Shown one piece after another: positions 1-64,000 of a stretch of DNA of 64,000 bases. The stretch is from assembly GCA_030062745.1 (NCBI GenBank), contig CP099841.1, positions 10,231,501-10,295,500 on the forward strand, given 5' to 3'. Position 1 is the first letter of the stretch, and the number at the start of each line of letters is the position of its first letter. The translations under genes were made by a program, and so were the position numbers. The DNA comes from Capitulum mitella (taxonomy: Eukaryota; Arthropoda; Thecostraca; Pollicipedomorpha; Pollicipedidae). A model generated the notes under the pieces. That model was not told the DNA's origin. It did no database searches and was given only the letters and a program-made list of their open reading frames with translations.

Positions 1-649
1 TCCCTGCTGTATTGATGAATTTGGAACAAAATGGGCACATTATTCAAGTCCATTTGTGCATTCAATTTTATAAATGGCGCTATTAAACAAAGATGTGCTT
101 GGAATTTTTGGTGAGGCACTTCCTCAGATGCCTCCCATGACACCTTGCCACTGGTCTGTAACAGGAACTTTCACACATGGAACTGCAAGTGACCTACATC
201 AGCTCAAGCACAGTCAACTGAAGCCAGGCATTGGCAATACAGAATTTAGAAATGCCCAAAATGACATCTGGTGAGGACTTAAATGGTATGCACATGAGCA
301 CATGCCCCAAAGCCACTCACTGGGGCCAATTCAAATGAGGTCATCCAAAATCAATTTGAGAAGATGTCTCTTCATACAGATGTTAACATACTGTCCTGAT
401 AAGGTGAGAATTGGACAGTTGCCCTTGGATGACTATGAGTGATCATAAACGGCTTGACACAGACATCTGCATTAAATTTTGCTATTTATAATTTTGAGAA
501 AATGGTGCATTATTAGGTAACCATGCTGTAAGACATACAAATCTTGTGATACACAAGAAAACACGTATTCAGCCGTTTCACGGAAATCTGCTCAAGCACA
601 AAGATCTGGAGATCGTAATAGATGATGTACGTTATTTCACATATTCTGC
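1..649. other. No gene recognised, moderately AT-rich DNA
   Basis: I see no splice-compatible coding exon, RNA gene or element terminus here. The short open frames have no family resemblance. Confidence 0.4.
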
Positions 650-650
650 C

Positions 651-842
651 AGCCATATGCCCAGGAATTCTGGTTACAAGGTCAGTCAACATGGAGACAC
701 GCCAGCGGAAGTCACAGCCACATGCTCAGGAGTTACAATGTCAGTCCACATGGAGACGTGCCAGCAACAGTCACAGCCATATGCCCAGGAATTCTGGTTA
801 CAATGTCAGTCGGCATGGAGACATACCACCAAAGTCGCAGAC
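651..842. repeat. Minisatellite, three copies of a 59-65 bp unit
   Basis: Three imperfect units begin with agccaYatgc at about 651, 716 and 775. Each contains a conserved 'catggagac' core near its middle. The periods are 65 and 59 bp; the middle copy lacks a few bases of the 'ggaattctgg' segment. The 189-codon open frame that crosses this region is a by-product of the repeat and is not supported as a gene. Confidence 0.75.
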
Positions 843-3720
843 AGAGTGCAAGTTTTCCCCAGAGCTTCTGGCCTGGATGGGGATATCTCCACAGCATATA
901 ACTTGGCTTGTGATTATGCACAGCAGGGGCCATGTCGAAAACATCTATTGACAAAAAAGCCTAAAGTTCCGAATCCTTTTTTAGACGAACACTCCCCCGA
1001 GAGCGATTGCTCATTTTGGCCTGACCTGGTCAGGCGCAGAAAGATGTTTATGTATAATGCTTCCATTAAAATGTTGAATTTACCGAAAGAGGTCAATGCG
1101 CCATACGGGAGATGATGAGAATCTCTCGTGTGACGCGGCTACACGCCACAGAAGACATGTGGGGTGTAGTCAAGCAGCAGGTCTACCAAGGAGGCTGATA
1201 CACAAACTCAGATGATGGCCAGAAGTGCCAGATCTGGCACTTATCTCTCAACTGGGCCCTGAAGTGCCATACAAACATGTGGCACATGTCTGCTTGCATG
1301 CGTGCTACTGACAGGTGGAAAGTGAGAGCATTCGCTCACTAAAAAAACGCAGTATATGAACTGACCAAGTTGTGTGTGAGTTTCATTTGGGTGTGTTAAT
1401 ACCCATCTGAGATATTAAAGGGAGTGTGTCTAGTCAAATATCGAATTTTAGCTGTATACGTGCGATCAAAGAGGACACAGGCCTGAATCGTCACGTATCA
1501 TTGGTTTTTTTTTCCAAATCGCCTTCGTTGACCTACGACGGCCAAATATTTACCGATATTTGCCATTACTCCAGCACCGTGCTGCCAGCACAGATTTATC
1601 GGCTTTACTCCAGATCGTTTTCGCCACTAAGTGCACTAAGGCCGATAGCACCGATAGCATATCGTTAGCCCCAGCGAATCATTTTTTGAGTTGCGAGCTC
1701 GTCAGTAATGACAGCAAAGTGTGCCCAGCGAAACATCTTTCGGGTTGCGAGCTGATCGGCGACGAAGCAGACTGTGAACGCATAAAGCTCAGCAGCCTGG
1801 CGGCCGTGGCCCTATAGAGGTATGCTGGTAAAAACTTCTCCACTGAACGGGGTTTTGACTGTCTGACTGGGAAGGTTTTGTTGAATGATTTTCTTGCCGA
1901 CATTCTCCACCCCTGTGTACATGTCCTTAATGAGGTTATCTAATTGTTTATCTAACCTCGTAAGTATTTTGCTCACATGACAGATGTCCAGGAACTTCAG
2001 ATGGCTAAGGGCTCATCATTAGTGTTATCGGAATCCAAATTCGGATTTCCAAAGTTTTCCACGTCCCAGACTGGAAGTTCGTTGGATAAAGCATGTATTT
2101 TCCTGTACAAGTTGGACGGCTTATTCCATGTCAACTGTTAAATGTTTTCTAATATTCTCAATGTAAACTTGGCTCCATGCAACATACACAAGTGACATTC
2201 TGATACTGTTATTCAGTACCATGGCTGGCTAAGCCTTGCCCCATGCCAAACTGAGAAATATGTTGGAATTTCCTCAGACTTGGATCTTGAGCAGTTGTGG
2301 ATACATGCAGGATCTGAAAAAACTTCTGTATGTTTGTGTACCTGTACTGCAGGAGATTCTGTGTTTCAGGATGTGACTGGGCCAGATGAAAAGTTTTGTA
2401 TGCCAGCACAAACCTAGTTGAAAAATAAATCTTTGTGAGTACAAAAGTTCACAGTTGACTTAGTAACAGTCCTAGTCAAAGATTTCTCGGGATACAGAAC
2501 GCACGGATTCTCATCGATATTCCGTGATAGAACGTAAGTTCTTTTTTCTGCGACTACTGCAAACTGTTGCTTGGAATGATATGGATGGTTGCATTGTTAA
2601 TGTTTATGTTCTCTGCCCCGGTACTGCACTTATGTAGCTCAACAGTGAGGCTATTCCTTCTTGTTCATTTTGTATGTCACTTGGGCATTGGCTCTGTTGT
2701 TCTTTTTTTTGATAGTGAATATATGAATCTGGTTTTGGAACCAATGCGAATAGTCAAGCCTGGCTGATGGGTGTCTGAACAAAAAGTTCACATACAGTGT
2801 AGTGGCTGCCATTTTGTTGACTGCTGGTTGGCAAATGTAAAAGTGACAACAGCCCATTTGCCATTTTGGCATATCAACCTCCCAATCATTACACTGGAGC
2901 TAACAAAACTGGCATGCACCAAATTGCTCATTGATTTTTTGTCCTAGAACTTGACTGACGTCTCGATTAAACATTCTCCACCCATAAACATTCTCCATAC
3001 ATAATTATGCAGATATGACCATAAATGGTAAAGTGTACATCAGAAGAATTAACTTGGCTTTAGGGGATGGCTAATGTTGTCATTAGGCTAAATGGCACTA
3101 TCATGAGGTCAGAGGTTACTGGTTTTATCAACTAGCATTTGGCCTTCCAGGCATTAACGAAATAAGCTGTTTCCAGTAGCCCTATCAGAGGCTGTAATAC
3201 ATGCATGATGGCCATATTCACTGTAAAGAACACCAAAAAGAATACTGCTTGCACAATATTACATTACTTATGTCATCAACAGTTATTGCAAACCTGTTGC
3301 AGACCTTGTGCATATGTTGCACAAGTGTCATGCCAGTTCAGAGATTAGCAAAAATGCTTCAGTTTATTTTTGGTGGCAACTGACAAGGTGCAGATAAGCC
3401 CATTGGCTAACTGTTGATCTGTCAGAATAGTTTACATCTGAAATCAGCTTGTGGGTGTGCCTACTAACAAGTGAAAGTAGCTTTAACAGGGCTATCTAGA
3501 ACCCAGCTGATAATTCACATGTTGTATCATGCTCGTTGTACAATCACATGCTGAGCATGTGACAGCAATGCCTGTTGGAATCAACAGTTGATTGCACTTG
3601 GCCGCTTACAGATTAGACGTTGTCATTCTGACAGACGGTGCATTCTTCAAACATAAGCTGGTCAGTCATCACACATGCCTACAACCAATTACTGTTGACA
3701 GGTTAGTCCCTGTGCACAGC
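843..3720. other. No gene recognised
   Basis: Only short open frames are present. None shows a domain, a signal peptide or phase-compatible splice sites with its neighbours. No inverted termini or tandem arrays were seen. Confidence 0.35.
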
Positions 3721-4330
3721 CGGGCAAAGAGAAAGGTCGCCCCGCGACAAGAGCGAGCTCCAAAGGGCTGGCCGGACGTGCGGAGATGCTCCGGCTAATG
3801 ATGGCTTTCAGGAAAGAGGCTTCCATCTCCGGCCCACGTCCGAAGTTCTCCGATTGCCCACGACGCAGGCATCCCTTTGTAAACCCTGGTGCCCGACAAT
3901 CGGCGGAGGAAATCAGCTCGTTCAGGGAGCAACGTGAAGCCCATCGGCAGTATCATTGAGGCGGTCGCCGTCGCCATCGAGTCGCCGAGGAGTCCGCACA
4001 CCCGGAGCGGCCGGCGCCGCCACCGGGCTCGCTGAGGGATCGGTACATCCGGTGCAGTAGGCGCCGCCGCCGAGCTCGGAGAGGAGTTTGCACATCCGGC
4101 ACCGCCGCGAAGCGCGAAGAGGGGTCGGCGCGACGGGAGCGGCCGGCGCCGCGAATGAGTTGGTACATCCAGCGCCGCCGGCGCCGGCGGCTACCTGGTC
4201 AAGGAGTCGGCACATCGGGAGCTGCCGGTGCCGCCGAAAAGTCTACGCATCCGGAACGGCCAGCGCCACGGCAGCACGCCGAACAGTTGACGCTGTGGAG
4301 AGGGGGCTGTGGGTGGCTCAAAGCTCCTGG
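3721..4330. repeat. GC-rich, CpG-rich island with degenerate minisatellite
   Basis: From about 3986 to 4275 about seven degenerate units of roughly 35-50 bp recur. Each contains 'gagtcgg/gagtttg', then 'cacatccgg', then 'gccggcgccgc'. The block is far richer in G, C and CpG than its surroundings. Overlapping open frames on both strands encode Ala/Pro/Arg-rich peptides, as expected of any stop-poor GC-rich repeat. It could be a CpG-island promoter or just a minisatellite; I cannot tell from sequence alone. Confidence 0.6.
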
Positions 4331-7084
4331 AACACGCCCCGGAAGCCGTTGCACCCCGCATCGTTAGGCTCTCGGAATCAACGGCGGATGGCCCACACAA
4401 TGCAGGATGGTATTAATCGTCCGACGCCCTGGCCGAGTTACTTACCCCCACCTGAAATAGGGCATTGTTTTTTGCATGTTACTTAGTATTCTTTACCTCG
4501 CCTGCACCTAGTATTGCCTGGTTTACCATGTACCTTGAGATGGATGATGAAAATTATTACAAGTGAATCAAATTTTCAAATGTTTGATTACATAAGGGAG
4601 TTGCATTCTGATGTGCTTTATGAAAATCAGTGATAGTCATTTTACTAAATGCTGTTTGATTCTACAGACTGGTGTTAAAAAATGCATACATGGCTACCCT
4701 GCTGGCTGCTGTAAGCAAAAATATGTTCATAAATAAAGGAATGAACTATTGCAAACAAAGGAATAGCCAATCTCAACCAAACATGGAACTGCCAAACTGA
4801 AGCCAACTTGGTGGTCACACATTTTCTCTTGAACCTGACTCTACCATCTGCAATCCATTTACAATGCAAATGATATCAAGCACAGGTAACACCTAGAGAT
4901 AAGGGTGTTGTTTGCTATTCAGTTGGGGATGGTGGCTTGAGTCCCCCAGTTGGTTCAAGCCCTTTGTTGTAAATTTGGAAAGAAAGTGGGTCATGTCCAG
5001 GAAGAATTCTGTCTGTTTTGTAGGTAGGATTAGCCATTTTTCTTGCTCAACTCCCCTCCCCAACATAGTTTGCAAAACTATGCCCCACCTAGAACAAAGA
5101 AATGAGAAGGAATCAGAATTTGCCCAAACAAATACTGTTGAGACCATGGGTGTGGAATTGGAACAAATTTTGGTATGGAAAAAATTAATTCATCAGGCTT
5201 CAAAAATGGACATAATGTGTCTTCAGTACATTATTTTATAGAGTAAGAAAACAAATGAATGGATCAAGATACTGGTACGGGGTCCCATACCAATAACTTC
5301 CTCTGTTAAGAACGCTCCATACCAAAGGTACACAAAGTTACCCTTGGTTGAGACTGCCAGTAAGCATTTGTAACCCAAGATGACTAAATAAACATGTGAG
5401 CATTCCATGATTTTGCTTTGTCTTGGGTGCACCATTTTTGTATCACATACTAATCATTTCCAGCCTGCTAATTGGTTTCTTTTGCTACTGCCTCTTAGTG
5501 CTGTATTTACACCCATACAAATATCAATATCATGGATTTGAAAAAAATCAAAACCATATGAGTGAATTATCATTGTTTGAAGCCACAGATGTGCTTTTCA
5601 TTGCTGTCATAAACCATAGCTAGGTTCGAGTATCTGCTAGAAGGTCTTTTTGGAAAACCGAAAAGATTAAGCACACTCCCTTTAAGCTATACCTTTTGCC
5701 TCATTTTATACTGACCACCCCTTAATTTCTCTTTCCTTTGCTGTATGTGAAATCAGCCTCCATACTGACTTCATACAATCTTGCATCATCAATCACTCTC
5801 ATCACTCTCATCAATCTTGCAGTTTATTGGTTTAATTAATCAGCAAATGACAGGATGAAATGTTTGCATCAGTGCAAGCTGTTATCAGTGTCATGAACTC
5901 ATATGTTAATGAGAATTTTCCATCTTTAACATGTGTTTTGAGTTGGGACAGTCAACTTCCAAACTACAGTTTTAAAAGTTTGTATACATCGCATCTGAAA
6001 ACTGTGCACAAAGCCATCCACAGCAATTTTCTTGCAGTTTTCCTGCAACATTTTCAGCCGTGTCATATTTTCAACTATTGTGTTGGACTGCTCACAAGTC
6101 TGGGTCAAAGAAAGTTAGCAGGATGAATGCACTAATTAGTTTTTACTGGACCACACTTGCAAAAGGCTACAAAATACAGTTTCCAGTCATTATCCTTTCT
6201 ATGACCTGGATACTTCTCAAAATGTGTGCTGGAAGGATAATCAGAAACATAGTCCAAGCCAATGAAGTCCATTGATCAAAGCTAGACTAAAGTGGAAGTT
6301 AACCATTAGCAGAACTAAATATTTTTGGCACGAATTATATGTGATGATACCCAGAACACAGAAGCTATGTTTTCAAATCCTTGGTCATAAGGGGGGAGTC
6401 ATAGCCCTAATGAGACTTGATTTCTTTGAGATTTCTAAGACAAATACATCTGTGTATGTACATATATACCGACGGTACGCCCACAAATATTTAAATTCTT
6501 CCAAGCTATTCCGGTCAATGGAATCTGAGAAGTAGTAATCTGAATCCGAGTACAAATTGGTTTGTTTACATCTGAACTACGACTGCCTTTTCCCAAGTCA
6601 GAGGTGGTGCTCTTACCCGCTCAGCAATTCACGCCGCGCCTGAAAAATGTCTCTCAATGGTTTTACGTTTTTGAGGTAATTCTTAAATCGATGCTGTCAC
6701 TTTGCAACAACGGGCAGAGGCAATTCTTCGCTTCTTCGAAACGAAAATAACTTTCCGCCCGTTATTATGTTTCAAGTGCGGCAAATACGGTCCTGTGATG
6801 ATAGAAGCGTCGACTAGACATGCTACCACATCTTTCATGGGAGAAACCATTTTTTATGAGATCGTGGGCACCCCTTCTATATCTATGGTGGGCATGAGCC
6901 CAATTGGCACACCTACCGAGAGACACTAATCCAAAGAATGGAGGGAGGAGACTGAGTGCGCACCCCCTTTTCTGACGTTTTCCTCGGGTTTCTAAAGAAA
7001 AAATTATCGAGGTCAGCGACTAATTTGCTTGATTTTTGAAAGTAGTAATTGTTATAAATTTGAATAATAAAAAATTTGAAAGAT
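4331..7084. other. No gene recognised
   Basis: AT-rich unique-looking DNA without recognisable exons. The open frames are short and lack family resemblance. Confidence 0.35.
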
Positions 7085-7206
7085 AGTTGAAAGCCCAAAT
7101 AAATTTTTGAGGTCAAGCAGGTTTGTGAAAAAACTGGGCGGAATTCGTTTCGCCTGGTACAGTTTACTATTAACATTACTTCGAATTCCTGTGTTATAGT
7201 CCATCA
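7085..7206 (+). repeat. Interspersed repeat 'G', left part, interrupted by a TTAA element
   Basis: This segment is clearly homologous to 11190-11318; both share 'gtcaagcag', 'aaactgggc', 'ctcgcctg/tcgcctgg' and 'ccatcattaa'. In this copy the TTAA at 7207-7210 is followed by a 1.2-kb insertion, while at 11190-11318 the same TTAA is uninterrupted. After the insertion (8416 on) similarity resumes weakly ('tccatgatttatgtatcc' against 'tccatcatatttgtagcc'). I do not recognise the family. Confidence 0.7.
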
Positions 7207-7210
7207 TTAA

Positions 7211-8411
7211 CCCGCGCACGACCGTCGGTCGGTTACGATCATGCGCGACTGGGGGGGGGGACATTTGGCCGTCCCCCTCTAACTCACGAACGGTTGGTTG
7301 CACGATAAAAATAAGCACACTGTTGGAAAGCTTGTGACGAGTAAAGCTCGAAACTGGTCTCATTTTTTAGTTTTTGATAATATGTAAGCAATGTACGTCC
7401 TATATATGTTTTCTCATAGCCGACTGAATGAGACCGAGAAATGGCCTGAATCTCAAGGGCTGTGACTAATAATGCATAGGTAAAGGCATCAGCGCACAAG
7501 TAAAGGTCCGCAAATGCCGATACACATCTAATTTCTCGGATTTGTTCAATATACGCGCCGAAGCGTTGAGTGAAACACACGGCAATTTTCGCACCGGCTG
7601 TCAGCGTGCGCCTCAGCCATACGCAGTAAGAAATTAACGGGAACTGATTTTAGCGTTCCTTTATTTTTGCGAAAAAGCCTATCCATGTAAATTTTATTGG
7701 TCTTAGTGGTTCTTGTGATGGGTTTTCATGCTTAAATTTCATTAGGTACAGATCTACAAAATTGACGGAGCTTTATTCGCGAGAGCATGTTAATTTCCAA
7801 AATATGCAGTTTTCTAAAACTTTTTGAGGTTCCTGGTATTAGTTACGTCTCCGCAAGCCAGTTCTGCCATTTTCTACACATTCTGAGTAATTTACCGCTG
7901 ATTTTGACGGTGGGACATTTTGGCTCACGACAGTTATTCGTCACCTGACCTCAGGTCAATGGCTGGAGGTCATTGATACTTTGCCCAATGACGGTACTAG
8001 ATGTCTGCTTCACTCCACACTAAAAATGTTATGAAATATTCCGCTCATTTCCGAAAAAACGACGACATGTGTTAAAAATGGGTTTGACCTTAGGTCAGTG
8101 CCCCCGGAAAATTCCAAAAAATCTGAGATAGCAGCTTTGTTGCATCTATCACTATCACTAATCCTGGAAAGTATTATTGTGATATCTTGTTTTGCGAAAA
8201 AGTTACAGAGCGCAAAACTTTTTTAGACAGGTCCGTTTGACCTAACCTAGGTCAGGCACCTGACTTGACCTGAGGTCAAAACTTCTACACAAAACGTAAA
8301 AATGATGAAGAAAAAGGTACACAAAGTTTCGTGACTCTGTGTTTGTTTGTTCTTTCGCAATCCCAGAAAAATCTCAGGGGGGCGGTCAACAGCCCCCCCG
8401 TCGGGGGCGCG
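7211..8411 (+). mobile_element. TTAA-flanked non-autonomous element, family B copy 1 (full length, piggyBac-like)
   Basis: The 1201-bp element is bounded by TTAA at 7207-7210 and 8412-8415. Its left end reads CCCGCGCACGACCG and its right end, read inward, CGCGCCCCCGACG, so the inverted termini are short and imperfect. TTAA duplication is the hallmark of the piggyBac superfamily; assignment to it is inference because no transposase is encoded. G- and C-tract hairpins lie just inside both ends. The interior contains many TGACCT/AGGTCA hexamers. An unoccupied paralogous target at 11310-11318 supports these boundaries. Confidence 0.75.
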
Positions 8412-8474
8412 TTAAGGTGTCGCCGCCATGAAGCTATCCATGATTTATGTATCCTTCTGTAATTTACCTCCCAT

Positions 8475-9847
8475 CAGTGGCGTAGCCAAGAGGGGCCAAA
8501 GGGGACATGGCCCCCTGGCGGCCGAGCCGAGCCGGGCCCCCTGGGGCCGAAGGCCCCAGTTCTTTGGATAGCACGAGGCGCCCGCAGGGCGTCTTACACT
8601 GTCCGAAACAGACAATTAAAGCAAAACAAGAATATCTTAAGCATTAAAGAAGGCTTACGAAGCTAAAGAAAACGCATTCCGAATATACAGAAGGCTTTGT
8701 GTGCTATGAATAGAGGCCCGTGGCCTGAATGAGCGTTTACTTGTTCCTGCTAGCTTGTAGGCGAGTTCACTGCTTGGCTGGGGAGGGCCCCCAGTCAGCC
8801 CATAAAGGGCCCCTGTCAGCCTTTCAAGAGACCTCCTTTGGGTCTGGAAGAAGAAGGAGAAGACCTGTGCTCCTGCCTCCAGCTGTTGACAGGGACCCTT
8901 TACAGGCGGATAGGATGCCCTCTACAAACAGGCAGTGACCCCCGGACCAACAGGGGCCCCTAAACGATCATTCAGGGGCCCCTGCTTTCCTGTAAAGATG
9001 TCCCTGCCGACCTGTACGAGGCATCCGCCAGGTCGGCAGGAACGTCTTTGCAGGCGAGCATGGCCCCCTTCACACTTCAGCGGGGCCCCTTTACAAACCA
9101 CTTTTACAGTAATTTTAATCACATGGGCCCCATTGATTACGAGGGCCAGGCGCGGAACCAATTGGGGCGATCGTCCTCTCCCCGAGGCCTGAGAAAGGGC
9201 TTCTGTCAGATTTAAAAGAAGCCCCGAAAGGGCCCCATATGAGCTTCACGGGGTCTCTATAAGAACCTGGCGGGCTCTTGATGCAACCTGGAGGGTTAGA
9301 TGAGCTCTGAGACGCAAAGAGGGTCCCTGAAGCTCTCAAAGGGCCCCTGAGACCACAACAGGGCCCCAACACGGCAGTGTCCCTGAGACCGCCAGACGGC
9401 TCATAGGGCCCCTGAGACGGCCAAGATAATGACTGAGTCCCTAGGGGGTCCCTGTGAGTGAAAAGCTGAAGGTTCTTGATGTAGTCAGAGGGCCTCTGGG
9501 GGAATTATGAGACCATGACATGGCAAGATGGCCCCTAAGATGGAAAGAAGGGTCCTTGAAATTCTTCAAGAGCCCCTGGGACCGCAAGGGGCCTCAAGAC
9601 GTCAAAGGGTCCATGAGACCGTTAAAACTGCCGGAGAGGCCCATGAGACGGAAAAAACTTCAGGGGGTGTCTAGCATAAGCATATGACCTAGCATAAGCA
9701 TCGCGCTGACCATTCACCTCCACCCTCCCCCCTTGCCTTGGCGAAATCCTACTTCCTCCCTTGAAAATGCCCCTGCCCCTCGATTGGTTACGAGGCCCCC
9801 TTGATCCGATTTGGTCATCCCTGGGCGGAATCCTGGCTACGCCCCTG
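8475..9847. mobile_element. hAT-like non-autonomous element with 8-bp target duplication
   Basis: The element starts CAGTGGCGTAGCCAAGA and ends TCCTGGCTACGCCCCTG, which are inverted copies of each other with few mismatches. It is flanked on both sides by the identical octamer CCTCCCAT (8467-8474 and 9848-9855). CAG-type termini with an 8-bp duplication are typical of hAT elements. No transposase frame is present. The interior from about 8778 to 9640 is a degenerate array of 20-21 bp units. Confidence 0.85.
8778..9640 (+). repeat. Degenerate 20-21 bp tandem array inside the hAT-like element
   Basis: Units resembling GGGCCCCTGAGACCNNNAAA recur every 20-21 bp, for example near 8778, 8808, 9319, 9341, 9361, 9531 and 9552, with occasional longer interruptions. 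Similar arrays occur at 11395-11570, 14831-15030 and 43960-46100. The units vary greatly in sequence but keep the spacing and a GGNCCCCTGA core. Confidence 0.65.
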
Positions 9848-10004
9848 CCTCCCATAATACCTTTTTAAATCATTTTGTGAACTTTAGGCATAAACGCCTG
9901 TCACGACCCCTTCCCCCGATATACAACGTATGGATGTCCCCACATGCGTTTGGGACACCCATAATCACTTTCCAAAAATACCTCCCATGAGGGCAGGTGA
10001 GGTG

Positions 10005-10680
10005 GACCTATGTCCCAAAACGTTGAGCGCCCTGTAACTTTTCGGAAAACATGATGTCACAATAACACCCTCAGGGATTAGAGATCTTGATGAATACAAC
10101 AAATCTGCTATGTTAGATTTTTCCGCATTCTCCGGATCATTCACCTAAGCTCAACCCAGTTTTAAGGACATGTTGTCGTTTTTCCGGAATTTGTCGGGTT
10201 TTTGTAGCATTTTTGGTGTGGAGTAATGCATACATCCATTTACCATCAATGGACAAAGTATCAATGACTTCCAACCATTGCTCTGAGGTCAGGTCACGAA
10301 TAACTGTTATGAGCCAAAATGCACCTCCGTCAAAATGGGCGATGAATTACTAAGAACGGTTAGAAAATGGCAGAACTAGCCCTCGCAGTTGTGAGCAATA
10401 CCAAAAAGTTCAAAAGTCTCAAAATTTGCATATTTTGGAAATAAACAGACTCTGGCGAATAAAGCTCCGCCAACTGTGTGGACTGATAACTTCTAAATTT
10501 TTCCAAAACAGAAGCATCAGAAACCATCACTGGAACGACAAGGATTGAGAAATGTCCCATGGAAAGGCCTATGTAGCAAAAATAAAGAAACTCTCAAAAT
10601 TAGTACTCGTTAATTTCATGTCTCGTTCGGCTCGCCGGCAGTCCGCGCAAAAACTGTCGTGTCTTTTACTCAGCGTTTCG

Positions 10681-10764
<84 letters not shown>

Positions 10765-11138
10765 TACACAGATCAGAGAAATTAGGCGAGTATCGGCATC
10801 TGCGGACTTTTACCTGTTCGGTGGTGCCTTTACCTAGACTTTATTAATAACTGCCCTTGAAATTCAGGCCATTGCGCGGTTTCATGCAGTGCGTGTGGTT
10901 TCATGCAGTGCGTGTGTGTTTCATGCAGCTGTGAAAAAACCATGTATAGGGTCGTAAATGATTTACATATTACCCAAAGCTAAAAATGGGACCACTTGTG
11001 ATCTCTACTGGTCACGAGGTTTCTAACGGCGTGCTTATTTTTATCGTGCGACCAGCCGTTCGTGAGTCAGAGGAGGGAGGGGTCAACCGTCCCCGCCCAG
11101 TTGAGCGTGATCGGCGCCGACTGCTGGTCCTGCGCGGG
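10005..11138 (-). mobile_element. Family B TTAA element, copy 2 (inverted, left-truncated)
   Basis: Read on the minus strand this matches family B copy 1 from its terminus inward; the preserved terminus ends GCGCGGG at 11138, followed by TTAG (a mutated TTAA). The other end is lost near 10005, so only about 1.1 kb remains. A (CA)n(TA)n microsatellite lies inside the copy. It shares the same gene-free interior with scattered AGGTCA half-sites. Confidence 0.7.
10682..10764. repeat. (CA)n followed by (TA)n microsatellite
   Basis: About 14 CA units run directly into about 24 TA units, followed by a short imperfect tail. It lies inside family B copy 2. The open frames rich in Thr-His and Tyr-Ile across it are artefacts. 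Confidence 0.97.
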
Positions 11139-11189
11139 TTAGAACACTTGCGGCTTGTTGTCTGTGGTTCCGATGACGTCACTGCTTGA

Positions 11190-11318
11190 CCTCTGAAAAC
11201 CCAAATATATTTTAAATGTCAAGCAGTTTTGTGAGGAAACTGGGCAGAATTTGTCTCGCCTGATCCAGTCTACTGCTGATATTGCTCCAACTTGCTGTCT
11301 TATATACTCCATCATTAA
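11190..11318 (+). repeat. Interspersed repeat 'G' with an empty TTAA site
   Basis: Homologous to 7085-7206. Here the 'ccatcaTTAA' target continues without interruption into 'aatctccatcatatttg'. It is therefore the natural empty-site control for the family B insertion at 7211. Confidence 0.7.
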
Positions 11319-11394
11319 AATCTCCATCATATTTGTAGCCTATTGTCCGTGGTTTCCACGATGCCCTTTGTACATGAAATATCGTTCAGAGACA

Positions 11395-11570
11395 TCTGGA
11401 AGCTTTCGGGGTGCTCCGAGGCTTGAAAGAGTGCCCGAGTCTTATAGAAAAAAATGTGCTAAGGCCTGGAAGGACGCATCTGATGCCTGGATGGACATCT
11501 TAGACGTGAAAATAACCCATCAGGTCTGAAATGGCCCCCAGAAGCTTACAACAGCGCCGAAATACCAGGA
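11395..11570 (+). repeat. Degenerate 20-21 bp array
   Basis: About eight units of 19-23 bp end in variants of 'aggcctggaa/gtctgaaa' and begin with G/C-rich 'gtgctccg, acgcatctg, acccatcag'. Both spacing and core resemble the arrays at 8778-9640 and 14831-15030. Confidence 0.55.
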
Positions 11571-14260
11571 ATGGCACCATCTAGAGGTGGCGACACGCAG
11601 TTTTGGTTGCCGAGGACGGGGACGGGGCACGTCATAGCCAAATCGTCGCTATTTTCCTGATTTCGAGCGTATTTTTTTTCGCCCTGAAACATAACTTTGC
11701 CCCAATCGCCCATTGAATAAAGGGTCCATTAGTTCATTTATTTCGCGCACCATTACCATCGTTTTTAAGCTTTTGGCATGACCAGAGGTAGCGTTTTTTT
11801 CTGTTTTCGTGTGAAAAGGGTCTGATGTGGTGTACAGATGTGCAGGGTCGCCAGTCCCGTGACAGTATACTGAGGTTTTGATGCATGCATAAGTGAGCCA
11901 GCCTTAGCTGGGGCAAACCAAGGTACTTCGCTGGTTTCTCAGCGTTATCTCGTGTGCTTTTGAACAGGGCTCTGGCGGCAGTCCTGTCGGCTCGGCTTCG
12001 GCAAACCTAGCCGGAAAAGCAACTGTTGACTCGATACAGACGGCCATATTAACCTCAAAATCGCTGTCTTTGAAGCAGGTTATCAGCACAAGTGACTCCC
12101 ACCTTTCCAGACGTCCATGCTGCCATCTGTGCACTTACGCGAACTGGCACTGCGGCTGGCGCGGGTAGTGTTGATCTCTCGTGGGATGGTCTGCTCAGAA
12201 CCGTGGTAAACGACGGAGGACAAGCAACCCACGCGGCAGATACACGTGTTACGTATTCGTTTGCAAAAGAAGTTTTAGTTGTGAGGATCTGCGCTGTGCA
12301 AAAACGGTGGGAATAGTTGGCTGTACGATCAGAGATGGCACATAGGGGAGCGAGCGACGGCGGAGGACAGAGACCGCAAAAAGAGGCTCCCCGTAAGCAT
12401 CTACAATGTCGGTGCGCCCCGCACAGGCACAACAACGAAAGATGGTTGCAAAGGCAAAGACAAGTACAGGCATGAGTTGCGACGTTGAAGGTGACCCAGC
12501 CAGGTTCAGACACTTTTAGCAATCATCTTAACTCGCCGGACTTAAGGATTTTCGCCTACGCGCCAACGCTCTGGACGAGGGGAGTAGCAGCCCACTCCTC
12601 CCGCATTTCTCGCCTGATTAAGATAGAGCAACGACATAAGCATGTGCGTTTAGCGCGTTTCTTCCTGATTTGAACTGTACGCAATCCCACCCCCTCAGGC
12701 CAAACATTGTCCTCTCGTCTCACGGGGAATGGGAGTGTCTGATCGCCTTCTTCCTCCGCTGTCATCGTAGTAGTTTTTTTGGCATTTATACCCGCAAACC
12801 ATTTTTCATAGACCTGGTTTTAAAATTGGTCAGTCTTTTTAGTCAGGAGTGGTTTTTCCTTCAGGTCAAAGTGAGGTTAATGGAAGGTCAGGTACCATTG
12901 TTGCCCTTTGTTACGGTGCTAGTGCCGGAAATGATGTTTCACTAGCACAGACTAGAGTTCTGATCGTTAAAAAAGCTCAAAACCATTGTCATTTCTGAAT
13001 TAAACCACCAAAAATTACCTTGAAGGCTGTTAAAATATCGGTTCAAAGCCATTTGGAAGTACTGTAATATCAGTGACCTCACGTGGCTTTAGAAATGTCA
13101 CTGACCTATCAAACCCCGACATGTTTTCATACATATGTCCGCACAGTTCTACATTGAAAACTGGCTCCACGTTTCGTCTTGCTCTTGAGAAAGAAGGCAT
13201 CATGTGGCTCAGGTCTAGGAAAACGTCTCGTAAGGCCTCGAGGATGACGTCTTAGCTCGGTGACCTGACCTAATCTGGCTCAATTTGTTGGGGAAAACAT
13301 GCGGAAGTAGCGTACGGTTAGCGTCCTCAAACTCCAGGCTACTGTCACCGGTCACTCGCAGACATGGAGGTGGATGTAATGAGGTTAATACTTGCTAAGC
13401 ATCATCTAAGCTGCGCCGGTGCATCTTACCGGCCTTGTATCACACAGTCATACAGTATGCAATTACTCGCCCCTCCCCGAGGCATGTCATTCTTATTTCC
13501 TGTTAGTGTTATGTTCTTTTCCATCGCCCAAATCAAATCAGTCAGTAATAAACTGGAACAATGCATGCGTTTCAGATAACGGCTTTTAAAATCATGTAAT
13601 CGGAGAGGAGCAGTAAAGGCCAGAGTGTCTTTTACTACTCTGCTGTGATCAAGGGCGGAGGATTCCAACTTCGAGCAGATGAGCAAAATTCACGAGCAAG
13701 GTCAGCTGATAAATCAGAAACGGACGGGTAGCTCCCGCTGAGAGTGCGGTGGTGGGGGAAAGGGGTGCAGGCAATGAAATGCCTGCGGATAAAACACAGC
13801 GGATGCCAGCTAAGACAATGGCAGATGCCTGTGCGCCAAGATTTCGGCAAATAGTTCAACGCGACGGATAGACTGGCCGCAACGTTTTTTCAATGTGGTC
13901 GTACAGCGCAAGGCCACTCGGAAAAACCGCCGGCTTGTGCTGTGGGTAAATATCTTAAAAGTCATGTCATTATGGTATCACCGTTAAGAGACCCAGTGCT
14001 GGCTTTTAGCATGAGTATTTTGCGAAAGATTTCACATTTGAGCCTTGCTCGCCTCTTTGAACACAGCACGTGAGCTGCCAATTTGATGTCATTTTCCCTT
14101 CTTGAAAAAGTACACGGTTCCAGGAAAATGCTGCTTCGGTACACATGCTAGCTGGGGGCGCAGTAACGCGGAGAACATGTGTTCCAGGCTTCGGCCAAAA
14201 CGGGGTGTACAAAAAGAGGGCTTTGTGCATCCACTTTTTTGACCTCGTGTTCAAGTGCAC
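11571..14260. other. No gene recognised
   Basis: Several open frames of 60-155 codons exist on both strands around 12.05-12.95 kb. None has a recognisable domain, and the opposite-strand frames overlap each other. No element termini were found. Confidence 0.35.
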
Positions 14261-14529
14261 GCCCTGCCCCCCCCCCCCCGAAATCCGCCGCCTCTGTGTA
14301 CGATAGGTGTGTCTGATGCGTCAGGCACTGCAGCATTGGTAAAATTCGAAGTATGGGCTTCGATGCATTCACATATTTTCCGTTTCGATGACAAGCTGTT
14401 GTTTATAAGCGATTTGCTGCGTTTATCTTTAGCTCCAGAACGCGCGTTCGTAAAAGAATATAGGTTTCCTCCAAAGTCGAAGAGAACAGTTCCCCACATT
14501 CCAAAGGCTGTGGGAGACACGTCCGGCCC

Positions 14530-15030
14530 CCCAGGCTCCCGCGGTGTTGCCTGCCCTGACGCCACAGACTTCAAAACACGCTCCTCAGGCCTGAGGGGGC
14601 CCCACAAGGTTTCAAATGTCGCCCCTGAGGCTTGAAAAGGCAACACCGAGCTCTGAAAGGGTGCCCCCAATTTATGGAAGGGGAACCCGAACAGGGGCGG
14701 GGGAACTCCACAGTTGGGGGGGGCAAACAAACATTTTTGGTCGATTCTTCCCAGCCAACGCCCATAAGATCGAAGCAGAATTTAAAAAAAAAGTTGGGGG
14801 AGGGGGGGGGCATTGCCTTTGCCTCCCGCTTCCCGCACCTTTAACCCGTGGCCTGAAGCGACCCCCCAAGGCCTGGAAGAAATGCCACAGGTCTGAAAAT
14901 GCGTCCCAAGACCTCAAAATGCGGCCTCGACGTCTGAAAAGTTTCATCAATGCTCGTAATGCTGTTCCCGAAACTTAAAAGAACTTCTCGGGGGTTTGAA
15001 AAGGCATCCCAGGGCCTGAAAGGGCGCACC
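14530..15030 (+). repeat. Degenerate 20-21 bp array, GGCCTGAAA type
   Basis: Between 14831 and 15030 nine successive segments of 18-21 bp end in TGAAA or a close variant, with cores such as 'cccaagacct' and 'cccagggcct'. A looser continuation reaches back to about 14530. Homopolymer G and C runs occur around 14270 and 14720. Open frames here on both strands simply reflect lack of stops in the array. Confidence 0.6.
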
Positions 15031-15056
15031 CATATGAAATGCTGGCCTTGAAAAAA

Positions 15057-15405
15057 TTAGCGACCATCTGAATTCTCTTTGTTCTTCCCTCTGCAACGTC
15101 CCACCGTCTGTGCGTCTATCACTTCAAAATTTTTCATGGGTCGGGGTCCGTCATATGCCATTTTATCCTGAGCATCGAAGCTGGCCCAAATGCTAGGTTG
15201 AGCTCTGATAACTGATAGGTATTGTTTTGTTATAGTCTTCATTTGGCGTTTTTTTCCATCGTCATCAGATAACATGTGAAAATTGACAGGCATTTTTTTC
15301 GTTTTTGTCGTGTACAATGTTTTTTGCAGGCGCTTCGTCACCATTTTTCTTTTACCTATGTCCATGTCATTAGTACATATTTCCATTTCCGACGAAACAA
15401 ACTCC
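15057..15405. repeat. Interspersed repeat 'D' (uninterrupted copy)
   Basis: This stretch is homologous to 17200-17479 joined to 20375-20420: shared landmarks are 'ctctgcaacgt', 'tcatatgccatttta', 'ttgagctctgataactgat', 'caccatttttct' and 'attagtacatatt'. At about 15357 the sequence 'ttacctatg' corresponds to the TA at which the Tigger transposon entered the other copy. Confidence 0.8.
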
Positions 15406-15509
15406 TCCGAACCCTGCAGGGGGTTTCACGACTCTCATGACTCTCCCTGGCTGCTTCTTGGCCCCTTCAGTGCTGTCAGGATGGTTCCTCGTGTCAAGCT
15501 TCATTGTAT

Positions 15510-15830
15510 TTCACTTCGCCAGCAAACGATCCGGGGGCGCTTCTTCCCCGCGGACTCTCCGCCGGCGGGGAGCGGGGCCTGACCGCCGCCGGCCGGAGCC
15601 GGCCGGCCTGATTCGCCGGGCACCTGTCAACGGAGGTCGCAGCGGCGACCGCCGGCTGTCGCACACGTGCGTCCGCGGCCGCCGGCGACGCGCGGCGACC
15701 GGCGCAAATGTCGGCCCCGCCGGCGAGCTGCAGGGAGGCGGCGGAGCGGGCCGCTCACACGACCAGCGCCGCCGCCACGGTGAGCCTCCCGGGGGCCGCG
15801 GGGACGAGCGAGCGAGGAGAGGGAGGAGAG
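15510..15830. promoter_or_regulatory. CpG island, possible promoter or untranslated first exon
   Basis: About 300 bp are extremely rich in G, C and CpG and stand out from the surroundings. A good splice donor, ACG|GTGAGCC, sits at 15779/15780 on the plus strand. An ATG at about 15707 opens a frame into that donor, but the peptide has no signal sequence. The JHBP-like gene begins downstream on the same strand, so this could be its promoter region; that link is inference only. Confidence 0.35.
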
Positions 15831-16859
15831 CTGGGTTACGTGATTTGGGCGGGAAAGGACGGGAGAGGGGTGCAAAGGAGCCAGTGAGAAGTATCCGCTT
15901 TGGGAAAATGGTTCTTTACTTGGACACAGTATGCAGGCTGATGCTCAGAGTTGGCTGCGCTGTATAACATACATTTATATCAAAAGAGTCTAAGCACTCA
16001 AAGTGACGTATCTCTGTCGTGCAACCAGTGCCCGAAGAAAAGGTATGAGCTTAGTCTGAAAAGGGATATCGTGCAATGGAGTATCATTGGAGGGACGAAA
16101 AACAGTTAAGTAAAGGCAAGGTATGGGGCGAAATAATATCGAAAAGGAGCAGGAATCTTGAAGTACTTCTGCGAATCTGGTAAATGATACCACTTATTAA
16201 CACAAAACATTTCCTTGGCTCGTTCTGTTTCAAGGGATGCCTCCCGTCATTGACTCAGCCCTGGAACCCAAGACGTGTTGAAGCTTCTGATGCTTTCAAA
16301 TACCACTTCACCGTCAAAAACGTTTAATTTTGCCTTAACTGCAAGCTCCGAGCTTCTCAATAATTCTGTTCGTGGGCCCCAGCCGCAGTGACGAAAACAG
16401 GAAATTGATCGCAGTCGTCATCCTGACGTTCACGTACTCCGTAACGGCTATTTCAGATGAAGGTCCTCTTGCTTTGCGGTGTCGTACTTCTTCCCTCTAT
16501 TGGCCGTTCCGGTGAGTTCTGACGTGCTTCTGCCCAACATGGTTGGCCTACGCATTTTGATGACAGAGGACGCATGTTTCGCCCATGAAGGGAAAGTGTG
16601 TCTGATGAGAAAAAAGTAACAGTCGACCCAGGTCAAAAGGAAAAATCAATGTTTGGACATCTTTTGTTTTGCTCAAACAAGAAGCAGGAACGTGCTGGTC
16701 ACTTAAAATTACCGCATGACTGCCTGTAATTGTTGTCTCTTAAAATCCTTTTGTGTTGTTTCTCGTTAGCGGTTTCTTCAGTTTCGATGCAAATGCGTCG
16801 CCTTGTCAGCGATTAGACTACGGGCCATCGTCATAACGTTGTGTGCATATAATCCCCAG

Positions 16860-17054
16860 GAAACTAACCATAGGTCCAAATTATGTATCATCAAGTCCTG
16901 TGTTAAATCCAAACTATTCGAGGGTATTCAGTCAAGGTCAGAGAGGGGGTGTCCTGGAACGAAACTAACCATAGGTCCAAATTATGTAACGTTAGGTCCC
17001 GTGCTAAATCCAAACTATTCGAACGTATTCAGTCAAGGTCGGAGAGGCAGCGTC
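16860..17054 (+). repeat. Tandem duplication, two 101-bp units
   Basis: Units start at 16860 and 16961 with 'gaaactaaccataggtcc' and stay alignable through 'aaatccaaactattcga' and 'gtattcagtcaaggtc'. Divergence between them is modest. No function is apparent. Confidence 0.85.
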
Positions 17055-17686
17055 CTCGAAACACTTACAAAATCATAGAACGCTACAGCCACGCCATGAT
17101 GTTTTTTGATGTGCCGCTTTGTCATGCTCGCCGATTAACAAAGTGGCTCGTGAGGGCTTCTTTCATTGTTAATCGTTTATAGCAAACTCCTTTCAGTGAA
17201 TTCGCCTGGTTCTCCACTCTGCAACGTTCCAAGCACCCCACCCCCTGTGCTTTTATCATTTAAACATTTTTTGTGTCGGGGTCCCTCATATGCCATTTTA
17301 CCCTGCGCATCGGAGTTGGTCCAAATGCTAGATTGAGCTCTGATAACTGATGACAGGTATTTTTTTGTTTTAGTCATCAAGCGTTTTTTTTCCAATGCCA
17401 TCAGATGACATCTGATAACTGACAGCCATTTTTTTCGTTTTAATTCTCATGCGTTTTTCCACCATTTTTCTTTCACTTAGGGGAAGGTGGGGTAAGACGG
17501 ACCAGCTAAGGTTTGAAGTCACATTTCTCGCTACCATGCTATCCAACCTCACATTGTTCATAGTCTTCTGAATGTTGATTCTTTCCTCTTTTGATACGTG
17601 CAGACGCTGGATTTGAAATTCAAGAAATTTAGGTGGTGCTTGCTCTTAAAGGGGGACGAGTCAAAATCAGCGACAAGAAAAAACGC

Positions 17687-17722
17687 GGGGTAAGATGGAC
17701 CACAAGTGGTCCGTCTTACCCC
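17687..17722. repeat. Subterminal 36-bp palindrome (downstream end of Tigger)
   Basis: The sequence is GGGGTAAGATGGACCAC followed by its inverted copy, with two mismatched positions. It repeats the inner part of the terminal inverted repeat as two head-to-head copies. It is probably a paired transposase binding site (inference). Confidence 0.7.
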
Positions 17723-17902
17723 AGCAGTGCCTGCTATCCATTTATGTTTGTATAACTTCTATACTCTTGTAAACCAAAGGAAAAAGAGCGATAAAATAAC
17801 ACAATAAACGTTTATTTTGTACTCAGATATGTGATAGAAAATGAACTAAAAACAAACAAGGTGCGTGTTGATACTATCGTTTGGTATAAAATGCATGTCA
17901 GC

Positions 17903-19861
17903 TCAGCACTTAGACGCATAGTTCACATGCGAACCACTCATCTTCCTCCCCGATTCCCGCACACATATCATGCGCCCATTTTTTGCAAACGCTGCAGCGC
18001 ACCCATCCCTCCTCTGATACTGAGCGCGTGAAGCTGTCATTGCAGTAAAGACAGAGTGTGTCAGGATCTTCATCCTCGTCACTTGATAAGACATGGTCGC
18101 GTACTTTAGGCTTACGGTTCTTTTTGGATTTCTTTTCTTTGCTGTGTGCTTTCCTCTTTTTCGTGGGCGCCTTGGCCTGTTCTTTTCTTCTTGCAGCATC
18201 TTTTTGTACGGAGAGCTTGTTAGCACTGCACATGCTCCCGTTATGCGACGCCTCTTCGTTTTGCCGTTCTGCGCTTGGCGGGATGCTCTCGGAACCGGGA
18301 TGATGTGATGAGGTGAGACAGCGAGACCCTCGTGGCTGTTGCTTGGCAAGGGTTCATCTTTACTGGATGAGTCTTCTGCCTCAGATGTAGGGAGCTGGTG
18401 ATGCGTCTGCCCTGAGCTGGCTGAAATCGTTGCTGGACTAGCAGCAGGGAGCTGGCTGCGCGGCTGCCCTGAGCTGGTTGAAGCCGTTGCTGGACCAGCA
18501 GCAGGGGCTTGTCTGCGCGGCTGCCCTGAGCTGGTTGAAGCCGTTGATGGACCAGCAGCAGGGGGTTGGCTGCGCGGCTGCTCTGAACTGGTTAAGGCAG
18601 TCGCTGGACCGACGTCCTCATCCAGTCTCTCTGTGACTTCTGCCGCAGCGAAATCTTCCTCCCCGAAGACGTCACGGTTGCACGGGAAGATGCCAGTCCG
18701 GCGGAATGCGTTGATGGCAGTCGTTGGAACTGCAGCCCGGAGATAGGCCTCTCCGAACAACTGGCCAACCTGGTAAACAGTCACCACTCTGCCGGGGTTA
18801 TTTCTGAGCCATTTCTCCACTGCTTGGCCATAGAATGTGTTCAGTGGAAGCATGAAGCCCACATCCAGAGGCTGCATCTTGCGCGTGCAGTGCGGGGGCA
18901 GCACGATCATGGTCACGTAGTTCGCTCTAGCCAGCTCGATGACATCCAGGTTCTTCGTGTGGGTCACGTGACCGTCCAGGATCAGGAGAACCGGATCCTC
19001 CTCGGAAGGTTTAGCATGGCTTAAGAAATGGCGGAACCACTGGGTAAAAATGTCGGTCTGCATCCAGCCCGACGGATGGCAGGCGTGTCCGGTTCCAGGT
19101 GGACAGCCATCCAGCAATTCAGGTTTCATCCGAACCCGTGGGAAGATCAGAAACGGTGGGATGTAGTTGCCTCCTGCAGCCATACAGACCACGGCCGTTG
19201 TGAGGATACCACGCTCCGCTGAGGTCAGGGTGCCGACCTGAGACTTCCCTTTGCGTGCGAAGACTTTGGTCGACTTTGTCTGGACAGTCGTCAGCCCCGT
19301 CTCGTCACAGTTGAAGATGCGGTGAGCCGGAAACTTTGTTATGTCCATGTCATGCTCTAGAAGATCAAAAAACTTCCCCACGTTCACTCGATTAAATGCC
19401 CTGGCACGGGCTGCCGATGTCGCCTCAGGCACACGAAGCGCCACCTCCGGATGCCTGCGCTGGAATCCGGCCAACCAGTCTTTTCCGGCGAGACCGCTCT
19501 CCTTGTTGAAGTTGTGAGTTATGTTATTCTTTTCCGCCATATGAAAGGCCAGGTATCGCACGTCTTTGGTTGCTAGTCCGAAAAACTTGCTCTCCATCAT
19601 AAGGATGTGGTTTACCAGCTCCTTCTCCTGAGCTGGGCTAAACACAGCCATCCTGGAGCCTAACAGCTTATCAGTCCCCTTGGCACATTTGTTTTGATTT
19701 CCCACCCTTCGCTTCAGGGTTGTCTTGGGGACGCTGAATGCTCTGGCAGCTTTCAAAAAACCCATCGATTTTGATTTCACAGCTTCAATGGCTAACGCCA
19801 TTTTCTCCTCGTCCCAACTTCCACGATCGGTTTTACGCTCGTACTTGCGCGGCATCTGCAA
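17903..19861 (-). CDS. pogo/Tigger-family transposase (PHD tail frameshifted)
   Basis: The frame gives 652 residues. A psq-type helix-turn-helix lies at about residues 15-50 and a CENP-B-type helix-turn-helix at about 75-150. The DDE_1 catalytic domain runs from about 178 to 390. The acidic triad is visible: D184 in CDETG, D294 in LILDGH and D331 in QPLDVG. Residues 416-490 hold four 19-residue Ser/Gln/Pro-rich repeats. A basic stretch (TKRRR) follows and may be a nuclear signal. Related transposases end in a PHD-like zinc finger; here a Cys/His-rich finger of that kind is encoded at 17910-18050 in another minus-strand frame. The long frame therefore appears to have lost one base in an A-run near 18182-18187, leaving an unrelated tail. 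The catalytic core looks intact. The start codon at 19861 gives the MPRKY N-terminus common in this family. Confidence 0.9.
   Translation of the reverse strand: MQMPRKYERKTDRGSWDEEKMALAIEAVKSKSMGFLKAARAFSVPKTTLKRRVGNQNKCAKGTDKLLGSRMAVFSPAQEKELVNHILMMESKFFGLATKDVRYLAFHMAEKNNITHNFNKESGLAGKDWLAGFQRRHPEVALRVPEATSAARARAFNRVNVGKFFDLLEHDMDITKFPAHRIFNCDETGLTTVQTKSTKVFARKGKSQVGTLTSAERGILTTAVVCMAAGGNYIPPFLIFPRVRMKPELLDGCPPGTGHACHPSGWMQTDIFTQWFRHFLSHAKPSEEDPVLLILDGHVTHTKNLDVIELARANYVTMIVLPPHCTRKMQPLDVGFMLPLNTFYGQAVEKWLRNNPGRVVTVYQVGQLFGEAYLRAAVPTTAINAFRRTGIFPCNRDVFGEEDFAAAEVTERLDEDVGPATALTSSEQPRSQPPAAGPSTASTSSGQPRRQAPAAGPATASTSSGQPRSQLPAASPATISASSGQTHHQLPTSEAEDSSSKDEPLPSNSHEGLAVSPHHIIPVPRASRQAQNGKTKRRRITGACAVLTSSPYKKMLQEEKNRPRRPRKRGKHTAKKRNPKRTVSLKYATMSYQVTRMKILTHSVFTAMTASRAQYQRRDGCAAAFAKNGRMICVRESGRKMSGSHVNYASKC
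17910..18180 (-). pseudogene. PHD-finger C-terminus of the Tigger transposase, out of frame
   Basis: In this frame a lysine-rich segment leads to an acidic linker (SSDEDEDPD). Then comes a C-x2-C, GW, C-x2-C, W-A-H-x2-C, C-x2-C zinc-binding pattern ending in CELCV and a stop at 17910. This is the usual C-terminal module of such transposases, but it is separated from the catalytic frame by a one-base shift. Confidence 0.75.
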
Positions 19862-19968
19862 AAATATTAAAAAATTAGCTTATTGAAATTTGTAGATACA
19901 TAGGTACTTTAAACAAGTCACAGTGTTTTAGCGAGATTTTGTATCTGTGGGATAAAATGGACCACCAC

Positions 19969-20004
19969 GGGGTAAGACGGACCACTAGTGGTCCGTCTTA
20001 CCCC
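19969..20004. repeat. Subterminal 36-bp perfect palindrome (promoter side of Tigger)
   Basis: GGGGTAAGACGGACCACT is followed directly by its exact reverse complement, centred on CTAG. It lies about 110 bp before the transposase start codon, so it could serve both as a transposase binding site and as an autoregulatory operator (inference). Confidence 0.8.
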
Positions 20005-20541
20005 AAACCTAAATTTTGGAAACATCATGACGTAGATACTAAATAGCCCAACATTGCGAAAACTTGCCTGCCCTAACTTGTGCTTCTATCATTGCTCTTC
20101 ACAGCAAAATACAAAGAAAAATTAATGATGCAAAAAACGCGTCTAAATTTAATCATTCTTAGACCTCTTACCTTAGATCAGCGCGACGAAAAAGACCATT
20201 TTACTCAATAACTCAATATCCGTGCGTCCTGGAACCATTAGCCCAAGATGGCGACTGGCGCGAAGGAAAACAAAGGTAGTTAGTGTATAGTGTAGCAGAT
20301 GGCAGCAGCGGTTCAGCCGGGAAGGCTGGTGGTTCGTCTTACCCCAGTGGGCCGTCTTACCCCACCTTCCCCTACATTCATGTTATTAGTACATATTCCC
20401 ATTTCTGACGAAACGAAATGAAATGAAAGGAGTTTGCTATCGAACTATTCCGCATCACATATAGACGTTTCACAAACGCGTCAATGTCGACCTCGGCTGG
20501 CTGTCCTCCGCCCGCGAACAGGCTCGTGGCGTTCACGGCAG

Positions 20542-23500
20542 ACAGCCTCGTCCGCGCCACCTGACGGCTGGTATGTGGGTCCGGCAGAGGCGGATGTGGT
20601 GCCGATCGGCGACATCCCGTTCAGGTCGGTGCCGGGCTGCGGCCAGGCGGCCGACGTCAGCGAGTGCCTGGCCAAGGTGCTGCGGGTCCAGCTGGAGAAG
20701 GGCAAGCGGAAGCTGGCGAAAGGTACCTCCTGTGTTAGGCGTTTACGTGTCGGACGCCGCGGGCGTTAGGACCACCTGTGAGATTTCACTGCCCGAGGTA
20801 AAAAAGAGCCAGGGACGCGGGAACGATTTCAAAGTCGGTGGGGGGGGGCTGCAAAATCAGTGAAGCAATCAAGGATGGATCCAGACGCATAGTCATTGGA
20901 CTCCTCCTCTTTCCCTCTTAGGGTTAAAGCCTTGGTCCCACGGCTCCCACGCCCCTGCCAAGAACCGCTGAAATATCTCATTATGCAGCGAATGTGCGTG
21001 GAGTCGTCGACCTGTGCTGCTCTTACACTGAAAATTGACCAAAGTGACCAACGTTTCCAATTTGTCCAGACGTCAAAACTAGGATACCAGCCGCAAGAGG
21101 TAAAGGAACCATGACGAAAACTAAGTCTTCCACTATAGATACTAACACTGGATACTATAATGATTAACCAAAGAAACTAGTGTACAAACCAAGGAAAACT
21201 AACTCAACCAACCAGGGCTGCTAACGGAACTAACCAAGTTAACGAAAGCGACTAACTAATGGTATTATAGCAAACCCTGGAGGATACTAAGGTAGCTAGT
21301 CCCAGGCACTACGGCAACTAGTTAAAGATAATATGGGTAGTTAACCAAGGCAACCAACAAAACCAGCAAAAGCAACTAATGCTATAATTAATGCGGCTAA
21401 CGTAACTAACGTACTAATTGGCGTACCTAATGTAACTAACGCAACGTTCGTATTCGGACTGCGTTCAAAAAAATGATATGAGGATGATAATAGCATAGCT
21501 ATGCAAACAGTGCCAGAAGCTCCTTGGCCAAAGGCCATCCTCAGAATATATTTGTTCTCTAATCAGAGTCGCAATGGTGAAAATAAATTCCGAAGCGTGC
21601 GGAAGTGTGGGAGAGCTTTTCAAGAGAAATGAGAATACAAGAAGATGCATGCTAAATGTCAGTGCTGGATGCTCAGACCGTTTGGATGACACGAATCAGG
21701 AAGGTGGGCCAAGACTGGTCGTACTAAGGGGGGCATGTGCTTTTTCGCGGGGTTAGGACGCGTAAGCCGGTGACCGTGAAGCATGTTTCCTGAGAATATG
21801 ACTGTTGTGGAAACAGATGTTTGTAAGCACTGGCATAGGCTTATGTCTAGAATGGACGACGCCATTTTTATGGTCGTACATTCTTCGTTTAAAGACAAAG
21901 CGTTTCGCCAACATTTTGCTCCTGACATGATTTGCGTTGCAGGCCACTTTAAGGCTGATGTAGGCGCCTCTAACTGGGACATACTACCGTTGTGGGTTGG
22001 TGTGATGGAGTGGTGGTAACCATTATACAACAGTTCTGGCACCTGGAAGCAGCGCATTTTATAGATCCCTCATCCCGCAGATGTAGCAAATGTGGGATTT
22101 ATAAAACGCGATGAAACCAGGTACCAAAACTGCGATATAATAGTTACTAAATCTGCCACATTACTGCATAACAGTATCAGATCTCAGATAGAGGTGCTGT
22201 TGCCAACACCAGCTCCAATGTTGTTTACGTCCTGCAACGCAAATCATGTCCGAAACAATATGCTGGCGAAACACATTGCTTTTAAACGAAGAACGTAAGG
22301 GTATAAAAATGTTGTCGTGCATTCTAAATGTAAGCATGTGCCACGGCGCACAAACATTTGCTTCCACGTCCGTCAAATTCTCAGGAAACATGCTTTACGG
22401 TGACCGGCTTACACGACCTAACCCCGCGAACAAGCACACGCCGCCCTTAGTGCGAGCAGTCTTGGCCCACCTTCCTGATTCGTGTAATTCAAACGGTCTG
22501 AGCATCCAGCACTGGCATTAGCATTCATCTAACTTTACTCCCACTTCTCTTGAAAAGCTCTTCCCACACATCCCACCCACTAGGATGTACTTTAACCATT
22601 GCGACTCCGAATAGGGAACAAATATATGCCGAGGATGGTCTTTAGCTGAAAAGTTTCTGATGTTGTTCGCATAACGTATGCAATCATTATTCGCATCCCG
22701 TTATTTCAAACGCAGTCCGAATACGAACGAAACAATCTGACAACCGTAAAAGCAAACAACTAACACAACGTAAGCAGCGTGGGCCGACGAGGGCGTGAAG
22801 ATGAATATTAGGCGAGAAACCACGGACACTAGTGGGACTCTTCATTCCTTGGGAGGATCTCTCACGGGCTTATCAATATATGTTCCTACGACATGGTTTA
22901 AACGTTCATTTGTGTACGATGTAGATTTGTGGATGCACTAGAAATTGGAGTCACTGTGAAACTTTCTCACGGGAAGCAAAGCATTCAGAGCATAAAGTGC
23001 GGATCTATCGATCGGCACAAAGAAAAAGCAGATTTGCAAGCATCAGTGCAGTACATCTTTACATTTGCACTGTCTCTGTCTGCACTGGCGAAGTGGAATC
23101 CTAGAAATCACACACAAAATAACTTTATATGGACGTATATGACAATATACACGTGAAGTACACGTCTTCAGAGTTCGACAGAGCGTGAGCAAGTGAAAAG
23201 GGCAAGCGGAATCACGCACGATCACTCAATGTACTTGTTTTGGTATACTCCCGCACCATATCTGCAGCAGGTCATGGCGCCATGCGTTGGAGCGCGAACA
23301 TCGATCTCCCAAACGCCAGCGTCAAAAAGCAAAAAGTTATTTAAAAAGTAAAACGGGCGCAAAGAAGGCGCATCAAAAGGACCTGAATCAATCTCGTGAC
23401 GTCAGGCTAGGCACACGAACGATGCTGACTTCATCAACCAATGGAGGCTCCTTGACTAGATGACTCCTGACTCCAAATCTAAATGACTCCTCACATTCTT

Positions 23501-23980
23501 ATAACTATCCACATGACTAAATAGTCAATGACTAATTTTCCTCCTACCGGGGTCAACATGAGCGGCAAAGAGAGCGCTGAGCCCTTGCTTCACACTGTTC
23601 CAGGTCTTACTACTGCCCCGTCAGGGTCCATCTCGCCAGGGCCGTTGATGATCTTGGTGCAAATGAACCAGTTTGTCTTCCTCACCGCCCTGGATGTCCT
23701 TTGGTGCAGCTCATAGTGGGCCACGCACCACAAACCCACGGCACCCTCCAGTGAAGCTGTGCGTCTTACGCATTGTTTCTCCTTGGTCGCGGCCCACCCG
23801 TTTTCCTCGCTGAGATGCAAGTATGCTGGCAAGTCCTCGTTGATGGCGGCCCTTTTCTCCCACAAGACACGAAAGAGCGGGTTCATGGCGTTTTCTGCGA
23901 AAATGTTGCACACGATGCTGTAAAAACCCAGTGTCTCAAAACTCATGTTGTCTTAGTGTCGAGAGTGGAAAGTTGCTCAG

Positions 23981-24057
<77 letters not shown>

Positions 24058-27000
24058 AATGTCCTTACATTCTTATAACTATTCACATGACTAAAAAGTA
24101 AATGACTAATTTCCCTCCAAACGGGCTCAACATGAGCGGTGAAGGGAGCGGACACGCAAAGGACAAAGACACAAAAAGGAAAATGGAAATCCTTCATTCG
24201 AAGATTTCCCTCGAGTGTTGTAAAATAAACTTCACTGGAAAATTTGCTCGGATTTTCCGTAAGTCAGAAAGAGCACCATTCATTGCCCAATTTTGGCCAT
24301 CTTCTTGGCGGCCATTCTTGGTTGCCCCCCAGATTCATCTGTGCTGGGAATAGCTCAGAACTGATTCCTTTCATTCTATGGTGGTTTTAATGGCACTGAA
24401 ATAAGTCAAAATCTACTTCTTAACACTGGAATCCCTAAGAAGTGAAAAGATGCCCAAAACAAGTTAAATACAGAATGTCCCAAAAAACATTTGGAAATAA
24501 TTTTTTTGTCCATTGAATCAAGGACATCATATTCCCACACAGCATTTTCAATGCCCTGCATGTTCAACCCACCAGATTTCATAACGATAAGACGTCTCCT
24601 TTCGATTTCATGTCTGCTTTATCACACGTTCTCAATGTTGGACTCAACGGCTCAAACACCCGAGCGTGTTGGAGAAATATTTCACAACGTTCAAGCACTG
24701 AGCAAGGGGGATGGCTCGGATCGCAGGCGTCGCTGTGAAGCACGCTATCGAGCTTGGTTTCTCCCCAGTACACAAAGTTCTTTTTTAGCTGACATGGCCG
24801 CTGTGCAAAAAAATGTGCCTCATCTATGAACCACAGATCGTCAAGAAAGCTTCGCTCCTGCTCGAATTTGTCGGTGATCCACTGAGACATTGTCATCCGT
24901 TTATCTATGTTCTGCGGTCCATTTTTATGAAACACCTAGTTATTTGGTATGGTGCAATTTTAAACCTTTTTTCAGAATGTTAGACAATTCATTGCTGGGC
25001 AACACGAGCTCTTGGTAGCGACGGTGAAGGGATTTTGTTGAGTTCTGTGCGGCTGATGCCGCGACGGCGGCGATGTTGGCTAGAGTTCTTCGAGATCTTA
25101 ATCTTGCTGAGTGAGTAGCCTTGCCCGAGGCTGAAGCGTTCAGGTTGTGCACAGTTCCATGGACTCTGAATTTGTGGACCCAATGACGAATTGATTGTCT
25201 TTTGGAGGCATCGCGTCTTTTAAGACCGAAACGTTGTGCGAACTACAAGTGCGTCTGTGGAACAGGTTTGGTTGTCGCGCATTTTTCAAAACGAAATGCG
25301 TTTTTATCGATTGAGGGCCCCAGCTTGATCAATACATAATTCCGGCATCAACGAACGTTTCGGAACAAAAATATACCATGGCACATGCAGTTCATGTGTA
25401 TTATTATATGAAAAATCACGTGTTTTTCTTTGAAACCACGTCCGTTATTAACGCCATTCCCGGAGGGGTGCACGGTATAGCCGATTCCCGGCGGGGGGGG
25501 ATTCAGCCCCTCTGGAATCTCGAGAACTACACGTCCGATTTCATCGCAACATACAGCAATCGATTTGCCATAACGCAAACCACATTTTTCTGAAAAGGAA
25601 TTCCCAATAATTTGAAAGGGGCGGATACATGGGACAACAATTCCGAAAATTCTGAGAAGGTGGACACAGGGAACAAAAAATCAGAATTAGGGATATTTTT
25701 GGACTTGTTATAGCTTTGTTGTCTATAGGCCGATTTTGATGAAATTGGCAGGAATTGAGAGACTATGACTGGAACTTTTACTGTAGGTCCATACATTTGG
25801 CATTTTGAGCCAATCCATAGTCGCTCACAGGGCTTTGAAAGAAGGAGGATTAGTTTTTCAAATAATGAATTAACAAAAAAGTTAAGGACAATTTTTTTAG
25901 CCTCCACTAGACATGTTATGCTGAAGAGGTACGAATCGTATTACACTGTATAATGTTAGCATAGGCGGTATCGGTACCATGAAAAAGGGGGAACTGTCAT
26001 GGTCAGATGCTCTTCAGGTCAACTTACAACCTTACATGACCTCACGTGACCTCCAGTGACCTTAAGGTTGCTTAGAATGGTCTTGAATGCATTTCATATT
26101 TTCTGAAAACGTTTCCAATCATTTGAATTCACTCTGCTTCTAAAATTCAGTTTCACAGCCGTTGTGATATAGGGTATGCGCACTGACATTATAGGTCATA
26201 GCTTCGTGACCCAACGTGATATCAACCTGAAACTTGATACACGAGAAGAGGACACCCTTTCACGTCATTTACGTTCCTGGTTTGGCATTAAGAAAAGTAG
26301 CGGTAAAACTATGATTTTGACCAAAACCAAATTTTGATTTTGACCTTGCTTTGACCTTGTGAAGTGACCTCAGATTAACAAACGTATATTTTTATGCTTG
26401 CCCAACTATTTTCCTATGCATCCAAATCAAGTTTTGAGTTCCATCTCAAAAACGGTATCTTTGGCAGCCATTTTCCTTTCACCCTCAACAGGGCCAAAAA
26501 TGGACTAAGGTACTCCCCAAGAACGCTGCCTGGTTCCGCCCCTAAGCAAAATAAAATTTCGTTACAGTGCAAATAAAAAATAGGTAGGAAGGACGGAGTT
26601 TAGTGAAGCTACGTCAAAAACCCTGCAATTGGCAAGCAAAAAACCCGAGTGGGGGGATTCAGCCATCCCTGCCGGGAATAGGTTTAGGAAAACTGTCAGT
26701 TTTTTGGCGGGACACCCTGTATATGGATCAAGTCTAAACCCGCACGGCAGTGAGGAAACTTCAGAGCTGAGTCAAGCCTTGCTAGTAAAAGGACAAATAC
26801 ACAACAAATGTAACAACACAAGATAGAAAAAAATGCCCAGGAGCCTGGGTTACAACGTAACTGTCACACATCAGACCTCGTCGGCACTCACCCTTCATTA
26901 CGAAATCCTGGCTGCACTTCTGTTGTACAACTGTGACTGCCATTACTCATTCAACTTGAACTTCGAACAATGCACCTCCATAGCCGCACTAACCTTTTAC

Positions 27001-29575
27001 CTTGCGTAAACAGCAATAGCACAGCAGCAGATGAAGCTGTGCACGTGGTATAAAGGCAGGCCGCTGCCGCTGCCTGAAATGCTTGAAAACTATCGTGGCA
27101 GCTGTCATAGCCGTGGGACTGGAACATTCTTACCACAGGCGGAACTATGCATACTAGTCGAAGCAGCTAAAGCTATCAGCAAACTCAACATGTACATTCA
27201 CCAATACAACTAACATCTGACAGTTCTAATACCTGAGCCAAGCCAGCTCACTATCGCCAGATCCATGACAAGACTAAAGCCAGGACGGTAAAATTGGGAA
27301 CATTGTTTGGCTTCTTTAGCTGGTTGAGCTTATTAACCAAGGAACGTTCGAACTGTACCAACTCAGCATTAGTTGCCTGTGATGGTTACCTTAGTTTGTC
27401 ATAGCTACATACTGGTAGGGAACTAATGCAATAACAAATGCATATACGCCACACCAGTTAAATGAAGACGTTATGAAGCATGTTGTTTTGAGAGAGATTT
27501 GCCAGTGAATATTTTTATTCTCACGTTACTAAAAAATAAGTAGAAAAAATGGAAGCCTTTATTCCGTATGTACCTACACAAAGCAGTGACTTAAATTTGT
27601 TTTTAATTTACGCACATACCTATAGCAAATCGAAGGCTATTTGGACATTTTCGAGTGAATTAAGACCCATAGTACAGATGTGTAATGTATGTATTGTGTA
27701 TGTGCATTTCTACCCTAACTGAACCGAGAATAGTGTTTTCCTTCTATTTTGAAAGTTTTCTTGCTATACAAGTGCCATATCTTTGCCAAAAATGTGCCCA
27801 TAGTTGTTCCTAAAGCCATTGATGGGCACATGCATGGCCAAGAGTGTTTTTATGCCTATTTGACATGATTCAGAAATACGGATGCGAGGCAACGGTAAAG
27901 GGTTCGACCCCATTCGGGAGCTGACGTTTCCCGAGTTGAAGGGGCCTGGCGGTATAACTCTGCTCATCTCCAACGTCACCCTGTACGGCCTAAGCAGCAT
28001 CCATCTCACAAAGGCCAGGTGAGAGTACGGAGAAGCGACAGTGAGGAAGAGCATGTGATGGGTGAATGGGCTGGGCAAACGTTTTAAACGACTTTCCTTT
28101 TAATTTAAAAGTGGACTTCATGTGGCTCACAGTGTCGCCCTGAAACCTGCTAAAGGCCTTGTAGGCACGAGAGGAGCTCCTGCATTATTTTTCGAACCGG
28201 GAACCGCATTTTTTACATCACCTACCATATTTACATTTATTTTTGCAATTCGGAAAAGAAACATATATTTGCCGATCTATTTTAGTATTTTGCGCCTCAA
28301 GAATTGTGGTTTTGACTGGTGTTTGCACCAATGATGATGCTTGTTGTCCTGACCAAACGGTTCAGAAGCACCGGAGAAAACTTTCAGAAAGCAAATGCAT
28401 TTCCTGAACTGAAGTGTTGTTAAACTTTGTTAAGAAAAAAAGTAGGGCGGTCTTTCCTGAGTTATGCCAGCAGCACTGAGCTGAAGGAAAGCGCCCAAGT
28501 TCGAGAAAAATGAAATGAAAACATGGCAATATTTTATGAAAACCCTTTCCGCTTTTTTACATGACCTAAAACGGAATCATTATAAAACTAAACAATGCAA
28601 GGAAAATGGCTCGATGCGGTCTAATGGATTCCATGAGTTATCTTCTTTTGGGAATGATTATGGCTATGGGACGAGCCTCCCAATACCAACTGGACTTTGT
28701 TTTAGGCGCCACAAAACTTTAACCGAAATTTAGATTGCTAATTGGAACTTAAACAGGTATCTCTAAGCATAACGAATACACAAAAAACAAGCAATGCTCT
28801 TTCGGGATGGTAAGGGCCAAGGCTAGCCATGCTTCCATTCACCCAGGAACTTATCTGTCTATTCTGATTTGCTGTGTACGTCCTGTTTTAGTTTGTGAAT
28901 GGCTACAGGTAGATAAAACAGACTCCAAAGGAGGTGCTCCTATCCAGTATTTTCTACCATACATGCCAATTATGTGTGCATACCATTCCATGTGTACATA
29001 CAGCTGTCAGAACCTTTTACATTGGTATGCATTGTTTATTGGAATAAGGGACAGCAGGACCTGTGGCATGGCGCATAATGTCACGAAAAATTTGCCTCGC
29101 GGAAGGAAGAGGCACATGTGATATATACATGGCCACAAAGAAATTGCCAGATGCAACAGGAATCACGGAGCATGTGTCTGATAACATGCCCTGTCTTTTT
29201 TTTACAGGGTTAACGGTGAGAAAGTGGAAATCACCCTAGGACTGGAACAAATGCCAGCCCGAGGATCGCTCAGCATCAAGGGAATACTCGGTCTCCCAGC
29301 CAGCGGATCCTTTTCAATTATCCTCAGTGAGATTCGTGGGGCAACCACAAACTACCGCTCTGGGATACAATGCACATGATCCTATTAACATACGATGTAT
29401 CTGTCTGAATGCTAATGTCTAATCTGGCATTGACTTGGATGTTCTTCCACCTCTCACTTTGCTGTGGACAATTTTGTGCACTCTTCTCTGTCTCGAAATT
29501 CAGAGGCCTGCCATATCCTGCCAGCCAAGAAACATGAAAATAACCCAGTAGCTGACTACGAGGTCCATGCTGACT

Positions 29576-29637
<62 letters not shown>

Positions 29638-32600
29638 TTATTATTATTATTTTACTATTATTTTTCTTATTGGCGCTTAACCCTATTCCCGGAGGGCTAG
29701 ACGGTATGGCCGATTCCCGGCAGGGGGGGCGGATTCGGCCCCCCCCTGAGATCTCGAGAACTACTTATCCGATTTCATCGCAACAAACGGCAATCGATTT
29801 GCCGTGACGTGAACTACATTTTTATAAAATAAATTTTCAAAATTTTGAAATTTGTGGATACAGGGGGGCAAAAATGTCAAAATGGGGGGGGGTACTTTTT
29901 GACTTCTTATAACTCCGTTGTTTATGGACCGATTTCGATGAAACTGGCATGAATCGAGAGATTATAGATAGGGCTTTTACCATGGGTATGCAAATTTGAA
30001 ATTTGGAGAAAATTCATGGGCGTTCACAGGGTTTCAAAAATAGGGGGATTAGTTTTCTAATAACGGAATGAACAAAAGAGGCCAAAACACTTTTTTAGCT
30101 TCTGCTAGTCATGTTATGCTAAAGAAGTACAAATCGCATTACAATGTTTGTATAATGTTAGCATAGGCGGTGCCAGGGACATAAAAAAGGGGGAACTGTC
30201 ATGGTCACACGTTCTTCAGATCAACTTGTGACCTTTGACCTTAAATGACCTCCAGTGACCTTGGGGTCACCTGGAATGATGTCGTGTGCACTCAATATTA
30301 TCTGTAAGCCTTTTTAATCCATTAAATTCACTCTATTCCAAAAAATTCATTTTTTGGCTTTTGCGATATAGGGTACGAGCAATGACATTTTAGGTCATAG
30401 CTCCGTGACCCGACCTGATATCAAGCTGAAACTTGGTACACAAGTAGAGGGCATCTTTCTACGTGATATATATTCCGGGTTTGGCATTTGAAAAAACAGC
30501 GCCGAAATTATTGCGAAAAAACAAATTTTGACTTTTGACCTTGACCTGACCTTGTAAAGTGACCTCAGATAAACATAATTACATATGCACATTGACCAAC
30601 TATTTAGCTATACATTCATGTAAAGTTTTAAGTTCTATCTTAAAAACTCTGTTTTGGGCAGACATTTTCCTTTTACCCTCAACATGGCCAAAAATGACGT
30701 GAGGTGCCTCCCAAAAACGTTGCCTGGCTCCGCCCCTGAGCAAAATAGAATTTCGAAATTTTGTCACGGCGCGTAGAAGGAATAGCTAGGAAAAGTCACC
30801 AAGTTTTGTGAAGCTGCGTTAAAAAGCCTGGAATTGGCAAGCAAAAAACCCGAGGGGGGGCGGATTCCGCCCCCCCTGCCGGGAATAGGGTTAACTCTAT
30901 TCCAGGAGGGCTAGCGGTATGGCCGATTCCCGGCAGGGGGAGGCGGATTCGGTCCCCAGTCGAGAACTACTCGTCCGATTCCATCGTAACAAACGGCAAT
31001 CGATTTGCCATGACGTAAACTACACTATTATAAAAAGAAGTTCTCAAAGTTCTAAAAAGAGTGGATATAGGAGGCAAAAAGCCAAATTGGAGATATTTTT
31101 CGACTTCTTATAACTCCCTTGTAACTGGACGGATTTTGATGAAATTGGCATGAATCGAGAGGCTATAGATGGGACTTTTACAATTGATCCATACTTTTGA
31201 AATTTTGAGCAGATTCATAGGCGTTCACGGATTTCAAAAATAGGAGGATTAATTTTCCAACAGCTGAATGAACAAAAAAAGGCAAAAGCACTTTTTTTGC
31301 TTCTGGTAGTCATGTTATGCTAAAGAAGTACAAATCGTATTACAATGTTTTTCTAATGTTAGCATAGGCGGTGCCAGGGAGATGAAAAAGGGGAACTGTC
31401 ATGGTCACATGTTCTTCAGATCACGTCTTGAACTTTGGCCTTAAATGACCTCCAATGATCTTGGAGTCACTTGGAATGATCTCGTGTGCCTTTAATATTA
31501 TCTTTAAACGTTTTCAGTCATTTGAATTCACTCTATTTTAAAACTTCCATTTTACGACTATTGTGATATAAGGTACGCACACTGACGTTTTAGGTCATAG
31601 CTCCGTGATCTGACCTAAAATCAGGCTGAAACTTGGCGCACAGGTAGAGGACACCAATCTACGTCATATGTATTCCGGGCTTGGCATTTCAAAAGACAGC
31701 GCCGAAGTTATTACTATAAAACAAAATTTCGACTTTTGATGTTGACCTGACCTTGTAAAGACCTCAGATGAACAAAATTGCATTTACACGTTGCCCAACT
31801 ATTTAGCTATACATCCATATAAAGTCCTAAGTTGTATATGAAAAATGTTGATTTTGCAGTCATTTTCCTTTTACCCTAAACAGAACCAAACATGACCAAA
31901 CATGACCAAAAACGTTGCCTGACTCCGCCCGTGGGCAAAACAAAATTTCAGAATTCAGTTACAGTACGTAGAAAGAATGGCTAGGAAAGCCAAGAAGTTT
32001 CGCGAAGCTGCATCAAAAAGCTTGGAACTGGCAAACAAAAAACCCGAGGCGGGAGGATTCAGCCCCCTGCCGGGAATAGTGTTAAGGACGCGCCAACTTC
32101 ATGGCCCTCATATGGTAATATCGTATCAATATATGATAATGATTTTAATCATAGATAAAAACAAAACAACAAATGAAAGGTCATATCGACTACAATTGCA
32201 ACCCGGCTACAGGCTGCATCTACTACGATGTAAAACATATCCTTTTGTACATAACGTCCCAAAATACTTCAAATGAGTGGATGGAATAAAAGATAAATTT
32301 GGTTTGCCGTCATCAGTCGTGGCACCGTAAAATGTTATAAGTTCAAATGTTATAACTTACCGTAAAAAGTAAGCTCAGCTTATAAAGCTTATAAGCTGAA
32401 CTTACTAAACTTTCGGATTTGCCGTCACCAGTCGTGGCACCGTAAAATGTTACAAGTTCAGATGTTAGAACTTACCGTAAAAAGTAAGTTCAGCTTATAA
32501 AGCTGATATGTTATATGTTATATGTTATAAAGCTCATAAGCTGAACTTACTAAACTTTCGGACTGCCTGTAGGCAGTTCGAAAATCATGTTAACGCCATG

Positions 32601-35600
32601 AACATTCTTCACGACAAACATTTCGCAAGATTGTACCAGATACATGTTTTGTTATAAACTTAACTGAATCAACAGAAAGGTAATACAGCGCCGAAAGGTA
32701 TAGGCGACATTTCAGAAGGTCAGGCACTGCTTTAAGGGCGTCACATTTGGTGTTCGTGGCACGGTTGCTTGACGCAGTCTCGGAAAGCACAGACGGTCAG
32801 GAAAACGACGCTGTTTGGCAGCCGCGTCGTGCCGTTTGGGTCGTGATGCTGGCACGCTCACTTGGATGTTGGTTTTTGAGAGCAGTAGACTGTTTCGTCG
32901 GACAAATCACGGTATTTCTGCCGTGCCAGAGTGACAGAGAGGCGTCAGAGATGACTCTGGACGATGGTGGAGTGGGTGGGTAGAGATGTAGAACGGTGGT
33001 GGAGTGGGTGGGTGGACTCTGGACGATGGTGGAGTGGGTGGGTAGAGATGCAGATGGTGAGTCTTCCACGGAGGAGGACTAGGATGGTGAAGATGGTGAT
33101 GACCAGGACGGGACTGGGGTAGTCATTCGTCCTGTTTCCGCTGCTGCCGAATTTCAAGTGCCTTACGAAAAGGTCGCAGATGCTGCTACGGCTGTACCAC
33201 AGAAGCCAAAATTCGGGAAACGGCGAACTAGCCTGAAATATTCTGGATGGGAGAAGATGTCCAAATGACAAACAGATACGGCGAGCGACTTCGAACTGGT
33301 ATGGAAGCCACACATCAGTGGGACTGTACAAATACATTTTCGGTTAGAGGCTTATTCAGCACATCAGCAGTGAACCTATGAAGTAAGGCACCCGCACCAC
33401 GAACGGTCCCTACGTCAGCTTCGAGCCGGGTGAAGAGATCTGATAGATACAACAGGTCTCCTATCTCGGGTTTTTTTCGGAGTTTTGCGGGGCATTGACC
33501 GAAGGTCAGCCCCATTTTTAGGACATGTCGTTGTTTGTCCGGAATCTGACGGCACTTTTTATGACATTTTTGTTATGGGGTAATGCAGACATCCATTTGC
33601 CGTCAGTAAACAAAGTATCAATAAGTTCCAGCCATTGACCTGAGGTCAGGTCACAAATAAGTGTTTTGAGCTAAAATGCAACGCCGTCAAAATTGACGAT
33701 GGATTGCTCAGAACGGCTTGAAAATGGCAAAACTGGCTCGCACAGTTACGAGTAATAACAAGAAGTTCAAAAAGTTAGAAGAATTGTGTATTTTGGAAAT
33801 AAACAGACTTGCACATAAAGCTCCACCAATTGCGTAACTGATAACTAATGAGTTTTTCCAAAATTGAAACATGACAAACCATTACAAGAACCACGGGGAT
33901 AAAGAAATATTACATGAAAATGCCTATGTCGCGAAAATAAAGGAACACTAAAATTAGTTCCCGTTAATTTCATACCGCGCCCACCGGCGGTCGGCACGAA
34001 AATGGCCCTGTCTTCCATTGAACGTTTTGCCGTTTATATTAAAGAAACCAGAGAATTGGATTTAGGTAATATACAATACAAAAATAGGCGTGTATCGGCA
34101 TCTGCGGACTTTTACATGTTCATTTGTACCTTTACCTAGACTTTATTAATCACAGGTCTTGAGGTCCAGGCCGTTTCTCGGCTTCATGCAGCCAGCTGTG
34201 AGCAAACATAAGTAGGGCGTAAATGGCTTATATGTTACCCAAAACTAAAAACGGGACAATTTCAAACTCTACTTGTCACGAGCTCTCCAACGGCGTGCTT
34301 ATTTTTATCCTGTGACTAGCCTTTCGTGTGTTAGAGGGGGCCGTCAACGGCCCCCCAGCCGGGCGTGATCGACGCCGACTGTCAGTCGGGCGCGGGCTAA
34401 AACTGAACATGCGCGTAAGCACAGGAAAAAAATTTCCTGTTGTGCGAACTGCACATAAACAAATGTATCATTCCGCGACTTTTTGTACAAATACAGGTCG
34501 TCATAGTCATATGTATGTACTTAGACACAGTATGTATGTACGCAGGCAAAAATGGTATAACTATGACTTCAAAGCAACAGCCTTATCTGATAACGGATAT
34601 TAGCTCGTGTGTCAGCCTTCCGGTGCATTAAAAGAGCAGAAAAACAACGGCTTGTCTTCCCGAGTGGTCCTGTCCGGAGCGTTGGCGGAACGCTGCCGAG
34701 CGAGTCAGTTAGGATGGGGAGGAGGGTGGGGGTGGATGCTGGGGACGAGGTGTCTGTTTCTGGTCGAGTCTGCTTCTCGGACACGTGTAGAGAATTTTAA
34801 CATGTCTTTGGTATGCGATTTATACGCATATATTATCATGTCTACCATATGTACAAAAACAAAGAGGAAACTACGAAAAGTAGTCCTTATTGGCTAAGCA
34901 CAATCGATGCTTGTGTGCCTTTTCATCGTTTCAACTCGTTTTAAATAGAGAAAAAATTAAAATGTTCATAAATACTGGAGCAGACGTAAAAATGCAGCTC
35001 CATGTGGCTATAGCCCGTGTGAAAAAGTAACAAAAGGGACATGAGAGAAGAGTGAAGTATTCCAATTTGCTGCAGTGGCCGGCAACATTTAACCTGGCAC
35101 CGCCTGGGGATGTCAAATAGTGCACCCCCCTCTATTTTTCGTGACTAACGTCTGAACCATTAGAGCCGGCCCAACCAAACTTTCAGTACCTCTTAATCAA
35201 TCAATTCTACATATTTCGACATCAAAATCATTTCCATTCCAGGTCAGATTATGGAGATGTGGCGTCATACGCGAACCCTTGCATGCATGTTTTCGCTTCT
35301 TCGTGCGGTGGCGCTGACATGCTTCGTTTTTTTTGACAATATTCGCGAATATAATGCATGGATTATTTAGATTTACACAAGACACAACACCCCAAAAGAT
35401 ATAAAACCGTGGCACGTCAATATTAGAGGTTATGGTAGATCGCATGCATGATGACAGTTGAACTTATTTGCACTGTGGGTGATAGAAGTGGTTGCCGCTG
35501 ACCTTTGCCATAGTTCAAGCCAGACAAGCAAATCGATATGCGACTCTTAGCAAAGTTCACCAAATGCGACGTAAGGTCATGTCAGGACATGTCATAGGTT

Positions 35601-38600
35601 GATTTCAAAAGGAAACAAGATACAATATTGTCTGTGGAAGATCGTTCAGTAGCAGAAAAAAACAATTAATGTTCCTAGGCAGAACGTGAAGAATGACTAT
35701 CTGTCCTTACTTGGCTTAACGTTGACCCAATAAGGAGCACACAGAGCAGACTTAATTTTCGCGAGATGTCGTTTAGTTCTGTACTTGGCGCAATTAGGAA
35801 TCCCAGCGAGTAATAAGACCTTATCTGACCCTACCTAGAATGACCTTGACCGGATGGAGAGCAAGTAATAAAAAAACTGATCATCAGAAGACTTCACTTT
35901 CGTCTTTTGTTGTGGCGTAGGTCAAAACGGCAGCGAGTAAGTATTGATCTTTGGAATGTAAAGTAAGACCAACATTTAACTTGACCTAGGCTAACCTTGG
36001 CCTGACATTTTCCTAATATTTTGGAATGCTTCTGATGCATACGACTGTGATGTTTCGTTTGATACCCAGTTGAAGGTGCTAAGACCAGTATTGCTGATGA
36101 TATGATGCACGAACCAGTATCACTTTTTCGACGTCGTGTCACGCGTTTTACGTTACCTGTTACGTCACCAGTCACGTGACCAGGGCTAACATAGTATTTT
36201 CTGGATCGCAAGACTCTCGGTTATCGATTGGTAGTAGACCGGTTCAGATCTGACGGTAAAGTCTCGAAATAACAGGGGAACACCATTTTTGACACCCCTA
36301 GGCAGTCGCGGGGACAAAAGCACGCCAGGCGGTGCCGGGGTAAATTGTTTCGTAGGCTGTTTTACACTAACAGGGATATGTTGCATGTCATATCGATTTA
36401 TGCTTCTTTGAATAACGTGGACTAAGTTTTGACAGAAATGGACATTTCCTGCAGTGTTCATTGCGTCTCCTAAAAGCATCCTCGTTTGTCTTTGATCGAA
36501 TTGGTTGTCTCTACTCCATTCAGATCTACCACACAAAATGCAAAGTCTTTTCGAGTCAAGCTGCATTTTATTTCAAGGTTCTTTTCTGTTTGCCTCCCCT
36601 TCCCTTCACCAAGAGCTCCCTAACTTTGATTTATCGGTACTTGTGAAGGTTTTCGTGGATTGCGGTAAGCCCTTACGGCACTCCTGAAATGAAGCAAGAA
36701 GACGCAGCAGCCCGAACCGTGGTGAGAAATGATGTGATATTGTGGAATTGCTGTTGCGGTTGATAACGATATTCGAACCTTTTCCAGATGATTTAGTCGT
36801 CAATGGATCTTGCTCCGTAACGTTCGACGAGGCTGGCAAGGCGCTGGTAGATGATGTTGAAATTAACATTTCGTTGGGAAATGTTGAACTTAAGGTAGAA
36901 GGCGCCGGATTCATTGGTAAGTAGAATAGTTGCCACATGTAAAAACAACTCATTTAATTACGCCTGTTTTTTATATCGACTGGCATGCTACTGATTTTTG
37001 TCGCTGCTAATAATTACGTTCAGTCGGTGCCTTTTTCGTAGCACCGTTAGTATCGCCATCTGCAACGTTATCGGAAACCGTCATTTACTGTTACATGTTT
37101 TGACCCTTGCTAGTGCAAGAGGTTGGTGCAAAACCCCTGAGGCTTTTCGCAAGCTGACTGCTTACTCCCGTTTCGATCGCCATGAAATTTTGTGTAGCCC
37201 ATTTGCAAACATTTTTATGACTTCCCTAAAAACGTAAGACCAATAGTTCAACAGGTTACGGACCAGTTCCCTTATTCTTGGAGAGATGCCATGGAGAAAT
37301 TATTACACGGCGACGGTCTCAATGGCATAGCCAACGCTAGAAGCATTTTACGATACGTAGTCTTACTCAGTCTTAGACATGAGTTTCCCCTATGGAATCA
37401 GTGACCTCAGCACTTGGGTCCTCACTTGAGTCAAGGTCATCCTATCAAGATAATGAATTGGGATCACTGACCTTTCTGACATTTCATTGACCTCGGACGG
37501 GTCACTAACCATTCAGAAACTCTCATTTGCATTGTAGCAGTAACTTTGGTCTTCCTTCATTGTCAGACGTCACTCAGGGTAGCTCTGGTCGCTTTGGGTC
37601 ACAGACGTCACTCTGGTCATCACTTTGGGTCTATCAAAACACCCGATAGGTTGCGTTGCATAAAATTCAATGGAAACCATAATTCATTGACAGAACGTCC
37701 TTTGAGGTTGCCTGTAAGGTCACCTTGTGATTTAAAATGGTCAGAATGGAAATCACAATTTAGCCAAAGGACCAGGCCACACGCTTGTCTTCATTTCGTT
37801 ACTCTGGCACGTCAGGTTTGAAGATGGTTGGGGTCTAACCGACCATCCCCTCCTGTACTGTCTAAGGCGGCCAAATGACAAAAAAAGACGAGGGCTTTAA
37901 GTTACTGCTGTTTGCCAGTAGCTTAGCCAGAGGGGGTTCAAAGAGGTCAGTTGACCTCCATGAAAACCTTTGGCTTAATTGTCAAGGGTTTCCAAAAATG
38001 GCTGTTGTCATAGGTGAATTGTTTACAAGACAAAAGTCTTCTAAAACTAAAAAGTAATTTACTTTATTTTCAGAATCTCTAGGCACGTGCCATCAGATAG
38101 GACCATTTTCGCCATGTTTGAAGTAATAATGGGAAGAGTACAGTATCAAACCTTTTCATTTTAGCCTTGGCCCCTTTACAAAAATTTTGGCTACGCTGAT
38201 GCTGCTTGCCCTTAGACCTCGCTACCTAACGGTTAACCCTTGGATTACGAAGTCGGATTATCCCGAGCTATCGCATGAGAGGAGTGAACCCATTCGTGCA
38301 ACAGCCTGGGATAATCCAACCCTCGTGCGATAGCCACCTTATGTAATGTCAATAAAATAAACCTGAAGGAGATATCAGGTCCGACATGGGAGCATATTTT
38401 CACGCCACTTAGTCTCTAAGAAGAAGCTCCCTTATCCCTTTTGGAGAAACGTTGGGCGATGGTCGGAATTTAGGCTACAGCAGCTGTTGTGCTGTCGCTT
38501 CTCAGGGTGCCACGACTCCAGCCTCAGCCTGGTGCGTCATGCGCTACTGAGGAACGGAGGGGAAGAAGGGACATGGAAATGAACTGTTCCTCTCTGAGCG

Positions 38601-38911
38601 CCGTGTCGCCGCATCTGAAACCGTTCTTTCATCTTGTAACACACAGCTTTGGGAAAACGATAATGGCGAGTGGTCCACAAACTGCCGCTCCTTTCCCTCA
38701 ACAGCAAAGCATCGTCACAAATGTCTTGCCCTCGTTTACAGGAACTGTCTTCGAGACATACGTCACCGGCAGCCAAGACGCTCTTAAAAGTCGCTTCCTC
38801 CCACCGCTGGCGAAAAGACTGGCCGAGCTGGTGAAGAGTTCTCTGAGTCACGCGCTCAATCGATGGCGTGTTCTTAAAACGATACTACAATCTAGAAAAC
38901 TGTCAGTGTGA
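20542..38911 (+). CDS. JHBP/takeout-like secreted lipid-binding protein (5 exons, N-terminal exon missing)
   Basis: Exons: 20542-20722 (start uncertain, alternative acceptor 20588), 27874-28018, 29208-29326, 36788-36916 and 38742-38911. All junctions have AG acceptors and GT donors, and the phases agree (1, 2, 1, 1). The joined product is about 247 residues plus an unseen signal-peptide exon. Matches to the insect haemolymph juvenile-hormone-binding/takeout fold: a two-cysteine N-terminal segment (CGQAADVSEC) followed by a basic helix; FDPIREL; 'VTLYGLSSIHL'; 'LSIKGILGLPASGSFSI'; 'LVVNGSCSV..D..GK'; and a C-terminal amphipathic helix. The family binds hydrophobic ligands in a long tube and is secreted; the ligand here is unknown. 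The first intron (7.2 kb) and third intron (7.5 kb) are packed with transposons. An AATAAA lies at 39549. The exact family branch (takeout, JHBP or mite group-7-like) is uncertain. Confidence 0.75.
21120..21440 (+). repeat. Degenerate AACTAAC-type low-complexity repeat
   Basis: Words such as 'aactaac', 'aaccaa' and 'actaac' recur throughout, most regularly at 21370-21440. It is a decayed short tandem repeat directly beside the 1.29-kb palindrome. Confidence 0.6.
21445..22729. mobile_element. 1.29-kb near-complete palindrome (foldback element)
   Basis: The left end CGTTCGTATTCGGACTGCG and the right end (22711-22729) are exact inverted copies, and inverted similarity continues along both arms to a small loop near 22080-22090. 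The centre of the whole (22087) coincides with the loop, so the element is essentially all stem, with arms of about 635 bp that differ by scattered substitutions and small indels. Open frames mirrored on opposite strands in the two arms reflect the symmetry. No transposase was recognised. It lies in the first intron of the JHBP-like gene. A transcript through it would form a long double-stranded hairpin. Confidence 0.85.
23493..23590 (+). repeat. Direct repeat, left copy (about 95 bp)
   Basis: 'acattcttataactatYcacatgacta' through 'gtcaacatgagcggcaaagagagcg' recurs at 24067-24160, 574 bp downstream, with few differences. The pair brackets an unrecognised open frame and an (AT)n tract. Confidence 0.85.
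23590..23946 (-). CDS. Unrecognised 118-codon open frame, possible element fragment
   Basis: The frame has a balanced amino-acid composition (many W, C, E and R) unlike the repeat-derived frames around it. I recognise no family. It lies between the two direct repeats at 23493 and 24067, in the first intron of the JHBP-like gene and antisense to it. It may be the remains of a mobile-element gene or of an exon; support is weak. Confidence 0.2.
   Translation of the reverse strand: MSFETLGFYSIVCNIFAENAMNPLFRVLWEKRAAINEDLPAYLHLSEENGWAATKEKQCVRRTASLEGAVGLWCVAHYELHQRTSRAVRKTNWFICTKIINGPGEMDPDGAVVRPGTV
23983..24057. repeat. (AT)n microsatellite
   Basis: About 37 AT dinucleotides with one GT interruption. 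It lies between the direct repeats. Confidence 0.97.
24067..24160 (+). repeat. Direct repeat, right copy (about 95 bp)
   Basis: Right-hand partner of 23493-23590; the two share 'catgactaa', 'aatgactaatttYcctcc' and 'caacatgagcgg'. Confidence 0.85.
24585..25240 (-). pseudogene. Tc1/mariner-class (DDE_3) transposase remnant
   Basis: Read right to left, the pieces follow the order of Tc1/mariner-like transposases of arthropods. First comes a helix-turn-helix-like segment (QRFGLKRRDASKRQSIRHW). Then 'TLANIAAVAAS...RRYQEL', then 'LHHTK', 'QWITDKFEQ' and the catalytic-domain strand 'LWFIDEAHF...KKNFVYWGE'. The conserved Asp of DEAHF is present. A frame change and stop separate the HTH half (to about 24943) from the catalytic half (from about 24935). 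The C-terminal part is degraded. It is a decayed fossil in the first intron of the JHBP-like gene, antisense to it. Confidence 0.75.
25452..26682 (+). mobile_element. Family A TTAA element, copy A1
   Basis: Begins after TTAA (25448-25451) with a mutated CGCCATTCCCGG end and finishes GCCGGGAATAGG at 26682, followed by TTTA. It aligns along its whole 1.2 kb with copies at 29681, 30895, 41095, 44757 and 62713. No coding capacity. Half-sites TGACCT are frequent near 26030-26060 and 26340-26370. Confidence 0.8.
26690..27870. other. Intron of the JHBP-like gene, nothing recognised
   Basis: AT-rich sequence up to the second known exon at 27874. No element ends, tandem repeats or extra exons were detected. 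Confidence 0.4.
29577..29671. repeat. (ATT)n microsatellite
   Basis: About 30 ATT triplets with a few interruptions abut the left TTAA of the family A copy at 29681. Confidence 0.95.
29681..30890 (+). mobile_element. Family A TTAA element, copy A2 (full length, non-autonomous piggyBac-like)
   Basis: The 1210-bp copy runs from CCCTATTCCCGG to CCGGGAATAGGG between TTAA at 29677-29680 and 30891-30894. A GGGGGGGCGGATTC..GCCCCCC hairpin lies just inside each end. It has no open frame of note. It contains a perfect DR1 pair of AGGTCA half-sites (30229-30241) and three contiguous TGACCT hexamers at 30536-30552. CCC termini with TTAA are the piggyBac signature; the mobilising transposase is not in this window. 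Confidence 0.9.
30895..32081 (+). mobile_element. Family A TTAA element, copy A3 (tandem with A2)
   Basis: Begins CTCTATTCCAGG at 30895 immediately after the TTAA that also ends copy A2, and ends CCGGGAATAGTG before TTAA at 32082-32085. Same orientation as A2, slightly shorter and more diverged. The shared TTAA means one copy inserted at the edge of the other, or they arose as a tandem dimer. Confidence 0.88.
32302..32565. repeat. Two tandem hairpin units of about 115-145 bp
   Basis: Each unit starts 'tttgccgtcaYcagtcgtgg' (32303 and 32419). It contains two inverted repeats: 'gttataagttc..gttataactta', and 'agtaagYtcagcttataa' followed by 'ttataagctgaacttact'. In unit 2 the second loop is expanded by 'atgttat' repeats. 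Each unit could form a stable stem. Confidence 0.8.
32945..33062. repeat. Minisatellite, three G-rich units
   Basis: The motif 'ggtggagtgggtgggt' appears three times between 32968 and 33044, with 'gactctggacgatggtggag' and 'agagatgYaga' shared between units. Confidence 0.8.
33450..34396 (-). mobile_element. Family B TTAA element, copy 3 (inverted, truncated)
   Basis: Aligns with family B copies at 7211 and 10005 through 'ggacatgtcgttgtt', 'ggtcaggtcacaaata', 'cggcgtgcttatttttatc' and the terminal 'gggcgcggg' followed by CTAA. The left portion is lost near 33450. It lies in the third intron of the JHBP-like gene. Confidence 0.7.
34400..36780. other. Third intron of the JHBP-like gene, right part; nothing recognised
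   Basis: No exon with compatible phase, repeat array or element end could be identified. Open frames of 60-126 codons on the minus strand (e.g. around 36.2-36.6 kb) carry no recognisable domain. Confidence 0.35.
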
Positions 38912-39286
38912 TTAAACTGCTTCTGATCCAAATGGTGTGGTTTCGATATTAATCCTAGGGTACTTATAATCTACAATGAAACGTTCAGACATCTTGTTTG
39001 TCGTTTTTGTGGGATTTAAAACGAGAAGGAAATCATATGGAGACGACACATAAAAAATCAAAAGTGGGTGCACCATTTTGCATTGCACGAAACATGGGCT
39101 GATACTTTCGTTACGGAAAACACACTGTGACCCTAGATTCACTCAACACCTCATCCAGAAACTATTTTTTTCTTGGAGATGTTTGCGTTGTTCATTGCGT
39201 TCTTGGTTTTTAGGACCATATCAGGTAAAATCATTTGCGTTTATTTTTATTTCCATGGATGCATGAGTGCTTTTGTGCCTACGTAT

Positions 39287-39290
<4 letters not shown>

Positions 39291-39318
<28 letters not shown>
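39291..39318. repeat. (TG)n microsatellite
   Basis: Fourteen TG dinucleotides. Confidence 0.97.
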
Positions 39319-39548
39319 ATTATCAGTTTTGTACAGTCTGTTCGCAGATCCCTCATGTTTTTAACCAGTGGTTCATGGGCTATAATATACTGCTGACATT
39401 TAGTCAAGCTCTCCTCATGCAAGGGTTCTTGATGTTTACCATGGTCTGTCTGACGTCTCACCAGTGGCGGCTCGGCGTTAGAGGTAACTGAGGCAGTGTC
39501 TCACCGAAATGTGAAAATCAGGTATAATCTGTGTGTAATAGCACCATT

Positions 39549-39554
39549 AATAAA
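39549..39554 (+). promoter_or_regulatory. Possible polyadenylation signal of the JHBP-like gene
   Basis: AATAAA about 640 bp past the stop codon; a candidate only, as nothing else in the 3' region confirms it. Confidence 0.3.
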
Positions 39555-40086
39555 ACTGAATGCATGATTTAACTTGAATAGTGTGCTCATTTTGTTCCGC
39601 ATTTATCATCATAGCAAGAAACATGCCGGCAAAAACGTCCCACGCCGCGCTGCGTCCCCATCCCCACTGCACCCACAAGCATGCGGCGCAAGGCGGTCGC
39701 AGAGGCAGGCAGCTCAACCACCTCACCCAACGCTAGAATCCCTTGTAATACAGCGCGTCTGGTGAGCGTCCGCGAAACTGCACGTCGGCGATTGCCAACG
39801 CACCTCACAGAGCCCCTGTGAGGCGACAAGTAATGTTGCCTCTGGCCACCGCCGTCCCGGCGCCACCGTGGGACTCACCGACAAAGGATACTTGACTGCG
39901 CGGACTAGCGCCAGTGGTGGAGAAACGAATGTGTTTGTAGGTTAACTATTGATTAAAATGTTATACATTTACCTTTTATATTATTTCAAAAGGTTAGATA
40001 TACGTTTAGGAAGCGCGCACCAATGATTTAATAATATCAATGCATAATAATATCCAGCAGAGACGATCATCTATCCTCTTTGAAAC

Positions 40087-40349
40087 CACCGGCGCAGCCA
40101 GAGGGGTTAGGGAACCCTGGGATGCGCCCCCTTATCCCCGCATTTTTTTTAGTATTTTTTAATACTACGAACGCAGCGAGCGAGGTGTCTTGCCGAACTC
40201 CATTTACGAGAATACGTACTGGTGATCTATACGATTCTTCTTCATGAAACCCATTGCACATCGTCTGCCCAGTAGACGGTTTTCGTATGATTTCAGTTCT
40301 CACCGAGGTCCACTCTCCCCCCCCCAAAAAAATCTTGACTGCGCCCCTG
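40087..40349. mobile_element. Small hAT-like MITE
   Basis: Ends CACCGGCGCAGCCAGA and, read inward from the right, CAGGGGCGCAGTCAAGA form imperfect inverted repeats like those of the 8475-9847 element. The flanking octamers (tttgaaac and cctgaaat) agree at five of eight positions, suggesting a decayed duplication. Part of the interior ('gaaatcatac', 'gatgtgcaatgg') recurs, inverted, at 42370-42415. Confidence 0.6.
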
Positions 40350-40926
40350 CCTGAAATGCGATAGAACTTTCCGCCTGGAGCACTGGACGCGAACTCGGAT
40401 TCCAGATACAGACAAAACACCGACAGTGATGCGTCATGTTACATTTTGTTTCTTTTGTATGCGTCGATCTGAACAAGGTCAGATATCATTTACGGTTTAA
40501 TAGTAAGACTGTGTGTATAAGACAGGACATGCCGTATAGATAAGATAGTTTGGTGCCACAGTTGTGCTGCACCTCAGGTGTTGTGAGACCACGAGAAGTC
40601 ACTGCCCACCAGTAAGCTGACAATGCCAGGAACCCGTTCAAAGCATTCCGCGTAAGTTACAGTAAGTGCCCATAAGCCCACTGGGGCCTCCAAATCAGCA
40701 TATAATCTGGGTTATGGCTTATACGATATCTCCACTGTTGTGACATTTGACACGTATGAGTTAATTACTTTCCAGGTCTCTTGAAAAAAACCTAAAAGAC
40801 CCAGTTTTAACACTTTGGAAGAGGTCGTACTAGAACAGGACTTCTTCAAGGAAAGACCAATATACCCCTCCATTCAGGGATGTTTTTAACCCCCAAAAAA
40901 AAAAAAAAATTTTTATACAATAAAAA

Positions 40927-40934
40927 TATATACA

Positions 40935-40985
<51 letters not shown>
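40927..40985. repeat. (TA)n microsatellite
   Basis: TATATA tract with an initial ACAT/GTAT interruption. Confidence 0.95.
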
Positions 40986-40987
<2 letters not shown>

Positions 40988-41094
40988 CCCTTTACAACAG
41001 GGGGGACGACACGAATCAAATTACCAAATCCCTAGATTTTTCGCCCCCATTTCGGGTCCCTTTTTATATATACTTGGCATCATTAGCTAGGTGC

Positions 41095-42341
41095 TTTTTA
41101 ACGCAGCTTTACGAAACGTGGTGACTTTTCCCTGCAGCTGTTCTTTCTACGTGCCGTGACAAAATTTCCCTTATTCCGACAATTCCAGGCTTTTTAACGC
41201 AGTTTCACGAAATATGGTGACTTTTCCCAGCTATTCTTTTTACGTGCCGTGACAAAATCTCAAAATTCTATTTTGCTCAGGGGCAAAACCAGACAACGTT
41301 TTTAGGAGGCACCTCAGACCATTTTTGGCCATGTTGAGGGGAAAAGGAAAATGACTGCCAAAAACAGCGTTTTGAGATAGAACTAAAAACTTTATATGGA
41401 TGAATAGCTAAATAGCTGGGAAATGTGATAGAGCAGATATAATTTTGTTTATTTGAGGTCACTTTACAAGGTCAGGTCAAGGTCAAAAGTCAAAATTTGG
41501 TTTTACTGCAATAATTTCGGCGCTGCTTTTTCCAGTGCCTAACCCAGAATATACATGACACAGAAAGGTGTTCTCTACTTGTGTATCAAGTTTCAGCTTG
41601 ATATCAGGTCGGGTCATGGAGCTATGACCTGAAATATCAGTGCGCATACCCTATATGGCAGTAACCATAAAATGAAATTTTTGAAATAGAGTAAATTCAA
41701 ATGATTGAAAACGTTTACAGATAACATTAAATGCACACAAAATCATTCCAAGTGACCCCAGGGTCCCTGGAGGTCATTTAAGGTCAAAGGTCACAAGTTG
41801 ATCTGAAGAACGTGTGACCATGACAGAATCCCCCTTTGTCATGTCCCTGGCAGCGCCTATGCTAACATTTTACAAACACTGTAATGCGATTTGTACTTCT
41901 TTAACATAACATGTCTAACAGAAGCCAAAAAAGTGTTTTTGCGTTTTTTGTTCATTCATTTGTTGGAAAACTAATCCTCCTATTTTTGAAACACTGTGAA
42001 CGCCCATGAATTTTCTCAAAACTTCAGATGTGTGTATCAATGGTAAAAGTCCTATCCATAATCTCTCTCGATTCATGCCAGCTTCCTCGAAATCGGTCCA
42101 TAAACAACGGAGTTATAAGAAGCCCAAAATACCCCTGATTTTGACATTTTTGCCTCCCTGTATTCACACCTTTCAAAATTTTGAAAATTTCTTTTTATAA
42201 AAATGTAGTTCATGTCATGGCAAATCGATTGCCGTTTGTTGCAATGAAATTGGATGTGCAGTTCTCGAGATCTCAAGGGGGGGGCGAATCCGCCCCCGCT
42301 GCCGGGAATCGACCATACCGTCTAGCCCTCCGGGAATAGGG
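41095..42341 (-). mobile_element. Family A TTAA element, copy A4 (inverted, damaged end)
   Basis: The outer end at 42341 reads, on the minus strand, CCCTATTCCCGGAGGG and is bordered by TTAG. The inner end is damaged: about 75 bp ('ctttttaacgcag..gtgccgtgacaaaat') appear twice, at 41092 and 41189. The terminal block is shortened to 'cccttattccgacaattcc'. It retains a perfect DR1 AGGTCAAAGGTCA at 41782-41794 and a TCAAGGTCA-type site near 41470-41480. Confidence 0.85.
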
Positions 42342-42345
42342 TTAG

Positions 42346-43888
42346 GGGGGCCCGGTACTCAGTGTGAAGTGAAATCATACGGAAATTGCCCACCCGGTAG
42401 GCGATGTGCAATGGTTTTCGCAAAAATGCGGGCCTAATAGGGGGCCCTGGCCTCCCGCTTCCTTGGCTTCGTCTTTGTCCCCCCAGCCTATCGTGGGATC
42501 GCCCCAGCAATTATGAATATTTCAAATGGTGCAGAGTAAATCTAGGAATTAATCTTTTTCCAAAGGGGGAGCAGAGTTTTAGAAACCACTTGCGGGTCGT
42601 CTTGGATGATTTTTTAGTGGCGAAAGACTGATGGCTGTTTTTTTCTACAGGTGAGTTTTGAACTTTGGTGTACCTTAAGAAAGATGTTCAAAATTTTTCC
42701 ATGCTATAGGTCGTGACCTGCGACTTTTCTGTCAAGGCCATGTCAGTTATGTTTTAACAAAATCGGATCGTACATTTCATTCGTTGAAAATTAGGTAATG
42801 CAATGTTGTGTTACATTTTTATTTGATAAGTCTTTGCGCCAATGACCTGATTTTAGTGTAGGGGTCAGTTCATCAGAGGTCAAACTGGGTCAAACGTGCA
42901 TATTAAACATTGATGTCAAACGCTACTGTAGTTTTGTATGCGGGATAAGTGACGCCTACACTTGCAAGGATGCCTTTTAAGACCCACCACGTCAACATTA
43001 TTTTGACGCATACCGTCTGATGTCATGTAAGGCCGATTTGTAGATGAACGCCACGCTGGATTGGAGAAATTCGGAAATTCGGAGAACGAAGTTTGGTTGC
43101 GCCCCTAGCGGTGACCATGAGAAACTATCGCGGCCACCACAATGAAATGCTGGGATAGACCGTGTGCCCGCTTACCTGCTCACCCAAATGTGATGGCTCT
43201 AGCTCGAATGGTTTTCGATAAGGAGTGATTTCCGGTCAACGACATGAGCGCCTCTGGCGGTGGCCTTTCTGAACAAAAGAGGCCGCCACCTCAAACGGGC
43301 GACTCCCTCCCAGCCCGAAGAGAACCGTTGCACCAAGTTGGGCAGGCGTGTCGTCGCTCGTTTGACCTGTTATCTAATGGATTATGCTTCCCATTGCAAT
43401 TTTCAGTTAGGACGACATTTTCGTGGGGTGGGAGGTGACCAATTGACCTAGACACAAAAACCCATGCATTTTCCGATAGCCAAGACAACGGCAAACACGA
43501 CGGTGTTGCCAGAAACCATTTATGGCAAGAATCCTGGAAATTATATTGCCATGAAGACTTCGATATACTTCGATATAGCCACTTTGAGGTCGTTGCCGTC
43601 ACCAGGGAGACCACCTTTTGATCTGACAGCAAAACATCGAATATCGTTGAGTTGCCTACGTGACGAACAGCACATTGGGTTTTACCGTGTTGCTCTATCT
43701 CTCTTGGTTCAAAAGCTGGTAGGGGGGTCGTTTTAGGTTCCCCGTCGGGCGAGGGTATAAAAATGGCCCTGCCGGGCGGCGATTGATGGGGAGGGAGGTA
43801 AGGCTATCTCGGTAACCGCCCGCTAATCATAACGCGGTCTGCTCTTGGCTATCGTTACAAATTGTGAATGGTTCCGTGCTTGCGGAAA
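42346..43888. other. No gene recognised; short repeat relic at left
   Basis: 42346-42480 resembles the interior of the small MITE at 40087-40349 in opposite orientation. The remainder shows no exon or terminus. Confidence 0.4.
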
Positions 43889-43959
43889 TAGTGGCGTAGC
43901 CAGGATATTTTTCGGGGGTTAGAGAATGAAGGGAACCCAACGCCGGGGGCCCTTTGAAC

Positions 43960-44756
43960 ACTAGGGGGGCCCCATGGCCAGGGGGTGCTTTTGTATAAGT
44001 GATTTGGGGGATCCAATGAGCCCTCGAGAGGAATTCAATGAGAGTCCCTCAGATTTTAGGGATTCATTTGGATTCATTTTAAGGGCCCTTAGAGTTTTTT
44101 GTGGGCTCTCGATCTTTTCAGGGGGTTGTTGATATTTTCAAATGGACCTCAAGCATTTCCTCGCACGTTATATCCTTTCCTGAGTGTTTGAGGTGCCATC
44201 GGAAAATATGACAGCCCCTTTAAATGAATTCAAGGATTGCTTTTCAAGGAATCTGAAGGAATTTTATTCCAAGGGGACTCTTCGGACCTTAGGGAGGGAC
44301 CCCCTTGAACTAATTTAAAGGGCATTTTGGAGTTTTGTTGGCCCTCAAGCGTTTTGACAGGCCCCTTGATATTCCCGGAGGTCCTCTCAAACAAAGCCTT
44401 GTTTGGTTCAAAACTCGCGTTCTGAACGTTCAGAGCCTCCCAAAAATCTGAGGGTGTCGCGAAAAAATTAATGAGTCCTCGAGATGAATTCAAGAAGGAA
44501 CTCTCAGGCCTAGGAGAGGGTCGTTCCTTCAGTTTACCGAAAGGGCCCAAGGGAGTTTTTCTGAACCCCTCGAGCTTTTGAGAGAGCCCTTGGTATTGTC
44601 AGAGCGCCTCTCAAACATTTTCTCAGGGCCCCTCGACCATTTCCTCGTTGATTCAAAAATCCTCTTCTGGTTGTTTGAGGGGCCCCTAAGAATGTTTGAG
44701 AAGGTCCCCTGAGACCGGAGGAGGGCCTACTGGATTCCCGTAGAGGATCCCCTTAA
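43960..44756 (+). repeat. Degenerate 20-22 bp array
   Basis: Units such as 'ggccctcaagcgttttgacag', 'gccccttgatattcccggagg' and 'gaacccctcgagcttttgagag' follow each other at 20-22 bp spacing. The core is GGNCCCTNGANNNTTTT. The array resumes after the inserted element at 46002-46100. Confidence 0.65.
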
Positions 44757-45997
44757 CCCTATTCCGGAGGGCTAGACGGTATGGTCGATTCCCGGCAGCG
44801 GGGCGGATTCCCCCCCCCCCGAGATCTCGAGAACTACACATCTGATTTCATTGCAATAAACGGCAATCGATTGGCCATGACGTGAACTACATTTTTAGAA
44901 AAAAAATTTAAAATTTTGAAAGGTGTGGCTACAGGGGGCAAAAATGTCAAAATCAAAGGGTATTTTTGGACTTCTTATAACTCCGATGTTTATGGACCAA
45001 TTCCAAAGAAACTGGCATGAATCGAAAGATTATGGATAGGATTTTTACCATTGGTACACACATCTGAAATTTTGAGAAAATTCATGGGCGTTCACAGTGT
45101 TTCAAAAATAGGAGGATTAGTTTTTTAACAACTGAATGAACAAAAAAGGCAAAAACACTATTTGGCTTCTGTTAGTCATGTTATGCCAAAGAATGTTTGG
45201 CATAACATGACTAACATAAGATAACATAACATAACATAACATGGCATTACAGTGTTTGTATAATGTTAGCATAGGCGCTGCCGGGGACATGAAAAATGGG
45301 GAACTGTTATGATCACACGTTCTTCAGATCAACTTGTGGCCTTTGACCTTAAATAACCTCCAGTGACCTTGGAGTCACTTGGAGTCACTCGTGTGCATTT
45401 AATGTTATCTGTAAACGTTTTCAATCATTTGAATTCACTCTATTTCAAAAATTTCATTTTATGGCTATTGCGATATAGGGTAGGCGCACCGACATTTTAG
45501 GTCATAGCTCCATGACTCGACCTGATATCAAGCTGAAACGTGATACACAAGTAGAGGGCACCGTTCTACGTCATATATATTCCGGGTTTGGCATTTGAAA
45601 AACAGCACAAAAAAGTATTGCAAAAAAACAAATTTTGACTTTTGACCTTGACCTGACCTTGTATAGTGACCTCAGACGAACAAATTTATATCTGCACATT
45701 GCTCGACTATTTAGCTATTCATACATATAAAGTTTTAAGTTCTACCTTAAAAACGCTGTTTTTGGCAGTCATTTTCCTTTTCCCCTCAACATGGCCAAAA
45801 TGGCCTGAGGTGCCTCCTAAAAACGTTGCCTGGCTCTGCCTCTGAGGAAAATAGAATTTTGAAATTTTGTCACGGCACGTAGAAAGAATAGCTAGGAAAA
45901 GTTACCAAGCTTTCGTAAAGCTGCGTCAAAAAGCCTGGAATTTGCAAGCAAAAAACCCGAGGTGGGGGCGAATTCAGCCCCCCTGCCGGGAATAGGG
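44757..45997 (+). mobile_element. Family A TTAA element, copy A5 (clean insertion)
   Basis: The 1241-bp copy starts CCCTATTCCGGAGGG and ends CCGGGAATAGGG, flanked by TTAA at 44753-44756 and 45998-46001. A copy-specific hairpin at about 45178-45212 (catgttatgccaaa and its complement around 'gaatg') is followed by (ATAAC)n. Removing the element with one TTAA restores the surrounding 21-bp array. Confidence 0.9.
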
Positions 45998-46769
45998 TTA
46001 AATTCATTTAGAGGGTCCATTGAAGCATGCTGTGGGGCCCTGAAGCTTTTGAGGGTGCCCTCACTATTTTTAGACAACCCTCAAGCTTTCAGGAAAGGAT
46101 TTCCTTAACCAGACGAGGAAATCATTCTGCAGCTTAAATTTTCATACTGAATAGTGCCGCAGTTCGAAAAAGTTGCAAAATGTTTCATCAGATTGAAATG
46201 TCACTTCAACCTTAGGTCCAGCATAGCACCGTGGGCCCCACGTCAACAATAAGGTTGTCGAAACCATCACGGGAGGCTGAAATCAACACTGAGGGGAGCG
46301 TCCCCTCAAAAGAATACGAAATGAAGTCCATTCCCATGATGGCTAGAGCACTAAGTTCACTTGGTAAGAACCTGCTTTCTTTTGCATATTAGCCATGCTT
46401 TCTGTTGAGAAAGCAGGCCTGGATCATTTACATGCACTGCCCTGGTCACTGGGACTTAATTAACGGCAGAGTTCCCACTTTTTCGGGATCTAAATGGTCA
46501 GGCAGTGTGCCAGGCGCCTACCTTCCTACATTTCTATTGAACTGATTTGATGATCGCCTAGCTACGTCACTGCGGTGTCCGACACTGTCATCTGGCAGCC
46601 ATTCCGGGGCAGAGATACCTCTCCTGCCAGGAGCTGCCTTTGCTTAACCAGATTCCTGACCTTTCCAGGTCAGTGAACATTGGGGCCCTTTGGGACATGC
46701 GGGGACCGGCCTAGGGGATTCCTTTCTCACGCCAAGAATTTCTAGATCTGGGATGATAAGACCCCTAAG

Positions 46770-47345
46770 GCCCTTGGTTTATGTTACGTCACTGGGACTC
46801 CTTTCTCGACACATCTATACCATCTATGGTACGAGGACCTTTGCTGGCGGACGACTCCTTTGCAGAGGAGCATCCTTGCCGGTCCTCGCGCATGCCTTTT
46901 GGCAGTTACTTGCCGGGAGGCCCACTACCTTTCCCGGTCAGGGAGCACCCCACCACCAGCCAGAGGGCTCCTTGCCTGGGGTCTGAGGGTGCCTTGCGGT
47001 GGAGTGGGTTTGCCTTTTCCGGCCGGGGACCTCTTTAGGTAAATTTCTGGGAACCTCTTCGTGGGCCTTCCCGGCATACCGACACCGTCCCATGGCAGTA
47101 GGACCTTTCCTGGCCAGCGGCTCCTACGCAGAGGAGCATCCTTTCCTTTCCTCGCATATGCCTTTCGGCAGGTACATGCCGGGGGGCCCACTTACCTTTC
47201 CTAGGGGCACCTTTCAGGGGCATCCCGTTTCTTGCTAGAGGGGTATTTGCCTGGGGTTTGTGAGCCCTTTGTGGTGGAGTGGATTTGTCTTTCCCAGCCA
47301 GGCAAATATCAGGGCCCCTTCGTGGGCCAAAAGTTTCGGGGGCCC
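46770..47345 (+). repeat. Tandem duplication, two units of about 270 bp
   Basis: Shared landmarks: 'gcagaggagcatcc' at 46862 and 47128, 'atgcctttYggcag', 'gccKggRggcccact', 'gtggtggagtgg' at 46996 and 47271, and 'cttcgtgggcc'. Spacing between equivalents is 266-275 bp. The units are GC-rich with 'aggacctttcctgg'-like words. They end about 175 bp before the start codon of the dioxygenase gene. Several open frames cross them but encode no known domain. Confidence 0.8.
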
Positions 47346-47521
47346 AGGGCCCTTAAGACCCCTGGCTACTCTACCGTGCAGAGATATATCAATCCCCACC
47401 AGCACATAGCAATCCGTACCGTGTCTTGAGATTTCACCTCCAGATGGCAGTGAAGATGCGGGATCCGACTGTCGGGGGCCGTGTGCGCCTGCCACACTGT
47501 GTTCAGCGACGCAGCGGTGCG

Positions 47522-47742
47522 ATGACGTCCGAGTCGCTGCCCGTGATCGACCTGAGAGAGGCCGGCGGGCCGGGTCGGGCCGAGCTGGCCAGCCGGCTCA
47601 ACCACGCCCTCAGCACCACCGGCTTCTTCTACGCGGAGGGCATCGACGGCTACGACGAGGAGGAGTTGATGAAGTACACCAGGTGGTGAGTGTGGCAGTG
47701 TGAAGGAGACGATGAGGTTCAACGAAGCGGTGAGTGTAGTTT

Positions 47743-47791
<49 letters not shown>

Positions 47792-50003
47792 CGAGAGAGA
47801 GAGAATATTGCCACATCCAGAAAACTTAGCATCGACATTGCGTGAATACCATTCTTTATTTCTACCATCTTCACAGGTTTTTCGAACTACCAGACAACGT
47901 GAAGATGGGAATCGCCAGGAGCAATTTCAATCCGGCAACGCAAATCCGTTACCGAGGCTATTTCCCCGTTGACAAAACTAATGCCTCTCACAAGGAAGGT
48001 ATAACTTGCTTCAGTCGTAGTCTATCACACGTGAGCATGTGTGAGCTGTAAAATGCCTCCTTGAATAACCTCAATGTGGGAAAAACAGAACGAGTGAAGA
48101 ACTAGTTCAGAGTATGGATACCTTTGCGTTACATTTTGCAAATTGAGAATAGTACTGTCCCGCAAGCAAACACTTCGAGATTTTCTTCTCTTCGGGTTGC
48201 GAGCTGGGTCCCCTAGAGCCTCTGACCGAGCCCCATGAGCACGATTTTCTTATCCTCAGGTTACGAGCTGGGTTCCCTAGAGCCTCTGGCCGAACCGCAC
48301 AAGCACGCTGAGAACATATTCTACGAGTCCACACCGTGGCCGGAAGCTAATGATACCGAGGAACTCCGCGAATTCAAGGTAAACTAAAACCGTAGGAAGT
48401 GGGGGATGGAGAAGGGTATCTTCTTCAAAATCCGATTTTTTGACATGAGGGCGCCAAACGCTGCATACAGAAGTCTCCCAAATCTGTAGCTGCTCCCTCA
48501 AATCTTCTGAGCGTCCTTCCCTCGAGAGGCGAGCTATTCTGATCAATGTATGAGGGCCGTTTGAAGAAAAAAAAACTATCGTATCAAGTTCTTGTCGTCG
48601 CTTGCTGTAAGTATTCAATGAGGAGCAAAAACAAAACGAAAGGTGATAATTCCTCTAATTCTACCAGTATAATACACGTGTATGATAATACGTATATTCG
48701 TGTATACGTCCACAGTGTGGTTTGGGAATGTCTTTTTAATTTCTAGGAGTTCAGCATCCGTTACTACAAGATGATGTCGTCTGCGGGCCTGACGCTGCTG
48801 GAGCTAGCTACTGAAGGCTGCGGCGCTCCGTCCGACCTGTTGGTGAAGCTGTTCCAGCCGGACCCAGTCTCCACACTGCGATACCTCCACTACCCGCCCA
48901 GGCAGGGCCACCTGCCCGACGCTGCTTACGACCCGCACGATAGTGAGTTTGGGGCTGGCTTCCTCGCCAGCAAGACGGGCCTCTCCAGTCTCGTAAAGCC
49001 TGCGGATCGAAACGATGCACAAATGCTGTAGGCCGGGGTCACAAAGAAGTCCAAATCTAATAGCAAGATCTCCAGATGAGGTATTTTCTAAGGCGGCCGT
49101 AATTATTTTAACGAACTCGGAGCAATGTTCATGTTTAAGTATTAAGATTATTGCGTTGATTGTGCGTCACCAGCGCCAAAAGGCCACCATTGTTAGGATA
49201 TCCAAGGGATGTGAATAGCTGAATGAGTTCCCTCCACTTAAGGCGTATGATCGCAAGCTGGCCGGTCGGTTTCAGACTCGATCCTCTTGTGCGGCGCCCA
49301 CTACGACTCAGGCTTCATGACGCTGCTCTCGACGTTCGACTACGGCGGCCTGCAGCTGCGGCGCGAGGACGGCACCTGGATGCCGGTGCCGTGCCGGCCC
49401 GGCGCCGTGGTCGTCAACATCGGCGAAATGCTGGCCACCATCTCCGGCGGCAGGTGGAAGGCCGCCAACCACCGCGTCGTCGACGAAGGCGTCGACAGGT
49501 CAGACGACAGTCTGTGGCGATAAATCGATTGCATTGAATGCAGCTGTTGAGAGGAATGTCGATCCTTCTGCTGGTGAAGGGCAGGAGAGGACGCTCAGCT
49601 GGGGCTTGGTGTGGTCACGTCATGGTTCATGAGCCGGTGCATCTGCGCTTAGGCGCTTCCGAACGAAGTGCTCCGCAAGACGCCAACCGCCAGACGTCAC
49701 GTCACCAACGCCAGCCGCAAGACGTCACCAGCGTAAACCCATGGTGGACCGAAAGTGTCGAGGCACTCAGAGCGGGCCATGTGTTTTCAATCTGTGCGGC
49801 TGACTTAAACACGTAGCACATGGCCCTTCTTGCGTTGTCCGCCGTATGACCAGCCGCGGCCCTTGAACCCTGCGCCATGGATAAATAGTCCGTTCTCCCC
49901 CTCTCCCTTCGCCTTGTCGAGCCCTTTTTTATCCCTTTCTTTTTCTCTCTTCGTCTTGCTTTCCCTGCCTCTCGCCCTGTCTCCCTTTTCACTCTTTATT
50001 CTT

Positions 50004-50067
<64 letters not shown>

Positions 50068-50413
50068 CCCTTTCTCTGTCTTTTGCTCTCGATCCTATCA
50101 CGTTTGCGCTCCTATCTTCACCTCATTTTTAACGCATTAATTTCTGCAGTGACTGTCTTTCCCACCGTTGAGTGACGCGTTCTGCACAATTCCCATTTGG
50201 TGGCTGCCTTTGACGCGACCGCGGCTTTGTCGCAGGTACTCGGTGCCGTTCTTTCTGGAGCCCAGGTACTCGGCCAACATGTCGGTCCGTCTACCGGGAG
50301 CCGATCACCGCCAGCTGGAGCCGGTCTGTTACGGCCCGTGGGCGCTCACCAAGATGATCAATGACTATTATGAGTTCAAGGATCTGCCGTACCCTGATTC
50401 GCTGGTGGCGTAA
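47522..50413 (+). CDS. 2-oxoglutarate/Fe(II)-dependent dioxygenase, isopenicillin-N-synthase-like (6 exons)
   Basis: Exons: 47522-47685, 47877-47998, 48260-48378, 48747-48942, 49276-49498 and 50236-50413. All introns are GT-AG and the phases agree, giving 1002 nt, 333 residues, the usual length of the family. The N-terminal DIOX_N part spans about 5-120 (VIDL, TGFFY). The C-terminal double-stranded beta-helix holds the iron ligands H209 and D211 (GAHYDSG) and H266 (AANHRVV). R275-Y-S277, nine residues after the distal histidine, is the RxS site for 2-oxoglutarate. The enzyme should be a soluble oxygenase; its substrate is unknown, since animal members are mostly uncharacterised. The chosen ATG gives the compact TSESLPVIDL start. 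Oddities are a (GA)n tract in intron 1, a duplicated exon-3 boundary in intron 2, and a (CT)n tract in intron 5. Confidence 0.92.
47744..47803. repeat. (GA)n microsatellite in dioxygenase intron 1
   Basis: About 28 GA units with a few GC interruptions, about 70 bp before the exon 2 acceptor. Confidence 0.97.
48178..48305 (+). repeat. 64-bp tandem duplication across the intron 2/exon 3 boundary
   Basis: The upstream copy (48178-48241) repeats the end of intron 2 and the first 46 or so bases of exon 3 (functional copy 48242-48305). The spacing is 64 bp. The acceptor CAG|G of the functional copy is CGG|G upstream, so the extra copy lacks the AG. The exon part of the extra copy is still open in the same phase and would encode a close variant. 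Confidence 0.85.
50007..50064. repeat. (CT)n microsatellite in dioxygenase intron 5
   Basis: About 29 CT units inside a longer pyrimidine-rich stretch (49900-50090). Confidence 0.97.
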
Positions 50414-51484
50414 AGCAAACGCCGTGAATTGGAAAGTTTAGAAACAAGCGCTCTGTGTAACGTGTTCTAAGGCATATCTCAAAGTCGGGGATTATGCAGT
50501 TTCCAGCAAACAACTCGTAATGAAAACCGGCTCTTTAATTATGAATGTCCGTAATGACGCGGATATGCGGTATTTTGCTTCAAATGACGAAATACGAATA
50601 TTTGTTTTGTGCGGAGTGATATGAACTTCAGTTGGAGACCGTCATTAGTTGCGCGACCTAGAGGCCGACATTTTTCTTGAAGCCCTTCACCAGTTCACTG
50701 CATTGTTTCCTTGTAGAAAAATGCGGACCCTGATAAACCACTAAAACTAACCACTGGCTAATATATTTAGTCCTTGAACATACAAACTTAGCCATTATCA
50801 CTGTACTAACAGACTAAAAACAGGTAACAATCTTCATCAAACCCAGCGACACATTGCTGATGTCGTAACAGTTCGTCGGTTCAGTTACGTTACACATGAG
50901 TTGACTGAACTTAAACATGGTCATTGAAAAGTCATTAAAGGTTGATATATAAGATGTAAACGAATTTTTCTACCACAGTGTAACGAAAGCACGTTGAGGA
51001 AAATCCATGTGACCTTTGTGAATACATATTTCACACTTTACCTGAGCCAATGCACAAGCTGAGGATTGTTGCCACGTGTGACGTGTGACGTGTGAACATC
51101 AGTCAGAGGACAATGCACTTATGGGGCGCAAGCACAACCGAGATTCAGGACATTGCCACAAGCCAACTAACGCACGGCTGCCTTGCAAACCACTGCTTCA
51201 CGGCGGGCTGGACCCTGTGAAGACTGGCTGCTGGCGACATTCGGAAGCCGATCTCACGCGACCGTTCGATCTTCCACTGCCGGTCGATCTTCCGCACTCG
51301 GCCGATCTGACGGATTCGGAGCCTCATGACCGCATGTCTCACCAAGTGCGTCGGCTGATTGTGTGATCGTCCGTCTTGGACTGAGCAATGGTTTGCCGGT
51401 TTCTACACCAGCAGCGGGATGGCGCGACCAGCCGTTTGTCTGCCGTCAGCCAGTCTGCGCTCGCCGAGCTTCGGCACGGGGTCG
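50414..51484. other. Intergenic region between convergent genes
   Basis: Contains the presumed 3' ends of the dioxygenase (plus) and of the ELOVL gene (minus). No canonical AATAAA close to either stop was found. 51240-51310 has three short 'cgatcttcc/ccactcggc' units. Confidence 0.45.
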
Positions 51485-51655
51485 GGCGGCCACCCGTCCG
51501 GGGTTGAACGACCACCCGTCCGGAGCCGCGTGGCCGTCCGCCAGGCTGCAGGCGGGCACCTGTCCGGGCGCAGGCGGCCGTCCGGTCGAGTTCGACCGGT
51601 CGCGCCGGACCGCCCGGGCCCAGGCGGCCCCCGGACGGCCGCCGTCCGGCGGTCG
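51485..51655. repeat. GC-rich 21-22 bp array beyond the ELOVL stop codon
   Basis: Units such as 'cggccacccgtccggggttg' and 'cgaccacccgtccggagccg' recur every 21-22 bp, decaying to the right. It falls in the presumed 3' untranslated region of the minus-strand ELOVL gene, 20 bp past its stop. Confidence 0.6.
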
Positions 51656-51674
51656 CCTCGACGGCGCCGCCCCA

Positions 51675-54600
51675 TCACCGCGCGTCGGCGGCGTCGGGAT
51701 GCAGGCAGGAGAGTCGGGCGCGGCCCACCAGCGCCGTCACGGACGAGTTGAGCTCGAGCAGCTCGCGCTTGACCCGGTAGGTTTTGGCGTACGTCTGCCG
51801 AGCGAGGGGAGACCGGACGTCGGCTCGTGCCCGACGGACGACAGGCACGTACCTGTTGTGCTCTAATGTACTGTCATTCGGAGCGACATTTAGCCACTAG
51901 ATGGGCTGCCTGACACACTGCCAGGTTGGCCCAGCAGCTAGGTAATAGCGAACGGAGTTGTGGGCCGAGTGACGTTAGAACAGTTACGGCACCGGTAGTC
52001 ATGCGCCCACAGGGCGTTCTTTACAGGCTATGAACAAAAGAGCGGTTAAAACATTTGAATCCACGACAGTAAGTATCTCCGACATCGACTATATTGGCAT
52101 ACTGGTCACAGGAACAGACCAAAAGGCAACAAGTTTGTTTTAAAACGCGACGGAACGTCGCCAGCCTTTTTAACCCGCACGAAAGCAGACTCCGAAAATG
52201 ACCAGCCTAAAGCAATCCACGCGGACGGTCAGGATAGCGGCGATCTTGAGAATGTCGCATGGAAAGAAAAATGCGAGAAACGTGATGTTATCCAGAGTTA
52301 CCTTTACGTAGAAGTTGATGAAGAAACACAAGAAGGACGATGATGTAGAAGAAGGTGACGAGGGACACCCACTCGGGATAGCCGCAGCGGATGTCCGGCA
52401 GGCGCGTCAGTAAGGCGATTCCGATCAGGCAGCAGAACTGAACCTGGGCGGAACAACCACGCACGTACATTTCAACCGCCCTAGCTTGGGAGAGCGATGG
52501 AGCGTGGGCCCAAAGATGAGGTTTGCGGAAACTGATCGGGATTGGACGTCTGACGTTTCCGGAGAAGCGCGCTGCGGGTGATACCTTCGGAAGTGAATGT
52601 GGTGTCCAGGAATCGGTAGCGGGTACAAAGCGGTGTGAGCAATTAGGACATGAGTAACGGAACATAAATACCTCGTCAAACGTCGGCGTTTTCATTTGCA
52701 GTGTGCGTGCACCTCTAAACACGTCATTAAAAAGCGGACTACGTTAACGGGAAACGACTGGCGCTGCTGGCACATCTGAACGTGGCTGCTCCGAGGTTTT
52801 CATGGCAGCGCCTTAGGCCAGGACGACCGGTAAAGCCGGCTCACCATCTGCAGCAGCGTGAGGTAGCGCTTCCACCAGAGGTGTTTGCGGATCTCAGGGC
52901 CCATGGATGACAGCTGGTAATAGGCGTACATCAGGACGTGCACCAGGGAGTTGATGACGCCTCCCGTGTAACCTGCGCACAAACGCGCGACGTCGGTAAA
53001 TGTGCAGGCAATAGAAGCCAACAAAAGCAACAGGCAGCTCCTCACCGACGTCATCTGGCCCGCTAATGAAATATGACCGGTGGGCTTAACAAGAACAACC
53101 AAATTTACGGATTACAGCCGAACAAGAAGGCAGTAACCAAATGGGCCTTAGAAAAGGCAAAATAGAAAACAGGAAACACCGGCATGGCCTGTGAAAAGCT
53201 GTAACGGATTCAGTGCGTGGGCAGCGGCAGATCACTGTTACCGTTTCCTTGGAAAATACATACCTTGTACACACCATTAAGTACATATCTCGAGGACGTT
53301 AAAACGGTTTTGTAAGAACAATGTATTTTGTCTCAGAATGGAATGTGGGGAGCTGATCAATGCCAAATTTGTAGCCTGATTGGGAACGATTTGCTGCAAC
53401 TTATTCAGGAAAATACCTTTAAATCCTTCTCATGACAGAATTATCCGGCAAAAGGCGTTTTAGAAAAAAGAGTTTAGCCCTTTTTCATTTCACTCAAGAT
53501 GCTTCCACCAAGAATGGCCTGTAGTTTGTATGCCAGCTGACGCTCGTTACCTATGAGGCCAGCTGTAGTCAGTCTGACATCAGCATTACCCACCGACGCC
53601 GCCGGGCGAGAACATGACACACAGCCACCAGCTGTAGAAGACGGAGCCGTGGTGGAACACGTGCAGGAACGACACCCGCCGCCTGTCCCCCTTCAGCAGC
53701 ATGAAGCACGTGTCGGCCATGTCCAGGATCTTCGATACCATGAACAGCCAGGACACCCTCGTCAGCTGAGGAAAAACAAACTATACATTAGTTAAAGTAA
53801 CTGAAAAATCGCAATCTATTTACCCGTTATGTCGACACTGTAGTGCACATAATTATTCACAGCAAACTACGTTATTGACATGACGGATGCTGTTTCGTCC
53901 GTAGCTGTAAGTGCTTCGGAAATGCCAACCCACGACTGGGAATGTTGAACAGGCCACACCGCCGCACATGTATCAAAGCTGAGGTACATGTCGTGCCTTT
54001 TTAGCTGTAGCGTACTATGCAGTTATACTGTGGTAAATGTACTGACGCACGAGATGGTACGATTCTCCACAAAAGTAATGGTAGGTATTGGGCTCTTTGA
54101 CAATATGGAACGTATTTCCTGAAGCGTAGGCAATACATCGTCAAGGGAAAACGGCATGGTAGGTACAACGTTTCGCAGCATCTACACAGATGCTCTCATC
54201 TGCGTTGTCTCACGACTACCAAATTTTCCAAAATAATGTTTTTGCTTCATTCGCCAGAGCTTTCACCGCCTCCTGCTGGGTGCGTCCCTGACAGTTGCGA
54301 CCCGTCTCTAACAGGTGACCGGTTGTGTTGGAGACATGTTTAGAGGCTGCCTTTCGTAGCAGATCGGACAGCTCGCTATGGGGACACGAATTGCTAAATA
54401 ACTTTAAATCCTTTAGCTTCATGCTGTTCATACATCAGTATCATATGTGCGATGGTTATTTTTTTGAAGTTTTCGTCCATGTGCTCTTCATAGACTGCAA
54501 GTTATTGGACATAAATGGGTTGCAAAATGAAAAGTTTAAGCCAGTAGAACGTTGTGGTTGTTTATTCGAAACGCAGTTGAATTCATTGAAACGAAACAAT

Positions 54601-57600
54601 TTCGCAGGAGAACGCAAGCTATAAGGCACTTTTTCTAAAAGTTGTGCTGCGATGCTGCAACTGCAGTGCTGCAATGCATGCCGACCAATGAGTGGATGTG
54701 TTTCGTGCGCCGTAAGAGGGAGGAGAGGACTGGCTTCCCATTCAGTGGCGTAGTGGCCAGGTTCCGAACAACTTGACCGACACTGCCGTGCGCTGCGCAG
54801 CGTTCTTGGTTGGCCGAGAGGTATTATCGTGTAACATGAAATGGGTGATGCGGAACCGCGAGTTCGCGTCCATGGATAGCTATTTTGTTTCTTTCTTCTC
54901 CATTTCTGAGCACATGGACTACGTGGGAACATTGGGACACAGATTTTGTGCTTCATACTGGAAACACACGGGAATACATGCGTTTCACAGCGCGATGATA
55001 TCAAGCGACTGGAAATGGCCTATCAGGTACAGTGATGTCAACCCTGGGGAAGGCAAAAAGCACGCCCTAATCTAAACCAGCATAGTCAGCGATATCTTTA
55101 AGAGGTCATTAAACGACATTTAGGCTTCGTCGGGGGAAACGGAGTTCTGATTCCTAGCAAGCGGTAGAAAATATTAAATTCATGTCGTGCGTAATGTTCG
55201 TAAAGTTAAAAATGCTGGACGCACCAGAAATCTTTCTTGGCATTACCTTTACTTGTAATTATGCTTAATACACAACTTGTATTTATGTTTTTGACTCGCA
55301 GAGAGACTCGCAGAAGACTCCAGTGGAGGGCCCCTGAAAAATGCACGCAATGGAGGAGTGGAGGGAAATTCCCCGCCCCCCCCCCCCACACACTCCACCC
55401 TCCCCCCCCCCCCACCCCACCTCAGAAACCAGCCAGTGCCACGAAACTTTCATGGCCAGTGGAGGGCTGTGGGCAAATACCTTTGTCCAAATGTTGTGAT
55501 CCTTGGGCAACACCTTCGAGTTTAGATCGTGTGAAATGTTCAAAATTTCGTCGATTTGAGAACTTTTGAGACTTCTTCCTGGATAACTGCCGTAGTTGAT
55601 CAAAAGTATGCCAAAATCGAACTTTTCCGTATTTCAAGGGCGATCCACGATGGCCAGCAACCGGAACACGGCATTTGACTTCACATCCCTCGTGCGTCGT
55701 TTCATATCGCCGTTAATAAAGCTTGGCGAGGAGGGGGCGATCAACTGGTTTTGTCTCTCTGCGACTGACATTACGAGGCCATGTCTCCAAAAATGTTGAT
55801 GTAATTTTCTGCTTTTTGCCACACTGGATATCAATTTAAAGTGTGCAAAAATAGGCAATCCGCCACAGAAATGAGGTCCAGGTCGGGGCCGGACTTTACC
55901 ACGTCCAATGGATTCCGGCCGCAGATTTCCAGCATGAAGCCCTTTCAGAATCAAGTCTCATTTTAGGCATACCTCTGTAAAAACATTTTGCACTGTCGAT
56001 ATTCCAAAGAATGACCAATATTTTACACTATGCCCAATAACGCTACATCAAACGAAACATTTTTGTCACACTTAACCACCTCCTTCCCTCGATCTCCGGT
56101 CAGCAAAAATAATTTAACCCCTGCCCTCCTCCCCGTTATGAAACGCTGCTACGCCTCTGCGTTCATGCCATATACCACTACCGTATGGTTATCTCACGAC
56201 AGAACATGGTCACCCGTCTCATTCGTTTCGTTGAAATGATGCATATGCAAAGGTATGCATATCATGAACCACTGGTAATCTGCGCAAACAGTTCAAACTT
56301 AGCCGAAGTTAAACAACAGCTGCAGTTATGTAAAGGCATCCAGTAGAAGACATCGGTGACATGAGTGAATCCGGGTAAGTGGTGTCAAAAATTGTGCGCT
56401 GGTCATCGCAGGCTCATTGGACCGGGAACGGATAACTGACCTACCATTTGCTTTTTCTGTACATATTATCTTGACGCCACTGGAAATGTCTGATACGGGT
56501 AGGAATATATTCATATACACATATATATGAATATATATGCTTTCCAACATTCACAGCACTAATGCCTACGCTTGTTTAACCCTCGCCAGGCGGGAGAGGA
56601 TTTCCACTTGCACCAATGACAAGGAGGGGGCACCCCTCGCCATTTCGCCCCTAATTAAGCTAGCGTCCTGGGACAAAAAGAAAACGATAGCCGTATACCC
56701 AAGAATTTCAATGGTGTTCGTGTCGACCCCGTCAGTTCAGCCAGTTACCCCCTAGGTCAGGCCAAACTTTATGCTTGAGAACTATAAATTGATTTTCATC
56801 AGTTAAAAACAACACATTTGGGGCTAAGTAAGCCTCTTCCCGTCAAAAAAGAAAAAATGCATAGGAATGTTCTAGGGCCAACAAAAGTTACCCAAGGTCA
56901 CTGAATTCATTTGACCCTGAAAAGGCAACTGGGCTATCTAAATTACCTGCTCTCATGTGGACTACCATTCTGAACCGATTTCGTGCCTGTCATCTACCGT
57001 TTATGCACGTCTATTGCCCTAAAACAGCCAAAAAGCCGACATTTGGCGCAAACACTGCTCGTCAAGTTTTCAGTAATGGCTTCATTGCTCAGTGCCCTCA
57101 GACAAGATGGGGTAACTCTTTTTCAAAACATGCGCAATGAATGCGTCGTCAACTATGCCAAATTTTACGGCGCTGTCGCGCGCCATTTTGCCTTGGTCCC
57201 GGAAACGACGCAGGGGTGGCATCCACCCTTCCTCGTCCGGAGTGGGGTTAAACTCATATCATTGCGAATTAATAACATTCCAAACTGTACCCAGCCCATC
57301 ATTGGGGGAGCTCAACATTGGAAGGACGGCTGAACATCGCGGGATGTCGCCCTCCCCTCACCCAAAAGATACAAAGTTTCGATTTAGGTAATGTGCGTGC
57401 ATGTGTGCCAAAATATGTTTGGGCAAGCTAAGTTCTCACATGTAAATAAACGCAATATTCGTCCGTTTAACGTCGTATCATTACCATTAATCTGCCCTGG
57501 TAATGGCATTCACCATATAATTATCATAACGGATTCTTCTGTACATGGTATGAACTGTTCATTCGTGTGTAAGTTATTTCCAACGCTATTGTTCAGAAAT

Positions 57601-59469
57601 CACTCAGCCGTCATTGCTCGGATCGAATGTTTAGATCCAATCAGGTGAAAATCTACATGTTTGGAAGGGACTGCAGGTCGGATACGGCCTGGTCAGTCTC
57701 CGCGACGCCTTCGAAGCCCTCCGTCAGAACATGTCACGTGATCAAGACTCGCTCCCTCCTCATAGCCTTTACCCAGTGCCCCATTCACAACGCAACTGAT
57801 CCTATCAGTTTGACAACCGAGAGGGTAAGCCGCAATGGCGGAACTAGGAAGCCTGCCCCTCGTCCCCGCCTACCGGAGGTAAGTACGGTTTTCCGTGTTT
57901 TCAGCCACGAAACCAAAATATGGAACACAGGTTTCAAATTATTACGGTTACTCCTGCGTCGCGGCAGATAGCTGCTCAAATTACATTACATTAGCAACAT
58001 AAACACCAGAACTGCGGCCGGTTTACCACAAGAACCCTGATACCCACCATGAATTTTATGGGGACCTGGCATACGTACCCGGAGCGAGTAAGGGTCGTCT
58101 GAGACATCCACGCGGGCGCAGACTGGACTTACTCCCAGCCCGATGGCGGAGGCAGCGAACTGAAAACACACCATGTTGTTCAATGTTCATCTACCGATAT
58201 CTGAAACTGCCGGCTACCTTTAATCTGCGCGATACGGCAGAATGGTATACGCTCCCGAGTTCAGCACACTGCATTTAGACCACGTATTTCCACGATCCAC
58301 AAAAATTAAACATCTAAATGAGCATCTGAATTAATGAACATCTGAATGCGTTTTGAACGGATTGGCGGGAAAGCACAGGCAACAATTCGCATAGCAAATA
58401 ATATCGAAACGACCGTCCTCCTCAAAAACGATGGGCTGTTTACGTCCTCGAACAGCTCTCACCTCCCAGGTCATGTAGCTGCAGAGCAGGACTTGCACTG
58501 CGTTATACACGGCCATCGGGTACTTGACGTCGACGGGCGTGCGGTTCTTGAGCAGGCGTTGGCCAAACATCACCATGACCGCGTAGACGCAGAGGATGCC
58601 TGCTGTCGCGACGCCGCCCCACGGGCCCATCAGGGGCCAGTCTCTGACCCGCGGGTCTACCGGCAATAGAGACAATCAGAAACATTGCCCCCCCCCTTCC
58701 CACCGACTCATCAGAAGCCAGTCTCTGATCCGCGGGTCTACCGGCGATAGGGACAATCAGTCACATCGTCCCACGGACCCAACATGGGCGAGTCCCTAAC
58801 CCGTGGGCTTACCGGCGACATGGACAGTCAGTTAGGCTGCACCACAGACCCATAAATGTTCCTCCCAACCCCACGTAAGTCACCCTGCCGCACGGATCGC
58901 GTCAGTCCAGTGCTGTCAGTGGACGCAAGCTTCCAAGATGTTCAGTGGTTCGTCCTTGCCCAGCTAAAGGCTTAACCCAGTAAGGGAGAGTCGCCACCCA
59001 GTTCCTGTTGGTGGTTTTCGTTACTCTGCCGTTTCGTCTGGGACGACTCGGGCGGCATGTTTCGCCACGAAGACGAACAGCGATTGGCGAGAGTTGGTCT
59101 TGTCGGGTTACGGAACCACAGAAAAGCCGGAAAAGCAACGCCTGGAATAACGATGAGAATATGAAACTTCAAAATATTTAGGCTTATTGCAACTGGCATG
59201 CTTCTTCGCTCAATTTGTTAACTTCCATTGCTTTCCCTCGTCCCCGTCCCGGAACAAAAACGAGTGAGTTCCGTCACAAAAAAATTATCCAGGGCGCGAA
59301 GCAGATAACTATCTTCAGTTATCTTTAATCAGTATATGTCTCGGTAGCCCAACTCGTCCGGGTGGCCCTAGCACTGATCAACTTTTCCGTATTTCCTTCA
59401 TCGTGAGCTCAACACACCTCTCCTCCACATCAGCGCCTGGTAGAAGTCGGAAGCTCGGTCCAGCAGCAT
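51675..59469 (-). CDS. Elovl: ELOVL very-long-chain fatty acid elongase (7 exons, one-base frame disturbance in exon 6)
   Basis: Exons, 5' to 3' on the minus strand: 59469-59418, 58656-58463, 58159-58079, 53765-53594, 52972-52845, 52443-52302 and 51794-51675. All introns are GT-AG with agreeing phases; the product is about 295 residues. The N-terminus reads MLLDRASDFYQALMWRRD, then PRVRDWPLM. Family boxes follow: KILDMADT, the catalytic HVFHH (residues 144-148), NSLVHVLMYAYY, LLQMVQF, and NFYVK/TYAKTYR at the last junction. It is a multi-pass ER protein that condenses malonyl-CoA with an acyl-CoA in chain elongation. The tail HPDAADAR lacks a dilysine signal. In exon 6 one surplus base between about 52324 and 52345 shifts the frame before FFINFYVK, while exon 7 fits only the shifted frame. 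This is either a sequence error or a disabling mutation. Intron 2 holds extra copies of the exon 2 acceptor. Confidence 0.92.
54000..58078. other. Third ELOVL intron, largely featureless
   Basis: The 4.3-kb intron contains several open frames but no recognisable domain. A C-rich tract at 55371-55425 is its only striking feature. Confidence 0.4.
55371..55425. repeat. C-rich tract (G-rich on the transcribed ELOVL RNA)
   Basis: Runs of 13 and 12 C separated by short A/T-containing spacers. In the ELOVL pre-mRNA (minus strand) this reads as several long G runs that could form a G-quadruplex. Confidence 0.8.
58628..58835 (-). repeat. Three tandem copies of the ELOVL intron/exon boundary
   Basis: The functional exon 2 start (58628-58679) is repeated at about 58707-58758 and 58779-58830, spaced 80 and 71 bp. 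All contain 'CCGGTAG/CCGGTAAG' followed by CCNCGG. The first extra copy keeps the AG acceptor and an open frame for a PRIRDW-like peptide. That frame ends at the TAG of the real acceptor. The second extra copy encodes a PRVRDSP-like version. Confidence 0.85.
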
Positions 59470-60430
59470 TGTTCCGTCCTGAACGGCGGGCCGACGTCAG
59501 CAGACTTCGGAGCTGAAATCAGGCAAACCTGAACAGAATGCACCGCAAAGCCGCGATGTTTCGGCAATACTCGGGTCTCCGAGGACCGAGTTTTTCAAAC
59601 GATGACAGACGCTGTTCACTCCATTAGAACATCATCTAGCAGAGTCAAGCGGCAAACGCCGACCAAGCATTTGTTGGTCGTGATAAGCATACGTATGAAT
59701 TATATTACTGGGCGGACAGTAATATAATTCATCGTACTTTAATCGCGAACATCACGAGCTCCAGCCGTCCTCAACATCCTCTCCGGAGCAAGAAAGCCAC
59801 CGCACCTCCGCCATTCCACTTTGGCGGCCATTGAATCGTTGCTGGAGATGTTTGTGTGCGTGGACTTTGCTTTTGCTTCGATCTGGCTGGACACACGCGT
59901 GTCGCACATCCAATGTCCACGATGGCCGGGATGCCTCGAAAAACGCACGAAAAAGATCATAGGCAAATATTCCCGAATGTCACTACCGCAGTATCCAGCA
60001 CCCACATTATGTCAGCGAGATAGTCATCTAAGACCCGCGGCGAATGAGTGTGACTTAACTTTTGTTGAGATGGACCGTAGTATTTAACCCGGCATTGACT
60101 GAGAGGGACAAATATTGTCCCGGGTGACATCTCTTGATATCTCAGAAATGAAGGAAGGTACAAACTAAAACTTTCAGTACTTTTTCTTAAGCGGCAAATC
60201 TGCAAGTTAGGTACAGAAGCTGGTATGAAAATCACTGTTTCTCATCCAAATGACGCCGTGAAGACCACCATGATTATGATTTTCTTCACTTCGTTCGAAT
60301 TCGCCTGATCTTTGCTTGCACAAACGAGCTGGTATGCTGGTAGGTTGCGATGTGTGTCAAATCGATTATGTCAAATCAAATCATGTCAAATCAGGTCAAA
60401 TGAAATTGATTTGATCATGTCAAAAGAGGT
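59470..60430. other. Upstream region of the ELOVL gene
   Basis: Holds the presumed promoter and 5' untranslated region of the minus-strand ELOVL gene; no clear core promoter could be assigned. 60353-60425 has short 'atgtcaaatca' repeats. Confidence 0.4.
59695..59732. repeat. Perfect 16-bp inverted repeat with 6-nt loop
   Basis: ATGAATTATATTACTG and its exact complement flank GGCGGA, about 225 bp upstream of the ELOVL start codon. It may be the relic of a very short element or a cruciform. Confidence 0.8.
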
Positions 60431-60433
60431 AAA

Positions 60434-60454
60434 TATATTACCGATATATATATA

Positions 60455-60510
<56 letters not shown>

Positions 60511-60598
60511 TAAAATATATATTTATATATATATCAGTAGAAAGGACCGCATATATAAAATATATATATATATATATATATATCACTAGAAAGGACCG
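60434..60598. repeat. (TA)n microsatellite cluster
   Basis: Two TA tracts (about 60437-60508 and 60554-60583) with the 20-bp phrase 'tagaaaggaccgcatat' repeated after each. Confidence 0.9.
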
Positions 60599-61439
60599 CA
60601 TATCTTGCACTAGCTGGTTTCTTAATGCATCGTTCACATTCTCAGACCTTTCTTTCAGCAAATCCGTCTAGACTGCATATCAGATGCACAAAATTATTTA
60701 TTTGTTACTTCCTAACGTTTCGAGACACTCATATCTTACCTCAAGATTGGTGAAACCTGGCGCAAGTAACCATTTAAAAATTATTCGCGTTGCATCAGGT
60801 TTACATATAACATAAACCACTGTAAATACCTAAATAAGTAAATGGATAAAAAGACTAATCGAGACGTTGGATTCTAAAGTGCTAACGTTTTGTTCCCAGT
60901 AACTCTAGGGTGATAGAAGAATTAAGCTGTTTGTTTAGAGCTGGCAAATTTTCATGAATATGTACAATTTCCCTTGTCTGAAGTCGTCTCACGTCATGAC
61001 ATGTTCGTAACATGGTCGCACTGTCCGTCAGCTGTTGTCACGTTATGGTCTCGTCATGTTCTTGTCTCATGTGCTGTAGTGGCACGCCGTCACGTAGATA
61101 CGCAGTGAGTCGTCTCAAGAGCGTCGTTGTAACAGCTATGTACCGCACTGGGTTTGCAGTAGTTTTGCACAGGTTTGCAACTTTCATATTCATAAGTGGA
61201 TTGGTACATTACATTGGCGGTTTTTTTTTAAGTTTGTCCGGTCGTGTATGGTTGTTTTTGACAAGGAAATCTGAAATCTTCCTCTCTTACATAATCAATG
61301 TTCAGCTGTAGTTTTCCGTCCTGTTTTGGCTGAATATACCTGGGCATGATTTCCCTTGTCGCCTTTTCTCTTGTTTATAGGAGGATGCCATTTAGTTTCG
61401 TTAGAAAAGTGTAATCTGGGTTGATTAGTCATTCTGTGT

Positions 61440-62069
61440 CAGCTCAGTAAAGTACTTATCCATTTGCCCTTGTAGTATCGTTTCAATGCCTGTATTAAAG
61501 AAGCTGTTGTTTAAAAGAATTTGCGAGTTGAAGTGCACGCACGTGTCACAGAAGCCCGAGTGATGCTGCTCTTATAATGAACAGGACACTTCCTGACTGC
61601 ATTTGAGCACCGTCCGTTGTCTGTCGTCTTTCAGTGAACCGTTGTCTCAAAATTTTGTCCGTGTCCGTTAACAGAGATGCTATAGAAAGAAACGACATTG
61701 CCCACACTTAACACATACGTAAATTTTAAGCTCGATTCGTCTCGGAATGTTTGCCTCAGTCGTTGCAGGTGGTCCGCGCCGTTTACGTCAACAAAAACGT
61801 CATCAGCGTATCTTAAGTACATATAAGGTCTAAGCTTGTTGTTCTTTAGTATTTCCTCTTCCATATGTCCCATGAAGAAATTTGCAAAGAGGGGCTCGAG
61901 AGCAGAGCCGATTGGAATTCCATCTTATTTGGCAGTAGAGCTGCCCATGTGGCTCACGGAATGACACTTTCTTTGTGCATGAACCTAGAAGATGCTTTAG
62001 GAGAAGCTCGAGAGTTTTGGGGGTGGGAGGCATTTCAGTGGACACAGTTGGAATAACGGAGACAGACAC
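61440..62069 (-). pseudogene. Penelope-like element reverse transcriptase remnant
   Basis: Minus-strand pieces in three adjoining frames match Penelope-like RT in order. 'SFREPHGQLYCQI' corresponds to the F-x-FNG-x-x-Y-x-Q block. DGIPIGSALEPLFANFFMGH is RT motif B. 'RPYMYLRYADDVFVDV' is motif C with an intact YADD. 'LKFTY' follows, then H-stop-KTTDNGRCSN..CPVHYKSSITRAS for the K-P-T-D..CP-x-x-YK block. A frameshift near 61940 and an in-frame stop near 61631 show it is dead. No GIY-YIG nuclease could be placed with confidence downstream. Confidence 0.8.
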
Positions 62070-62708
62070 AGGTGGACACAGTTCAGAATAACGGAGACAA
62101 TGCGGCTGATAGGGCCGTCGTTTAATAGATGTGTGTGATTAGGGGTTAAGGGCTCTTTGACTGCTAGGTCACATGGCGCCCACAACTAATCGCGCTTTAC
62201 AAACGTCTTAACATATCAGCTGGAGTCCCCAGTTCACTGCACACGACTAGGATGGGCAGCAAGGACCAGTTTGCCGTGTATATGGCGGAGAAACCAGTAA
62301 CACCGAGGAATTGGCAAATCTGGCCCGAGACAACAAAGGCAAATTCACCACCAAGTACATGTCCAACGGTTAAATTCGTGTCACTCGATTACAGGTGACG
62401 AGACCGCTCACGCCCCAGACCTCGGCAGGAGACCAGCACGAGATGGACGGTTAGTGTATCTCCACTATGCAGGTGCAACGGCCTCGCGTCCCCGCAGAAC
62501 AAGTAGCCATGTGTGGCAGATGTGTGTCCTATAAGCAAACGACATAGCGTAAGCTCCTCTCGTTTAGAGTCACGAGCAAATGATGTCCATTTACGACTCG
62601 GGGCTTAATAGCTCGGAGCTTGTTGGAGGCATGTTGGAAAAAAGTTTTCGACATCTTATGAAACCAGGTTGACAATGTCGTCTTGGGGCATATGATGCGA
62701 GTAGGGCA
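62070..62708. other. No gene recognised
   Basis: Sequence between the Penelope-like remnant and the last family A copy; no terminus or exon seen. Confidence 0.35.
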
Positions 62709-62712
62709 TTAA

Positions 62713-63902
62713 CCCTATTTCCGGAGGGCTAATCGGAATACATGATTCCCGGCGGATTCGCCCCCTCCCCCCCGAGATCTCAAAAACTACACATCCGATT
62801 TCATCGCAACAAACGGCAATCAATTTGCCATAACGTAAACTACATTTTCATAGAAAGAAGTTTTTAAAATTTCGAAAAGGGGTGGACACAGGGGCAAAAA
62901 AGCTAAAATGGGGGATATTTTTGGACTTGCTATAGCTCTTGTTTATGCACCGATTTTGATGAAGTTGGCATGATTCAAAAGATTATGGATTGGACTTTTA
63001 CCATAGGTCTATATATTTGAAATTTTGAGAAAATTCATAGGCGTTCATAGGGTTTCAAAAACAGGAGGACTAGTTTTTAAAAAGCTGAATTTAAAAAAAA
63101 GTTAAAAACACGTTTTTTAGCTTCTAATAGTCATGTTATGCTGGAAAACTACAAATGTTTATATAATGTTAGCATAGGCGGTACCAGGGACATGAAAAGC
63201 AGGGATTTTCATGGTCACATGTCCTTCAGGTCATCGTACGAGCCTATGACCTTAAGTGACCTCCAGTAACCTTAGAGTCACTTGGAATGACCTTGTGTGC
63301 ATTTTATATTATTTTAAAACGTTTCCAACCATTTGAATTTACTCTATTTCAAAAATTTCATTTTACGGCTGTTGCGATATAGGGCACGCGCAATGACATT
63401 TTAGATCATAGCTCCGTGACCTGACCTGATATCAGTCTGAAACTTGGTACACAAGTAGAGGGCACCATTCTACGTCATATGTGTTCCGGGTTTGGCATTT
63501 GAAGAAGATGGCACCAAAATTATTACTATAAAACCAGATTTTGACATTTGACCTTGACCTGACCTTTTTAAAGTGACCTCAGACAGACAAAATTGCATGT
63601 TTTATGTGCCCGGATATTTACCCATACGTCATGGAAAAGTTTTGAGTTCTATTTTAAAAACGCCATTTTTGGCAGACACTTCCCTTTTATCCTGAACAGG
63701 GCCAAAAGTGGCCTGAGGTGCCTCCCAAAAACGTTACCTGGTTCCACCCCTGAGAAAAAAGAATTACGAAATTTTGTAAAAACACTTAGAAGGAGTAGCT
63801 AGGAAGAGTGACCAAGTTTCGTGAAGCTGCGTCAAACGTCCTCGAATTGGCAAGCAAAAAACCAGAAGGGGGAGGAGTCGGTTCCCCCTGCCGAGAATAG
63901 GG
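62713..63902 (+). mobile_element. Family A TTAA element, copy A6
   Basis: The 1190-bp copy starts CCCTATTTCCGGAGGG after TTAA (62709-62712) and ends GCCGAGAATAGGG before CTAA. It aligns along its length with the other family A copies and keeps the TGACCTTGACCTGACCT run near 63549-63566. Confidence 0.85.
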
Positions 63903-64000
63903 CTAAGACGCTTTGATAGTTTGTAGGTAGGGGATAAACTTTTCGAGTTTTAACTTTTGTATAAGCATAACCCAGCGAATAGTCACATTTTTCTTGCAGT

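Follow-up and report, generated by a model that had tools for sequence, protein, structure and literature searches.

Clusters of the nuclear-receptor half-site AGGTCA in several apparently dissimilar families of non-autonomous TTAA elements of the barnacle Capitulum mitella

The window considered here (C3:10231501-10295500) is a 64-kb stretch of the 477-Mb genome of Capitulum mitella, which is assembled in 16 contigs. It contains 119 copies of the hexamer AGGTCA, against 28.9 (sd 5.2) expected from dinucleotide shuffles, confirming the richness in this word that a first-pass annotation of this DNA had noticed. AGGTCA and its complement, TGACCT, are hereafter called half-sites. The repeated elements that carry them in the window, together with three features inside these elements, are as follows.

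25448..26687, plus strand: A1, an old TTAA element with 8 half-sites and TTAG at its right end (from alignment, counts and ends)
29677..30894, plus strand: A2, a young TTAA element that differs by 1.6% from the consensus of young copies, with 9 half-sites
30229..30241, minus strand: perfect DR1, AGGTCAAAGGTCA, in A2
30536..30552, plus strand: TGACCTTGACCTGACCT cluster in A2, with half-sites adjacent as well as overlapping
30891..32085, plus strand: A3, an older element that has its TTAA in common with A2, with 5 half-sites
41098..42345, minus strand: A4, with 8 half-sites; its 5' end is CTAA and its 3' end is rearranged, so that the low coordinate is approximate
41781..41793, plus strand: perfect DR1 in A4
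44753..46001, plus strand: A5, with 7 half-sites
62709..63906, plus strand: A6, with 10 half-sites and CTAA at its right end
7204..8415, minus strand: B1, a TTAA element in which TGACCTNAGGTCA forms palindromes; its low coordinate is approximate (7128-8415 was used for counting and 7161-8415 for the genome search)
9990..11160, plus strand: B2, a decayed B copy with 2 half-sites; ends approximate
33434..34420, plus strand: B3, a decayed B copy with 4 half-sites; ends approximate
35089..36343, plus strand: copy of a third family, C, TTAACCTGGCACCGCC...GGCGGTGCCGGGGTAA, with 6 half-sites (searched as 35037-36290)
56576..57020, plus strand: E, the start of a further repeat with TTAACCCTCGCCAGGCGGG and 2 half-sites; its other end was not found

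Copies of family A start with TTAACCCTATTCCCGG and end with CCGGGAATAGGGTTAA, are about 1.2 kb long, and resemble MITEs. Their half-site counts, for which only 0.4-0.6 would be expected per copy, were reached in 0/1000 shuffles of any copy, and in the six-copy alignment the half-sites fall at homologous internal positions, in agreement with the claim that all six share many such hexamers at conserved places. That these copies are TTAA elements was borne out at both ends of A2, A3, and A5, but one end is altered in each of the other three (TTAG in A1 and A4, CTAA in A6, read on the window strand), and the other end of A4 is rearranged. No listed open frame of at least 130 amino acids overlaps A1-A6 or B1-B3, i.e. 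these copies are without a transposase gene. Exact half-sites of family A form direct, inverted, or everted pairs with spacings of -1, 0, 1, 4, and 7. The perfect DR1 described for A2 is exactly where it was said to be, whereas that of A4 lies one base to the left of its reported place; TGACCTTGACCTGACC, attributed to A2, A4, A5, and A6, is present in all four (at 30536, 41470, 45643, and 63549). When hexamers were ranked in five single copies, AGGTCA came first in A1, A2, and A6 and second in B1 and B3. A2 and A3 are arranged head to tail with a single TTAA in common at 30891-30894, the former young and the latter old, which looks like insertion of one copy at a target site already occupied by another, and a similar pair is found at C14:3889349-3891780.

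B1, B2, and B3 contain 9, 2, and 4 half-sites, respectively. The counts of B1 and B3 were reached in 0/1000 shuffles, and the text at 8255-8280 reads as described, so the richness ascribed to this family holds for these two copies but not for B2, whose sites were reached in 76/1000 shuffles. The B palindromes are everted with a spacing of 1 and thus differ from IR1, which is the arrangement of the classical ecdysone element. Among 11 B copies fetched from 42 matches, the termini are CCCGCCCCCGAC on the left and CCCGCGCACGAC on the right, and TTAA is present on most. Family C is a third TTAA family with termini CCCGGCACCGCC and its complement; 12 of 43 matches outside the window were fetched, and in 7 of these 12, as trimmed, the left end is TTAACC, the right ends lying outside the fetched stretches. 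GGGTTAA right ends of C were seen in L037 and L045. The 16-copy C consensus starts with some 28 flanking bases and lacks its 3' end, which is outside the fetched stretches. Family D contains units of about 150 bp in tandem, with 72% likeness in L027 and 79% in L030, and E starts with TTAACCCTCGCCAGG.

The exact 5' end of A (its first 20 letters) occurs 6,115 times in the genome, against 0 for the reversed control. Thirty of the 43 best A matches were fetched; all 30 contain 9-12 half-sites, and 29 have TTAA on both sides, the exception (L047) having ATAA at the left. After removal of L018, which is A2 itself, the 29 remaining young copies differ from their own consensus by only 0.7-1.6%, so that the family has moved recently. 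Ten of 48 matches to A1-like copies were also fetched, and two short A pieces (L019:1-207 and L052:9639-10000) were excluded from the 12- and 22-copy A sets. In small samples, A accounts for 2.9 kb both of the 50 kb covered by five random 10-kb stretches and of 86 kb of flanks of A copies. The inverted ends of A (CCCTATTCCCGG at both termini) start with CCC. TTAA target duplication, terminal inverted repeats that start with CCC, and the lack of a transposase gene are traits of piggyBac-type MITEs, and all were found here. RNA structure was rejected as a cause of the repeats: when the A consensus was folded in 120-base windows, the lowest z was -2.7, and windows over the clusters ranged from -2.05 to 2.43. 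Also rejected, as non-significant, was the idea that A duplicated a larger module internally. Positions 228-280 and 713-770 of the A consensus do resemble one another (ATAxCTCCG...GACC-GAT-TC-A--TGAAAC-TGG, p 0.068), but invertebrate repeats often contain phrases of this kind.

What is enriched is AGGTCA in its exact form. The consensus sequences of A, B, and C and one D locus contain it 10, 11, 15, and 10 times, respectively, within 1.1-1.26 kb, for a total of 46; of the 18 one-base variants counted over the same four, the commonest, ACGTCA, occurs 10 times and GGGTCA 6 times. With a 4-copy C consensus, the figures are 43 for AGGTCA and at most 6 for any single-base variant. A 200-kb sample, made up of the window, the five random stretches, and the A-copy flanks, yielded 28 de novo repeat groups. 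Half-sites per kb amount to 6.0 in A, 5.5 in B, 5.4 in C, 5.6 in E, and 15.9 and 10.3 in D; 21 of the other 22 groups have 0-1.0, and the last, of 248 bp, contains just one site (4.0 per kb). Outside A and B, where C, D, and E were left unmasked, AGGTCA is doubled (167 against 83.5). The overlapping words AAGGTC and GGTCAA are not doubled outside A and B, unlike AGGTCA. With half-sites randomised, no similarity was found between A and C, A and D, B and C, B and D, or C and D (z -0.7 to 1.5; 12 shuffles). A and B in reverse orientation gave a z of 4.3 in the same 12-shuffle test, in which comparisons with an autonomous element reached 3.3 (for A) and -3.3. The AGGTCA-rich families are thus apparently without clear similarity to each other, and several families of one genome show a real and unusual convergence on this word.

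Besides the word itself, the families have its spacing in common. Half-site clusters are located at 565, 715, 869, and 1018 in A (steps of 150, 154, and 149), at 159, 326, and 469 in B (steps of 167 and 143), and at 184, 372, 439, 519, 652, 800, 952, and 1118 in C (steps of 188, 67, 80, 133, 148, 152, and 166). The best joint period of A, B, and C is 152, a period that was noticed before it was tested, and in 0/4000 randomised arrangements was any period from 60 to 300 as strong. Taken singly, over all periods, p was 0.046 for A, 0.135 for C, and 0.39 for B, while D is irregular; an earlier run with an older C consensus plus D gave 0.021 over all periods. The interiors are self-similar at lags of about 140-160 even when half-sites are randomised (z is 3.3-3.8 for A, 2.2-2.8 for B, 6.0-7.2 for C, and 8.5-12.7 for two loci of D, while two autonomous elements do not exceed 0.9), and therefore probably grew from units of about 150 bp.

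A profile search for the piggyBac transposase (PF13843; 116 of 267 candidates scored) gave 118 genome matches. Eight of these loci (L065-L072) were read, and their proteins belong to one family, 90-98% alike where aligned. Five autonomous elements with clear ends, flanked by TTAA and 2.9 kb long, contain 0, 1, 2, 1, and 0 half-sites (0-0.7 per kb), and the remaining three loci 5, 1, and 1 in 4.1 kb each. The richness is thus not a property of every TTAA transposon of this genome. None of the eight loci read has the ends of A, B, or C; seven have ends like CCCATTAACGCCCAG, and L069 has no visible ends. Kolobok elements form another group that uses TTAA.

Since families A, B, C, and D carry some ten or more half-sites each in consensus or locus, thousands of receptor-type sites are scattered through the genome. 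The DR1 word TGACCTTTGACCT occurs 7,332 times (3707+3625), compared with 26+29 for the reversed word; ER1 (TGACCTNAGGTCA) occurs 14,445 times, compared with 41; and IR1 (AGGTCANTGACCT) 3,219 times, compared with 46. Among the first 100 DR1 words examined, 59 lie inside A elements, 527-564 bases from an exact A end. Conversely, typing covered 96 of the 100 A ends listed; 95 of the 96 were typed within the compared stretch, and 59 of these 95 have DR1. The 70- to 350-fold excess over reversed controls is an effect of copy number; it is no proof of selection, because an abundant element multiplies every 13-mer in it likewise. Receptors exist in this genome, as there are 49 exon matches to the nuclear-receptor DNA-binding domain (zf-C4). 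FTZ-F1, ERR, and RXR are established binders of AGGTCA-type sites. DR1 is bound by HNF4 (PMC3252374). Proteins of these four types may be the readers of the barnacle-element sites. The suggestion that repeated insertion would spread ready-made response elements is partly supported: the perfect words number thousands and receptors that may read them exist, but no protection of half-sites is visible once they are inserted.

That last point rests on retention and substitution tests, which excluded CpG positions, the substitution tests also excluding homopolymers and outer bases; at most 29 A, 17 B, and 16 C copies were used in tests of selection. Consensus hexamers in A were retained at 0.74 versus 0.51 elsewhere in 6 copies and at 0.69 versus 0.48 in 12 (p 0.0004-0.0017). 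In B the values were 0.63 versus 0.51 in 6 copies (p 0.04-0.06) and 0.74 versus 0.64 in 17 (p 0.005-0.012). C gave no sign of constraint (0.31 versus 0.42 in 4 copies; 0.505 versus 0.492 in 16, p 0.38). The expectation that half-sites would be better conserved than flanking bases was thus met in part by A and B but not by C. A pairwise contrast of hexamers intact in another copy (A, six copies, 0.65 versus 0.28; A, twelve copies, 0.60 versus 0.28; B, 0.73 versus 0.43; C, 0.35 versus 0.18) was set aside as biased, because half-sites picked by their letters are mostly unmutated while random words are not; of this contrast, just the ranks of recurrent words are used below.

Changes found in one copy (private) arose after insertion, and those found in two or more (shared) were passed on. 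The ratio of private substitutions at half-sites to those elsewhere is 0.97 in 22 A copies, 0.93 in 11 A1-like copies, 0.81 in 17 B copies, 1.05 in 16 C copies, and 1.36 in the 29 young A copies. Between 13 and 78% of shifted controls were as low, and no family is clearly below 1. Decay at the same rate as the rest of the element, together with the lack of any chromatin or receptor signal, had been named in the first-pass annotation as evidence against its own reading; as to the first half of this, half-sites after insertion decay as fast as elsewhere in A and C and not clearly slower in B. As private rates at half-sites are about those elsewhere, no protection by the host is visible. For shared variants, the column ratios of the same five sets are 0.64, 0.58, 0.64, 0.97, and 0.45 (Fisher p 0.07, 0.20, 0.15, 0.90, and 0.72). 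Twelve A copies have 2 shared variants over 51 half-site columns versus 181 over 834 (ratio 0.18, p 0.001), whereas 22 copies have them in 12/51 versus 290/784 columns (shift test 0.028), so that the deficit weakens with more copies, from p 0.001 to 0.07. In B, 9/63 versus 180/803 columns is non-significant, and in the main subfamily (14 copies) the deficit is gone (ratio 1.09); C has 26/84 versus 275/861 and no constraint. Young A copies show a significant deficit when counted by copies (2/1682 versus 109/23867, p 0.034), though not by columns (1/58 versus 31/805). Constraint among propagating lineages would, on these figures, be suggestive in A, weak in B, and absent in C.

What is observed, then, is the presence of the half-sites, their exactness, their occurrence in several apparently dissimilar families, their spacing and abundance, and no visible protection after insertion. 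We tentatively favor, at somewhat less than even odds, the reading that a host protein which binds AGGTCA docks at the clusters and that these serve the element itself. The elements are DNA transposons of the non-autonomous, TTAA-inserting kind, with piggyBac-like CCC ends and insertion site. An exact AGGTCA cluster recurs in their non-coding interior about once per 152 bp, which would amount to one docking cluster per nucleosome-sized step. The candidate reader would be a host protein of the FTZ-F1, ERR, HNF4, or RXR type, and the benefit to the element might be open chromatin in cells where the transposase acts. The host genome would then carry its scatter of DR1, ER1, and IR1 pairs as a by-product that the host does not maintain. 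Docking is given most weight since apparently dissimilar families agree in one exact word and in a joint spacing, which are rare in the other sampled repeats and in the autonomous elements read.

Nearly as likely is that the interiors are neutral relics, old tandem arrays of units of about 150 bp in which AGGTCA was present by chance, multiplied, and was copied by transposition, being read by nothing. The tandem units of D, interiors that remain self-similar with half-sites randomised when the two autonomous elements do not, and post-insertion decay that is not visibly slowed all speak for such an origin, and C, without any constraint, fits it better than docking. It leaves unexplained, however, why the same exact hexamer should recur in several families with one-base variants rare. 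The units of A, moreover, could not be aligned above chance inside or outside the clusters, in a test that is weak (permissive gap scheme, high null), and AGGTCA is preserved best or second best among recurrent hexamers in A and B (ranks 1 of 48, 2 of 39, and 1 of 27), though it ranks only 11 of 25 in C.

A bolder form of the docking reading is that independent TTAA families converged on a cis code of one exact AGGTCA cluster per ~152 bp, through which a host nuclear receptor phases or opens chromatin and so promotes mobility, the receptor landscape of a whole genome being rewritten by parasites. We regard it as rather unlikely.

Rather less probable still is a role for AGGTCA as a site for the element's own transposase or for a transposition cofactor, with no nuclear receptor involved. 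Transposase sites typically consist of short words repeated exactly, A has moved recently, and the first half-sites of B and C lie ~140-150 bases from an end; against this, those of A are not subterminal (in the consensus they begin ~550 bases in from the 5' end and stop ~200 bases short of the 3' end), the ends differ between families while the hexamer is the same, and AGGTCA is sparse in the piggyBac family of L065-L072, a putative partner. Least probable is exaptation, the strong form of the annotation's reading, in which copies are kept because nearby genes use them as hormone response elements: the consensus DR1, ER1, and IR1 pairs, which number thousands, and the Alu precedent (PMC1785376 and PMC3252374) would suit it, but private ratios of 0.81-1.36 show no protection, averages to which a small exapted minority would be invisible, and the window has no match to juvenile-hormone-binding-protein-like (JHBP) genes. 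The annotation had placed several copies in introns of such a gene; this was not borne out, the Pfam profile (PF06585) giving 0 matches in the window interval and 17 genome-wide (24/24 candidates scored), although a divergent gene with short exons could escape.

The nearest precedent is that of Alu elements, which contain AGGTCA-type direct repeats (DR2 and DR1) to which receptor binding was shown for some copies (Laperriere et al. 2007, PMC1785376; Bolotin et al. 2011, PMC3252374). Both Alu and the TTAA families are abundant non-autonomous repeats that spread such direct repeats. Alu, however, is a SINE, and its consensus DR2s are described there as arising largely from CpG decay of a near-miss motif, whereas in A the half-sites are already in the young consensus. 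The present elements are TTAA DNA transposons of several families, with at least 10 exact half-sites per consensus and a joint spacing of ~152 bp. piggyBac-type MITEs such as those of corals and Pokey of Daphnia have the same TTAA flanks, short inverted ends starting with CCC, no long frame, and high copy number; to our knowledge, neither half-site clusters nor a ~150-bp interior period is known in them. Internal tandem or satellite units are known from some MITEs and from other transposons, and these have in common with the present families an interior of repeated units, here of about 150 bp, which is clear in D and statistical in C; here, by contrast, each unit bears a cluster of one exact hexamer as its mark, and in A and B the units can scarcely be aligned. 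No MITE with arrays of nuclear-receptor half-sites was found among the titles and abstract beginnings listed for the open-access literature, subscription journals being mostly outside that scope.

Spread of transcription-factor sites by transposons is usually described family by family, while several apparently dissimilar families here have one exact word and a common spacing. A general and testable question is whether transposons that code for nothing become more mobile by evolving sites at which host factors dock, and the young A copies, at about 1% from consensus, are suited to tests of binding, accessibility, and transposition. The targets of host receptors may be strongly biased by these elements.

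No known RNA family reached its gathering threshold in the window, and A2 had no match among phage records; pattern scans of viral contigs, which gave 15 and 2 stretches, were set aside since short exact words say little there. A long transposase frame with Pfam DDE_1 and Psq HTH domains is located at 17903-19861 on the minus strand, with a PHD-like cysteine-rich tail, recognized by eye, in an overlapping frame (17913-18353), and a related piece occurs in a random stretch (L052:7287-8239). Also by eye, frames at 47400-49530 resemble exons of a 2-oxoglutarate/Fe(II) oxygenase of the isopenicillin-N-synthase-like type, a minus-strand frame at 58334-58675 resembles an exon of an ELOVL fatty-acid elongase, and another at 61634-61924 (minus strand) resembles a fragment of a Penelope-like reverse transcriptase with a YADD motif.
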